Below are positions 1 through 35,651 of a stretch of 35,651 bases of DNA, piece after piece. Where the stretch lies: positions 1 to 35,651 of IMG/VR virus record IMGVR_UViG_3300038701_002120. One strand, written 5' to 3'. Source of the stretch: a virus. The notes under the pieces are model-generated. The model searched no databases and was not told the origin of the DNA. It worked only from the letters and a program-made list of their open reading frames with translations. Every line of letters begins with the position of its first letter. The stretch's first letter is position 1. A program made the translations under genes and the position numbers.

Positions 1-7
1 AGTCTTA

Positions 8-385
8 ATGATAAGCTTTGCAGGATTCGGGTACACTACACCCGACCTGATCCAGAATTCGGAAGCCGTTACTTTCTCTGATTACGACGTAGGAGGAGAA
101 CAAGTAATTGCGTTAAACGTAGTAACTATAAAAGCTGACTTCATTTCTGAAGACAATAGTTTTAGAGCTTCTAACTCTATTGTGTACTTCACAGAAGTAA
201 GTCAAGAAATTTTACAAAGTCAAGAAGGAATTTTAGAAACCGTATTAGCAGAGCAGACTAAACCTCCGTTGATACATTTCGAGAAGGACAATAAAATTAG
301 CTACAAGCCACCTTTAAGGACAACTAACGAAAATGTATTGATGTTCAGGCGCGCCAGAGACGGCTTAACGAGTCGCAAATCATAA
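8..385 (+). CDS. Hypothetical phage protein, possibly 5'-truncated
   Basis: I do not recognise this 125-residue protein. It is acidic in its first half and ends in a basic Arg/Lys-rich tail (RRARDGLTSRKS). No membrane segment or signal peptide is visible. The frame stays open upstream to the window edge, so the ATG used here may be internal and the gene may begin outside the window. It is followed after 25 bases by a strong terminator hairpin, so it is the last gene of its transcript. The reading frame at the window start happens to match that of the truncated methyltransferase at the window end. The protein does not look like a methyltransferase C-terminus, so I do not join them. Confidence 0.5.
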   Translation: MISFAGFGYTTPDLIQNSEAVTFSDYDVGGEQVIALNVVTIKADFISEDNSFRASNSIVYFTEVSQEILQSQEGILETVLAEQTKPPLIHFEKDNKISYKPPLRTTNENVLMFRRARDGLTSRKS

Positions 386-410
386 AGCAAAACCAAAGAA
401 TAAAATATGA

Positions 411-441
411 AAAGCCTCTGCATTGAGGTAGAGGCTTTTTT
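411..441 (+). terminator. Rho-independent terminator
   Basis: A 9-bp perfect stem (AAAGCCTCT with AGAGGCTTT) encloses a 10-nt loop and runs into six T residues. It separates the first ORF from the tRNA-like gene, which begins 3 nt later. Confidence 0.85.
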
Positions 442-443
442 AA

Positions 444-528
444 GGGGAGGTAGCTCAGTTGGATAGAGCGGTTTTCTTGCAAGAGTGAAACAGATTTCAG
501 GTCGTAGGTTCGAGTCCTACCCTTTCCA
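444..528 (+). tRNA. Phage tRNA-like gene, probably tRNA-Ala(UGC), atypical anticodon region
   Basis: The acceptor stem GGGGAGG/CCTTTCC, D stem GCTC/GAGC with an AGTTGGATA loop, and T arm GTAGG-TTCGAGT-CCTAC are all well formed. The acceptor carries a G3:U70 pair and A73, the main alanine identity elements, and a TTGCA string supplies a UGC anticodon after U33. The total of 85 nt is too long for a normal tRNA-Ala. The best anticodon stem, GTTTT with GAAAC, leaves an 11-nt loop and a 12-nt variable region. The alternative is a type-II variable arm (TGAAA/TTTCA), which leaves no proper anticodon stem. It may be functional, processed, or a decayed gene. Isotype is uncertain. Confidence 0.65.
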
Positions 529-532
529 CAAA

Positions 533-667
533 ATGACAATAGAAGAACAAATAGACGGATTATTTATAGAGGAAGCTGAGAGAAGCTGCAATAAGCAAAT
601 CTCGGGTTTCTACTATACTCAAGCAGAGTACGAAGGACTGTCTGTTTACGATATACTCGATAACTAA
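533..667 (+). CDS. Small acidic hypothetical protein (44 aa)
   Basis: A 44-residue acidic ORF starting MTIEEQIDGLF begins only four bases after the tRNA-like gene. The same frame is open further upstream, but that would place the start inside the tRNA, so the ATG at 533 is preferred. I do not recognise a domain. A similar small ORF follows 11 bases later, so these look like co-transcribed accessory genes read through with the tRNA. Confidence 0.5.
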   Translation: MTIEEQIDGLFIEEAERSCNKQISGFYYTQAEYEGLSVYDILDN

Positions 668-678
668 AAACTAATATA

Positions 679-834
679 ATGTTAAACACGGCTGAAAGAA
701 TACTAATACAAGGGAGGTACGATAAAGCTAAGCAGGAAAGATCAAACCTGTTAAAGCTAAAGAAATCTCAAAGAGGAAACAATTTAAAGGAAGTAGAACA
801 AAGACTAACAACGTTAAAAAGATGGCTCAATTAA
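679..834 (+). CDS. Small basic hypothetical protein (51 aa)
   Basis: A 51-residue, Lys/Arg/Gln-rich ORF with predicted helical character (MLNTAERILIQ at the start, LTTLKRWLN at the end). Its last 13 bases overlap the start of the Fur-like regulator gene, which suggests translational coupling. No family is recognised. Its strongly basic, helical composition would fit a nucleic-acid or protein-binding accessory factor, but that is only composition. Confidence 0.55.
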   Translation: MLNTAERILIQGRYDKAKQERSNLLKLKKSQRGNNLKEVEQRLTTLKRWLN

Positions 835-1244
835 TAGAAATCAAAGGAGGAAAAGTTTTCGTAAACATAGAAGGGGAAATGGTAGAAACCAGAGACCCTA
901 AATTAATAGGGTTAGCTATACTAGATTCCTTAGAGGGAATAGAAGATAATATGTACGAGATCGTCTGCGACAAGTTTACAAACCACTTAGAAACTAAGAA
1001 CCTAAGAAAGACCCCTGAGAGATACGCTATTGTAGAGGTAGTATGTAAAAATGAAAAGCCGTTTAGCACAAACAATATTTACGATATGATGCGAGACTCT
1101 TACAGGGTTTCTAAAGCAACCATATTTAACACAATGAGACTGCTATTAGAGTGCGGAATCATAAAGAGAAGTGACATTAGTCAAACAAACGAAATGTTTA
1201 AAACAACATACTTCGAGATAGAATACTTGAAGTTAACAGCGTAA
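822..1244 (+). CDS. Fur-like winged-helix transcriptional regulator
   Basis: This 140-residue protein has an unfamiliar N-terminal part (1-60) followed by a winged helix (about 61-137) that matches the DNA-binding half of Fur/PerR proteins: LRKTPERYAIVEVV (helix 1-2), a turn, IYDMMRDSYRVSKATIFNTMRLLLECGIIKR (recognition helix about 97-110) and the wing MFKTTYFEI. The Fur C-terminal dimerisation domain and His-rich metal site are absent, so it probably does not sense metal in the usual way; the N-terminal segment may serve for dimerisation. It lies directly upstream of the terminase genes, where phages often encode a late regulator. I propose it acts on the 7-1-7 palindromes before the portal and tail-fibre genes. 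Family assignment is fairly sure, role is inference. Confidence 0.75.
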   Translation: MAQLIEIKGGKVFVNIEGEMVETRDPKLIGLAILDSLEGIEDNMYEIVCDKFTNHLETKNLRKTPERYAIVEVVCKNEKPFSTNNIYDMMRDSYRVSKATIFNTMRLLLECGIIKRSDISQTNEMFKTTYFEIEYLKLTA

Positions 1245-1248
1245 ATGT

Positions 1249-1328
1249 GAAGCCTCATATTAACTCTTTGCTTGTCGGCAAGGTCGCTATTTGTTATGTG
1301 CCGAAAGGTATCAGTTCGGAGAGGCTTC
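1249..1328 (+). ncRNA. Structured intergenic RNA candidate
   Basis: The spacer after the Fur-like gene is closed by a perfect 8-bp helix, GAAGCCTC with GAGGCTTC. Inside is a second helix TCGGCA/TGCCGA. Competing hairpins are CTTG-TCGG-CAAG and CCGAA/TTCGG. It begins five bases after the upstream stop codon and is GC-richer than the surrounding spacer. No T-run follows the outer helix, so it is not a simple terminator. It could be a leader or antiterminator element for the terminase operon, or a small RNA. I match it to no known class. Confidence 0.45.
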
Positions 1329-1381
1329 GGAGTTATTATTTCTCTATTCATTAGCCGTAAATAACAATAAGACTGACTTTT

Positions 1382-1404
1382 AAGGGTGGGAAAGAAACCC
1401 TTTT
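1382..1404 (+). terminator. Weak terminator-like hairpin
   Basis: AAGGGT and ACCCTT form a 6-bp stem with a 9-nt purine loop, followed by TTTT. It sits 13 bases before the next gene, so it may be an attenuator or a leader hairpin rather than a full terminator. Confidence 0.4.
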
Positions 1405-1416
1405 AAACTTAAAATT

Positions 1417-1599
1417 ATGACTGAATATATTATAGCATTCGTATTAGGGGTATTAGTAGGGTACTACATTCTTAACGTTGTTCAAGGTGTAGGAATAGCT
1501 ATGTTATTAAAATTCCTGAACTCTGGAGACGATGAAAAGAAAAATAAAGACCGATTTAAAGAGCTATTGAAACAGAAAATAGAAGAAAGTAAAAAGTAA
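1417..1599 (+). CDS. Small single-pass membrane protein
   Basis: The 60-residue protein has an N-terminal hydrophobic stretch (about residues 4-32, containing a GVLVGYYIL motif) and a highly charged C-terminal tail rich in Lys and Glu. This is the look of a type of small inner-membrane protein common next to phage terminase genes. Its stop codon overlaps the terS ATG (TAATG), so the two are probably translated together. The function is not known. Confidence 0.65.
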   Translation: MTEYIIAFVLGVLVGYYILNVVQGVGIAMLLKFLNSGDDEKKNKDRFKELLKQKIEESKK

Positions 1600-2057
1600 T
1601 GGCTTATAAACCTGAAGAAATAAAAGAAATGTTTAACGCTATTTGCGACAATATCGCTGACGAAGGTATGTCGTTACGAAAAGCTTTGCAACAACCTAAC
1701 ACCCCAAACGCGAAGACTTTTTACAAATGGCTAGAAGAAAGCGACGATAAAAGCAAACAATACGCGCGCGCGTGCGAGAGGCGTGCCGAATTTTACGCCG
1801 ATGAAATTTTAGAAATTGCAGACACTACCAATGCCGACGCTTGGGTGGGAGACGACGGAGTTACTAGGGTTGACGGTCAAGCTATACAACGTTCTAAACT
1901 TATGGTTGATACTCGTAAGTGGTTAATGTCAAAAATGAACCCTAGAAAATACGGAAACAAAGTTGATCTTACTTCGGACGGAAAACAGATAAAACAAGTA
2001 CCAGCCGTTAAGGTTGAGTTTGTCGATTATTCAGAAGATGAACCAGAAGAGAAATAA
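1599..2057 (+). CDS. terS: Terminase small subunit
   Basis: This 152-residue protein has the arrangement of a phage terminase small subunit. An N-terminal helix-turn-helix region (about 8-50, with NAKTFYKWLEES) would recognise the packaging site. A central helical oligomerisation region follows (about 55-110, RRAEFYADEILEIAD), then the typical motif RKWLMSKMNPRKYGNKVDLT near 107-125. It selects phage DNA and feeds it to the large subunit. The large-subunit gene lies just downstream with only one small ORF between. Length and order are normal. Confidence 0.88.
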   Translation: MAYKPEEIKEMFNAICDNIADEGMSLRKALQQPNTPNAKTFYKWLEESDDKSKQYARACERRAEFYADEILEIADTTNADAWVGDDGVTRVDGQAIQRSKLMVDTRKWLMSKMNPRKYGNKVDLTSDGKQIKQVPAVKVEFVDYSEDEPEEK

Positions 2058-2060
2058 TTT

Positions 2061-2086
2061 GTCTCCACACGGTGAGAGAACGAGAC
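2061..2086 (+). other. Intergenic hairpin after terS
   Basis: CTCCAC and GTGAGAG can form an inner stem with one bulge, and GTCTC/GAGAC can close it outside. There is no T-run. The 22-bp repeat shared with attP begins at its last base. The role is unknown; it could stabilise mRNA or be part of a packaging site. Confidence 0.35.
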
Positions 2087-2107
2087 TAAAATACTGATTA
2101 TCAATTA
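2086..2107 (+). repeat. 22-bp repeat also present beside attP
   Basis: This 22-bp string starts CTAAAATACTG and ends ATTATCAATTA. An identical copy lies at 26295-26316, just outside the attP core, and a partial copy (TGATTATCAGTTA) at about 23385-23397. The core TGATTATCA is near-palindromic, so it may be a protein-binding site. Confidence 0.6.
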
Positions 2108-2118
2108 AATAAAAAATA

Positions 2119-2262
2119 ATGAAAAATTGCAAAATTACAGCAGAAGAGTTCGTAAAAGCGTGTGAAAAAGCAGCGATAGCTTTTAACAGGCTTTCAATCT
2201 CATTAGATCAACTTCAAAAGAAACCAAAGTACGCACTCCCTAAAAGCAAGTATCATAATTAA
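2119..2262 (+). CDS. Small hypothetical protein between terS and terL
   Basis: A 47-residue basic ORF starts MKNCKITAEEFVKACEKA and ends in a Lys-rich tail. Its TAA overlaps the terL ATG by one base (TAATG), the same coupling seen at the terS start. No domain is recognised. Position suggests a packaging accessory or a simple filler ORF. Confidence 0.55.
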   Translation: MKNCKITAEEFVKACEKAAIAFNRLSISLDQLQKKPKYALPKSKYHN

Positions 2263-3608
2263 TGTTAATTCGACCTTCTACATATTCAAAACCACTATTT
2301 ACAGAGAATTTTTACGAGTGTGATATTTGGGGAGGTCGTGGACGTGGCGGTTCTCATAATATGACGCTTTACGCTTTGTTTTCTATGGTAACTTCAACCT
2401 ACTTCAGAGGTTACTTTGTCAGGGCAATTCAAGGAACTGTTAGAGATTCGCTTTGGCAGGATTTTAAAGACCGAATTCAGGAAGTTTCAGAGCTAAACGA
2501 CTACGATTATTTCAAAGACTTTAAGCTAATTGATACCGATATGACAGCCGTTTATCTTCCAAACGGAAACTCTATAAAGTCAAAAGGATTCAAAGCAAGT
2601 TCTAAAAGCAATACGGCAAATATGAAGTCTATTGCTGGTGCAACTCATGTTATGATAGAAGAAACTGAGGAGGTCGGACAAGAAGAGTACAATAAACTAG
2701 CCGATTCACTTAGAACGATTAAAGCTCCTGTTAAAATTATTCGCTCCTGGAATGCGCCACCGAAGGAACATTGGTTAGTAAAAGACTATTACGATTTAAT
2801 GGAAAGCGGAGAGGAAGGATATTACAAGCTTAAATCTAAAAACCTTCCTAATCACTTATCAATATTTGGAACTTATAAAGACAATATTAAGAATCTTGAT
2901 CCTAATACGATTGCAAGGTATGAGCGTTACAAATTAACCCAGCCGAGATACTATTTTAATCAAATTAGAGGTTTAGTTTGTGACGGTGGAGACAGTAAAG
3001 TTTATTACGGCTGGAAGCGTATTAGTACAGAAGAGTTTATTGCTATCGACGGGGTTGAGGCTTACGGTCTTGATTTTGGAGACACAGCGCCAACAGCTTT
3101 AACTCATGTCAAATACAAAGACGGGGCTTTTTACAGGCGAGAACTCATGTACAAGCCTTTGAGGACTTTAAATCTCCAGCATAAAGAATACTTGAAAAAG
3201 ATTAGAGACACTATCCAGAGCCAACCAGAAGACGAACAAAATAACATTTGGTCTAAACATAGAGGATTACTCTCTTACGTGTTTTCTGAAATGGGAGTTG
3301 ATAAAAATATGCTCATGTTTTGCGATCCTGCTCAAAAGGGATTAATCATTGAGTTAAGACAGGCTGGATTCAATGCAATAGGAGCAAAAAAAGACAAGGC
3401 TGCTAATATAAATTTCATTAATAGAGGCTTGAATTATTACACAGAAGACTCTCCTAATATGGAAAATGAATACAACGGATATTATCTCGAAACTGACATT
3501 AACAAAGTTCCAATCGACGGAAAACCAATCAAAGGAAACGATCACTTAATGGAGGCACAAGAATACGGCTGTCGAGGCTTAAAAGACAGCTACGGAATTA
3601 TACTCTAA
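2262..3608 (+). CDS. terL: Terminase large subunit (ATPase-nuclease)
   Basis: The motor that translocates and cuts phage DNA. In the 448 residues the ATPase region has a P-loop position GGRGRGGSHN (24-33), a Walker B MIEETEE (131-137) and a coupling motif SWNAPP (162-167). The RNase H-like nuclease region has acidic residues in GLDFGD (D271), FCDPA (D355) and GNDHLMEA (D427). The canonical P-loop lysine (GKS) is replaced by Gly. I believe a GRGRGGS form recurs in related Bacteroidota terminases, where neighbouring arginines may substitute, so this is probably a lineage trait rather than damage. It belongs to the terminase_3/PBSX-like group. Length is normal. Confidence 0.93.
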   Translation: MLIRPSTYSKPLFTENFYECDIWGGRGRGGSHNMTLYALFSMVTSTYFRGYFVRAIQGTVRDSLWQDFKDRIQEVSELNDYDYFKDFKLIDTDMTAVYLPNGNSIKSKGFKASSKSNTANMKSIAGATHVMIEETEEVGQEEYNKLADSLRTIKAPVKIIRSWNAPPKEHWLVKDYYDLMESGEEGYYKLKSKNLPNHLSIFGTYKDNIKNLDPNTIARYERYKLTQPRYYFNQIRGLVCDGGDSKVYYGWKRISTEEFIAIDGVEAYGLDFGDTAPTALTHVKYKDGAFYRRELMYKPLRTLNLQHKEYLKKIRDTIQSQPEDEQNNIWSKHRGLLSYVFSEMGVDKNMLMFCDPAQKGLIIELRQAGFNAIGAKKDKAANINFINRGLNYYTEDSPNMENEYNGYYLETDINKVPIDGKPIKGNDHLMEAQEYGCRGLKDSYGIIL

Positions 3609-3614
3609 TTTGTC

Positions 3615-3637
3615 TTATTTAGAACGGTTCTAAATAA
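3615..3637. promoter_or_regulatory. 23-bp palindromic operator before the portal gene
   Basis: A perfect 23-bp palindrome has half-sites TTATTTAGAAC and GTTCTAAATAA around a single G. The inner part, TTAGAAC-N-GTTCTAA, has the 7-1-7 form of Fur/PerR-family boxes. The only other full copy is at 18663-18685, differing only in the centre base. In both cases an 11-nt gap separates it from a TAnnTTT -7 box, so it covers the -33 region. It is probably an activator site. Confidence 0.75.
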
Positions 3638-3648
3638 AATTTTAAAAT

Positions 3649-3656
3649 TATATTTG
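3649..3656 (+). promoter_or_regulatory. -7 box of candidate late promoter 1
   Basis: TATATTTG matches the Bacteroidota -7 consensus TAnnTTTG exactly. No TTTG lies at a correct -33 distance; the palindrome occupies that place. The portal ATG begins 18 nt after the box. This suggests an activator-dependent promoter for the head and tail genes. Confidence 0.6.
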
Positions 3657-3674
3657 TCTTGTTAACAGGCATAT

Positions 3675-4895
3675 ATGGGTTTTACATTTTCACTTAATTT
3701 AGGTCGTAATGGTTTGAAGAGTCGCTTCAAGAAATCCGTTTACTCTCTTTTTAATGCCACGCCTCAATACAACGACTTCAACGACGAGGCAGACAAAATA
3801 CAGGCTGTACTTACCAATCCAGCAGCTTTAAAAGTATTTGCTCTACAATGCGACTTATTTTCGTTAGCTACTATTCAGGTTAAAAAAGACGATAAAATTG
3901 TCGAAAACGATTCTGTTTTAAAGCTTTTTGAAAACCCTAACCCTTTTCAATCTCAAAGGCAATTCCTTTGGGATTTCATGTTTTGGAATATGTTAGGTAA
4001 CGCCGTTTTATACATTAAATCGGGGAATGTAGATCGAGAAAATAACATGATGTATTTCTTAGATACGTCTAGGCTTATCTTTCCAGGAAAACTAAAGAAG
4101 AAGATAGGTAGGTTAATTTTATCTAAGCAAAGTCTTAGAGAAATTGAAGACGAGAAAGTTGAATACAAAAACGAAGGAGGTAAATCTAACTTCTTCACGA
4201 TTAAAGAACTCTTATTTGTTTCCGATTTAACTAATAGTACGGGAAACTGGTTCAAAGGCACTTCAAGACTCGACGCTCTTTACAAGATAATAGCCAACTC
4301 TGAAGCTGGTATTGATAGTAAAAACATTAACGCTAGGTATTTAGGAAAATATATCGTTAACGGAAAGGTAGACGAGAAAAACGTCAATCTTCCAATGATG
4401 AAAAATGAAGAGAAAAAGGAGATTGAAGACCGCGTTGACGGAGACAAAAAGGTTTTTGCAGTTACTTCTCCAGTAACAGTACAAAGGTTTATCGAGCAAT
4501 CTCAAGTTTTAGAAAACCTAGACAAGAGTTATTTAGCTGACTATTACAAAATAGGAAAAATGTACGGGATTCCTAGAGACGTTCTTGAGGCTTACACAAG
4601 TAGTACTTATGAGAATCAAGAAAAAGCAAGAGGGTCGCACGTAAGCTACACCCTTTCGCCTAAAGGTTGTGATTTAGGAGACAGTATAGCTAAAAGGCTT
4701 GACTATCAAGAAAAGAAAATCTCTCTTGATTGGTCTCACCTTCCTTTTATGCAAGTATTTAAGAAGGATGAAGCTAAAGTAAATGAAACTAACGCTAAGT
4801 CTTTAGAAAAACTGATTAAAGCAGGAGTTACGCCTGAGAGCGCAGCATTAGCGCTGGGAATGGATGTAGAATTTAAAAAGAAGGAAAATGAATAA
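3675..4895 (+). CDS. Portal protein (HK97-like)
   Basis: This 406-residue protein would form the dodecameric portal ring at the capsid vertex through which DNA enters and leaves. It follows terL and precedes the protease and capsid genes, the standard order. Features typical of the HK97-type portal family are the N-terminal basic segment, LFENPNPFQSQRQFLWDFMF (about 85-105), the wing segment with NAVLYIKSGN, and the stem/crown stretch QVLENLDKSYLADYYKIGKM leading to GIPRDVLEAYTSSTYENQEK. The C-terminus is charged. It has its own candidate late promoter immediately upstream, unlike the terminase genes. Confidence 0.88.
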   Translation: MGFTFSLNLGRNGLKSRFKKSVYSLFNATPQYNDFNDEADKIQAVLTNPAALKVFALQCDLFSLATIQVKKDDKIVENDSVLKLFENPNPFQSQRQFLWDFMFWNMLGNAVLYIKSGNVDRENNMMYFLDTSRLIFPGKLKKKIGRLILSKQSLREIEDEKVEYKNEGGKSNFFTIKELLFVSDLTNSTGNWFKGTSRLDALYKIIANSEAGIDSKNINARYLGKYIVNGKVDEKNVNLPMMKNEEKKEIEDRVDGDKKVFAVTSPVTVQRFIEQSQVLENLDKSYLADYYKIGKMYGIPRDVLEAYTSSTYENQEKARGSHVSYTLSPKGCDLGDSIAKRLDYQEKKISLDWSHLPFMQVFKKDEAKVNETNAKSLEKLIKAGVTPESAALALGMDVEFKKKENE

Positions 4896-5010
4896 CAAGA
4901 AAATTGATTATAGCAAAATAGATAAAGGAAGGGTTGATGTAGAAAAGTTAAAGAAATCTGTAAAAGAAAAAGAGAAGATTAGTAGAAACGGTAAAAGCGT
5001 ACTAAAATGA
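4888..5010 (+). CDS. Small basic hypothetical protein
   Basis: A 40-residue, Lys-rich ORF (MNNKKIDYSKIDKGRV at the start) overlaps the portal gene end by 8 bases and the protease gene start by 4 bases (ATGA). Such tight overlaps on both sides are good evidence that it is translated. It has no recognisable domain. Position between portal and protease suggests an assembly-related role, but nothing in the sequence proves that. Confidence 0.6.
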   Translation: MNNKKIDYSKIDKGRVDVEKLKKSVKEKEKISRNGKSVLK

Positions 5011-5828
5011 AAAAGTTTATTTGTAAAGAATTAGACAACAAGCCTTTTGAAACAAAAGAGGCTTTGTTTGCTGAGTTAAAAGCTAAAGAACAAGAGATTA
5101 TTGACGCTAAAAAAAGCGAACCTAAAGAAACTCGAAGTCTTGAGCTGCCGTTACTTCAGAATTACGACTTCAAAGCTCCTTTCAAAACGGAGAAAGGTTA
5201 TTTCTACGCTATTATTAATACTACTAATATTCTCGATAGTCACGGAGATGTACACTTGCCTAAAATATGGAATAAAAGCGCAAAAGAGCAAAACGGTAAG
5301 ACGTATTATGTAGCGGATCACGAGCTTAAAATAAACGGCGTTATTGTGCGTCCTGAAAATGTAGAAATTCAACTACATAAAACCACTTTTAAAGAGTTAG
5401 GATATGATTTAGAAGGTTCTACCGTCGCTTTGGTTTTTAAAATGCCAATAGATAAAATCAAAAATAGCGCTGCAAAAGAAATTATAGACAATCAAGAGCA
5501 AGTTGAGAATTCAATTAGAATGAAATACATAAACCTAGTATTGTGTATTGACTCTTCTAACCCTGATTTAAAGAAAGAAAAAGAGAATTTCGACAAGTAT
5601 TACCCTCAAGTAGCTAATAAGGAAAAAGCCGACGAGCTTGGTTATTTCTGGGCTATTCTTGAAGGAGGAATTCACAAAGAAGGTAGCATGGTTTTATTTG
5701 GAAGCAATAGCGCAACTCATATCGTGTACCACCAAGAAGAAAAAGCCGACTCTAAGTCACTTTTACATATTGAGCCGTTCTCAGAAAACACTCAAGCAAA
5801 ACAATTATTTATTCAAAATTTAATCTAA
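5007..5828 (+). CDS. Prohead maturation protease (HK97 U35-like)
   Basis: The 273-residue protein has the fold signature of phage prohead proteases: a beta segment GYFYAIINTTNILDSHGDVH (about 67-86), where DSxGDV is the usual family motif, then the probable catalytic His in YVADHEL (about 101-107) and the probable catalytic Ser in the GGIHKEGSMVLFGSN region (about 220-234). It would cleave the N-terminal scaffold part of the capsid protein during maturation. The neighbouring capsid gene has exactly such an N-terminal coiled-coil segment. A 35-residue charged N-terminal extension is present. Confidence 0.8.
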   Translation: MKKFICKELDNKPFETKEALFAELKAKEQEIIDAKKSEPKETRSLELPLLQNYDFKAPFKTEKGYFYAIINTTNILDSHGDVHLPKIWNKSAKEQNGKTYYVADHELKINGVIVRPENVEIQLHKTTFKELGYDLEGSTVALVFKMPIDKIKNSAAKEIIDNQEQVENSIRMKYINLVLCIDSSNPDLKKEKENFDKYYPQVANKEKADELGYFWAILEGGIHKEGSMVLFGSNSATHIVYHQEEKADSKSLLHIEPFSENTQAKQLFIQNLI

Positions 5829-5833
5829 ACAAC

Positions 5834-7153
5834 ATGAAAAAAGATTTTTTAAAGTTTTTAGAAACTAAAAACATTTCAGAGGACGACTATAAAGCAAAGT
5901 CCGACGCTGAGAAAGCAGAATTGCACACAGAATTTTTCAATAACCAGTTTAAGGAATTGAAAAAATCTATTGAAGCAAAGCCAGACGCTAAGAAATTAGA
6001 AGATGCTGAAAAAGAGCTTAAAACCTTACAAGAAGGTATGAAAGATTACGTTAAGTCTTCTGACTTAGACGGTATTAAAAAGCAATTAAGCGAAGCTGAA
6101 GAGCTTATAGATCAGTTAAAAGAAAACGCTGGAACTTCTAGCAATGGAAGTGCTATCAAGAAATTATTAGACAAGAAAAAAACTGCTATTGACAAAATGG
6201 TAGAAAATAAGTCTGGTAATGTTGAAATGGTAGTAAAAGCTACTCAAACCGCTACCGATATCGGAGACAGAGACGTTTACGCAGAAATGGAAAGCGGAAC
6301 TAACAGAAAGCCTTTCAGACGCTTTAATATTGCTGCTCTGTTTAGAAGACTTCCTATCAAAAAAGAGTATTTGAAGTATAGAGAAGAAGATACGGTAACT
6401 AGAGACGCGAAAGTTGTTGTAAGGTGTGCTACTTCTACTCATAACACAAAGAAAAATTGGGTTATTAGAACTTTAGAGATTGCAAAAGTTCGTGATTTTA
6501 CTGATATCTGCGAAGATATGATGGACGATTACGATTTTGTAGAGGGAGAAATCAAAGAATTAGTTGAACAAAGTGTTGAGGCTAAAGAAGAGCAAGAGTT
6601 ATTGTCTGGTTCTGGTGACGGTTCAAACGGTACTTATTTGTCTATTGACACTATCTCTTCTGAGTTTTCTGCTGCAAATGCTTTAGCTTCTTTCGCTAAC
6701 GCTTTTCAAGCTCCTACTCTAGCAGAGTTAACGGCAGCAATGAAGTCTCAAATTGAGACATTCGGTCAAGAAAATGCCTGGAAACCTAACACAATCATTA
6801 TGAACTCTACTGACTTAGTGAAGTTTAAGCATCAAAAGAATGCTAACAATGATTATTTATTACCTCACTTCATTTCTACTAACGGAAATGTTTTAAGTGA
6901 TATGCAAATTGTAACCTCTCCTTTGATTGCTCCTAACACTTTGTATGTTATCGACACTAATCAAGGTGTTATTAGGGATAGAAAAGCTACTACGGTTTCT
7001 ATGTATTGGGAAAACAAAGATAATGCTGAGCATGAAATGGTTACAGTAAAAGCTTTAAAGCGATCTCAATTACACGTTAAAAACATTAATAGAGATGCGT
7101 TTATGAAGTGTTCTGATATCGCAGCAGCATTAACAGCAATCACTAAAGCTTAA
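5834..7153 (+). CDS. Major capsid protein (HK97 fold)
   Basis: This 439-residue protein has a Lys/Glu-rich coiled-coil N-terminus (about 1-115), which serves as an internal scaffold and is probably removed by the protease encoded upstream. An HK97-like capsid domain follows. Recognisable segments are the axial/peripheral part around EQELLSGSGDGSNGTYLSI (about 255-275), the WKPNTIIMNSTDLVKFKHQK stretch (about 315-335) and the C-terminal strand pair with VIDTNQGVIRDRK. Gene order portal, protease, capsid agrees. Clean spacing of 5 bases on each side indicates operon translation. Confidence 0.9.
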   Translation: MKKDFLKFLETKNISEDDYKAKSDAEKAELHTEFFNNQFKELKKSIEAKPDAKKLEDAEKELKTLQEGMKDYVKSSDLDGIKKQLSEAEELIDQLKENAGTSSNGSAIKKLLDKKKTAIDKMVENKSGNVEMVVKATQTATDIGDRDVYAEMESGTNRKPFRRFNIAALFRRLPIKKEYLKYREEDTVTRDAKVVVRCATSTHNTKKNWVIRTLEIAKVRDFTDICEDMMDDYDFVEGEIKELVEQSVEAKEEQELLSGSGDGSNGTYLSIDTISSEFSAANALASFANAFQAPTLAELTAAMKSQIETFGQENAWKPNTIIMNSTDLVKFKHQKNANNDYLLPHFISTNGNVLSDMQIVTSPLIAPNTLYVIDTNQGVIRDRKATTVSMYWENKDNAEHEMVTVKALKRSQLHVKNINRDAFMKCSDIAAALTAITKA

Positions 7154-7157
7154 TATC

Positions 7158-7550
7158 ATGGCAAAGAAAGGAAAAACAAAAATCAAGTTCTTGAAAGACT
7201 ATGCTCCTCGTAAAAAAGGAGAAGTTAAGGAGCTTGATACGAAACTAGCAGAATTTTATTTGAACAATGGAATTGCCGAGCTTGCCGTAAATGAATCTGA
7301 AACAGAAGATAAGTCTGGTTGTGCTGACTGCGAAAAGTCTGCTCAAGTTGCTGCTGATTTAGCAACTGCTAACGAGTCTTTGAAAGCAGCAAACGAAAGT
7401 CTTGCTACTAAAACTCAAGAGTTAGAAGAAGCTAACGGAAAAGTAACCGAGTTAGAAGGTAAATTAAAGACTTCTGAGGAAAGTTTAGTAACTGCTAACG
7501 AGTCTTTGAAGACAGCAAACGCAGCTTTGAAGAAGCGGAAGCTAAGTTAA
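7158..7550 (+). CDS. Coiled-coil head-associated protein, probably frameshifted at its end
   Basis: The N-terminal part (1-45, KIKFLKDYAPRKKGEV) resembles small phage head proteins next to the capsid gene. Residues 70-125 form a repetitive coiled coil of ANESL, EELE and similar units. The frame ends at AALKKRKLS, but the -1 frame continues from about 7528 with the same heptad character (EEAEAKLKEATKK) to a stop at 7570, just before the next gene. A single lost A after GCTTT would restore a continuous coil. It may be a real mutation or a sequencing error; I see no classic slippery heptamer for programmed slippage. Function is unknown, possibly capsid decoration or head completion. Confidence 0.7.
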   Translation: MAKKGKTKIKFLKDYAPRKKGEVKELDTKLAEFYLNNGIAELAVNESETEDKSGCADCEKSAQVAADLATANESLKAANESLATKTQELEEANGKVTELEGKLKTSEESLVTANESLKTANAALKKRKLS

Positions 7551-7576
7551 AAGAAGCAACTAAAAAGTAAAAAGCA

Positions 7577-8185
7577 ATGATAACGTCTCGCTCATTTTTT
7601 AACGGAAGCATTCAGATACCTAATGCACAAGACAAGTCTCCTAATAGCGACTTGCTTGGTAACGGCATTAAGTTAGATATGTTTATTGAGGAATTTGAGC
7701 GAGACATATTAACCGATTGTCTAGGTTATTCTCTTTACACAGAGTTTGAAGCATTTTTAGACCCTGAAAAAGAGAACGGATTGAAAGACGGCGCTCCTGG
7801 AAAGTGGAACGATTTACTAAACGGTAAAGAGTATCAATTAAACGGAGTTCCTGTAAAATGGAGAGGTTTAACTTTTAAAGAAGGTGAAAACGAAAAAAGC
7901 TTAATCGCTTATTATGTTTTCTGCGAATTTTTAAGCAATGATATTGTCAATTATAGAGGAACTGGAGTACAGAAAGAAAAGGCGAAAAACGCTGAGTCTG
8001 TTTCTGCTGATCCTTTATTTGTAAATGCGTATAGAAAATTCTTTAAAATGACTGAGTATAGTCGTTCTAATAACGGATTGAGAAGCTTATATGACTTCTT
8101 GAGAGACATGAACGATATCGACTCAGAAACTTACTCTAGCTGGTGTCCTAAAAGATTTGAAAATATTAATCTTTTTGGAATATGA
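7577..8185 (+). CDS. Head-tail connector protein, DUF6712-like
   Basis: A 202-residue protein of a type found after the capsid gene in many Bacteroidota phages. Characteristic parts are LDMFIEEFERDILTDCLGYS (about 33-52), with a helical bundle typical of gp6-like adaptors, then YVFCEFLSNDIVNYRGTGV and the C-terminal SLYDFLRDMNDI. It would form the ring that joins the portal to the tail. It overlaps the next gene by 4 bases (ATGA). Family naming is from memory and not searched. Confidence 0.65.
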   Translation: MITSRSFFNGSIQIPNAQDKSPNSDLLGNGIKLDMFIEEFERDILTDCLGYSLYTEFEAFLDPEKENGLKDGAPGKWNDLLNGKEYQLNGVPVKWRGLTFKEGENEKSLIAYYVFCEFLSNDIVNYRGTGVQKEKAKNAESVSADPLFVNAYRKFFKMTEYSRSNNGLRSLYDFLRDMNDIDSETYSSWCPKRFENINLFGI

Positions 8186-8691
8186 TAATAGTAGAAGAAA
8201 GATTAAAGGAGTTGTTTAAAACGCTCCCTCCTGTTGTAAAAAACAAGAAGAATTATGTACACGATTATAGTTTCGGTACTCAGGAAGATTTGTTGCTGTT
8301 TCTATCAAAAAGAGCAGAGGAAATCTACCCTCTTATTTGGTTGGAAACTCCAATTACAAAAACAGGCAGAGAGAACAATATTACAATCAAACTTAAATTG
8401 ATTATCGCTATTAATACCAGCTCGTCTATTAGCAATCTGCAAAGACTAGAAGAGTCTTTTAAACCAGCTTTAAACCCTATGTATAAGAACATAATCAAAG
8501 CTTTAAAAAGGTCAGGATTCACTAGAATTATTGATGAAGACAAAAACAAAAGAACTGATTATTACAATTACGGATTAAAGCAAGTAGGTAAAAAAGGAAC
8601 TGAAAACGTCGCCTCCGACATTTGGGATGCTATAAAGCTTGAATGTGAGCTAGCGCTTACGAATTGCGAACAAAAAAAAATTAATTATTAA
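8182..8691 (+). CDS. Probable neck or tail-completion protein
   Basis: The 169-residue protein mixes helices with a beta-rich centre (NNITIKLKLIIAINT, about 65-80), as in small head-closure and tail-completion proteins. The segment SKRAEEIYPLIWLETPI is often seen in this position. It lies between the connector and the major tail protein, where the tail terminator or neck proteins are coded. No catalytic motif is visible. The name is mainly from position. Confidence 0.55.
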   Translation: MIIVEERLKELFKTLPPVVKNKKNYVHDYSFGTQEDLLLFLSKRAEEIYPLIWLETPITKTGRENNITIKLKLIIAINTSSSISNLQRLEESFKPALNPMYKNIIKALKRSGFTRIIDEDKNKRTDYYNYGLKQVGKKGTENVASDIWDAIKLECELALTNCEQKKINY

Positions 8692-8702
8692 AACATACGA
8701 TC

Positions 8703-9554
8703 ATGTCAGTATATCAAGAATTGTGCGACGGTGGTGAGTCAACAGCACCGAACACAGGTTTAAAAAACCAAAACTGTACAGAAACTAAATTAGATATTCC
8801 TATTCTTTCAAATGGATTTGAGTTTGCTTCTGTTGCAGATTTCAAAACAGTTGCCTCATGGATGGCAGCAAAAGCAGCTAAAAGCATTGTGCCTTTATAC
8901 CCTGCTTATGAATTAGCGGACGCTAGTACAGAAGACACCAAGTTTGAAACAGGAAACTTCTCTAAAGTAACGGCTAAAGGTGTAGAGAAAATAGTTTACG
9001 AAAACTACGTTAGCTTACAGGCTTACGACATCTTAAAGTCTTACGAGGAAAACGAGTCTTATAGATACTTGTTTGAGTTCAACGAAGGAGAAGACTATTC
9101 TGGAGTTTTTGCTTCTGATGGAGTGAAAGTAAAAGGACGTAAAATCAAGTCTTTTACAGTAACTAGAACCAGAGCTACAAAAGATAAAATTCCTTTCGTA
9201 AAAGTTGAGATCACTTTTGACGATAAAGACGACATTAGAAATGCTGTCGTTGTTGAAAGCGATTTATCAAAAGAAGACTTAGAAGGAATCTACGGCGTAG
9301 ACGGTACTGTTTCTGGAAGCCCTACTTCTAGCGAAATTGTTGTTGAGGCTAAATTTAGCGGATCAACTATTAACGCTGAAACTATCGCTTTAGCAGATTG
9401 GAACTACACAGGAGGTACAATTACTGCTTCTGTTTTCGCTAATGGCAAATACACTCTTTCGGGTACTGGATTAACTTCTGGAACATTGTCTACGGGAGTT
9501 ATTGAACAGTCGAATATGATGTTACAGTTTTCGGACTTAGCAGTAACTATCTAG
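8703..9554 (+). CDS. Major tail protein with C-terminal Ig-like domain
   Basis: A 283-residue protein with a beta-rich tail-tube domain (about 1-200). The first 30 residues are rich in Gly, Thr and Cys and lead to a DIPILSNGFEFASV strand. The C-terminal part (about 205-283) is Ser/Thr/Gly-rich, with SGSTINAETIALADWNYTGG and GKYTLSGTGLTSGTLSTG, and resembles the Ig-like surface domains that decorate phage tail tubes. It would polymerise around the tape measure to form the tube. Position between neck genes and tape-measure chaperones is normal. Confidence 0.75.
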   Translation: MSVYQELCDGGESTAPNTGLKNQNCTETKLDIPILSNGFEFASVADFKTVASWMAAKAAKSIVPLYPAYELADASTEDTKFETGNFSKVTAKGVEKIVYENYVSLQAYDILKSYEENESYRYLFEFNEGEDYSGVFASDGVKVKGRKIKSFTVTRTRATKDKIPFVKVEITFDDKDDIRNAVVVESDLSKEDLEGIYGVDGTVSGSPTSSEIVVEAKFSGSTINAETIALADWNYTGGTITASVFANGKYTLSGTGLTSGTLSTGVIEQSNMMLQFSDLAVTI

Positions 9555-9558
9555 TAAG

Positions 9559-9750
9559 ATGGTAGAATTTAAAGGAATTCAATTCGGCGAGGGTTACAAA
9601 ATGACTCTTGCCGAATTCAAAAAAGCCTTCTCTGCGGTGCTTAAAGCTAAGAATCTTAGCACCGACGAAGTGAAGCAAGCCCATAAATTATACAATAAAG
9701 AAAATGGGAACAATATTCGACCTTCAGACGAGAGCCAAGAAGCTAACTAA
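9559..9750 (+). CDS. Small tail-assembly protein
   Basis: A 63-residue helical protein (MTLAEFKKAFSAVLKAKNLS) with an acidic C-terminus. It starts 4 bases after the major tail protein and its end overlaps the next gene by 47 bases in another frame. The position between tail tube and tape measure is where tail assembly chaperones are encoded. No clear slippery heptamer is present in the overlap, and the next gene has its own ATG, so a fusion by frameshifting is possible but unsupported. Confidence 0.55.
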   Translation: MVEFKGIQFGEGYKMTLAEFKKAFSAVLKAKNLSTDEVKQAHKLYNKENGNNIRPSDESQEAN

Positions 9751-10147
9751 AACAAGAATTAAGAATGACCTATACAGGTTTATTAAAACTCTTGAAGAAG
9801 AGTTAGCAGCTTATAATAGAGCTACACTATTTGAAGAAAGCGAAGATGTTAAAGGAAAGCCGATAGGTTTTTACTCTCCTGCAACAGAAATCATTTCTGA
9901 CGGAGAAAAAAAAGCTGGAGAGCCTTTTACTCTTAAAGACAAAGGAGATTTTTTAGACGGTTTATTTGCCAAAGTTCAAAAAGACAGCGTGTTTTTTGAT
10001 ACTAAAGACTCCAAGAAAAAAGAGGTTTTAAAAAACCTTCTATCTGAAGACATTTTCGGATTACAAAAAGAAGATTTAAACAAGGTAATAGACCGAAAGC
10101 TATTGCCTTTTTTTCAAAACTATTTCAGAAAACAACTATTAGGATGA
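9704..10147 (+). CDS. Hypothetical tail-module protein
   Basis: A 147-residue, mostly helical protein. It begins with a basic helix-rich segment (LQTRAKKLTKTRIKNDLYRFIKT without its ends), has a GFYSPATEIISDGEKKAGEPF centre and ends with a basic amphipathic helix (LPFFQNYFRKQLLG). Proteins of this type appear before the tape measure in Bacteroidota prophages. It overlaps both neighbours, by 47 and 4 bases. I do not recognise a biochemical function; tail morphogenesis is inferred from context. Confidence 0.55.
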   Translation: MGTIFDLQTRAKKLTKTRIKNDLYRFIKTLEEELAAYNRATLFEESEDVKGKPIGFYSPATEIISDGEKKAGEPFTLKDKGDFLDGLFAKVQKDSVFFDTKDSKKKEVLKNLLSEDIFGLQKEDLNKVIDRKLLPFFQNYFRKQLLG

Positions 10148-10773
10148 TTTATAGGTCAGTAGATACTATTCCAGGAAAGATATTTTTCAAGATTATTGAA
10201 ACAGGGGATTTATTGCTGTTAACTGACGAAAAAGAACCTTTAGAAGATACTGAAAAAGAGAAATTCTATACAGAACTTCAAGAGATTTGGTTAAAAATTC
10301 AAGAAGAAGACGACAAAATAGCTTCAAACAAAGAATCTGTAAAGGTAATTGATATTTCTAGCCGACTTGAAGAGTTGACTGCTAGACAAGCAGCAGTTGG
10401 ATTCGCAGTCCATGTTTTAAAATTGAATCCTGAAAACAAAGACAAAGAGCTAATTCAGTTAATAAAGGATCGTAAATATAAGTTCCATTTCGAGAATAGT
10501 AAAAACGCTAAGAGAGTTGAGAAGCAATACTTGAAGGATTTAGACAGAATTGAAAAAGAAAACAAGTCCGAAAGTATTAGGATCAAGTCACTTCAAGACC
10601 AACTTCCAGAGATAGAAGAAAATAACGAAAACATAAACTTTGACGAAGCAGTTATTAGTTACGGTGTTATTGTAGGCTCTGGATTTATAGATACTAATAA
10701 AATTACTCAGTCACAGTATAGAGCTTTGATTAAGATAGGAAACCAAAAAATGAAAGCTTTAGAAAATGAGTAA
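10144..10773 (+). CDS. Probable tail assembly chaperone
   Basis: A 209-residue, charged, helical protein directly upstream of the tape measure, whose start it overlaps by 8 bases. It has a long coiled-coil region (about 115-165, KRVEKQYLKDLDRIEKENKS) and a compact C-terminus with QSQYRALIKIGNQKMKALEN. A chaperone that coats the tape measure during tail assembly is expected here. It lacks signal peptide and membrane segments. The name is based on position and composition. Confidence 0.55.
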   Translation: MIYRSVDTIPGKIFFKIIETGDLLLLTDEKEPLEDTEKEKFYTELQEIWLKIQEEDDKIASNKESVKVIDISSRLEELTARQAAVGFAVHVLKLNPENKDKELIQLIKDRKYKFHFENSKNAKRVEKQYLKDLDRIEKENKSESIRIKSLQDQLPEIEENNENINFDEAVISYGVIVGSGFIDTNKITQSQYRALIKIGNQKMKALENE

Positions 10774-13700
10774 AGGTAAAGTTACATTCGCGGAGTCAAT
10801 AGACAAAAAAGTGTTTGATATCGGACGCTTAATAGCTGAAGGAAATAAACCTGGAATAGATAGCTTTATTGAAATGAAAAGCGCTATCGAAGCTTTGAAA
10901 ATTTCTGCTTTAGGATATGCTGAAATAGAAAAGCAATTTAAGGTTTCGGACGGGAGAAGAGAATTCGTAACAATCAAACAAAAAGAAGTTGAGTTTAGCA
11001 CTTTGGCTTCTAAAGCTGTTGTTGCTGAACAAAAAGCTAAACAATCTCTAATCGACACAGAGAGAAAAGCGATTGATTTAGCTAATAAAAAGCAAAGAGC
11101 GCAACAGAAAACAATCAAGCTAACCGAAAAAGAAAAACTAGAGACAAGAATTTTAAACAGAGGAAAGAGAGAGGCTGCAATTCTTTCTTCTAAATTATCT
11201 ACTGAATACGAAAAGCAAGCTGTAAGACTAACACAGCTTAGAAGAAGATATAAAGATGTCGCTCTGGTAGAAGGAGAGACAAGTAAGAACGCTATAAAAC
11301 TTAGAGCGGAAATACTAAAGCTAGACTCGGCTTTAAAAAGAGTTGATGCTAACGTAGGTCAATTTCAAAGAAACGTTGGAAACTACGGTAAAGCAATGGC
11401 TTCGGCTAGAAATGCAGCAAGAAACTTAGCTTCGGCTATGGGTCTTGTTGGAGGCGCTTTCTTAGTTGTTCAAGTTATAAGAGACGCTATTAAAGTTGTT
11501 CGAGACTTTGAGAAGTCAAACGCTACGCTATCGGCGATCCTTCAGGTTGAGAGAGAAGATATGCAAGGGCTTACTGACGATGCAGTTAGATTAGGAGCTA
11601 CTACTGTAAAAACCGCTAACGAAGTAACTGAGCTTCAAATCGCTTACGCTAGACTTGGTTTTGAACAAAAACAAATACTCGAATTAACAGAATCTACAAT
11701 TAGCGGTTCTATCGCTATGAATGCCGAACTAGACAAGACGGCTAATTTAGTGGGAGCTGTTGTCAATACATTTGACGATCTAAGCGCAACAGACGCGCCT
11801 AAAATAATTGATATCCTTTCGCTTTCAACTGCTAAAAGCGCATTAAACTTTCAAAAATTAGAAACAGGAATTCCGATTGTTGCAGGAGCAGCAAACGCAG
11901 CAGGAGTTCCGTTTACGAAACTTATTGCTTTAATGGGTAAGCTTTCCGATTCTGGAATAGATGTTTCCTCCTCTTCTACTGCTCTAAGAAACATTTTTAT
12001 TGAAAGTGCTAAACAAGGACTGAGTTACGAGCAGATACTTGAAAAAATTAAAAAGAGTCAAGATAAATTAACTGCTTCTAACGACGAATTCGGAAAAAGA
12101 GCTGCGGTTTCTGCTACTGTTTTAGCAAACAATATCGACAAGACAAAAGAGTTAGACGAAACGCTACAAAATGCAGGAGGAACAGCCGAGAGAATGGCTA
12201 ACAAAGAGCTTGATACTTTAGACGGAGCAATAAAGCTATTGAGATCAGCTTGGGAAGGTTATATTCTAAAACAAGACGAAGCTTCAGGAAGTTCTACAAG
12301 CCTAAAAGGTATTATTTCAGGATTAGCTAATAACTTAGATAACATTTTCTCTGTAATTGGCACAGTAACAAAAGCGTATATCGCTTATAAATTAGCCGTT
12401 CTTTTAGCTAGAGTTCAAACTTCTCTAATGAATTTACAGCTAAGAACTACTAGAAAGTCGGCTTTAGCTGCTCGATTTGGAATAAGTAAAGCTTCTCTTG
12501 CCTTCGCTCAATTCAACAAGGTCTTAAAAGCTAATATTCTAGGGTTAATTGTATTAGGGGTTACTGGCTTAATTTACCTTTTTGATAAATTAAACAAATC
12601 CATTTTAGACACCGCAGACGAATTGCATAAATCTAACGAGGAGTTTATTAAGCAAGCTGAAGAAACTCAGTCTGTAAATACAGAGCTTGGCAAGATGGTT
12701 GACAGGTACGAAGTACTGAAAAACAAAACCAAACTTAACAGTAAGGAGCAAAAAGAGCTAAACGAGATCGTAAAAAAGATTGCTAAAACTGTTCCTGGAG
12801 CAGTTACCGAGATAAATAAATACGGTGACGCACTCGAAATAAATACCGAAAAGACTAGAGATTACATTGCTAAACAAAATGAAGTTAGCAAGCTTCAGGC
12901 TGAAGTAAATATTGACAATCAAAGAAAGGCTTTAAAGGAGCTAAAAAACGAGCAAGAAGCATTCAATAGAGTTTCTGAAGACTCAACAGGTACGTTTATC
13001 AAAGGTTTCGGAGTTATTGCAAAAACAAACGGCGCTCTAGTTAAAATTACTACTCAATTTTCTAAAACTGGAAAGGCTAGGTTTGTAGAAACCAAACTTA
13101 CAAAAGCACAAGTTCTCGAGTACAAAAATTATCAATTAGCTCTTGAGCAAAAAATACTAACAGCCGAAAAAGATATTCAAACGAACGAAGATTTAATTGC
13201 CTCAATAACTGGAGAAAAGAACGCGAGACAATTAGCTACGGAAGCAAACGAAAAAGCAATCAAAGAAGCTGAGGCTTTACGAGCAAAAAAGGAAGCTGAA
13301 ATTAGAAGCGTTGAGAATCTAAAAGAAAAAATAAAAACGCTTAGAGCTGAGCAGGAAGGTCTCACTTTGTCAGATAAAAAAAGGTCTGTTGAGATCAATA
13401 AACTAATCAAGCTTTATCAAAAAGAAATTGATAAGATATTAGGTGTAGTGAAAGCTAACCGAAGCGCTGCTAAAGCTGCTAAAGAACGAGAAGCTAAAAG
13501 AAAGAAGTTAATTCAAGACTCTTTCAATTTAGAGAGTTTCGTTTTGAAGCAAAAAATTAAGCTCCTGGAAGAAGACGCTAAGAACGAGAGAAAATCTTTT
13601 AAAGAGAGAGAGCAAGCTATCGTTAAAGCAAGTGAATTAGAACTTGACTTAGCTTTAGAAACCGCTATTACAAAGCTTTTACTAAAACAGGACTTTTCAA

Positions 13701-15034
13701 GACAAGAAATAGAGAGTTTGTTAGAAGACGGAATTGCTTCTAATGAGCTTCGTAAAAAATTAGGAGACGAAGAGCTTTTAATTATACAGCAATTTGAAGC
13801 AAAAAAAAGAGAAATCCGAAGAGGTAGCGAGGATAGTATAGATAATTTAACAGTAGAAAAATTAAAGAAAAGGGCTGAAAAAGAAAAAGCTATTAAAGAA
13901 AAAGCTCTTTACGATGAAATTATAAAGGAAAACGAAGCATTTAAAAATAGAGAAGGAGTTTACAAAAATGCTGAAGATGCTGTTGAGCTTAGAGAAAGAA
14001 GAATAGCTGATATAAAAAAGAAATACGCTCTTGAGGCTCTGAACACTCAAGTAAAGGCTATTGAAAAACTATTATCAACAAGTAAGCTAAGCGCCGAGGT
14101 AAGAGCAAAATATGAAGCTGATTTAGCTAAATTAAAGTCCGAAATATCAAATCTTACCACCGAAGATTTTATTGAAAACCAAGACAGAGAGGTTATAAAA
14201 ACTCAAGAAAAGGTTGATAGAATATTCGATATATCATATCGGTTAGCTGATGCTCTTGAGGGGTTAGGAAATGCAATATTTGATTCTAGAATTCAGAAAA
14301 TAGATGACGAGATTTCTGCAAATGAATCCAAATACGAAAAGTTATTAGAGAATGAAAATCTAACTGAAGAGCAAAGAGAAACAATTGAAAAAAAGAGAGA
14401 GGCAGATAGAAAAAAACTTGAAAAGAAAAAAAGAGAAGAGCAGAGGAAACAAGCAATATTTGGAAAAGCTATGGCTATAGCTAATATAGGTCTTAGTACC
14501 GCTCAAGCTATAATTGGAGCTTTAGCCCCTCCTCCTGTAGGTTTAGGTCCACTAGCTGGAGCTGCTTTAGCTGGAGTCGCTGGAGCTGTTGGAGCTATAC
14601 AATTAGCTGCGGCATTAGCTTCTCCTATCCCGAAATATGCTTTAGGAACGGATTATCACCCTGGAGGATATGCTTTAGTAGGAGAAAAAAGACCAGAAGT
14701 AATAACTGAACCAAATAAAACTCCCTACATAGTAAGTGACCCTACAATATTAAACTTAGCTAAAGGAACAAAAGTGACACCTAGTTTAGAAGAGTATCAA
14801 AGATTAATGGGTGTTTCTAGTTTAATAGCATTAAAAAAAGAAAATCATAAGTCAAGAGAATACAGTAAAAAAGTTTCTGAAAGAAAAAATGAAGGTAGAT
14901 ATAATGAAAAAAAAATTGAGGAAGCTATATCAAATGGATTTAAAAAGCAGAAAGTACATTTCCACACAACAGCTAACGCTAGTGTAGATTTGAACTATGC
15001 TTATTGGAGGGCTAAAAATTTAAACAGAGAATAA
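10766..15034 (+). CDS. Tail tape measure protein
   Basis: At 1422 residues this is the longest protein and sets tail length. It has long coiled coils at the N-terminus (about 60-200) and in the last third (about 870-1260). A minor-tail domain spans about 230-480, with VRDFEKSNATLSAILQVERE and the NIFIESAKQGLSYEQILEK stretch. Hydrophobic segments near 222-245 and 588-606 probably act in DNA ejection through the cell envelope. The Gly/Ala-rich C-terminal portion ending in YALGTDYHPGGYALVGEKRPE is the typical end of such proteins. From about base 14200 onward the sequence seems more AT-rich with different codon use, which may mark a module boundary; I did not compute this. Confidence 0.92.
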   Translation: MSKGKVTFAESIDKKVFDIGRLIAEGNKPGIDSFIEMKSAIEALKISALGYAEIEKQFKVSDGRREFVTIKQKEVEFSTLASKAVVAEQKAKQSLIDTERKAIDLANKKQRAQQKTIKLTEKEKLETRILNRGKREAAILSSKLSTEYEKQAVRLTQLRRRYKDVALVEGETSKNAIKLRAEILKLDSALKRVDANVGQFQRNVGNYGKAMASARNAARNLASAMGLVGGAFLVVQVIRDAIKVVRDFEKSNATLSAILQVEREDMQGLTDDAVRLGATTVKTANEVTELQIAYARLGFEQKQILELTESTISGSIAMNAELDKTANLVGAVVNTFDDLSATDAPKIIDILSLSTAKSALNFQKLETGIPIVAGAANAAGVPFTKLIALMGKLSDSGIDVSSSSTALRNIFIESAKQGLSYEQILEKIKKSQDKLTASNDEFGKRAAVSATVLANNIDKTKELDETLQNAGGTAERMANKELDTLDGAIKLLRSAWEGYILKQDEASGSSTSLKGIISGLANNLDNIFSVIGTVTKAYIAYKLAVLLARVQTSLMNLQLRTTRKSALAARFGISKASLAFAQFNKVLKANILGLIVLGVTGLIYLFDKLNKSILDTADELHKSNEEFIKQAEETQSVNTELGKMVDRYEVLKNKTKLNSKEQKELNEIVKKIAKTVPGAVTEINKYGDALEINTEKTRDYIAKQNEVSKLQAEVNIDNQRKALKELKNEQEAFNRVSEDSTGTFIKGFGVIAKTNGALVKITTQFSKTGKARFVETKLTKAQVLEYKNYQLALEQKILTAEKDIQTNEDLIASITGEKNARQLATEANEKAIKEAEALRAKKEAEIRSVENLKEKIKTLRAEQEGLTLSDKKRSVEINKLIKLYQKEIDKILGVVKANRSAAKAAKEREAKRKKLIQDSFNLESFVLKQKIKLLEEDAKNERKSFKEREQAIVKASELELDLALETAITKLLLKQDFSRQEIESLLEDGIASNELRKKLGDEELLIIQQFEAKKREIRRGSEDSIDNLTVEKLKKRAEKEKAIKEKALYDEIIKENEAFKNREGVYKNAEDAVELRERRIADIKKKYALEALNTQVKAIEKLLSTSKLSAEVRAKYEADLAKLKSEISNLTTEDFIENQDREVIKTQEKVDRIFDISYRLADALEGLGNAIFDSRIQKIDDEISANESKYEKLLENENLTEEQRETIEKKREADRKKLEKKKREEQRKQAIFGKAMAIANIGLSTAQAIIGALAPPPVGLGPLAGAALAGVAGAVGAIQLAAALASPIPKYALGTDYHPGGYALVGEKRPEVITEPNKTPYIVSDPTILNLAKGTKVTPSLEEYQRLMGVSSLIALKKENHKSREYSKKVSERKNEGRYNEKKIEEAISNGFKKQKVHFHTTANASVDLNYAYWRAKNLNRE

Positions 15035-17253
15035 TGAATAACGCAGCATACTATAACAATATAAGACACACATTAGAGTGTATTCATGTTCAGCCATTAG
15101 TAATAACTGACCCTATAGGCTATGAAACATCTGAAGAAGAGTTTACTAGAACATTCAAGAATGTTGGTATCATATCTAATTTCTCAACAGATTTAAGATT
15201 CGTAGATGATGCAAAAGATTTTATTGAAAACATTATTGAAAATTACGGACTTAATGAAACTATTACAATAAAAAAAGAAGGACAAGACCCAAATACAGAT
15301 GAATGGTTAGAGCTTTATACAAGTACATTAGACTTGCTTAGTTACAGGGTAGAGAATTATTACTTAAAAACTAAAATAAACTCTGGGGGAATAGACAAGA
15401 TTTTTAAAGCTAGAGAGTCCGAGAAAATAGAAGTTGAAAAAACTCTATCTATTGATGGAACTGTTATACCAAGTTTAGAAAAAGTTTACTCCTCAACACA
15501 AGGTAGGGATATTTTTCTTAACTCATTATTAGAGGTGAAAATCAACGATGATACTGCTTTTATGAGTAATTCTGATGTGGGTGGAGTTAGAGGAAAAACT
15601 GTTTGTGTACCTATCAGTATCAAGAATCGTTCGGACACTTTAGTTCAAACACCAATACCAAACACAACAATAGATGATAAAACAGATGATAGGTCTGGTG
15701 ATGGTGTTTTAGGAATAATGTTTTATGTGAATTCTGATAGAGATAAAACTTTAAACATATCCTTTGACATAGAATTCAAGATCGATGTATACACTCAGAA
15801 TTTAGACGCAGCAAACTTTTGGTTTAGGCTAGCTACTTATCAAAATGGATCTGATTACAATTACAAAAGCGCAATTAATATATGGCAAGTAGTTAATGTT
15901 CAAAACTATAACGGTTCAACACAAGTGTTTTCATTTTCTCAGGATATAGATTTAAAACAAGGAGAAAGCTTGTCTTTACAATTCAGTCAACAAATGAACG
16001 GAGAAAACACGATTACGGGTCAAGTGGGAAGACTTAACACAACCTCTTATGATATTGTATGTAATAATTTTAAAATAAAAGAAGATAGTTCTTTTCCATC
16101 AACAACAACTCAAACATTATTGCTTCATGATTTAGGCGAAAGGTTATCTTATATAATAACAGGGAGATCAGGAAGATTTAAGTCTTCAGTACTTGGAAGA
16201 CAAGAATTAGGCTATCAAACTGATGGATATTGGGCATATTTAGGCACATATTGCGGTCACTGGTTAAGAGGTTTTGGCTTGGAGGATAGCTTGTATAAAA
16301 AATACGCTACATCTTTTAAGGATTTCTCTCAATCATTGAAAGCTGTATTAAATGTTCATGTTGGCTTTCAGTCTATAGGATTTGAAGAGCAAGTAATAGC
16401 TGAGCAATTAACTCATTTTTTCAACCCGAACATAGTTTTAGTTTTACCTAATCCTCTAACCAATGTAAAAAGGTATGTAGCTGAAGATTTGATATTTTCT
16501 GGAATTAATTGCGGATATGAAAAAGGAGGCAATGTCGAAGGTATTATGGGCTTAGATGAACCTAATGGTGAAGCTAATTGGGTTTCAAATATGTCTGCAT
16601 CTAAAAATAATTTATCTATACGCTCAAAATATATTGCAGGTGTTTATGACGAAGAGAAACAAAGAAGGTTTCAAAAAAACGATTATCCTACTCAAGATAC
16701 AGACAGAGATAAGGATATTTTTATTAAGGACTTAAAAAAGGTTGAAGGTTATTTAGTTGAAAGAACATGGCAAGATGATTTTCAGTCAGAACCAACAGGT
16801 ATATTTAGCCCAGAAACTGCAAAAAATTTAAGGCTCTCCCCTGCTAATAATTTGAGAAGACATGGAAACTTAATTTCTACAGCTCTTAGCCATTATCAAA
16901 ATGAATCATTATCCTTTGGTAGTTCCTCCGCTAATAGTGGAATGGTGACACAGATAATAGGGAGTTCATCTATTAAAGAAAACGGGAGTGTCTTGAATTC
17001 AGATTTAGATAATAGGCTTTTTGAACCTTTTTATATTGAAGGAGATCATTTAGTTGATACTTCAATAATGAACACATTAAAAGATTTCTCAACCTTTGAT
17101 AATGTTCAGGTTTCAAATTTTTATTGTAAAGTACAATTTACTTTAGAAGGTGATCCTACTTTAAGGTTTGGCTTCATAATGAGTTTAAAACCTAACGGAT
17201 CAGGTAAATGGAAATTTATAGAAGCATCAAATATAACATCACCACAACAATAA
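15034..17253 (+). CDS. Distal tail or baseplate protein
   Basis: A 739-residue protein whose ATG overlaps the last base of the tape-measure stop. This is the place of the distal-tail protein in siphophages, and large proteins of this kind follow the tape measure in Bacteroidota phages. The N-terminal part (about 1-180) has short beta/helix units including DLRFVDDAKDFIENIIENYG. The middle (about 190-350) is beta-rich, with Asn/Thr/Ser-rich strands resembling a jelly-roll carbohydrate-binding fold. Near 430-470, CGHWLRGFGLEDSLYKKY is notable. No enzyme motif is recognised. The protein probably forms the tail tip. Confidence 0.6.
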   Translation: MNNAAYYNNIRHTLECIHVQPLVITDPIGYETSEEEFTRTFKNVGIISNFSTDLRFVDDAKDFIENIIENYGLNETITIKKEGQDPNTDEWLELYTSTLDLLSYRVENYYLKTKINSGGIDKIFKARESEKIEVEKTLSIDGTVIPSLEKVYSSTQGRDIFLNSLLEVKINDDTAFMSNSDVGGVRGKTVCVPISIKNRSDTLVQTPIPNTTIDDKTDDRSGDGVLGIMFYVNSDRDKTLNISFDIEFKIDVYTQNLDAANFWFRLATYQNGSDYNYKSAINIWQVVNVQNYNGSTQVFSFSQDIDLKQGESLSLQFSQQMNGENTITGQVGRLNTTSYDIVCNNFKIKEDSSFPSTTTQTLLLHDLGERLSYIITGRSGRFKSSVLGRQELGYQTDGYWAYLGTYCGHWLRGFGLEDSLYKKYATSFKDFSQSLKAVLNVHVGFQSIGFEEQVIAEQLTHFFNPNIVLVLPNPLTNVKRYVAEDLIFSGINCGYEKGGNVEGIMGLDEPNGEANWVSNMSASKNNLSIRSKYIAGVYDEEKQRRFQKNDYPTQDTDRDKDIFIKDLKKVEGYLVERTWQDDFQSEPTGIFSPETAKNLRLSPANNLRRHGNLISTALSHYQNESLSFGSSSANSGMVTQIIGSSSIKENGSVLNSDLDNRLFEPFYIEGDHLVDTSIMNTLKDFSTFDNVQVSNFYCKVQFTLEGDPTLRFGFIMSLKPNGSGKWKFIEASNITSPQQ

Positions 17254-17257
17254 CAGT

Positions 17258-18460
17258 ATGTTAAATCAAGTAAAACCTTATTTTTTTATATCTAAATATA
17301 ATTCTGTGCTTTTTGCGAAATGCGTAGAATGGGATAATCACAACAATCCAAAGACGATAGAAAACACATTAAGCTATCAAGAAGATGGATTGAATGATAA
17401 ATCCTTTTATCAATTGTTTCAGACAAACGATGCAATAAGAACCCAAATTAAGTCAAGCTATGAAAACCATCAAGTAGTAATGTATGGAGATAACGGCGTT
17501 CAAAGAGAAATTAGCCTAATCAAGAGAACAGATAATTTAAATATTTCGGATTACAGAACAGCAAAAATACTAGAGAAAGATGGTAAAATGGTTGTTTATT
17601 TCGGTCAAGGTAACATCTTGAATGAATCAGATAGCTCTATTAAACATTCTTATGATCTAAAGCAGTATGTTCCAAGTTGGATGATTGTTGGTAAAAATTT
17701 AGATATTGAAGGTTATGGAGAGTTGAATATAAATAAAGTGGTTTGGTTGAGAAACGAGCAATTGTACGGTTTAGAATTAAATTTTCAATATAGCAGTTCA
17801 GAAGTTATAGACATTAAGGTTAAAAGTGTTTACAACAAGTTTGAGTTTGATGTATATGAATTCGATATTGACTTCTACTCATTTACAGAAGGTAAATACC
17901 AAATAGAAATTAAAGCTACTAACGATGGGTTTTCAGACGCTACTTATTTAAGTGAAAGAATTCATTTAAAAAACACTCACGAAAATACACACATAATTAT
18001 CTATTCGCATCATAAGAACACTCAAATAAATTACAGTTGGGGAATTCAACACATGATGAGGTTAGAATATTTATCTCCATTAAAATACAGTCCAGGAGGG
18101 GATAATAATATTCACAAAACAGATAACAATTCAATTATATTAAGCGCAACAGATTATGAGTTGTATGAGGCAACTTTAAAGCCACTACCCACAGCTATGG
18201 CTACTAAAACAACATTAGCGTTATCAAGAAGAGAGTTATTTGTTGATACTAGGTCTTATGTTGTAGAAGGTAAGCCAGATGTTCAAAAGCTTGGAGATAC
18301 CAATTTACATGAATACAAAATAGTTCTTACGTTATCGAATGACGAATATAGTAATAGAAATAATAGCTTTTCAACTTTAGTAAGTAATAGGTCTTATTTA
18401 AAAATAGGAGAAGGATACTTAAAGTCTAATAATTCAGGATTCCTTATTATCAATCAGTGA
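17258..18460 (+). CDS. Tail tip or baseplate protein
   Basis: A 400-residue beta-rich protein four bases after the preceding tail gene. It has a DVYEFDIDFYSFTEGKYQIE segment (about 200-219) that looks like a fibronectin or Ig-like repeat and a C-terminal part rich in Asn, Ser and Tyr. No known enzyme motif is present. Its 3' end overlaps by 27 bases with the minus-strand microprotein gene, which ends the co-oriented run of tail genes. Function is assigned by position between tape measure and tail fibre. Confidence 0.55.
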   Translation: MLNQVKPYFFISKYNSVLFAKCVEWDNHNNPKTIENTLSYQEDGLNDKSFYQLFQTNDAIRTQIKSSYENHQVVMYGDNGVQREISLIKRTDNLNISDYRTAKILEKDGKMVVYFGQGNILNESDSSIKHSYDLKQYVPSWMIVGKNLDIEGYGELNINKVVWLRNEQLYGLELNFQYSSSEVIDIKVKSVYNKFEFDVYEFDIDFYSFTEGKYQIEIKATNDGFSDATYLSERIHLKNTHENTHIIIYSHHKNTQINYSWGIQHMMRLEYLSPLKYSPGGDNNIHKTDNNSIILSATDYELYEATLKPLPTAMATKTTLALSRRELFVDTRSYVVEGKPDVQKLGDTNLHEYKIVLTLSNDEYSNRNNSFSTLVSNRSYLKIGEGYLKSNNSGFLIINQ

Positions 18461-18628
18461 TTTTAAGTTCTTATCTGAAATATGAAGATGATTTTCAGTT
18501 TTATAATTATTTATTGTAATACTTACTTCTTCTTCATGCGATTGACTACTGGAAAACAAGCTTATAAGAGCTTTTGAAATAGATATAACAATTATGAATA
18601 CAGCAATTAAAAGAAAGAAAAAATCCAT
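18434..18628 (-). CDS. Minus-strand single-pass membrane microprotein
   Basis: A 64-residue ORF opposes the whole late operon. Residues 3-25 are strongly hydrophobic (FFFLLIAVFIIVISIS) and the rest is a soluble tail with EEEVSITINNYK and a charged end. The first ATG is at 18628; two codons upstream is only a TTG. It fills most of the otherwise empty gap between two tail genes, and its C-terminal 27 bases run into the convergent tail gene. The palindromic operator lies 35 bases upstream of its start and could act on both strands. It may be a lysogenic-conversion gene or invaded ORF. It could also be chance, but its composition looks like a true membrane protein. Confidence 0.55.
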   Translation of the reverse strand: MDFFFLLIAVFIIVISISKALISLFSSSQSHEEEVSITINNYKTENHLHISDKNLKSLIDNKES

Positions 18629-18662
18629 AATCAAAAATAATAAATTCTTTTTAATAAATTTC

Positions 18663-18685
18663 TTATTTAGAACTGTTCTAAATAA
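18663..18685. promoter_or_regulatory. 23-bp palindromic operator before the tail fibre gene
   Basis: The same palindrome as that before the portal gene, with half-sites TTATTTAGAAC and GTTCTAAATAA around a T. Eleven nt separate it from TATTTTTA, the same spacing as at the other copy. It lies between divergent genes. Confidence 0.75.
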
Positions 18686-18696
18686 TAATATTTTAC

Positions 18697-18704
18697 TATT
18701 TTTA
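18697..18704 (+). promoter_or_regulatory. -7-like box of candidate late promoter 2
   Basis: TATTTTTA matches TAnnTTTG except for its last base. It stands at the same distance from the palindrome centre (23 nt) as the perfect -7 box at 3649. The tail-fibre ATG follows 14 nt later. On its own it would be unconvincing in AT-rich DNA; the shared geometry is the evidence. Confidence 0.5.
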
Positions 18705-18718
18705 TAAAAAACATACTT

Positions 18719-21286
18719 ATGCCTACAACAGAAGAAAGATTAGTAGCCTTAGAATCAATCCATAGTGAATCTCAATCGGCAGAAGAGATTCAAGAGGTTG
18801 CTAATTATGACATAAATGATTATCACTTAATCTTTGATCCTGATACAAATAAAATACTAAAGTTAAAGGGGGCAATGATGCCTATGGGTTCGCACAAGCC
18901 CTACTCAACAGTTGATAGTTTGCCTGATCCTACTGACCCAAATTCATCATTATTTGTAGCTCTTGTTCATAGCGATCCAAACCCAGTAACTGAAGCAACA
19001 GGAAATGGTTATTATGTTGTTGAAAATGATTCTTGGAAAAACAAAGGGTCACAGCTAGAAAAAAGTATAAGTAGTTTAAATACAACTAAAGGAGTTAGTG
19101 GTAGTGCGGTTTACAATTTTTTTAATAATAAGTGTTTTGTTAATGTATCAGGTTTAAGTAGCGAAGAAGAAATAATACAAAACGCTATTTTTAAAGCTGA
19201 AATATGGGGGGAAAATGTAGACCCTGAAAACGAGGAGTATTACTTGTCTCGTATTGCTTTAAATAGAGATACTTATAATGATAATTATTTCCAATTAAAA
19301 AGAACGGACGGCACTCTAATTGCTTTCAGTCAATGGGATTACTCCTCAGAAGATACAGGGGTAAAAACTTATGAAGTAAACAACTACTTACAAGGTTATA
19401 ATTTCAAGTTCATAATTAATTGGGATTTAATTCCTCATGGAACTAACTATACTTCAGGAAGCTTATCGAATATGAAACTTGACCGTTTAAAATGTCATAT
19501 TGATGTTAATAAAGGACTAGATGATTTACCATTGCTCAATCTTCAAAATTATCAAAATAAAGTATTTAAACGATTTGATAATATAAACTACACTGACGAG
19601 GAAATTTCAATTAGAAATGCGGTATTGAATGTTGAAGTGTGGGGTAAAAATGTGGCATCTACAGATACCTTTTATTTAGAAAGAATCGGTTACGACAGAA
19701 CTGGTTCTAATGATGTTTATTTTTATGTTAAAAAGTCTGATGAAACAGTAATAGCAGTTTATCAAAAAGCCAAATCCAATGATGACGAGGGGGTAACAAA
19801 ATATGTGGTAAATGAGTATTTAGAGGGGTACAATGTTAGTATCGTTTTGAACTGGTCGTTTATACCAAATGGAACTGACTATGTTAACGGAGAGGCTGAT
19901 ACTATGTTATTTGACAATAGTAATATCTATATCAATGCAGTTAAAAAAGAGTCTGTTATTTCTGATAACAAAGTAATCCGAAAAGGCGATAAGGTTTACA
20001 TCATGTCTAAATGGAATAATGAACACGATTTATTAATCACCTTTAACAAATGCATGTTCAATGATCTGATGACGTTTAGCGGGGTATCTCTTATTGAAAA
20101 TACAGATAGCAACATCATTGAACAAATAGATAAAGTTCCCGACATTGTTTTAAACGAAGTAGATTCGGACAACATCGGTCCATATATTATAACAGGAGTT
20201 TCAAGCTGGGTTGGTGGCAATCACGGCTATGAGGGAGATTTTACAAACCTATCATCAAACTATACGGGGGGCGATTCAACTTTAAACGTTGCTGACGGAA
20301 CAAAGTTTGTAACAACGGGAGGCTGGGCAAGAACAGACGGAAATAATGGGTTTTTAAGATTTCAGTATTCAGGAGTTAGCGGAAATCAATTAACGGGTGT
20401 TTCGGGTTTGAATGTAGACCTGATAACATCTGACCAAGTACAAGTTTATCATCGAACAGCAGAAACCGAAGAGTTTGAGTTTTACGTTAATGGCGAAATC
20501 TTGCCTGAAAACATAATGTTACCAGCAGATGAATTAATAGTAACGGTAAAAAATAAAATACTTGATAGTTCAACTTTAAATTTTGCTAATGGAAACATTG
20601 ACACGGCATTATATGAAAATGTAATGTACAGAATTTCAAAAGGAAATATTGAGGTATTAATGGAACATGAATTCATTAAAGATATTTCAATAACTGTTTA
20701 TTATGGTATGCAATTACTTTCTGCCTCATGGCAACAAAAAGTTTATCAAGCAAACAGTCAAAATACTGCAATACAAGCAAAAGGCAACTATCCTAAAAGT
20801 GGAGACCCGTTTACTTTTCAGTCAGATAAAATGATAATTGCAAAATCTAATGACATTTATAATTGTGCGATGTGGTTTGACCCAAATTGTGGGTACTCAC
20901 AAAACAAAGCTAACTATTTAGATTCTGGAGACTATTTGTGGAATGGAGAGGCTAATGGAAAATTTTATCACGGAACTATACTAAAAGCTACATCATTTAT
21001 AGCAGGTCAAAAAGAATGGTGGCGAGGAGTTTACACTTGGTTTCCTAATCCTTTAAACATAGTTGATGCCTCATACGCTTATGAAATGAGATTGGCAGGA
21101 AGAAAGTATTTATGTATAGATTTTCATTCTGCTGGAAATGATAATATCCCAACAATAAAAGAACTTGGTAAAGAAGTAGAAGTTGTTAGAGAAGATTCTA
21201 CGTTGACTTCAGAAAGTGACATTATGCCTAATGGTTTAAATATAGTGGCTTCTGGATATGGAAGTGGATTATATAAAGTTATATAA
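18719..21286 (+). CDS. Tail fibre / receptor-binding protein with internal duplication
   Basis: An 855-residue protein. The N-terminus (1-120) probably attaches to the tail, with KLKGAMMPMGSHKPYSTVDS and a strand pair GNGYYVVENDSWKNKG. Two similar units of about 130 residues follow (about 137-266 and 280-410). Both contain an EI(W)G/EVWG-type strand, a YYLSRI or FYLERI strand, then YEVNNYLQGYN / YVVNEYLEGYN and NWDLIPHGTNY / NWSFIPNGTDY. They look like duplicated beta-sandwich carbohydrate-binding domains. The C-terminal half (about 480-855) is rich in Gly, Asn and aromatic residues and may contact the receptor. The gene has its own candidate late promoter. Confidence 0.72.
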   Translation: MPTTEERLVALESIHSESQSAEEIQEVANYDINDYHLIFDPDTNKILKLKGAMMPMGSHKPYSTVDSLPDPTDPNSSLFVALVHSDPNPVTEATGNGYYVVENDSWKNKGSQLEKSISSLNTTKGVSGSAVYNFFNNKCFVNVSGLSSEEEIIQNAIFKAEIWGENVDPENEEYYLSRIALNRDTYNDNYFQLKRTDGTLIAFSQWDYSSEDTGVKTYEVNNYLQGYNFKFIINWDLIPHGTNYTSGSLSNMKLDRLKCHIDVNKGLDDLPLLNLQNYQNKVFKRFDNINYTDEEISIRNAVLNVEVWGKNVASTDTFYLERIGYDRTGSNDVYFYVKKSDETVIAVYQKAKSNDDEGVTKYVVNEYLEGYNVSIVLNWSFIPNGTDYVNGEADTMLFDNSNIYINAVKKESVISDNKVIRKGDKVYIMSKWNNEHDLLITFNKCMFNDLMTFSGVSLIENTDSNIIEQIDKVPDIVLNEVDSDNIGPYIITGVSSWVGGNHGYEGDFTNLSSNYTGGDSTLNVADGTKFVTTGGWARTDGNNGFLRFQYSGVSGNQLTGVSGLNVDLITSDQVQVYHRTAETEEFEFYVNGEILPENIMLPADELIVTVKNKILDSSTLNFANGNIDTALYENVMYRISKGNIEVLMEHEFIKDISITVYYGMQLLSASWQQKVYQANSQNTAIQAKGNYPKSGDPFTFQSDKMIIAKSNDIYNCAMWFDPNCGYSQNKANYLDSGDYLWNGEANGKFYHGTILKATSFIAGQKEWWRGVYTWFPNPLNIVDASYAYEMRLAGRKYLCIDFHSAGNDNIPTIKELGKEVEVVREDSTLTSESDIMPNGLNIVASGYGSGLYKVI

Positions 21287-21288
21287 TA

Positions 21289-21609
21289 ATGCCAACAACA
21301 AAAGAGCTTTTAGAATCTATTATTAAACAACAAGAAGTTTCTGCAAAGAACCAATTAGATTTTGCAGCTAAAGTTTCGACGTTTATGAATAAGCAAGAAG
21401 GTATTAACACGAAGTTTTTAGGCTACCTAGAAAGCAATCATAAAACTAAGCAAGTAGGAGTTGTTGAGCAAGTAGAGTTAAACAAACAAAACATAGCAAA
21501 AATACAAACTGAAAGAAAAATAACTGCTGGGAAAATAACTGTAATTGTAGCAGTTTTAACTTTTATCGGTGGGTTAATTTTAAAGGTGATCGGAGCATTT
21601 AACAAGTAA
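21289..21609 (+). CDS. Holin-like protein: helical N-terminus, one C-terminal membrane span
   Basis: A 106-residue protein begins like the preceding fibre protein (MPTTKELLES), followed by a helical region up to about 75 and one membrane span (about 80-100, ITVIVAVLTFIGGLILKVI) with a short positive tail. This layout resembles XhlA-like lysis proteins that sit in the membrane by the C-terminus. It is the first of the lysis genes, and the next gene encodes a second small membrane protein. Holin or antiholin function is inferred from order and topology. Confidence 0.6.
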   Translation: MPTTKELLESIIKQQEVSAKNQLDFAAKVSTFMNKQEGINTKFLGYLESNHKTKQVGVVEQVELNKQNIAKIQTERKITAGKITVIVAVLTFIGGLILKVIGAFNK

Positions 21610-21854
21610 TGAAAAATATAAAAAACATAGTTACTAATATTCTTGGATTAATATTCTGGGGGTTATCACTTTACGAGTACTTCAATGATAAGAATATGTA
21701 CTTTATCATTTCTTTTGTTGTGGTTGGTGGTGTTCTGTTTTTGTTTGAAAACAAATCATTGAAAGAGGCTTTTAAAACTGTTTTTATTTCTCGATTCAGT
21801 AAAGCAAACAGAAACAATATTCAAAAAGACAACGACTATTCAGAATTTATATAA
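21609..21854 (+). CDS. Holin-like two-span membrane protein
   Basis: The 81-residue protein has two membrane spans (about 7-23 and 30-47, the second YFIISFVVVGGVLFLF) joined by a short charged turn, and a cytoplasmic basic tail. This is the topology of class II holins. It overlaps the upstream gene by one base and is followed by the lysin gene after 3 bases. It may work with the preceding membrane protein to open the inner membrane. Confidence 0.6.
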   Translation: MKNIKNIVTNILGLIFWGLSLYEYFNDKNMYFIISFVVVGGVLFLFENKSLKEAFKTVFISRFSKANRNNIQKDNDYSEFI

Positions 21855-21857
21855 ATC

Positions 21858-22331
21858 ATGGAATTGCACGTAATAAGATACAACAGCGAAAGCGATTATA
21901 CAGACGGATTGTTTTTTATTGAAAACAAATTCGAGTGCTTCACTTTAGAAGATGAAGAGAGAACTGTAAAAGTATATGGAGAAACCAGAATATCGGACGG
22001 AAGATATAAGGTAGAGCTGAGAACTGAAGGCGGTTTTCATCAAAGATATTTAAAGAAGTTCGGAGAAAAATTCCATATAGGTATGCTGTGGGTTAAAAAC
22101 GTTCCAAACTTTAAGTTTGTTCTTATCCATATAGGAAACACCGACGAAGATACTGCTGCCTGTTTGTTAACTGGATCAACAGCAGACAAAGATAGAGGCT
22201 ATATTGGAGCTTCTAAAAACGCTTATGTAGATATGTACCCTAAAGTAGCAAACGCTATTTTAAGAGGAGAAGAGGTTTACATAAACTACATAACTATTAG
22301 AAATGTGAAAAATCAAATTTCCACAGCATGA
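21858..22331 (+). CDS. Endolysin-type DUF5675 protein
   Basis: A 157-residue protein with the conserved pattern of DUF5675 proteins from phages of Bacteroidota: FECFTLEDEERTVKVYGETRI (about 25-45), the FGEKFHIGMLWVKNVPNFKFVLIH stretch in two parts, and the signature HIGNTDEDTAACLL (about 93-106) with a conserved His and Cys. The His/Cys pair resembles an L,D-transpeptidase-like active site, which suggests a peptidoglycan-cutting enzyme. No signal peptide is seen, so it would need holin release. It stands between holin-like genes and a spanin-like gene. Confidence 0.72.
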   Translation: MELHVIRYNSESDYTDGLFFIENKFECFTLEDEERTVKVYGETRISDGRYKVELRTEGGFHQRYLKKFGEKFHIGMLWVKNVPNFKFVLIHIGNTDEDTAACLLTGSTADKDRGYIGASKNAYVDMYPKVANAILRGEEVYINYITIRNVKNQISTA

Positions 22332-22651
22332 AAGAAGTAGTGTCGATAGTAACCGACGAAAATAAAAATAAGCAAGGTTTATTTATGTGTCCTGGATGCG
22401 GTTCTGCTCATGCTCCTTATATAGAAGGTTCTGGAGTTCCTGTTTGGGGGTTTAACAACAACTTAATTAAGCCAACTTTCACCCCTTCTATTCTAGTGAG
22501 AGTTCCTGCATATCCTGAAGCTTCAGAAGAGTTTAAGAAATACAGGAAAGAGCAAGTATGTCATTCTTTTGTAACAGACGGGCAAATTAGATTTTTAAAC
22601 GACTGTACTCACGATCTAGCTGGTAAAACAGCTTCTTTAAAACCTATTTAA
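22328..22651 (+). CDS. DUF6527-type protein near lysis genes
   Basis: The 107-residue protein has a CPGCG zinc-binding-like knuckle (about 21-25), a WGFNNNLIKPTFTPSILV strand pair (about 40-57) and the block QVCHSFVTDGQIRFLNDCTHDLAGK split over 77-101, including conserved Cys and His residues. It matches the pattern of DUF6527, a small protein family common in phages beside endolysin genes. It probably binds metal. It overlaps the lysin gene by 4 bases. Its biochemical role is not known. Confidence 0.68.
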   Translation: MKEVVSIVTDENKNKQGLFMCPGCGSAHAPYIEGSGVPVWGFNNNLIKPTFTPSILVRVPAYPEASEEFKKYRKEQVCHSFVTDGQIRFLNDCTHDLAGKTASLKPI

Positions 22652-22652
22652 A

Positions 22653-23333
22653 ATGAAAAAAGACTTCCTATATATTGCAGCTCTAATAGTGATAAGCTTA
22701 TTGTATTTTGATAGTTGTTCGAGTGATAGCTTTGATAAAGCAAACCAGAAGCAAAACGACAAAGCAATTAAAGACTCTATTCAGTATTATAAAAACGAAC
22801 TAGGTCAAGAGGTTGCTGAAAAATTGGCGTTCAAAGGCGACAAGGATCAATTAAAACGAGTTTTAGAACTGAAAGAATCTGAAAACAGTCAGCTAAAAGA
22901 GTCGCTTAAAAAATGGAAAAAGATAGCTTCAGCTACAAAGGTAAAAACGGTTACAGAAATTAAAGAAGTTCCTGTTCCTTTTAAAGACACGATTGCTTTT
23001 GAATTTGAAAGAACGTTTGAGAAGGTAGATAAATTCTACTCTATATTTGGTAGCGTAAATCAAAAAGGAATTAACTTTAGTAGTATCTCGTTTCCGAATA
23101 CGCAAACTATCGTAACAGGTCAAAAGAAAGTAAGCTTTTTAAAAACAGAATATAGATTTGAGATAACAAACTCAAATCCATACATGAAAACCGTTCAAGC
23201 GGATTCGTATAATTTTGTAGAAAGAAATAAACGTTTTGGCTTTGGTATTATTGGCGGTTATGGTCTCTCTTCAAACCTTAATACAAGTTTTTATATTGGT
23301 GTAGGTTTCAGTTACGATCTTTTCAAATTCTAA
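22653..23333 (+). CDS. Spanin-like envelope protein with OMP-like C-terminus
   Basis: A 226-residue protein. It has one N-terminal membrane span (about 4-20), a coiled coil (about 28-100, with KESENSQLKESLKKWKKI) and a beta-rich end. The last 32 residues read as amphipathic strands, GFGIIGGYGLSS and SFYIGVGFSYDLFKF, ending in Phe as outer-membrane beta-barrel proteins do. The layout spans the envelope and would suit a one-protein spanin that joins inner and outer membranes in the last step of lysis. The Cys at residue 22 (DSC) is a poor lipobox. It comes last in the lysis cassette. Spanin function is inference. Confidence 0.6.
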   Translation: MKKDFLYIAALIVISLLYFDSCSSDSFDKANQKQNDKAIKDSIQYYKNELGQEVAEKLAFKGDKDQLKRVLELKESENSQLKESLKKWKKIASATKVKTVTEIKEVPVPFKDTIAFEFERTFEKVDKFYSIFGSVNQKGINFSSISFPNTQTIVTGQKKVSFLKTEYRFEITNSNPYMKTVQADSYNFVERNKRFGFGIIGGYGLSSNLNTSFYIGVGFSYDLFKF

Positions 23334-23445
23334 TTTAATAAACCAATCGCGTCCTAAACGTTTTAGACTTTAGATTTTCATAGTTGATTATCAGTTATTT
23401 ACAATTAAAAATGATCTTTTTCAAAAACAAACCCCTAATATTCTT

Positions 23446-23582
23446 TAAAATTACTGTTAGCTGTCCTAAACGTTTATAGCTTACTATTTAATGGATTTTA
23501 CAGCCTATAACTTGTGTTTATTGAAAAGAATCGTGTTCTATTTTTAAATTAATCGTTCTAAAATTACTGATGCTGTCCTAAA
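23446..23582 (+). repeat. Direct repeat pair in the non-coding region
   Basis: Copies at 23446-23470 and 23559-23582 share TAAAATTACTG and GCTGTCCTAAA, separated by 3 and 2 bases. Each ends in the GTCCTAAA element. Confidence 0.7.
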
Positions 23583-23610
23583 TAATTTTTCAAAATCATT
23601 TATTTAGGAC
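23575..23610. repeat. 11-bp inverted repeat related to the late operator
   Basis: GTCCTAAATAA and TTATTTAGGAC are separated by 14 nt. Each half differs by one base from the half-site of the two late palindromes, but the halves face outward with a longer spacer. No T-run follows, so it is unlikely to be a terminator. Confidence 0.6.
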
Positions 23611-23639
23611 GGGATTGTTAATAAACCTATGTTAATTTC

Positions 23640-23675
23640 TGCGGAAATACGCACTTTAAAGTGCGGAAATACGCA
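23640..23675. promoter_or_regulatory. Twin operator-like dyads upstream of the cargo operon
   Basis: Two identical dyads TGCG-GAAATA-CGCA lie 22 bp apart. Between them is a perfect 14-bp palindrome GCACTTTAAAGTGC. The 10-mer AAATACGCAC found here also occurs, on the opposite strand, at 27546-27555 in the repressor-early gene spacer, so the phage repressor may bind both places. Confidence 0.6.
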
Positions 23676-23712
23676 TGGCTATTTAGTTTTTTTAACGTTC
23701 TTTTGTGTAAAT

Positions 23713-23803
23713 TTTAAGGATTAAAATTTAAAATTCAAGTACAATTACCTGCTTTATTTGGCTATTTTTTTGTAATTTGATGGTTTATTTTTTAATCCTT
23801 AAA
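23713..23803. repeat. 14-bp inverted repeat flanking the cargo-operon leader
   Basis: TTTAAGGATTAAAA (23713-23726) and TTTTAATCCTTAAA (23790-23803) are perfect inverted copies, 63 bp apart. The second arm ends 10 bases before the ATG at 23814. A TAATTTG -7-like string lies between. In RNA the pair could close a long stem-loop over the leader. Confidence 0.6.
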
Positions 23804-23813
23804 TCTTAAAATT

Positions 23814-23933
23814 ATGCAAGAAGAAATTTTAGAAAAAATGTATTTAATGCCAGACCCAGACGACGACGGAACTACTGATCCAGACGAAGAAGAGACTGGA
23901 GGAGAAAGCGGAGTGACTGGTGGCGGCAACTAA
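23814..23933 (+). CDS. Tiny acidic Gly-rich peptide, first gene of cargo operon
   Basis: A 39-residue ORF (starts MQEEILEKMY) is extremely acidic, with PDPDDDGTTDPDEEE in the middle and a Gly-rich end GVTGGGN. It has a clear leader with inverted repeats in front and overlaps the following membrane-protein gene by 14 bases. It could be a leader peptide for translational coupling, or a functional small partner of the membrane protein. It resembles no family I know. The Asp/Gly pattern is loosely like a calcium loop. Confidence 0.5.
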   Translation: MQEEILEKMYLMPDPDDDGTTDPDEEETGGESGVTGGGN

Positions 23934-24672
23934 AGTCAAAATACAAAGTATAATAACATTCATAGTAACATTATCTTTTGTTACTATGTTTGTTTTTAGT
24001 TTCTTATGGGATCGATACTCTCCAGAGTTAAAAGCTCATCAGAAAACGTATCGTCCTATAATAAAAAAAAGAGATTCTACTTTTGATTATTCTATTGCTA
24101 ACAGGCTTAAAGAGAATATTTCCGAAGATGAAAAAGCTTTTTTGTTATCCCTATTAGCTGACAAAGAAAAATCAAAAAAGAGTTTACAAGCCTACACCAA
24201 AAAGAAAAGAGAATTGCAAAAATCTCAGAAGTTTCTCGGTAGGTCTAATTTTAAATTTTGGTTCGATCAATTTGGAAAAGAATTAAAGAGTCTGTTCTTT
24301 GCTGCATTGCTATTATTGGCTTACTACCGATACAAGCTCCCTAAACCTTTTAAGTGGGCTGGTGTTATGGGAATATCAGCTAGCTTATTTGTGTTTTATT
24401 TCCTAATTTTCAAGACCGCAGAGGACTTTTATGACAATACTTATATTTTGTTTGAAGTTGCTTTGTCAGGTATTGCAGGAATATTAGCTGTTGAGGTTGG
24501 TAGATATCTGATAAAGCGCCAAAGTTTCTTTAAAACAATTCAATCGTTATTTACATTTATTAATGAAGAAGCTGAGCAGGAAGATTATGTAAAAGAAGAG
24601 AAAAAAAGCAAATTCAGAAAAAGAAGAGTAGAATTATTACACGACGCTGTTGGGATAAAAGACAAAGATTAA
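23920..24672 (+). CDS. Four-span membrane protein of unknown function (cargo)
   Basis: A 250-residue protein starting at GTG, inside the preceding small ORF; the next Met is inside the first membrane span, so GTG fits. Predicted membrane spans are about 10-30, 124-140, 147-166 and 175-196. A large loop of about 90 residues rich in Lys and Glu (31-120) separates span 1 from the others, and the C-terminal 50 residues are highly charged. I do not recognise the family. Position between lysis genes and attP is a classic cargo site, so superinfection exclusion, defence or lysogenic conversion are candidate roles, unproven. Confidence 0.65.
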   Translation: MAATKVKIQSIITFIVTLSFVTMFVFSFLWDRYSPELKAHQKTYRPIIKKRDSTFDYSIANRLKENISEDEKAFLLSLLADKEKSKKSLQAYTKKKRELQKSQKFLGRSNFKFWFDQFGKELKSLFFAALLLLAYYRYKLPKPFKWAGVMGISASLFVFYFLIFKTAEDFYDNTYILFEVALSGIAGILAVEVGRYLIKRQSFFKTIQSLFTFINEEAEQEDYVKEEKKSKFRKRRVELLHDAVGIKDKD

Positions 24673-24995
24673 TGAAAAACAGAAAAAGGAAATTACAGAA
24701 AAATTTAGACAAAATTCAAAAGTCAGGTTTTTTGTCTGAATCATCAATGAAGGTTTATAAAGATGATTTAAAACACATTACCATTGTTTTAAATGAAAAA
24801 CAAGAAATCTTGAAAGTTGAAGAGGAAAGTAGTAGAGAAAATAAAATTTCAATATTCTTTCTCTCTAAGGAAAAACTATCAAAAGAGAACCTTAAAAAAC
24901 TTATCAAAGACATTACCCCCAAATTTATTGAGGAATGGAGATGTTACTCCTACCCCAACTCTTCTAATTATCAGCGAATAGAAGTTTACTACTAA
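24672..24995 (+). CDS. Small soluble protein of the cargo operon
   Basis: A 107-residue protein overlaps the membrane protein gene by one base (TAATG), so the two are probably made together. The N-terminus is very basic (MKNRKRKLQKNLDKIQKS), followed by an alternating helix/strand region (HITIVLNEKQEILKVEEE, ISIFFLSKEKLS) and an aromatic C-terminus. It has no membrane span. I know no family match. It ends convergently with the integrase gene with a 4-base overlap and no terminator between. Confidence 0.6.
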   Translation: MKNRKRKLQKNLDKIQKSGFLSESSMKVYKDDLKHITIVLNEKQEILKVEEESSRENKISIFFLSKEKLSKENLKKLIKDITPKFIEEWRCYSYPNSSNYQRIEVYY

Positions 24996-26128
24996 CCTTT
25001 TAGCATTTCGCTATAATCTTCAGGTAATTCTAAATCATTCACAGTAATATAATTATTTATTGCATTACTGCTATGTCCTGTTATTACAGATAGTTTCTCT
25101 ATTGACTCTTTTTTTGAAAGCTTCTTTCTTAATTCAAGATATAGTTTTGTTATGAAAGTGTGTTTGAATGAATAAAGTTTTAAGCTACTATCTATACCAT
25201 GCTTCTCTCTAAACTTCTTAAATAAATCTGTGTAGTGCTGCCTTTTGTTTTGATCCTTCATTAAGTGCCAATCTGGGTTATTGGACTTAAACACAAATCC
25301 TTTCTTATCTTTTACAAATTTTTTAACCCTATCCAAAATCAACTCTGGAATTATCTTTGTTTTTCTAGCATCTGTTTTGGTTTCTACCGATATAGTATTA
25401 GCTTTAAAATCGAAATCAGCGTCTTTCATCCTAACTATTTCAATAGGTCTCCAGAACATATAAGACACAAAATAAATATACATTAACAATGTTTCATTCT
25501 CTTCTTCCAGTTTCTTTTCTATGTCGAGAATTTGCTTACCTGTGTATATTTTTGCTTTCTTTTTTTGAACTTTTCTAACTCTAAGCTCAGAAATAAAATT
25601 GAAATCTATGTAGTTAGCGTCCGAAAGGATAACAAAAATTGAATCAAGGGCAGTTCTAGTATTGTTTCTATTTTTAGCTCCTTTAAAAGTATCTAAATAT
25701 GTAGATACGTGCGTTTTTGTAATATTCTTCATTGACTTTTCGAGAAGTCCTTTCTCCTGGAGAAACTTCTTAAACCTAAATATCCTACTTTTATAATCTG
25801 ATAATGTCGTTCCTTTTAATTCATTTTTCTTTACAGACCAAGCGTAATCAATACAGCTACCAGCTTGAAACTCTATTTCAATAGATTCACTTTCGTAAGG
25901 ATTGTGATTATTTCTAAGCATTTCAGACAAAGCTTCTCTTAAAAAATTAAAATGAAGCAGTCTCTCCTTCTTAGTTTTATACTTCTGGTTTATCTTTAAA
26001 TAGATTGGAGATTGCCTAGTCATTATTCCCGTGACAGGATTTAAAAACGAATAATACACATACCACCTTTTAGACAAATCAAAGTTTTTGCCACCGTGAT
26101 AAATTTTAGGCTCTGTGTATTTCTTCAT
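24992..26128 (-). CDS. int: Tyrosine integrase
   Basis: Site-specific recombinase joining phage and host DNA. Numbered from the ATG at 26128 it has 378 residues, with an N-terminal arm-binding region (MKKYTEPKIYHGG), a SAM-like core-binding domain (about 90-180) and a C-terminal catalytic domain. The catalytic Arg is in MFWRPIEIVR, the second box reads SFKHTFITKLY (KHT in place of the common RHT), then TGHSS, and the nucleophile Tyr is in NNYITVND. Longer frames begin at 26185 or 26215, but they would run through the arm-type repeats, so 26128 is preferred. The gene borders attP. Confidence 0.88.
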   Translation of the reverse strand: MKKYTEPKIYHGGKNFDLSKRWYVYYSFLNPVTGIMTRQSPIYLKINQKYKTKKERLLHFNFLREALSEMLRNNHNPYESESIEIEFQAGSCIDYAWSVKKNELKGTTLSDYKSRIFRFKKFLQEKGLLEKSMKNITKTHVSTYLDTFKGAKNRNNTRTALDSIFVILSDANYIDFNFISELRVRKVQKKKAKIYTGKQILDIEKKLEEENETLLMYIYFVSYMFWRPIEIVRMKDADFDFKANTISVETKTDARKTKIIPELILDRVKKFVKDKKGFVFKSNNPDWHLMKDQNKRQHYTDLFKKFREKHGIDSSLKLYSFKHTFITKLYLELRKKLSKKESIEKLSVITGHSSNAINNYITVNDLELPEDYSEMLKG

Positions 26129-26134
26129 TTTGTT

Positions 26135-26157
26135 ACTGTATGCGGTTCTGTATTCGG
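26135..26157. repeat. attP arm sites, integrase side
   Basis: Two tandem copies of a CTGTATKCGG motif with a 12-bp period (ACTGTATGCGG, TTCTGTATTCGG). They mirror a second pair on the other side of the core and are the likely arm-type integrase binding sites. Confidence 0.7.
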
Positions 26158-26227
26158 TTTGCAATTTAGTAATAAAAAAACTCATTGAAATTAGCTTTAA
26201 TAAACTGACAATCAATGAGTTTTGAAG

Positions 26228-26270
26228 TAGCGGGAACTGGACTCGAACCAGTGACCTTCGGGTTATGAGG
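26228..26270 (-). other. attP: attP core: 3' half of a tRNA-Met(CAU) gene
   Basis: Read on the minus strand this is a tRNA 3' half: CTCATAA anticodon loop (anticodon CAT), CCCGA half-stem, AGGTC variable loop, T arm ACTGG-TTCGAGT-CCAGT, and acceptor TCCCGCT plus A. The 5' half is absent. Phages that integrate in tRNA genes carry such a fragment to restore the gene on insertion, so the host site is a tRNA-Met gene. Confidence 0.88.
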
Positions 26271-26294
26271 CAGAAATAAATCTACAACCCTACT

Positions 26295-26316
26295 CTAAAA
26301 TACTGATTATCAATTA
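26295..26316 (+). repeat. 22-bp repeat beside attP (second copy)
   Basis: Identical to the 22-bp string at 2086-2107 between terS and the small ORF before terL. It lies between the attP core and the second pair of arm sites and may bind a DNA-bending or regulatory protein. Confidence 0.6.
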
Positions 26317-26348
26317 TATTGATTATTATTATTTATTGATTTTAACGC

Positions 26349-26372
26349 TTCTGTATTCGGTTTTGTATTCGA
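26349..26372. repeat. attP arm sites, repressor side
   Basis: TTCTGTATTCGG and TTTTGTATTCGA in tandem with a 12-bp period. The first 15 bases, TTCTGTATTCGGTTT, equal 26146-26160. The distance to the core (78 bp) is close to that on the other side (70 bp). Confidence 0.7.
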
Positions 26373-26375
26373 TAA

Positions 26376-26801
26376 TCAATTCACTCTTTTACCATCTATT
26401 GAATACACCTCTATTTCATCCATCATCTCGCTGTATAAGATTTGGTGATTACTTAAGGTTTTAGCTCCTAAAGAATTTTTACCTCTTACTTTCGCTAAAA
26501 CTCTAGTGTATGAAAAGTTTTTATCGTTATTTTTTTCAATACTCACAATGCTGTCTTGTAATTTTGAATAATTATCATAATTATTATTAGCAGAGTAAAC
26601 ACTATCCAAGTATCTCTTATTTTTATCGCTGTAAGAGTAAGCTTCTTTTATTATCACAAAATCAACAAGCTCAAAAGAACTAGGATCATGCATTGATTTT
26701 TTAAAACTAATCTTGAACTTTTTTTTCATTTCTCCTTCTTCATTATTGCATGAAGAAAACAAAAGAACTGTAATCAATAATGCTGTAATATATTTTTTCA
26801 T
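26376..26801 (-). CDS. Lipoprotein expressed with the repressor
   Basis: A 141-residue protein with a lipoprotein signal: MKKYITALLITVLLFSSC, Cys 18 as the lipidation site. The residues after Cys are NNEEGE, acidic as in Bacteroidota lipoprotein export signals, so it may reach the cell surface. The ATG at 26801 is 2 bases after the repressor stop, so both genes share one mRNA; a TTG lies in frame at 26807. The mature part has no recognised domain. Expression from the lysogen together with the repressor suggests lysogenic conversion, such as blocking superinfecting phages at the surface. This role is inference. Confidence 0.7.
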   Translation of the reverse strand: MKKYITALLITVLLFSSCNNEEGEMKKKFKISFKKSMHDPSSFELVDFVIIKEAYSYSDKNKRYLDSVYSANNNYDNYSKLQDSIVSIEKNNDKNFSYTRVLAKVRGKNSLGAKTLSNHQILYSEMMDEIEVYSIDGKRVN

Positions 26802-26803
26802 TT

Positions 26804-27502
26804 TCAATAAATTTTATCAGCTACACCTCTATTAATATCAACAACATAAAATAGTGCTGTAACATCATTTAGGCTTAGTTCAAAATCTTGATGCTCTGGA
26901 CTAGGATTCAAGGAATGGCAAGTAATTACTCCTTTTTCTACATCGTGATTAATTATTTTTTTTAGTAAAGGGTATGAGCTTTCTTGAGTAGCAATTACCC
27001 AATATGGAAACTTCTTAAACCTTAATAAACTACTCCAATAATCTCTCGATAACTCCCTACCTGTTACTATTGAATTAGGGAGAATAGAGTCGCTAAGTCC
27101 ATTATCCATACTATTACCATTGACCCTAAAGGCAAGATATTTACCTCTATGTATTTCATTAACTACAATAGAGTGAAATTCTGTTATATCTGCTAAAAAC
27201 TCTGCGTCAGCATATTTATCTACAAAACCTGCTTGTAGGTTAATTTCTAACAACGGTACTTTCATCATGTATAATCCATTTCCTAATTCTAAAAAAGAAT
27301 TCCCGTTGTTATTTTCAATCTTACCACCTGCACTTTGTGTATTTAAAATTAAATTCAGCAATAAAAGCGCACTTTGTGATATATTACGCTCTCCAGACTC
27401 CCAAGATTGAACAGCTCTCACCTTAACACCGAGCATTTCAGCGAATTGTGACTGTGTCAATTTAAGTTTTTCTCTATTTTTCTTTATATCTAACTTATTC
27501 AT
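26804..27502 (-). CDS. CI/LexA-like phage repressor (HTH + S24 peptidase)
   Basis: The 232-residue protein has a classic HTH_3 DNA-binding domain (about 3-55, LTQSQFAEMLGVKVRAVQSW) and a C-terminal S24 peptidase domain. The probable self-cleavage site is Ala91-Gly92 in NLQAGFV, the nucleophile Ser131 in NGNSMDNG, and the general base Lys181 or Lys182 in PLLKKI. It should hold lytic genes off until RecA-stimulated self-cleavage during DNA damage. The start at 27502 puts the HTH at the N-terminus; ATG 27508 and a longer frame from 27538 are possible. It is divergent from the early operon and co-transcribed with the lipoprotein. Confidence 0.85.
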   Translation of the reverse strand: MNKLDIKKNREKLKLTQSQFAEMLGVKVRAVQSWESGERNISQSALLLLNLILNTQSAGGKIENNNGNSFLELGNGLYMMKVPLLEINLQAGFVDKYADAEFLADITEFHSIVVNEIHRGKYLAFRVNGNSMDNGLSDSILPNSIVTGRELSRDYWSSLLRFKKFPYWVIATQESSYPLLKKIINHDVEKGVITCHSLNPSPEHQDFELSLNDVTALFYVVDINRGVADKIY

Positions 27503-27526
27503 AATCATTGGGTTACAATAAATAAT

Positions 27527-27534
27527 TAAATATA
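27527..27534 (-). promoter_or_regulatory. Possible -7 box of the repressor promoter
   Basis: On the minus strand TATATTTA resembles TAnnTTTG. No good TTTG is seen at the -33 distance, so the promoter would be weak or activated. It lies 24 bases before the repressor start. Confidence 0.4.
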
Positions 27535-27544
27535 ACACGTTTTT

Positions 27545-27583
27545 TGTGCGTATTTATTTGTTTTAATTACACAATGTGCATAT
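27545..27583 (+). promoter_or_regulatory. Candidate repressor operators in the switch region
   Basis: TGTGCGTAT (27545-27553) and TGTGCATAT (27575-27583) are direct repeats 30 bp apart, about three helical turns. The second overlaps the early -7 box, so a bound repressor would block it. The first contains the 10-mer GTGCGTATTT, whose reverse complement occurs upstream of the cargo operon. Confidence 0.55.
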
Positions 27584-27588
27584 ATTTG
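27557..27588 (+). promoter_or_regulatory. Early rightward promoter
   Basis: TTTG (27557-27560), a 20-nt spacer and TATATTTG (27581-27588) match the Bacteroidota promoter consensus fully. The first early ATG follows at 27625. It should be the lytic early promoter controlled by the repressor. Confidence 0.75.
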
Positions 27589-27624
27589 TATTGTAAAAAT
27601 GTTACAGACATCAAATATAGTAAA

Positions 27625-28050
27625 ATGAAAACAAAGGAAGTTGTAATAAAAATCAAGGAAGCTCGGAAAATCAATAAGAAAATTGGTTTCAGAGGCCTGA
27701 AAATAAATATCGGCGGAGAAACTTCATTTTATCAATCATTTGAAGAGTTGATTGAAGCTGTTGAAAAAGTTGATACAAACAATTTATACAGGTTTAATGT
27801 TGAGGTTTCAGAGTTCATGTTTTTAAATGTTACCGTAAATGTGAATTACCTTACAGATAAGGAGTTAGGACACCCTTTAAACCTTGTTAAAATTGCTAGA
27901 AATCTTAAAGCTGTAAACAGCAGTAACTACGAATTATCAGACGCGAGAAACACTTATAATTTTTATTCAAATCTAAAAAAGACATTAGATAATATGATGA
28001 AAAAATTATCTCCTCAAGACATCGAAATTATTAATCAATTAACTGTTTAA
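27625..28050 (+). CDS. Early hypothetical protein 1
   Basis: A 141-residue protein. The reading frame is open back to 27544, but this would overlap the early promoter, so the ATG at 27625 is the true start. The first part has a mixed strand/helix pattern (GFRGLKINIGGETSFYQSF), and the C-terminus is helical (SNLKKTLDNMMKKLSPQDI). No domain is recognised. As the first lytic gene after the switch it could be a regulator of the lysogeny decision. Confidence 0.6.
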   Translation: MKTKEVVIKIKEARKINKKIGFRGLKINIGGETSFYQSFEELIEAVEKVDTNNLYRFNVEVSEFMFLNVTVNVNYLTDKELGHPLNLVKIARNLKAVNSSNYELSDARNTYNFYSNLKKTLDNMMKKLSPQDIEIINQLTV

Positions 28051-28051
28051 A

Positions 28052-28234
28052 ATGGCTAAAAAAGAAAAGGTATTACCAACAGGAGTAGTAATCACTTATG
28101 ACAAGAAAGGGAATATTAAAACTCTGTATAGCCCATTTATGGAAGATACAAGATTTGAAGACCCAACTAGCGACACGCTTTATAGTATGTCTATTAATAA
28201 CCAATTAGGAACATTCTTTAAAAAATTAAGATAA
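28052..28234 (+). CDS. Early hypothetical protein 2 (60 aa)
   Basis: A 60-residue protein with a beta-like centre (GVVITYDKKGNIKTLYSPF) and a basic end. It begins one base after the preceding stop and ends one base before the next start, so it is part of the early operon. No family is recognised. Confidence 0.55.
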   Translation: MAKKEKVLPTGVVITYDKKGNIKTLYSPFMEDTRFEDPTSDTLYSMSINNQLGTFFKKLR

Positions 28235-28235
28235 A

Positions 28236-28508
28236 ATGGTAGAGATAGGAAAACCAATCACCAAAGAGCAGAAAGAGCTATTTCAAAAACTATTAACTAT
28301 TGAAAACATAGTTGATTTAGCTGCGGAAAGCACGCTTAGTTACTCAACTTTTAGAGAGCTTTTTTATAGAAAAGCTGACGTGACAGAAACAAACAAAGAA
28401 GCTGTTTATAAAATGATTAGTAAAGCTTTTCAAAAAACAGAAGAATCTATTGTGTATTTCGCGAAAGCTAAATCTCAATTAGAAGCAATGCTTCCTAAAT
28501 CTGGGTAA
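28236..28508 (+). CDS. Small early protein, possibly HTH (Cro-like)
   Basis: A 90-residue helical protein. The stretch IVDLAAESTLSYSTFRELFY followed by a helical end has the spacing of a small helix-turn-helix protein (about 28-70), which in this position would suit a Cro-like early repressor. The match is weak, and I cannot confirm the DNA-binding residues. Tight spacing with its neighbours shows that it belongs to the early operon. Confidence 0.55.
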   Translation: MVEIGKPITKEQKELFQKLLTIENIVDLAAESTLSYSTFRELFYRKADVTETNKEAVYKMISKAFQKTEESIVYFAKAKSQLEAMLPKSG

Positions 28509-28509
28509 A

Positions 28510-28698
28510 ATGTCAATTACTGGAGACAAGTTTATTAATGTTTTAGTCGATAGTCTTTCTGTAGAGGAGCTAGAAAATCTATTGAAGCAGAAAAGAAATG
28601 TAGTCAAACCAGAGAAGGTAACTGAGAAGAGAAAGTGGATTGAGTTCTACAAACAACAATTAACTAACAAAGGAGTCTTAAACCCTCCTAAAAATTAA
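28510..28698 (+). CDS. Early hypothetical protein (62 aa)
   Basis: A 62-residue basic protein, helical in the first half (LSVEELENLLKQKR) and ending VLNPPKN. One base follows the previous stop. Such small basic proteins are common in early phage operons; no family is recognised. Confidence 0.5.
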   Translation: MSITGDKFINVLVDSLSVEELENLLKQKRNVVKPEKVTEKRKWIEFYKQQLTNKGVLNPPKN

Positions 28699-28703
28699 TA
28701 TAA

Positions 28704-29027
28704 ATGAAAGGAATATTTAAACACTTATTAGAGCTTGGAATTACTTACGCGGTAGTAGTATCGTTCACCAAGTTTAAAGGAAACGAAGCTAGTAACAGGG
28801 AGTACTTTTTAGTAGCTGACATTAAGCATAAAAAAGAACTTCGAGAGCTTGGGTTTTCAGATAGAAAAAACCATACTCAAGTAGTGGAAAGAGATTTGAC
28901 TATCGAAGAGCAGACTTTATTTAGAGACCTCACTACTAAAGGAAAGTTTGTTAAAAAGGTACACTCGGAAGACGGAAGAGTTTATGAGATAGACGGAATG
29001 TCATTTAAAGAATCTTTAGCAGCATAA
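28704..29027 (+). CDS. Early hypothetical protein (107 aa)
   Basis: A 107-residue protein with alternating strands and helices (GITYAVVVSFTKFKG, REYFLVADIKHKK, GRVYEIDGMSF) and no membrane span or signal. It is followed by a hairpin and a new leader, so it seems the last gene of the first early block. Function is unknown. Confidence 0.55.
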   Translation: MKGIFKHLLELGITYAVVVSFTKFKGNEASNREYFLVADIKHKKELRELGFSDRKNHTQVVERDLTIEEQTLFRDLTTKGKFVKKVHSEDGRVYEIDGMSFKESLAA

Positions 29028-29032
29028 AAAAA

Positions 29033-29050
29033 GCCACTCGGCAAAGTGGC
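29033..29050. terminator. Hairpin, terminator-like on the minus strand
   Basis: GCCACT and AGTGGC form a 6-bp stem with a 6-nt loop. On the plus strand no T-run follows. On the minus strand the stem leads into seven T residues, so it would end antisense transcription. On the plus strand it may act as a weak attenuator. Confidence 0.45.
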
Positions 29051-29060
29051 AATCTAAACC

Positions 29061-29080
29061 GAAGTTTAATAAATACAATA
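29061..29080 (+). promoter_or_regulatory. Repeated leader element, copy 1
   Basis: GAAGTTTAAT followed by AAATACAATA, ending 7 bases before the ATG of the coiled-coil gene. The same two blocks, with TTTT inserted, occur before the gene at 30192. It may be a translation-initiation or RNA-binding element. Confidence 0.45.
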
Positions 29081-29087
29081 CAAAGTT

Positions 29088-30161
29088 ATGAATAATAATC
29101 AGATAATCGTAATAGATGAAATAAAAGCAAATTCTCTTCCAGAATTACAAGGCTGGAAAGAGAAGCAAGAAGCTCTTGTAGAAGAAAATCCGTTTTTACC
29201 TATAACGGATCACAAAAGCTACGAAGAGGGTAAGAAGAGAAGAACTGCTTTACTAAAAGGTAGAACTGAAATCGAGAAACAAGATAAGCTTGTAGCTTCT
29301 AAACTAAGAGAGCTTAGAGGTAAGATTTCTGAAGCTTCAAAGGAATTGATTTCTATATCACTACCACACGAAACAAAACAGCAAGAAGAAGTTAAGAGAT
29401 ACGAAGAGAAAAAAGCTGAAGAGAAAGCTGAAAAAGAACGTATTGAAGCTGAGAGAAAGCAAGGTATAAAAGATAGTATTGAGTCTATTTTTCAAGAGTG
29501 GAAAAAAGCAATTAACAATCTTACTTACGAAGGAATCGAAGACTTTTTAATGGTAGATATATTAGCCGATGCTGATACTTCAAAGTTTGAAGAGTTTGAA
29601 CTTGATTTTGCTGAAAAAGTACAGACGCTAACAACTCTTTTCAACGAGAAAAAAGGTCAATTAGAAATCGCTGAAAAACAACGATTAGAAGACGAGAGAT
29701 TAAAAAAAGAAAGAGAATCTTTAGAAGAAGAGAAAAGACAGGCTCGAGAAAAAGCTGAAAAAGAAGCAGAAGAAAAGCGTTTAGAACAAGAAAAAATTGA
29801 CGCTGAAAATGAAAAGAAAGCTAAGGAACTTGCAAAAAAAGAAGCGGAGATTGAAGAAGAAAAAAAGCGTTTAGCAAAAAAGGAAGCTGAAGTTAAAGCT
29901 AAAGAGGAAGCTGAGAAAGCTGCTAAAGAAAAAGCAGAAAAAGAAGCGGAAGAAAAGGCTCAGGAGGAAGCAGCTAAAAAACGTGAGGAGGCTTTACAAC
30001 CAGATAAAAAGAAACTGCAAAAGGTTATTGATAGTATTAGTATTAATGCCGAAAAACCAAATCTTAAAGACGGTGAAGCAGTTGAATTCTACAACAAATT
30101 AGAACAAGAAATACAAGCTTTGAAAGAGAACCTTTCTAATTGCTTGTCGAACCTTAAATAA
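29088..30161 (+). CDS. Coiled-coil recombination-module protein, DUF1351-like
   Basis: The 357-residue protein has an N-terminal part (about 1-110) with a short strand start (IIVIDEIKANSLPELQGW) and helices. A short globular centre follows (about 125-190), then a very long Lys/Glu/Ala coiled coil (about 195-310) and a small C-terminal helical end. Proteins of this build occur beside phage recombinase and exonuclease genes. It may act as a scaffold for the exonuclease and the single-strand annealing step. The exact function is unknown. Confidence 0.6.
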   Translation: MNNNQIIVIDEIKANSLPELQGWKEKQEALVEENPFLPITDHKSYEEGKKRRTALLKGRTEIEKQDKLVASKLRELRGKISEASKELISISLPHETKQQEEVKRYEEKKAEEKAEKERIEAERKQGIKDSIESIFQEWKKAINNLTYEGIEDFLMVDILADADTSKFEEFELDFAEKVQTLTTLFNEKKGQLEIAEKQRLEDERLKKERESLEEEKRQAREKAEKEAEEKRLEQEKIDAENEKKAKELAKKEAEIEEEKKRLAKKEAEVKAKEEAEKAAKEKAEKEAEEKAQEEAAKKREEALQPDKKKLQKVIDSISINAEKPNLKDGEAVEFYNKLEQEIQALKENLSNCLSNLK

Positions 30162-30164
30162 ATA

Positions 30165-30188
30165 GAAGTTTAATTTTTAAATACAATA
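30165..30188 (+). promoter_or_regulatory. Repeated leader element, copy 2
   Basis: GAAGTTTAAT and AAATACAATA separated by TTTT, ending 3 bases before the ATG at 30192. It matches the leader at 29061. Confidence 0.45.
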
Positions 30189-30191
30189 ATT

Positions 30192-30617
30192 ATGAGTACA
30201 GAAGAAAACAAGGCAGAGTTATTTCCTAAAGACGGAAAAATGACATTTTTAATGCCCTCTACTAATGCTATCGGAGTTCTTGAGAAAGCGGAAACAGGTA
30301 GAACGTTAACAATCTCTTACAAGACAAAGGAAGAGTGGTTAGCGGAAAAAGACAAACCTGTAAAGTGTTTCTTTTTAGGATTCAAAGAAGCTACTGACGG
30401 ACAAAACAGACCTTATTTTATTGCTAAACTACACGACGGAGAGAAAGCTTTTGTTTGCGCTCAAACTGTCTTAGTACAGGCTTTAATGGGTGTCGAGTTA
30501 GGTTCTGGAGTTGAAATTACCTGTACAGGATCAACCAAGCTAGCTAATAGTAACGTTATTCCTCTTTTTGAAGTAAAAGAACTTGTAGGAGTAAGCTTAG
30601 TTAACGGAAATGAATAA
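30192..30617 (+). CDS. Hypothetical recombination-module protein
   Basis: A 141-residue beta-rich protein. The segments PVKCFFLGFKEATDGQNRPY, AKLHDGEKAFVCAQTVLVQ and ELGSGVEITCTGSTKL could form an OB-like fold, so single-strand DNA binding is a possibility. It overlaps the exonuclease gene by 8 bases, in line with a role in homologous recombination. I cannot name a family. Confidence 0.55.
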   Translation: MSTEENKAELFPKDGKMTFLMPSTNAIGVLEKAETGRTLTISYKTKEEWLAEKDKPVKCFFLGFKEATDGQNRPYFIAKLHDGEKAFVCAQTVLVQALMGVELGSGVEITCTGSTKLANSNVIPLFEVKELVGVSLVNGNE

Positions 30618-31311
30618 AGCTGTTAACATAAACTTAGACGAGCTGAGAGCAGAGCATGAAGCTGCTCTTAGCTCCCTAGAAGCCAACAAAAAAAAGGAAG
30701 AGTGGCTTGAGGAAAAAAGAGGAAAATTCTCTTCTTCTGATTCCGATAGACTTGTAGGTTATTTAGATAATCCAGACAAGTTTCCTAAAGGTGCAGAAAC
30801 TTACGTTTTAGAAAAGGTTATTGAAACCTTAACTCACAAAACCGAAGACGGATATAAAAACGCTGCAATGATGCGAGGTAATGAGAACGAGGAAGCTGCT
30901 ATGAAGAGGTTTATAGAAGAAACTGGAATTGAAGTTTACAACTTTGGAAACGATCAAGAATTTATAACTCTAGGAGATAATTTCGGTTGCACACCTGACG
31001 GCTTAATTGGAAACGACGGAGGAGCAGAAACTAAATGTCCTGACTCTAAAACTCACTTCAATTACTTAAAGATTAAGACGGTTGAGGAGTTTAAGAAGGC
31101 TTGTAAAAAATACTACTGGCAAATTCAAACCTCTATGTATGCTACTGGAAGACAATACTGGTATTTCATAAGTTTTGACGATAGGTTTAAAGATAAGTCA
31201 AAGCAGTTGCACTACATAAAGATACCTAGATGTCAAGAAGATATTGACAAGTTTAAAATTCGATTAACAGAAGCGATAAAAAGAAAGAACCAGCTATTAA
31301 AAGCAGCATGA
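30610..31311 (+). CDS. YqaJ-type viral exonuclease
   Basis: The 233-residue protein has the features of lambda-exonuclease/YqaJ proteins: a helical start, then MMRGNENEEAAMKRF (about 94-108), the catalytic TPDGLIG Asp (about 129-135), the ExK motif in GAETKCPD (about 138-145) and YWQIQTSMYATG (about 169-180). It would resect double-stranded DNA 5'-3' to give single strands for annealing, together with the neighbouring SSB and partner proteins. It overlaps the next gene by 4 bases. Confidence 0.85.
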   Translation: MNKAVNINLDELRAEHEAALSSLEANKKKEEWLEEKRGKFSSSDSDRLVGYLDNPDKFPKGAETYVLEKVIETLTHKTEDGYKNAAMMRGNENEEAAMKRFIEETGIEVYNFGNDQEFITLGDNFGCTPDGLIGNDGGAETKCPDSKTHFNYLKIKTVEEFKKACKKYYWQIQTSMYATGRQYWYFISFDDRFKDKSKQLHYIKIPRCQEDIDKFKIRLTEAIKRKNQLLKAA

Positions 31312-31748
31312 TTTACAACACTAAAAAATCAGTAGACAGAGAGCAATCTAAAAAAAGGTTCAATGCTCTTTTAGAAAAAGAAGCTCGATTTGAGCTTACC
31401 GAAAAGAAAGGAAATAAGACACCTAGCCAAAACAGGTATCTACATTTAATTCTCGGTTGGTTTGCTCTCGAAACTGGCTACACTTTAGAGTATGTAAAAC
31501 GCGAATTTTTCAAAGTAATCTGTAATCCTGGAATCTTCATTGTTGAAGTTGAAGGAAGATTAGGTAAGGTCAATGATTTAAGAAGCTGGGCTGAACTAGA
31601 TTCTCGAGAAGGAACTTTAGCTATAACAAGGTTTAGAAATTGGTCTGCTCAAACGGTGGATATCTATTTACCAGAGGCAAACGAGTTAGAAATTTTAAAA
31701 TCAATAGAAGAGCAATTATCACAATTTAATAATCAAGAATATTTGTAA
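31308..31748 (+). CDS. NinB-like recombination protein
   Basis: A 146-residue protein. The first half has KTPSQNRYLHLILGWFALETG (about 41-61, in the style of NinB family proteins, which start their core with an NRRMH-like helix). The end has the block LDSREGTLAITRFRNWSAQ and a YLPEANE stretch (about 97-127). Proteins like this bind single-stranded DNA and help recombination. It sits between the exonuclease and SSB genes. The NinB similarity is moderate, and I did not search. Confidence 0.6.
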   Translation: MIYNTKKSVDREQSKKRFNALLEKEARFELTEKKGNKTPSQNRYLHLILGWFALETGYTLEYVKREFFKVICNPGIFIVEVEGRLGKVNDLRSWAELDSREGTLAITRFRNWSAQTVDIYLPEANELEILKSIEEQLSQFNNQEYL

Positions 31749-31753
31749 ACAAA

Positions 31754-32152
31754 ATGAGTGTAAACAAAGCAATATTAATAGGCAATTTAGGAGGTGACGT
31801 AACTATGCACTATTTCGAGAATGGAGGCTGTATAGGTAAATTTTCATTAGCAACCTCAGAGACCTATACAAACAGTCAGACAGGTGAAAAGGTAACGAAT
31901 ACCGAGTGGCATAACATTATCGTCTCAAACAAGCAAGCTGAAATTTGCGAGAAGTATCTAGGTAAAGGAGACAAGATTTACTTAGAAGGAAAAATTACTA
32001 CTAGAAAGTGGCAAGATACAGAAGGGAAAACAAGGTATTCAACTGAGATCAGAGCAATTACTTTCAAGTTTTTAACTACAAAAAATAAGTCTGAGCAAGC
32101 TCAAAACACGCCTAGTCCGAGTACTGGCGAGCCAGACGATTTACCATTTTAA
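31754..32152 (+). CDS. ssb: Single-stranded DNA-binding protein
   Basis: A 132-residue SSB with the OB-fold sequence expected: NKAILIGNLGGDVTMHY (about 4-20), GKFSLATSETY, TEWHNIIVSNKQAEICEKYL (about 49-68), GDKIYLEGKITTRKW and STEIRA. A disordered linker follows, and the C-terminus ends in the conserved acidic tip DDLPF, which recruits repair and replication proteins. It would coat single strands made by replication and by the exonuclease. It is a full-length phage SSB. Confidence 0.93.
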   Translation: MSVNKAILIGNLGGDVTMHYFENGGCIGKFSLATSETYTNSQTGEKVTNTEWHNIIVSNKQAEICEKYLGKGDKIYLEGKITTRKWQDTEGKTRYSTEIRAITFKFLTTKNKSEQAQNTPSPSTGEPDDLPF

Positions 32153-32164
32153 AACCTTTTCACT

Positions 32165-32410
32165 ATGACTGTTCCCACGAAGCAAGAAGTTTTTTCAAAG
32201 CACCCACAAAACAAGACCCAAAAAGCCCAAATAAAAGAACATCTGTTAGAGCATAAAACTCTAACCACTTGGGAGGCTTTTACAGAGTATCATATTACTA
32301 GGATTTCAGAATACATAAGATTGCTGAGGGAGGAAGGTTTAAAAATCTCTACTGAATGGACGGAGAGCAACGGAAAAAGGTTTGGTATTTACACTCTAAA
32401 AGAAGATTAA
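32165..32410 (+). CDS. Small helix-turn-helix protein
   Basis: An 81-residue protein. The region QIKEHLLEHKTLTTWEAFTE followed by ITRISEYIRLLREEGLKI is a winged-helix type motif, similar to small phage HTH proteins. The end has the wing strand GKRFGIYTLKED. It could regulate early or middle genes. Its place just after ssb is common for such genes in Bacteroidota phages. Confidence 0.65.
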   Translation: MTVPTKQEVFSKHPQNKTQKAQIKEHLLEHKTLTTWEAFTEYHITRISEYIRLLREEGLKISTEWTESNGKRFGIYTLKED

Positions 32411-32414
32411 AAAA

Positions 32415-32684
32415 ATGATAGGAATTATTACAGATATATTCGACGACGACGTAGCTGCGTCAAACGGAAGACCACCGATTAAAAAAAAGGTAGCAATTAT
32501 AATAGATCAACTCCAGCCAGACGAAAGTATTGCAGTAGAATTTACAGGAGAACTAAGAAGAACTTTAATAAGAGGTTTTAAAGTCAACGACAACGTTGAG
32601 GTTAAGTATAAAAAACAAGCTCATAAAAACAAAAAAGGAAAGGCTTTCAATAACAAAAAAGCCACCTCAATAAAAAGATTATGA
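32415..32684 (+). CDS. Small OB-fold protein, DUF3127-like
   Basis: An 89-residue basic protein rich in short strands (KKKVAIIIDQLQ, ESIAVEFTGELRR, NVEVKYKKQAHKNKKGKAF). The pattern resembles DUF3127, OB-like single-strand DNA-binding proteins frequent in Bacteroidota phages. It may assist replication. It overlaps the next gene by 4 bases. Confidence 0.55.
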   Translation: MIGIITDIFDDDVAASNGRPPIKKKVAIIIDQLQPDESIAVEFTGELRRTLIRGFKVNDNVEVKYKKQAHKNKKGKAFNNKKATSIKRL

Positions 32685-32875
32685 AATACCCTTTAGACAT
32701 ATTAAAAGAAAGCCTTAGAGAAGTTGAGGAGGCGAAAAAATTATGTCTTAAAAGTGAGAATTTCAAAGATTATACAGCTATCGAAGAAGAAAAAGCTATG
32801 CCGTTAAGAGTTGCAATACAAATAATAGAATTAGCGGTTGAAAACGAATTAAAATTTAATGTGATAATAAAGTAA
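32681..32875 (+). CDS. Small hypothetical protein before the replication gene
   Basis: A 64-residue helical protein (LKESLREVEEAKKLCLK) whose last base overlaps the ATG of the replication gene (TAATG). No family is recognised; the coupling suggests it is made together with the replication protein. Confidence 0.5.
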   Translation: MKYPLDILKESLREVEEAKKLCLKSENFKDYTAIEEEKAMPLRVAIQIIELAVENELKFNVIIK

Positions 32876-33732
32876 TGGCAAAAGACCCAGCATTATTGGT
32901 TTATACTAAGGATTTCCTAGAAGGAACTGCTGATTTATCAGTAGAGGAGTTTGGAGCATTCACAAGGCTAATTTTTCATCAACACCAAAGAGGAGTTTTA
33001 CCTAATAATTTAAAAAAATTAGCGCGTCTTTGTGGAGTTTCATATTCAGAGTTCCAGGAAATATGGAAAGAGATAAACGTAAAATTTACGCTCAGCGACG
33101 ACGGTTATATAAACGAGCGTTGCGCTGGAGAAATCGCTAGGCGTTCGCACGGCGCAATAATGAATTCAGTCAAAGCAGTTTACGGAAATTGGATTAAAGC
33201 TAATAACCGCCTGACGAAAACTCACCTATCTAAAATTAAAGAAGCTTTTTCTATTGACGAGTTTTTAAACATTGTAGATGAAACTGAGAGAAAAAGTAAG
33301 ATTACTGAAACCTTAGACAACTTAAAAGAGGCGTTCGCAAAGCGTTCGCATAAAGTAAATGGAAATGGAAATGGAAATGGAAATGGAAATGGAATTTTAA
33401 GTGAAGAAGAAACAGTAACAGCAGAGATATATCCAACGTTTGACGATTTCTGGAATTTATACGACAAGAAGGTAGGAAAAAAGGAAAAGATAAAATCTAA
33501 ATGGGAAAAACTATCTCATAAAACAAAACTTGAGATTGTAGAGTATATCCCTAATTACATAAAAGCACAACCAGACAAACAATATAGAAAAAACCCTGAG
33601 ACTTTTTTAAATAACGAGTCTTGGAAAGATGAATTAATAAGTAATGGAGCAAAACAATCAATTACAGACACAAGAGAAGAGTTTAAGTCAGGACTGGAAA
33701 ACGAGACTGGAAGAAACTTTAAGTTTAAGTAG
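32875..33732 (+). CDS. Replication initiation protein, DUF1376-like
   Basis: A 285-residue protein. The N-terminus has the DUF1376/YdaU pattern: DPALLVYTKDFLEGTADLS, EEFGAFTRLIFHQHQRG and LARLCGVSYSEFQEIW (about 4-65), a winged-helix-like origin-binding domain. A basic helical region follows, then (NG)6 (about 161-172) and a C-terminal helical domain with DFWNLYDKKVGKKEKIK, common in phage replication proteins. It probably recognises the phage origin and brings in the host helicase. The DNA repeats inside the gene, listed separately, may be that origin. It overlaps the next gene by 89 bases. Confidence 0.75.
   Translation: MAKDPALLVYTKDFLEGTADLSVEEFGAFTRLIFHQHQRGVLPNNLKKLARLCGVSYSEFQEIWKEINVKFTLSDDGYINERCAGEIARRSHGAIMNSVKAVYGNWIKANNRLTKTHLSKIKEAFSIDEFLNIVDETERKSKITETLDNLKEAFAKRSHKVNGNGNGNGNGNGILSEEETVTAEIYPTFDDFWNLYDKKVGKKEKIKSKWEKLSHKTKLEIVEYIPNYIKAQPDKQYRKNPETFLNNESWKDELISNGAKQSITDTREEFKSGLENETGRNFKFK
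33141..33350. repeat. Iteron-like 9-mer GCGTTCGCA, three copies
   Basis: GCGTTCGCA occurs at 33141-33149, 33331-33339 and 33342-33350, the last two only 2 bases apart. In AT-rich DNA such a GC-rich 9-mer stands out. The copies are read in different protein frames (AFA versus RSH), so selection seems to be at the DNA level. Together with the following AAATGG array they could be a replication origin inside the initiator gene, as in lambdoid phages. Confidence 0.6.
33357..33392 (+). repeat. Six tandem AAATGG repeats
   Basis: Six perfect AAATGG units in the replication gene encode (NG)6. The array follows the GCGTTCGCA pair after 6 bases. It may serve as an AT-rich opening or iteron region, or may simply be a flexible linker prone to slippage. 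Confidence 0.8.
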
Positions 33733-34354
33733 AACTATTATTAATAGTTCCTCTGAGATTACACAAAAAGAACTCAGTTTAACGATTTCAAACACTATTG
33801 GGAAACCTGTTTTAAGAGACGTTTTTAAAGGAGAAAACGGATCAGTCGGGTTTAGTGTTGTGAGAATTGTTGTAAAGCGTTTTTTAAACTCTTTCGCGTT
33901 CTCTACAAAACATACAGACGAGCAAATTGATGTAATGACGGTAGACACTTTAGAAAGGTTCTCGCATGAAAGTTTAGAAGATGTTTTACTGTTCTTCAAA
34001 ATGGCTAGAGCTGGAAGGTTTGGAGCTACTAAAAAGGGAGTTGATAGCAACTTGATTTTTGGCGAGTGGTTTCCTTCCTATTTAGAGTTAAAATCTATTG
34101 AAAGAGAGAGTCAACTTCAGAATGAGAAAAACAGTAGAGACTCTGTTTCTATCTCCATGAAAGACGTAGAGATTTCTTATAGAAAAGCTATGCTTAGAAA
34201 TTTAAAAAAGAAAGAGTCTGACTTTATAGATCAATTCACGAAAGACATGGATAGGCAAATGCTAGAAGATACGATACTAAGCTGGAGTAAAGACGATGAG
34301 TTGAAAAAATATATTGACTTATTGAAAAAGAAAAGAAGAGATAAAAAAAAATAA
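33644..34354 (+). CDS. Replication-associated protein, DUF6633-like
   Basis: A 236-residue helical protein whose first 89 bases overlap the replication gene in another frame. Its central motif SHESLEDVLLFFKMARAGRF (about 106-125) followed by a GEWFPSYLELKSIERES block (about 141-160) matches small proteins that follow DUF1376 genes in Bacteroidota phages and plasmids. It may help in loading the helicase. The C-terminus is very basic (KKKRRDKKK). If the first ATG were not used, a later start would shorten the N-terminus. Confidence 0.6.
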   Translation: MEQNNQLQTQEKSLSQDWKTRLEETLSLSRTIINSSSEITQKELSLTISNTIGKPVLRDVFKGENGSVGFSVVRIVVKRFLNSFAFSTKHTDEQIDVMTVDTLERFSHESLEDVLLFFKMARAGRFGATKKGVDSNLIFGEWFPSYLELKSIERESQLQNEKNSRDSVSISMKDVEISYRKAMLRNLKKKESDFIDQFTKDMDRQMLEDTILSWSKDDELKKYIDLLKKKRRDKKK

Positions 34355-34374
34355 ACATAAAACCCTGTTTACCA

Positions 34375-34389
34375 GTTGTTTAAAAAACA
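34375..34389. repeat. Palindrome upstream of the serine recombinase
   Basis: TTGTTT and AAACAA are separated by AAA, a 15-bp palindrome 35 bases before the recombinase ATG. It could be an operator or part of a resolution site for the recombinase. It is AT-rich, so chance occurrence is possible. Confidence 0.35.
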
Positions 34390-34423
34390 AATTACTTAAA
34401 ACAATATTACGAAACTTAAAAAA

Positions 34424-35086
34424 ATGAAAGAACAATTTGCATACGGAAGAGTAAGTACTGAATCTCAAAATTTAGATATGCAGGTGGATCGGTTTAAATT
34501 AATCGGAGTAAAACCTGAAAACATATTCGTAGATAAAGATTCAGGTAAAAACGATGATAGGAAGGAACTTCAAAAATTACTAAACAAACTTAGAAAAGGT
34601 GATAAAGTCGTTTTCTACGACATAACTAGATTAGGGAGAAATCTTAAATACTTAATAACTTTAATAGAGCATTTTAACTCTATTGGAGTTCATTTCCAAG
34701 ACTTAACCAATCCTTTTATAAATACTGAGAGTTCAAGGACTGCTGAAGGAGAATTTATATTCTTAATATTTGCAGCTCTTGGGCAGTATTTTAGAAAAGC
34801 CAGCAACGAAAAAGTAAGGGCTGGACTAGCTGCTGCTAGAGCTAGGGGAAAAGTTGGGGGAAGACCAAAAGGACTGAGTAAAGAAATACAAGAAGTAGCT
34901 CCTATCGCTGTGATAATGCATAAAAACCCTGATGTATCAATAAGAGATATTATGAATGCCTTAAAAATATCTCAAGGCTCTGTATACAAATGTTTTAAGC
35001 ATGAGAATTATGATTATAAGAAACAGCACAAGAACAAAGGAAATAAAAACGCAAAATCAAAATTTAACTTTAAAAAAGCAGCATAA
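34424..35086 (+). CDS. Serine recombinase (resolvase/invertase family)
   Basis: A 220-residue small serine recombinase. Catalytic Ser11 is in YGRVSTESQ, with VFYDITRLGRN (about 66-76) holding active-site arginines, the helix GLAAARARGKVGGRPKG (about 135-151) as the hinge, and a C-terminal HTH (SIRDIMNALKISQGSVYK, about 166-183) for site binding. The usual acidic EFERE stretch is replaced by GQYFRKASNEK, a difference of unknown importance. It could invert a DNA segment, resolve multimers or act in gene switching. The phage has a tyrosine integrase already, so this is a second recombination activity. Confidence 0.82.
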   Translation: MKEQFAYGRVSTESQNLDMQVDRFKLIGVKPENIFVDKDSGKNDDRKELQKLLNKLRKGDKVVFYDITRLGRNLKYLITLIEHFNSIGVHFQDLTNPFINTESSRTAEGEFIFLIFAALGQYFRKASNEKVRAGLAAARARGKVGGRPKGLSKEIQEVAPIAVIMHKNPDVSIRDIMNALKISQGSVYKCFKHENYDYKKQHKNKGNKNAKSKFNFKKAA

Positions 35087-35196
35087 TGTCAAAAAAGAAA
35101 TGGTACAACAAGAATAGATTTTCATTTATAGACATAATCTTATTGATTATGCTAGGGAGTTTTATAAATCATTTAATCAACTTAATAATACTGTAG
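35086..35196 (+). CDS. Small membrane protein (36 aa)
   Basis: A 36-residue ORF (MSKKKWYNKNRF then a hydrophobic stretch FIDIILLIMLGSF) overlaps the recombinase stop by one base. A basic start and single membrane span suggest a tiny membrane peptide. The overlap supports translation, but the size makes it uncertain. Confidence 0.5.
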   Translation: MSKKKWYNKNRFSFIDIILLIMLGSFINHLINLIIL

Positions 35197-35202
35197 TTAA
35201 AA

Positions 35203-35651
35203 GTGAGAGTACTAATAGCATGTGAGGAAAGCCAGAATGTAATGGCAGCTTTCAGAGATAAAGGACACGCAGCGTTTTCTTGTGATATAAAAGAATGCTC
35301 AGGAGATTATCCAGAGTTTCATATCAAGAGAAATGTCATGGAAGTTCTTTCTGATGGCTGGGATTTACTTATTGCTCACCCTCCATGTACTTACTTGAGC
35401 TACGCAGGAAACAGACATTGGAATTCGCCTGGAAGGTTGAAGAAAAGATTAGAAGCTTTGGACTTTTTTGCAAAGCTATGGGAAGCACCTGTTGGTAAAA
35501 TATGCTTGGAAAACCCTAAAGGTTGTGCATCACCAACAATCGCTAAATATTCTCAAGAAATACAACCTTATTATTTCGGTGATCCATATATGAAAACTAC
35601 TTGGCTTTGGTTAAAGAATCTCCCAAAACTTGAATACAGTTTGAAGCCACT
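35203..35651 (+). CDS. DNA (cytosine) methyltransferase-like protein, cut by window end
   Basis: The visible 149 residues start at GTG, since an in-frame stop precedes it by 6 bases. The SAM-binding start RVLIACEESQNVMAAFRDKG, the catalytic-type motif IAHPPCTYLSYAG (about 59-71) with the PPC Cys, and the ENPKG motif (about 106-110) match phage cytosine methyltransferases. It probably modifies phage DNA to protect it from host restriction. The gene is truncated only by the window end. It is the last visible gene of the early operon. Confidence 0.82.
   Translation, partial: MRVLIACEESQNVMAAFRDKGHAAFSCDIKECSGDYPEFHIKRNVMEVLSDGWDLLIAHPPCTYLSYAGNRHWNSPGRLKKRLEALDFFAKLWEAPVGKICLENPKGCASPTIAKYSQEIQPYYFGDPYMKTTWLWLKNLPKLEYSLKP

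Follow-up and report, generated by a model that had tools for sequence, protein, structure and literature searches.

A Fur-derived winged-helix protein without a metal domain and host-type Fur boxes at late promoters of flavobacterial phages

Directly ahead of its terminase genes, the virus record analysed here (35,651 bases, the whole of which we call the window) carries an open reading frame, ORF 822-1244, for which a first-pass annotation had proposed a late-gene switch built on the Fur fold: a Fur-like regulator acting on palindromes that precede late genes. The locus raises the question of what this protein is, what the palindromes are, and whether the two belong together.

A Fur-derived winged helix joined to a small domain

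ORF 822-1244 matches the Pfam FUR model at residues 59-128 (E 1.6e-9; 38.4 bits, cut-off 23.1). The match covers positions 2-73 of the 121-position model, and little sequence is left after the wing. PDB Fur/PerR chains align to residues 51-132, and Foldseek with the modelled winged helix returned PerR/Fur structures on top (best E 7.4e-6), so that by both Pfam and Foldseek scores the winged helix is of the Fur family. The C-terminal dimerisation domain with its metal sites is absent from the 140 aa, and the N-terminal part had no match in Pfam, PHROG or PDB searches. ORF 822-1244 thus encodes a Fur-derived winged helix joined to a small domain that replaces the metal/dimerisation domain, which bears out the earlier description of a Fur DNA-binding half lacking the C-terminal sensor/dimerisation domain and preceded by an N-terminal domain of no known kind. 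Since the protein has no metal domain, it should bind DNA without sensing iron.

The winged helix is close to that of a Flavobacterium host Fur (151 aa), with 37 of 91 residues identical (41%; E 1e-24) and a near-identical recognition helix (YRVSKATIFNTMRLLLEC in the window, YRVSRATLYNTIELLLDC in the host). An AlphaFold model of the 140-aa protein (14 sequences; mean pLDDT 82, pTM 0.61) has three short strands (E5-8, E11-16, E19-22), a long helix (H26-58) and then the winged helix.

A peptide-pattern search of IMG/VR for relatives of the whole 140-aa protein found none. Polaribacter phages Freya and Danklef carry a Fur-like protein directly before TerS and TerL; in Freya it consists of the same two domains in the opposite order, with 23 of 32 small-domain residues identical and the winged helix 35% identical over 82 aa. 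The place before the terminase genes, which had been read correctly from the window, is therefore kept in both phages. The words 'ferric' and 'regulator' do not occur in the main text of the paper on the isolation of Freya and Danklef (PMC8776804). A third fusion, in the window order and with a weak FUR match, lies on IMG/VR contig L037 (G009).

Around the gene, the gap between regulator and TerS contains a stable hairpin region (1249-1330; arms GAAGCCTC/GAGGCTTC) with a z-score of -3.0, 1 of 200 shuffles folding as well; in Freya, the equivalent gap is scarcely more stable than its shuffles. Upstream of the regulator lies a tRNA-like gene (444-529; Rfam tRNA, 47.3 bits), whose anticodon ARAGORN left undetermined.

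Table 1. Coordinates of the regulator gene, its domains and the late-promoter elements in the window.
Feature	Position	Strand	Basis
Fur-derived regulator gene	822..1244	+	open frame, 140 aa; Pfam FUR; place before TerS/TerL as in Freya/Danklef
Small N-terminal domain, residues 5-38	834..935	+	23/32 identity to Freya residues 102-133; profile hits in 17 palindrome phages
Fur-type winged helix, residues 46-135	957..1226	+	host Fur identity; Foldseek PerR/Fur top hits
TerS (1599-2057) and TerL (2262-3608)	1599..3608	+	between regulator and first Fur box
Palindrome 1, 23 bp, late promoter 1 (portal)	3615..3637	.	TTATTTAGAACGGTTCTAAATAA; perfect 11-1-11
-7 box TATATTTG	3649..3656	+	12 nt past 21-mer core
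Portal gene, first after late promoter 1	3675..4895	+	PHROG 12 portal, E 0.00059
Palindrome 2, 23 bp, late promoter 2 (fibre)	18663..18685	.	TTATTTAGAACTGTTCTAAATAA; perfect 11-1-11
-7-like box TATTTTTA, one letter off TANNTTTG	18697..18704	+	12 nt past core
855-aa gene after late promoter 2	18719..21286	+	no Pfam match; fibre-like by position only

Fur boxes at the place of the -33 element

The window contains only two perfect 11-1-11 palindromes (TTATTTAGAACnGTTCTAAATAA), compared with a mean of 0.045 and a maximum of 1 in 200 dinucleotide shuffles. The first-pass annotation was right that two palindromes precede late genes but had taken them to be of 7-1-7 length. Both occupy the place expected for a -33 element, 12 nt before a -7 box, and the locus combines two features of the late-activator class, a gene near the early/late boundary and conserved late-promoter sites.

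The palindromes are of the flavobacterial Fur-box type. Work on Riemerella anatipestifer predicted ATTTAGAATTATTCTAAAT as the Fur box, showed gel shifts of promoters with such sites by purified Fur, and described Fur as acting negatively (PMC5609570). This consensus lies within the phage core TATTTAGAATnATTCTAAATA, the core pattern being ATTTAGAAYnRTTCTAAAT, and the window boxes differ from ATTTAGAATTATTCTAAAT only in having C/G for T/A beside the central base (GAACnGTTC in the window, GAATnATTC in the host). In Freya and Danklef, TTATTTAGAATnATTCTAAATAA stands before gp24 and before the fibre-like gene, and a one-mismatch copy stands before the portal gene. The identity of the base pair beside the centre showed no clear covariation with the recognition helix, and one phage without a Fur helix (G004) has one box of each centre type (C/G and T/A).

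Three Flavobacterium genomes hold 29-39 relaxed sites each, against 8-11 for a control pattern. From our reading of the flanking ORFs, host sites lie between hemA and a gene for an AraC-type regulator in four genomes, and others precede ferredoxin reductase, sdhC and a siderophore-type decarboxylase. We rejected the idea that the palindrome itself is a common host site, because the perfect 21-mer is found in only 5 of 150 Flavobacterium genomes, once in each and in some cases in prophages, although near-matches are enriched. The palindrome being a Fur box of the host type, it may be bound by host Fur wherever it occurs.

The geometry seen in the window recurs among non-redundant palindrome sites from an IMG/VR scan, the counts of which are lower bounds. 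Among the matches listed, which comprise 242 sides, TANNTTTG peaks 13 nt after the 21-mer (at least 24 sides; at least 34 for the range 12-15 nt), and a smaller class lies 2-6 nt away. When TANNTTTA was also accepted on the mapped contigs, 22 boxes were found at 13 nt, 7 at 12 nt and 7 at 15 nt. The spacing is mostly 12-15 nt both in related phages and in an unrelated group, and a -33 TTTG cannot be present at this distance because the box fills its place. Each phage has two or three boxes, placed close to where the head genes begin and, ~14-15 kb further on, before a fibre gene, an arrangement that recurs across the group. Palindrome loci with no -7 box at the right distance (at least 79 of 122 among the matches listed) were kept as a separate class.

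Several further observations concern the sites and their surroundings. Small peaks of -7 boxes also occur 33-34 and 43-45 nt after the palindrome. Loci with a palindrome and no -7 box include L076, L083, L099, L032, L043, L049, L050, L061, L086 and L100, some of which have close palindrome pairs 61 or 128 bp apart. At L006, L007 and L008 the palindrome lies in a common non-coding region of another phage type, and searches of these three for the regulator and for FUR gave no match. Within the window, the long non-coding stretch at 23334-23830 contains two copies each of GTCCTAAACGTTT and TGCGGAAATACGCA and two TTATTTAGGAC arms that resemble a Fur-box arm and face apart. At 26228-26300, on the minus strand, a tRNA 3' half recognised by eye (CTCATAACCCGAAGGTCACTGGTTCGAGTCC) adjoins the integrase gene and is likely attP.

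Co-occurrence of protein, small domain and palindrome

If protein and palindrome formed one switch, as had been proposed, phages with the palindrome should carry the protein. Most do not: a search of 22 records for FUR gave matches only in Freya, Danklef and G009, the sole match in G004 being weak and inside a repressor-like ORF. The link between regulator and site is therefore looser than had been thought. Of the proposed switch, the Fur-box match and the placement at late promoters stand, the boxes having a fixed spacing to a -7 box, whereas co-occurrence of the Fur-like protein with the palindrome does not. The pattern that the first-pass annotation had named as a refutation, a consistent lack of the protein in phages with the palindrome, is largely what is seen.

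In this phage group it is the small domain, not the Fur helix, that co-occurs with the palindrome. Among the matches listed, the domain is present in 17 of 34 records that have the palindrome at promoter geometry and in none of 11 without that geometry, absences being weak evidence because some records are fragments. Profile searches showed that the domain, of ~45 aa, is elsewhere mostly a free-standing micro-protein of 45-75 aa near the terminase genes, some ORFs being longer and bearing other tails; it is also present in three Flavobacterium genomes with prophages. Fusion to the Fur helix has occurred in both orders, that of the window and G009 and that of Freya and Danklef. When proteins of 15 contigs were clustered by BLAST linkage, six families, apparently of tail genes, were found in 13 contigs and the small domain came next with 12; divergent copies in G014 and G031 were found by profile. 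The small domain is the one non-structural family among those common to nearly all 13 group members. Since the clustering shows shared gene families, common descent confounds the association between small domain and palindrome.

Boxes also occur outside this group. In a second group (G022, G033 and G037) they precede phrog_6547 portal genes and other structural-looking genes, and in G018 a box precedes a structural-looking gene. Profile searches of these four whole records found neither the small domain nor FUR; gene context in G018, G021 and G022 comes from part of each record, and the profile searches covered the whole of it. Boxes can therefore exist without the protein, since these unrelated phages have them with neither helix nor small domain.

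A short resemblance, GEMKETTDP to GEVIEFCDP in Freya, together with a common strand-strand-DP-helix layout, suggested that the small domain might be a remnant of the Fur dimerisation domain or a displaced copy of it. We set this candidate aside for now as not supported: hhalign gave E values of 0.08-0.33 over only 7-11 columns, and real Fur domains scored no better than shuffles in the profile comparison. With a stand-alone model of the domain, Foldseek returned nothing under E 1.7, and the best VIA-align Z was 4.1, below the tool's meaningful level. AbrB/MazE-like chains are among the weak Foldseek rows and have no Pfam support. Beside the small domain and before TerL, many phages encode a conserved basic protein of 72-86 aa (L208:10171-10398 and equivalents; pattern LIQEKKSKLSRSQR..V...I.HLISKGHI).

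Accounts of the late switch and comparison with known systems

Most simply, the late promoters would need a factor that recognises the Fur box. In the window this factor can be the phage protein; for most relatives the only candidates are host Fur and some unrecognised protein. As an explanation of the whole, we favour with moderate confidence an iron-blind, Fur-derived late regulator working on host-type boxes, probably as an activator, with relatives acting through host Fur. The phage protein would bind the two boxes, which would stand in for the -33 elements of the portal and fibre promoters, and would most likely activate late, helping RNA polymerase at the -7 box 12 nt downstream. Group members that encode no such winged helix probably have these boxes read by host Fur, and the free-standing small domain may be a partner, with either Fur or RNA polymerase as its target. 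The constant distance to the -7 box and the lack of a -33 element speak for activation over repression. However, a repressor could sit at the same promoter position. Elements at -33 are weak in this phylum, and the fixed spacing within the group may come in part from common descent. The centre of the window boxes, GAACnGTTC where the host has GAATnATTC, also counts against this explanation.

Repression is the core of the strongest alternative, which we consider rather unlikely though deserving of attention. Here host Fur with iron would be the main factor and would repress the late promoters, the phage protein being an iron-blind competitor that relieves repression by displacing Fur, and late genes would respond either to iron status or to replicating phage genomes titrating Fur away. 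This would suit boxes that match the host Fur consensus, overlap the core promoter, and occur both in phages without a phage Fur and in an unrelated phage group, as well as the description of Fur as a negative regulator (PMC5609570). Activation is nevertheless the better fit to a fixed distance of 12-15 nt with no -33 element, and a perfect symmetry of 21-29 bp exceeds what simple repression needs.

We regard as improbable a reading in which the small domain itself binds the box or directs the promoter and the Fur helix is an accessory that a few phages have added. The small domain, as the non-structural family accompanying the boxes in the group, encoded as micro-proteins of 45-75 aa in the terminase region, would be well placed for this role, but it shows no DNA-binding signature, has neither a Pfam nor a PDB relative and gave no convincing fold match, and boxes are also found in phages that lack it. 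Least credible is that the palindromes are unrelated to Fur and serve some other factor, the Fur-like protein doing something else, such as damping host iron regulation: the lack of strict co-occurrence of protein and box would agree with this, but the match to the 19-bp consensus of a gel-shift-backed flavobacterial Fur box and the near-identity of the recognition helix to that of host Fur speak against it.

Taken together, the data suggest that late expression in these flavobacterial phages runs through a host iron-regulator site. More tentatively, it is possible, if short of probable, that unrelated flavobacterial phage lineages converged on the host Fur box, with host Fur as late factor, that one group added a micro-protein partner, and that a few phages fused this partner to a captured, iron-blind Fur helix, escaping host iron status. 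If our favoured explanation of an iron-blind late regulator on host-type boxes is true, virion gene expression in marine and freshwater flavobacterial phages would be wired to the host iron-regulator site, which would link iron status to phage production; there would be a testable answer to how late genes are switched in phages whose hosts use -33/-7 promoters; and an uncharacterised micro-protein family would be tied to the late switch. Among the titles and abstracts listed in searches of open-access literature, none reports Fur boxes at late virion-gene promoters.

The closest counterparts are the proteins of Freya and Danklef (Forsetiviridae), annotated as 'Ferric uptake regulator family protein', which share with the window the two domains, the place before TerS/TerL and boxes before portal and fibre-like genes, and differ in the reversed domain order, the GAATnATTC boxes and the third site before gp24. 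Flavobacterial host Fur (PF01475) has a 41% identical winged helix and the same kind of DNA box; unlike it, the window protein has no metal/dimerisation domain and carries a small N-terminal domain instead. The Shiga toxin 1 promoter, which is under host Fur, is likewise phage-borne with a host Fur box, but it serves a cargo gene, whereas in the window and many other phages the boxes lie at promoters of virion structural operons. P2 Ogr and Mu C are phage late activators, small regulators that act on late promoters without a full core element, as we think is the case here; the window protein, for which activation is putative, differs from both in having a Fur-type winged helix and a host-type operator.

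Follow-up and report, generated by a model that had tools for sequence, protein, structure and literature searches.

Fur-type palindromes in place of the -33 element at candidate late promoters of Bacteroidota phages

Among phage middle and late activators that replace the -35 contact of a promoter is MotA of T4, with which the ArpU/RinA-type late regulators may be compared. To our knowledge, late gene control in the phages of Bacteroidota has hardly been described. Here we analyze a 35,651-nt stretch of viral DNA (hereafter the window) in which, as in the T4 MotA and ArpU/RinA-type systems, a candidate regulator gene lies before the late operon and the promoters have a -10/-7 element without a -35/-33 element. 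The protein family and the box of the window differ from those of these systems, and activation is proposed here from the DNA sequence.

A second point of comparison is the stx1 promoter of Shiga-toxin phage, which is controlled by host Fur (PMC5552940). Like the window promoters, it is a phage-borne promoter with a Fur box; whereas host Fur represses the toxin gene at stx1, the boxes in the window stand at head and tail promoters of a phage that encodes a Fur domain of its own. A literature search for phage Fur boxes or phage-encoded Fur returned only stx1-type or unrelated work, and one for Fur boxes at structural promoters of Bacteroidota phages found no report.

Paired palindromes before the portal and tail-fibre-position genes

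The preliminary description of the window had noted two identical 23-bp palindromes and proposed them as parts of activator-dependent late promoters. The elements of these regions and the genes around them are as follows.

822-1244, + strand: candidate late regulator, a beta-beta-beta-alpha module (aa 1-38) and a Fur-type winged helix (about aa 45-130)
1599-2057, + strand: terminase small subunit, downstream of the candidate regulator (PHROG 1482, E=5e-41; Pfam Sf6_terminase)
2262-3608, + strand: terminase large subunit, ending 6 nt before box 1 (Pfam Terminase_3, E=1e-18)
3615-3637, no strand: box 1, a 23-bp Fur-type palindrome, TTATTTAGAAC-G-GTTCTAAATAA, upstream of the portal gene
3649-3656, + strand: -7 box TATATTTG, a full TAnnTTTG, 11 nt after box 1
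3675-4895, + strand: portal gene, the first after box 1, 406 aa (Pfam Phage_portal PF04860, E=5e-12)
18434-18628, - strand: divergently oriented ORF for a small membrane protein of 64 aa (from ATG), adjoining the intergenic region of box 2
18663-18685, no strand: box 2, a 23-bp Fur-type palindrome, TTATTTAGAAC-T-GTTCTAAATAA, between the divergent small ORF and the tail-fibre-position gene
18697-18703, + strand: -7-like box TATTTTT, 11 nt after box 2, without the final G
18719-21286, + strand: tail-fibre-position gene, 855 aa, named by synteny only
34424-35086, + strand: small serine recombinase, present besides a tyrosine integrase

Both window sites match TTATTTAGAAC-N-GTTCTAAATAA exactly, so the palindromes are as perfect as had been described; they are not fully identical, the central base being G in box 1 and T in box 2. 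The window holds no further copy with three or fewer mismatches, and two copies arose in 0 of 100 shuffles of it. With its central three bases left free, the palindrome was found in at least 118 stretches of the IMG/VR virus collection, in which a scrambled palindrome of identical composition had 0 matches. This free-centre pattern was used instead of the exact 17-mer with a C/G centre, whose matches were mostly conserved coding sequence and chance sites. The possibility that the palindromes behave as terminators was not borne out: their RNA hairpins are weak (-6.4 and -6.2 kcal/mol), no U-tract follows them, and the first palindrome was passed over by a terminator scan of its surroundings. 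An intrinsic terminator, with its G+C-rich hairpin and U-tract, was accordingly rejected. We conclude that the window palindromes are neither chance occurrences nor terminators.

A TAnnTTT element lies exactly 11 nt after each palindrome, as had been noted, and the ATG of the structural gene follows 15-18 nt further on (at 3675 and 18719). No TTTG was found at the -33 distance of either promoter, which upholds the earlier reading on this point as well. The 18719-21286 product has no Pfam or PHROG match of its own, and its name rests on the presence of a tail-fibre gene at the same place in relatives; in one of them (G004), the gene at this position matches a tail fibre PHROG. The product of the divergent ORF is a single-helix membrane protein whose homologues form a cluster found around the same box in at least eight phages, and this ORF may share box 2 as a divergent promoter.

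Elsewhere in the window, the stretch at 26225-26270 (GCGGGAACTGGACTCGAACCAGTGACCTTCGGGTTATGAG), next to the integrase gene, resembles the 3' part of a tRNA gene with a Met-like anticodon, and because of this likeness and location it is probably the attachment site. An exact 22-nt direct repeat (CTAAAATACTGATTATCAATTA) occurs at 2086-2107, between the terminase genes, and at 26295-26316, beside this putative attachment site.

Box recurrence and spacing in phages and hosts

The Polaribacter phages Freya and Danklef carry a homologue of the 822-1244 gene, gp09 in Freya, just before their terminase genes. Ahead of tail-module genes stand two perfect boxes (TTATTTAGAATnATTCTAAATAA); a third box, with one mismatch, precedes the portal gene, at the same place as box 1. 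These phages thus share with the window a Fur-domain gene and boxes before the portal gene, a tail-module gene and a tail-protein gene. They differ from it in that the two domains of the protein are in swapped order, the box centre is T/A and not C/G, and the 23-mer of the two perfect sites lies only 1-3 nt before the -7 element, compared to 11 nt in the window. The published description of these phages makes no mention of Fur (PMC8776804).

In ten long virus records, as in the Leeuwenhoekiella phage Arctus_1, a box lies upstream of the first head gene, in the intergenic region between the divergent membrane ORF and the tail-fibre gene, or at both places. The intergenic position of box 2 is occupied by a box in Freya, Arctus_1, G004, G007, G014, G015, G016, G021, G022, G025 and G034, and two phages with a portal of another family (G013 and G024; phrog_6547) likewise have a box before the portal gene. 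The compared phages are partly related, many records are fragments, and these counts are not fully independent. That many phages have boxes ahead of portal or head genes and of the tail-fibre gene, with a closely constrained spacing to TAnnTTTG, supports the initial assignment as late promoters. A near-identical palindrome (93% over 28 nt) is also present in Prevotella Lak phages, which have 540-kb genomes (e.g., MK250020.1, 353904-353931).

The box is absent from the sister phage of the window (G036/L088), its closest relative by portal (75% identical). In this phage, the recognition helix of the Fur-like protein has diverged, and the late promoters share the sequence TAATTTTCAAwATTTGCCTCGA upstream of the portal gene (12670-12736) and of a tail gene (28979-29072, both in L088 orientation). 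Loss of the palindrome in related phages, which had been named as evidence against the proposal, is therefore seen in one relative, whose Fur-like domain has diverged as well; Freya, Danklef and others keep their boxes.

We analyzed the distance from box to -7 element in a non-redundant set of 83 phage sites from which near-identical flanks had been removed. TAnnTTTG lies 13-17 nt after the 17-mer at 31 of the 83 sites (about 2 expected) and 4-8 nt after it at another 14, with Poisson P values against the local baseline of ~5e-25 and ~9e-8, respectively, for sites that are partly related and not fully independent. The spacing falls into two registers (about 4-9 and 13-17 nt) that sometimes occur in one phage (4, 6 and 17 nt in Freya; 7 and 15 nt in G016). 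At host sites (n=103) there are no peaks at the phage distances, and one peak is present at 27-30 nt.

Of the 47 phage promoters whose box lies at 4-17 nt, 0 have a TTG at -33, compared to 7 of the 14 host promoters in which the box is located further upstream. The phage value follows from the position of the box, since the palindrome contains no TTG, and the finding is that the box takes the place of the -33 element rather than that TTG is absent. As expected of activator-controlled late promoters, in which a -35/-33 element is weak or missing, several of these sites share a box that is fixed relative to the -7/-10 element. A -7 element without a -33 element has the look of an activator-dependent promoter; the two registers argue the opposite way.

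When 85,000 species genomes were searched, the palindrome was found mostly in Bacteroidota. In these hosts it lies upstream of genes for SufS, SodB, FeoB, FeoA, HemA, rubrerythrin, AhpC, TonB receptors and Fe-S assembly, and of a fur gene; ten of the downstream gene products were confirmed with Pfam. The fur gene preceded by the box belongs to the type with 35-42% identity to the Fur domain of the phage. Because the same palindrome precedes iron and oxidative-stress genes of Bacteroidota hosts, we assign it to the Fur/PerR-type boxes predicted for this regulon. The window boxes have the odd-centred inverted-repeat form of sites at iron and peroxide genes of related hosts, and the original suggestion that their 7-1-7 core is of Fur/PerR form gains support both from these host sites and from the Fur DNA-binding domain encoded by the phage.

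The regulon boxes and the phage boxes have the same odd-centred TTAGAA-nnn-TTCTAA with TTAT/ATAA flanks. In contrast to the regulon boxes, those of phages prefer T[C/G]A at the centre and take the -33 place, whereas the commonest box position in host promoters is further upstream, half of those promoters having an intact -33 element. In Flavobacterium sp. ALJ2, clear boxes with one or no mismatch are present only at a prophage site and at SufS, the other matches being chance-like; a match to the 15-bp core is thus not enough to define the host regulon.

The Fur-domain protein and the module fused to it

The 822-1244 gene lies just before the terminase genes. Its product matches Pfam FUR (PF01475; E=1.6e-9, above the cut-off) over profile positions 2-73 of 121, and the domain shares 42% identity with the DNA-binding domain of the main Flavobacterium Fur (E=4e-22), compared to no more than 23-27% with other Fur-family paralogues. 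The top PDB matches of an AF2 model (pLDDT 79) are all PerR/Fur proteins; the input alignment contained two Fur-family proteins, which may have helped the fold. The C-terminal metal-binding and dimerisation domain is absent, as the match stops at profile position 73 of 121 and the protein ends soon after the wing. Profile match and model together indicate a protein that has a Fur winged-helix domain without being a complete Fur regulator. It shares with the Fur/PerR family (PF01475) this domain and the recognition-helix motif RVS[KR]AT[IL][FY]NT, and differs from it in lacking the metal/dimer domain and in having an unrelated N-terminal module instead.

A direct protein search of virus contigs found no relatives of this product, and a search with an alignment found only the sister phage. 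No Fur domain was accepted by Pfam FUR in 35 box-bearing virus records, a search that may miss diverged domains; one weak match, inside an S24 repressor, was judged spurious. Just upstream of the 822-1244 gene, the window contains an odd tRNA-like gene with an undetermined anticodon (444-529), and a tRNA of undetermined type likewise precedes the Fur-domain gene of Danklef at a short distance.

The module in front of the Fur domain is about 35 aa long (IKGGKVFVNIEGEMVETRDPKLIGLAILDSLE). It occurs as a stand-alone protein, encoded beside the terminase genes, in phages that have boxes but no detected Fur domain. With the module as the only criterion, a scan of virus contigs yielded 28, of which 19 have boxes, including 12 of the 12 that are at least 40 kb long. 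Boxes are present in 0 of 21 module-less portal relatives, among them 0 of the 10 that are at least 38 kb, and for long contigs the association of module and box has a Fisher P of 1.5e-6, with shared descent ignored. Among 299 Flavobacteriaceae genomes, the module has a single occurrence, in Flavobacterium sp. ALJ2, where it lies at a distance of 3.4 kb from the box that had first revealed the prophage of this strain. The module is fused to the Fur domain in both orders (N-terminal in the window, C-terminal in Freya) and, in contig L426, to a diverged Fur-like domain; the form in G036 is only weakly similar. It was not found in the box phages G013, G024, G030 and Arctus_1. Its fusion to the Fur domain in some phages and its separate presence in other box-bearing ones suggest that the module acts together with a Fur-type protein.

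Candidate regulators of the box promoters

We tentatively favor a model in which Fur-box late promoters are activated by the phage Fur-domain protein, and consider it to fall just short of an even chance. The palindromes would be Fur-type operator boxes that replace the -33 element in the promoters of the portal/head and tail-fibre operons. The 822-1244 product, expressed from the region that directly precedes the terminase genes, would most likely bind these boxes in the window phage and supply the missing RNA polymerase contact, like activators that replace a -35 region, probably through its N-terminal module. We infer activation by a bound regulator because the promoters have a good -7 element but no -33 element; the conserved position of the box there and the place of the gene before the terminase genes also favor it, and we count the lost boxes and diverged Fur-like helix of the sister phage as likely support. 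Against this model, a variable distance between box and -7 element is atypical of an activator but poses no difficulty for a repressor, and with two registers, occlusion by host Fur would also fit. In addition, the phage protein lacks a Fur dimerisation domain although the box is palindromic, and the window boxes have C/G beside the centre where the host-type consensus has T/A. Since no Fur-domain match was obtained in most box phages (diverged domains may be missed), these would need another binder, perhaps host Fur.

The main alternative, possible but in our view doubtful, is that host Fur acts as a repressor, iron-loaded Fur on the boxes blocking the late promoters in the lysogen. Relief could come from induction, iron loss, peroxide, titration by phage copies, or an anti-Fur protein, which would be the 822-1244 product or, elsewhere, the stand-alone module. 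The boxes do match the palindrome of the host Fur regulon, many box phages have no Fur-domain match, and in both registers the centre of the box overlaps the -33/-7 region, as that of an operator may. There is precedent in stx1 (PMC5552940), and Fpa/YlaN of Staphylococcus is an example of an anti-Fur partner protein (PMC11559061). However, promoters repressed in this way would have no -33 element even when free, host Fur-box promoters mostly have the box elsewhere, Fur, constantly present in iron-replete cells, would stand in the way of lytic growth, and there would be little reason to fuse an anti-Fur module to the DNA-binding domain of a Fur protein. The fusion of module and Fur domain, in both orders and in diverged forms (clearly in L426, with weak similarity in G036), would fit a role of host Fur as only a DNA-binding adaptor: the phage module would recruit box-bound host Fur and RNA polymerase, and the window and Freya phages would have freed themselves of the host protein through the module-Fur fusion. 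This would unite phages with and without a Fur domain of their own, and the module does accompany boxes in phages without a detected Fur domain; it could also have been inherited simply with one structural lineage, and its absence from other box phages (G013, G024, G030 and Arctus_1) adds to our view that an adaptor role is unlikely.

Direct silencing of the late genes by a phage CI-like S24 repressor bound to the palindromes is very improbable. In G014 (L355, 49913), G016 (L356, 2766) and G022 (L359, 3082), the cI start codon is indeed preceded at 2-11 nt by a one-mismatch palindrome, but the likelier cI operators are repeated even-centred palindromes over the early promoter that are different in each phage, and the cI region of the window has no box. 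CI was rejected as the box binder, as cI regions have these other, phage-specific repeats; the weak boxes before cI in three phages would fit a regulator that also shuts off cI. We give almost no credence to chance, a terminator or a recombination site without a regulatory role. A perfect inverted repeat in a genome that encodes a small serine recombinase might suggest the last of these, yet the crossover sites of small serine recombinases are even-centred, whereas the palindromes have an odd centre. The scrambled-palindrome control, the weak hairpins without a U-tract and the fixed spacing to the -7 boxes all argue against any such reading.

Returning to activation at Fur-type boxes in its most general form, it is conceivable, though on present sequence comparisons rather doubtful, that in a family of Bacteroidota phages a small module turns box-bound Fur, either that of the host or a captured metal-blind domain, into a switch for the late genes, one that substitutes for the -33 contact and ties phage maturation to host Fur and iron. 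If activation by the phage protein is correct, these phages would offer a concrete promoter architecture with a named regulator and a partner module, directly testable in the cultured phages Freya and Danklef. A host Fur domain would have been captured and re-used, stripped of its sensor, and a host regulator of iron and oxidative stress would be linked to the production of phage particles.

Follow-up and report, generated by a model that had tools for sequence, protein, structure and literature searches.

A phage operon of a small acidic peptide, a membrane protein and a soluble protein: a possible superinfection-exclusion module from a gene-set family found in Flavobacteriaceae

In the Rz/Rz1 spanins, a small lipoprotein gene overlaps a membrane-protein gene out of frame. 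Ltp is a superinfection-exclusion lipoprotein of the Streptococcus thermophilus phage TP-J34, and its gene adjoins the integrase in the lysogeny module (PMC3952083). SieA of Salmonella phage P22 is an inner-membrane protein that blocks DNA injection (PMC10883804). In Bacteroidetes, the export signal of surface lipoproteins is K-(D/E)2 or Q-A-(D/E)2 (PMC5080379). The phage operon analyzed here belongs, by sequence comparison, to a previously undescribed, widespread family of membrane and lipoprotein gene sets, of which no published account was found in the open-access literature. We tentatively interpret it as a lysogeny-linked envelope module that most likely acts in superinfection exclusion, a reading to which we give somewhat less than even confidence.

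The window, i.e., the whole stretch of DNA analyzed, corresponds to one complete IMG/VR virus record (35,651 bases). The tail, capsid, and terminase proteins encoded in it are similar to those of flavobacterial siphoviruses, for example, Tenacibaculum phage JQ, and since an integrase and an HTH repressor are present, the phage, a siphovirus of marine flavobacteria, is temperate. Three overlapping ORFs (23814-24995) are flanked by the lysis genes on one side and the integrase on the other. The initial annotation regarded them as one unit with its own leader, and the ORFs are as it described: gene 2 shares 14 nt with gene 1, in the +1 frame, gene 3 shares 1 nt with gene 2, and a 480-bp leader ahead of gene 1 separates the operon from the lysis genes. 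Gene 3 is arranged tail-to-tail with the integrase, which is thus the convergent neighbor of the operon, and the repressor is found 1.8 kb beyond. Between integrase and repressor lies a further gene for a small lipoprotein (143 aa; 26376-26807, minus strand), which is possibly also expressed in lysogeny. The positions of the features are collected in Table 1.

Table 1. Features of the three-gene operon and its surroundings in the window.
Feature	Position	Strand	Basis and remarks
Strong hairpin, 13-bp stem	23573..23612	+	z -5.4; none of 200 shuffles as stable; between lysis operon and unit
Two copies of TGCGGAAATACGCA	23640-23653, 23662-23675 (feature 23640..23676)		Leader; putative repressor operator
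Long AT-rich inverted repeat	23708..23808	+	z -4.7; ends at gene 1 start
Gene 1, 39-aa acidic peptide	23814..23933	+	ORF; alignment with seven lipoprotein relatives
Gene 2, 250-aa membrane protein, four predicted spans	23920..24672	+	Starts with GTG inside the gene 1 ORF, +1 frame
Gene 3, 107-aa small soluble protein	24672..24995	+	ORF; abuts gene 2 by TAATG
Tyrosine integrase	24992..26215	-	Pfam Phage_integrase and PHROG integrase; convergent with gene 3; context, outside the module
Phage repressor, HTH_3 (Peptidase_S24 match weak)	26804..27538	-	Pfam; context, likely regulator
Third and only other AAATACGCAY copy	27546..27555	-	Intergenic, repressor/early genes

A stretch at ~26229-26271, immediately 5' of the integrase and similar to the 3' half of tRNA-Met(CAU), is likely to be the attP core, and the operon, which lies across the integrase from it, would therefore sit at a prophage end. 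The operon had been placed beside attP; it does occupy the interval from the lysis genes to the integrase, but the putative att core is beyond the integrase and not directly adjacent. Near the left end of the window there is a tRNA gene (444-529) with an ambiguous anticodon. The close phage relatives L006, with a terminase 84% identical, and L012 do not contain the module, which suggests that it was recently gained or lost, although the records of these two phages may be incomplete. In the closest phage relative (G001), contig L072 encodes, at its end past a tRNA-like site (positions 1-1207), small peptides that are rich in Cys and have GG-type leaders; they look like Bacteroidota lanthipeptide precursors, and this segment is probably host DNA.

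Gene 2 had been annotated as a four-span protein with a long charged loop. Three spans are clear by hydropathy (residues 11-29, 146-164, and 176-194), whereas the fourth, near residues 120-140, is weaker and is read from the sequence. The charged, helical loop between spans 1 and 2 (residues ~35-110) is probably periplasmic. Gene 2 aligns with its relatives through all spans and matches the family profile. AlphaFold models of gene 2 (pLDDT 55, two sequences) and gene 3 (pLDDT 60, single sequence) were poor. A match of gene 2 to DUF2207_C (E 0.001, below its cut-off) was dropped, being found with only one of 12 relatives, olfactory-receptor matches among PDB sequences (E 0.04) were discarded as membrane-protein noise, and the Pfam matches of gene 3 (Chordopox_G3, Spa1_C, and others; E > 0.05) were dismissed as chance.

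The 39-aa product of gene 1 has a net charge of -12, and its sequence (MQEEILEKMYLMPDPDDDGTTDPDEEE...) can be aligned to the acidic lipoprotein tails found in the relatives, e.g., that of the phage contig L147 (VVDPDDDGTIDDGNTDEEY), with which it shares a DPDDDGT motif. In the relatives, the lipoproteins are 43 to 72 aa long, or ~26 to 54 residues when mature, with a lipobox, kept in most of them, and an acidic tail rich in D, G, and P. The first 12 residues after the lipobox cysteine have a negative net charge in all 34 lipoprotein relatives, which is compatible with Bacteroidetes surface export. The window copy contains neither signal peptide nor lipobox, and its reading frame is closed upstream. 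Of the initial description, an acidic Gly-rich peptide, the acidity stands, but the alignment places the peptide as a lipoprotein-family tail and not in a Gly-rich family of its own. Gene 1 of the window corresponds to the acidic tail of the family's small lipoprotein after loss of the signal peptide and is either a relic that persists because it couples translation or a soluble form of the protein; because the signal peptide is lost, it may serve only to couple translation to gene 2.

Gene 3 proteins have in common the N-terminal motif GFLxxxxxxxYxxDL. They are 47 to 98 aa in the relatives, and the window copy is longer in its C-terminal half. An 11-member gene 3 profile from which the window was left out detected the window protein with an E-value of 8.8e-5, better than all 2000 shuffles; with a broader, 30-member profile the window protein was not significant.

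Single-protein scans for close relatives in IMG/VR and GTDB contigs gave no match, nor did tblastn against 50,697 phage records or plasmids. When the single window gene 2 protein was searched against 397 whole Flavobacteriaceae genomes, 14 genomes matched at E <= 0.01 (best 3e-23), and a 12-member gene 2 profile identified relatives in 26 of the 397. Strong matches in a class-level sample of 395 genomes were confined to three genomes, all already in the family sample, and a phylum sample contributed one additional strong genome, G1064, with four gene 2 copies. Weak phylum-wide matches (E 1e-5 to 1e-3) were treated as noise. The module is also carried by L147. The three genes had originally been matched to no known family, and this agrees with the absence of convincing Pfam or PHROGs matches for any of them; the 12 gene 2 relatives likewise had no convincing match in Pfam, NCBIfam, PHROGs, or PADLOC, and neither did their profile among PDB sequences.

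The layout that recurs in the relatives is a lipoprotein gene, then a four-span membrane protein gene in the +1 frame with its start inside the 3' part of the lipoprotein gene, then usually a small soluble protein gene. Among 42 distinct relatives, 36 have a lipobox ORF ahead of gene 2, compared with 6 of 249 control ORFs, and a small ORF follows gene 2 in 31 of 42 distinct copies (55 of 249 for the control ORFs); gene 3 is absent from about a quarter of copies. The offset is +1 in 36 of 37 lipoprotein/gene 2 pairs, the exception being the 3' piece of a frameshifted copy. The genome G1064 was fetched after the rule had been stated and served as an unseen test: all four copies have the lipoprotein with the +1 overlap, and three also have gene 3. 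The initial annotation had named a lack of co-occurrence of the three genes as one ground for refuting its reading; they do travel together in many other genomes, and the same gene order is found in the relatives examined with controls and in the four G1064 copies. The homology searches that it had proposed recovered relatives in Flavobacteriaceae genomes and no homolog that serves in virion structure or lysis, the other ground it had given.

Fusion of the gene 1 and gene 2 products by programmed frameshifting would be compatible with the constant +1 offset. A nested gene 2 start is the simpler explanation and was preferred, because an ATG in the gene 2 frame is present inside gene 1 in nearly all relatives; this candidate start is often in a GATGA (Asp-Glu) codon pair. 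For all three genes, dN is less than dS in every pair compared, and this, together with the preserved order and overlap, indicates that the unit is real coding DNA. For the pair L158 and L159, pS is 0.03 in gene 1 and 0.33 in gene 2, and a low gene 1 value is expected if gene 1 is doubly coding.

Multiple copies are found in some genomes. In G417, one HTH gene is accompanied by a tandem series of five intact gene 2 copies (L105, array at 5577-11738, with a broken gene 2 copy at its left end). One copy pair is identical; otherwise the membrane parts are 19 to 43% identical, the last ~45 residues 81 to 100%, and the gene 3 copies are almost identical. A variable membrane part with a constant, presumably cytoplasmic tail would be expected of a recognizer under diversifying pressure; 3' gene conversion would also produce this pattern. 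G381 has at least six copies, several with an HTH gene of their own. At ~20 loci in the relatives an HTH gene of opposite orientation runs up to gene 3 or close to it, and a set of these genes matches the Phage_CI_repr, HTH_3, HTH_19, and RstR models; the window has no such gene directly behind gene 3.

Many of the relatives belong to prophages, and other copies stand alone, in tandem, or on chromosomes. Names of neighboring genes were assigned by eye except where Pfam was run. An integrase is upstream of L108, L150, L163, and L171, and an integrase-like gene, recognized by eye without a Pfam match, is near L172. L107 and L109 are accompanied by early-phage genes with a DUF3799 nuclease nearby, and L147 by an S49-type head protease. 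Several prophage loci are ordered integrase, divergent gene, module, and repressor, the divergent gene of L147 encoding a DUF4468 protein. In four genomes the module occupies a chromosomal site adjoining hisS (L157, L158, L159, and L166). L162 and L191 adjoin rimP-nusA and have a response regulator upstream, and a like regulator precedes L192 and L193; in these four loci, from two genomes, the NarL/LuxR-type regulator is directly upstream of the module. The chromosomal, vertically kept, or regulator-linked copies suggest a host role. The initial label of cargo operon was thus right as to the type of operon, but phage cargo is only a partial account, because part of the family consists of stand-alone copies or of chromosomal genes that are inherited vertically.

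In the window, the pattern AAATACGCAY occurs three times, at 23645 and 23667 in the leader and at 27546, with 0.12 occurrences expected and three reached in none of 100 shuffles. The pattern was picked after the leader repeat had been seen, and with one mismatch allowed the excess in the window is not significant; control of the operon by the prophage repressor, to which the shared 10-mer points, is therefore a lead rather than proof. In the leader region that separates the lysis genes from the operon (23351-23587), GTCCTAAACGTTT is present at 23351 and 23463 and as a diverged copy at 23575, at a spacing of exactly 112 nt.

The initial annotation had suggested an exclusion or defense system or a lysogenic-conversion trait, all of which are candidate roles. 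We infer superinfection exclusion from position, repressor linkage, and mosaic evolution. The module consists of a short acidic-tailed lipoprotein, a four-span inner-membrane protein, and a small soluble protein. In prophages it is located in the lysogeny region, is probably switched by the prophage repressor, and would act in the envelope of the lysogen to stop DNA delivery by other phages. The gene 2 membrane protein would be the variable, target-recognizing part, the lipoprotein its outer or surface partner, and gene 3 would act on the gene 2 tail, which is constant and presumably cytoplasmic. As for superinfection-exclusion traits, the module is encoded in prophage lysogeny regions. Exclusion is favored by the gene order kept in relatives with controls, by the prophage and integrated-element contexts, several of them with the order integrase, module, repressor, by the convergent repressor-type HTH genes, by the leader 10-mer that is also in the repressor intergenic region, by the tandem array with its variable membrane part and constant tail, by the patchy presence among close phage relatives, and by Ltp and SieA as functional or positional analogs. 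Against it are the lack of a homolog of known function, the loss of gene 3 from a share of the copies, the post hoc choice of the operator 10-mer, and the window copy without a lipoprotein signal. The chromosomal copies behind response regulators favor a broader envelope or signaling role and hold our confidence in exclusion below even.

Abortive infection or another membrane-disrupting defense, in which the four-span protein would be a gated effector that depolarizes the membrane once the small proteins detect infection, is rather unlikely. Such a system would fit a small multigene unit that combines a multispan protein with a cytosolic partner and in many cases has an HTH regulator of its own, as well as the stand-alone cassettes, the multiple copies, and the variable membrane part. 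However, none of the 12 gene 2 relatives matches a PADLOC defense-system model and only one a SLATT model, weakly (E 0.012); no sensor or nuclease is recognizable, and a lipoprotein is unusual in such systems. Less probable again is a module that alters or senses the envelope for the benefit of the host (lysogenic conversion) and not for phage defense. The response regulators at four loci and the hisS site conserved in four genomes, where purifying selection is strong, argue for it, whereas the multiple diverging and tandem copies, the placement in prophages and islands, and the repressor-type HTH partners argue against it.

We consider a peptide/immunity or toxin-antitoxin-like arrangement very unlikely; in it, gene 1 would encode a peptide for export and gene 2 the matching immunity or partner protein. 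A small exported peptide encoded beside a membrane protein, itself small, and an HTH protein would resemble bacteriocin or toxin-antitoxin layouts, and some of the HTH genes score against antitoxin models; but the lipobox is kept in most relatives, no processing or transporter gene lies alongside, and the window copy has no export signal. A lysis accessory (holin or spanin pair), suggested by the adjoining lysis region, the out-of-frame lipoprotein/membrane gene overlap as in Rz/Rz1, and a weak match of one relative to the holin family PF16079 (E 0.0096), is scarcely credible, since relatives are in prophage repressor regions or at chromosomal sites away from lysis genes, a strong hairpin intervenes between unit and lysis operon, and close phage relatives have no such unit.

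Superinfection exclusion thus remains our preferred reading of the operon. A wider view, possible though doubtful, is that the family constitutes a new Flavobacteriaceae-centered trans-envelope system in prophages, islands, and chromosomes, where a nested, out-of-frame lipoprotein, a recombining four-span recognizer whose tail is constant, and a cytosolic partner would sense or block phage entry. Prophage-encoded defense and exclusion are little charted in Bacteroidota, and the family offers concrete targets: it can be recognized from sequence by the nested +1 overlap and fixed order, is present in ~6 to 7% of sampled Flavobacteriaceae genomes, and diversifies in the manner of an arms-race gene.

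Compared with the described systems, the operon resembles Ltp in position, as a prophage lipoprotein gene in the lysogeny module, beside the integrase and before the repressor genes; Ltp, however, is a single-gene, 142-aa repeat-domain protein of a Gram-positive host, with no four-span partner described (PMC3952083). SieA, compared by description, is likewise encoded by a prophage, is located in the inner membrane, and falls into sequence types that diverge strongly, and action at DNA entry is also proposed for the operon; SieA is, however, a single gene without lipoprotein or soluble partner, from another host phylum (PMC10883804). The relatives resemble Bacteroidetes surface lipoproteins in being acidic just behind the lipobox cysteine, as judged by net charge and not by the strict motif, and differ in their short mature length and, in the window copy, in the missing lipobox (PMC5080379).

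With the Rz/Rz1 spanins, the operon shares an out-of-frame overlap of lipoprotein and membrane-protein genes and a coil-rich loop; the gene order is different, the operon has four predicted spans, and its relatives are outside lysis cassettes.
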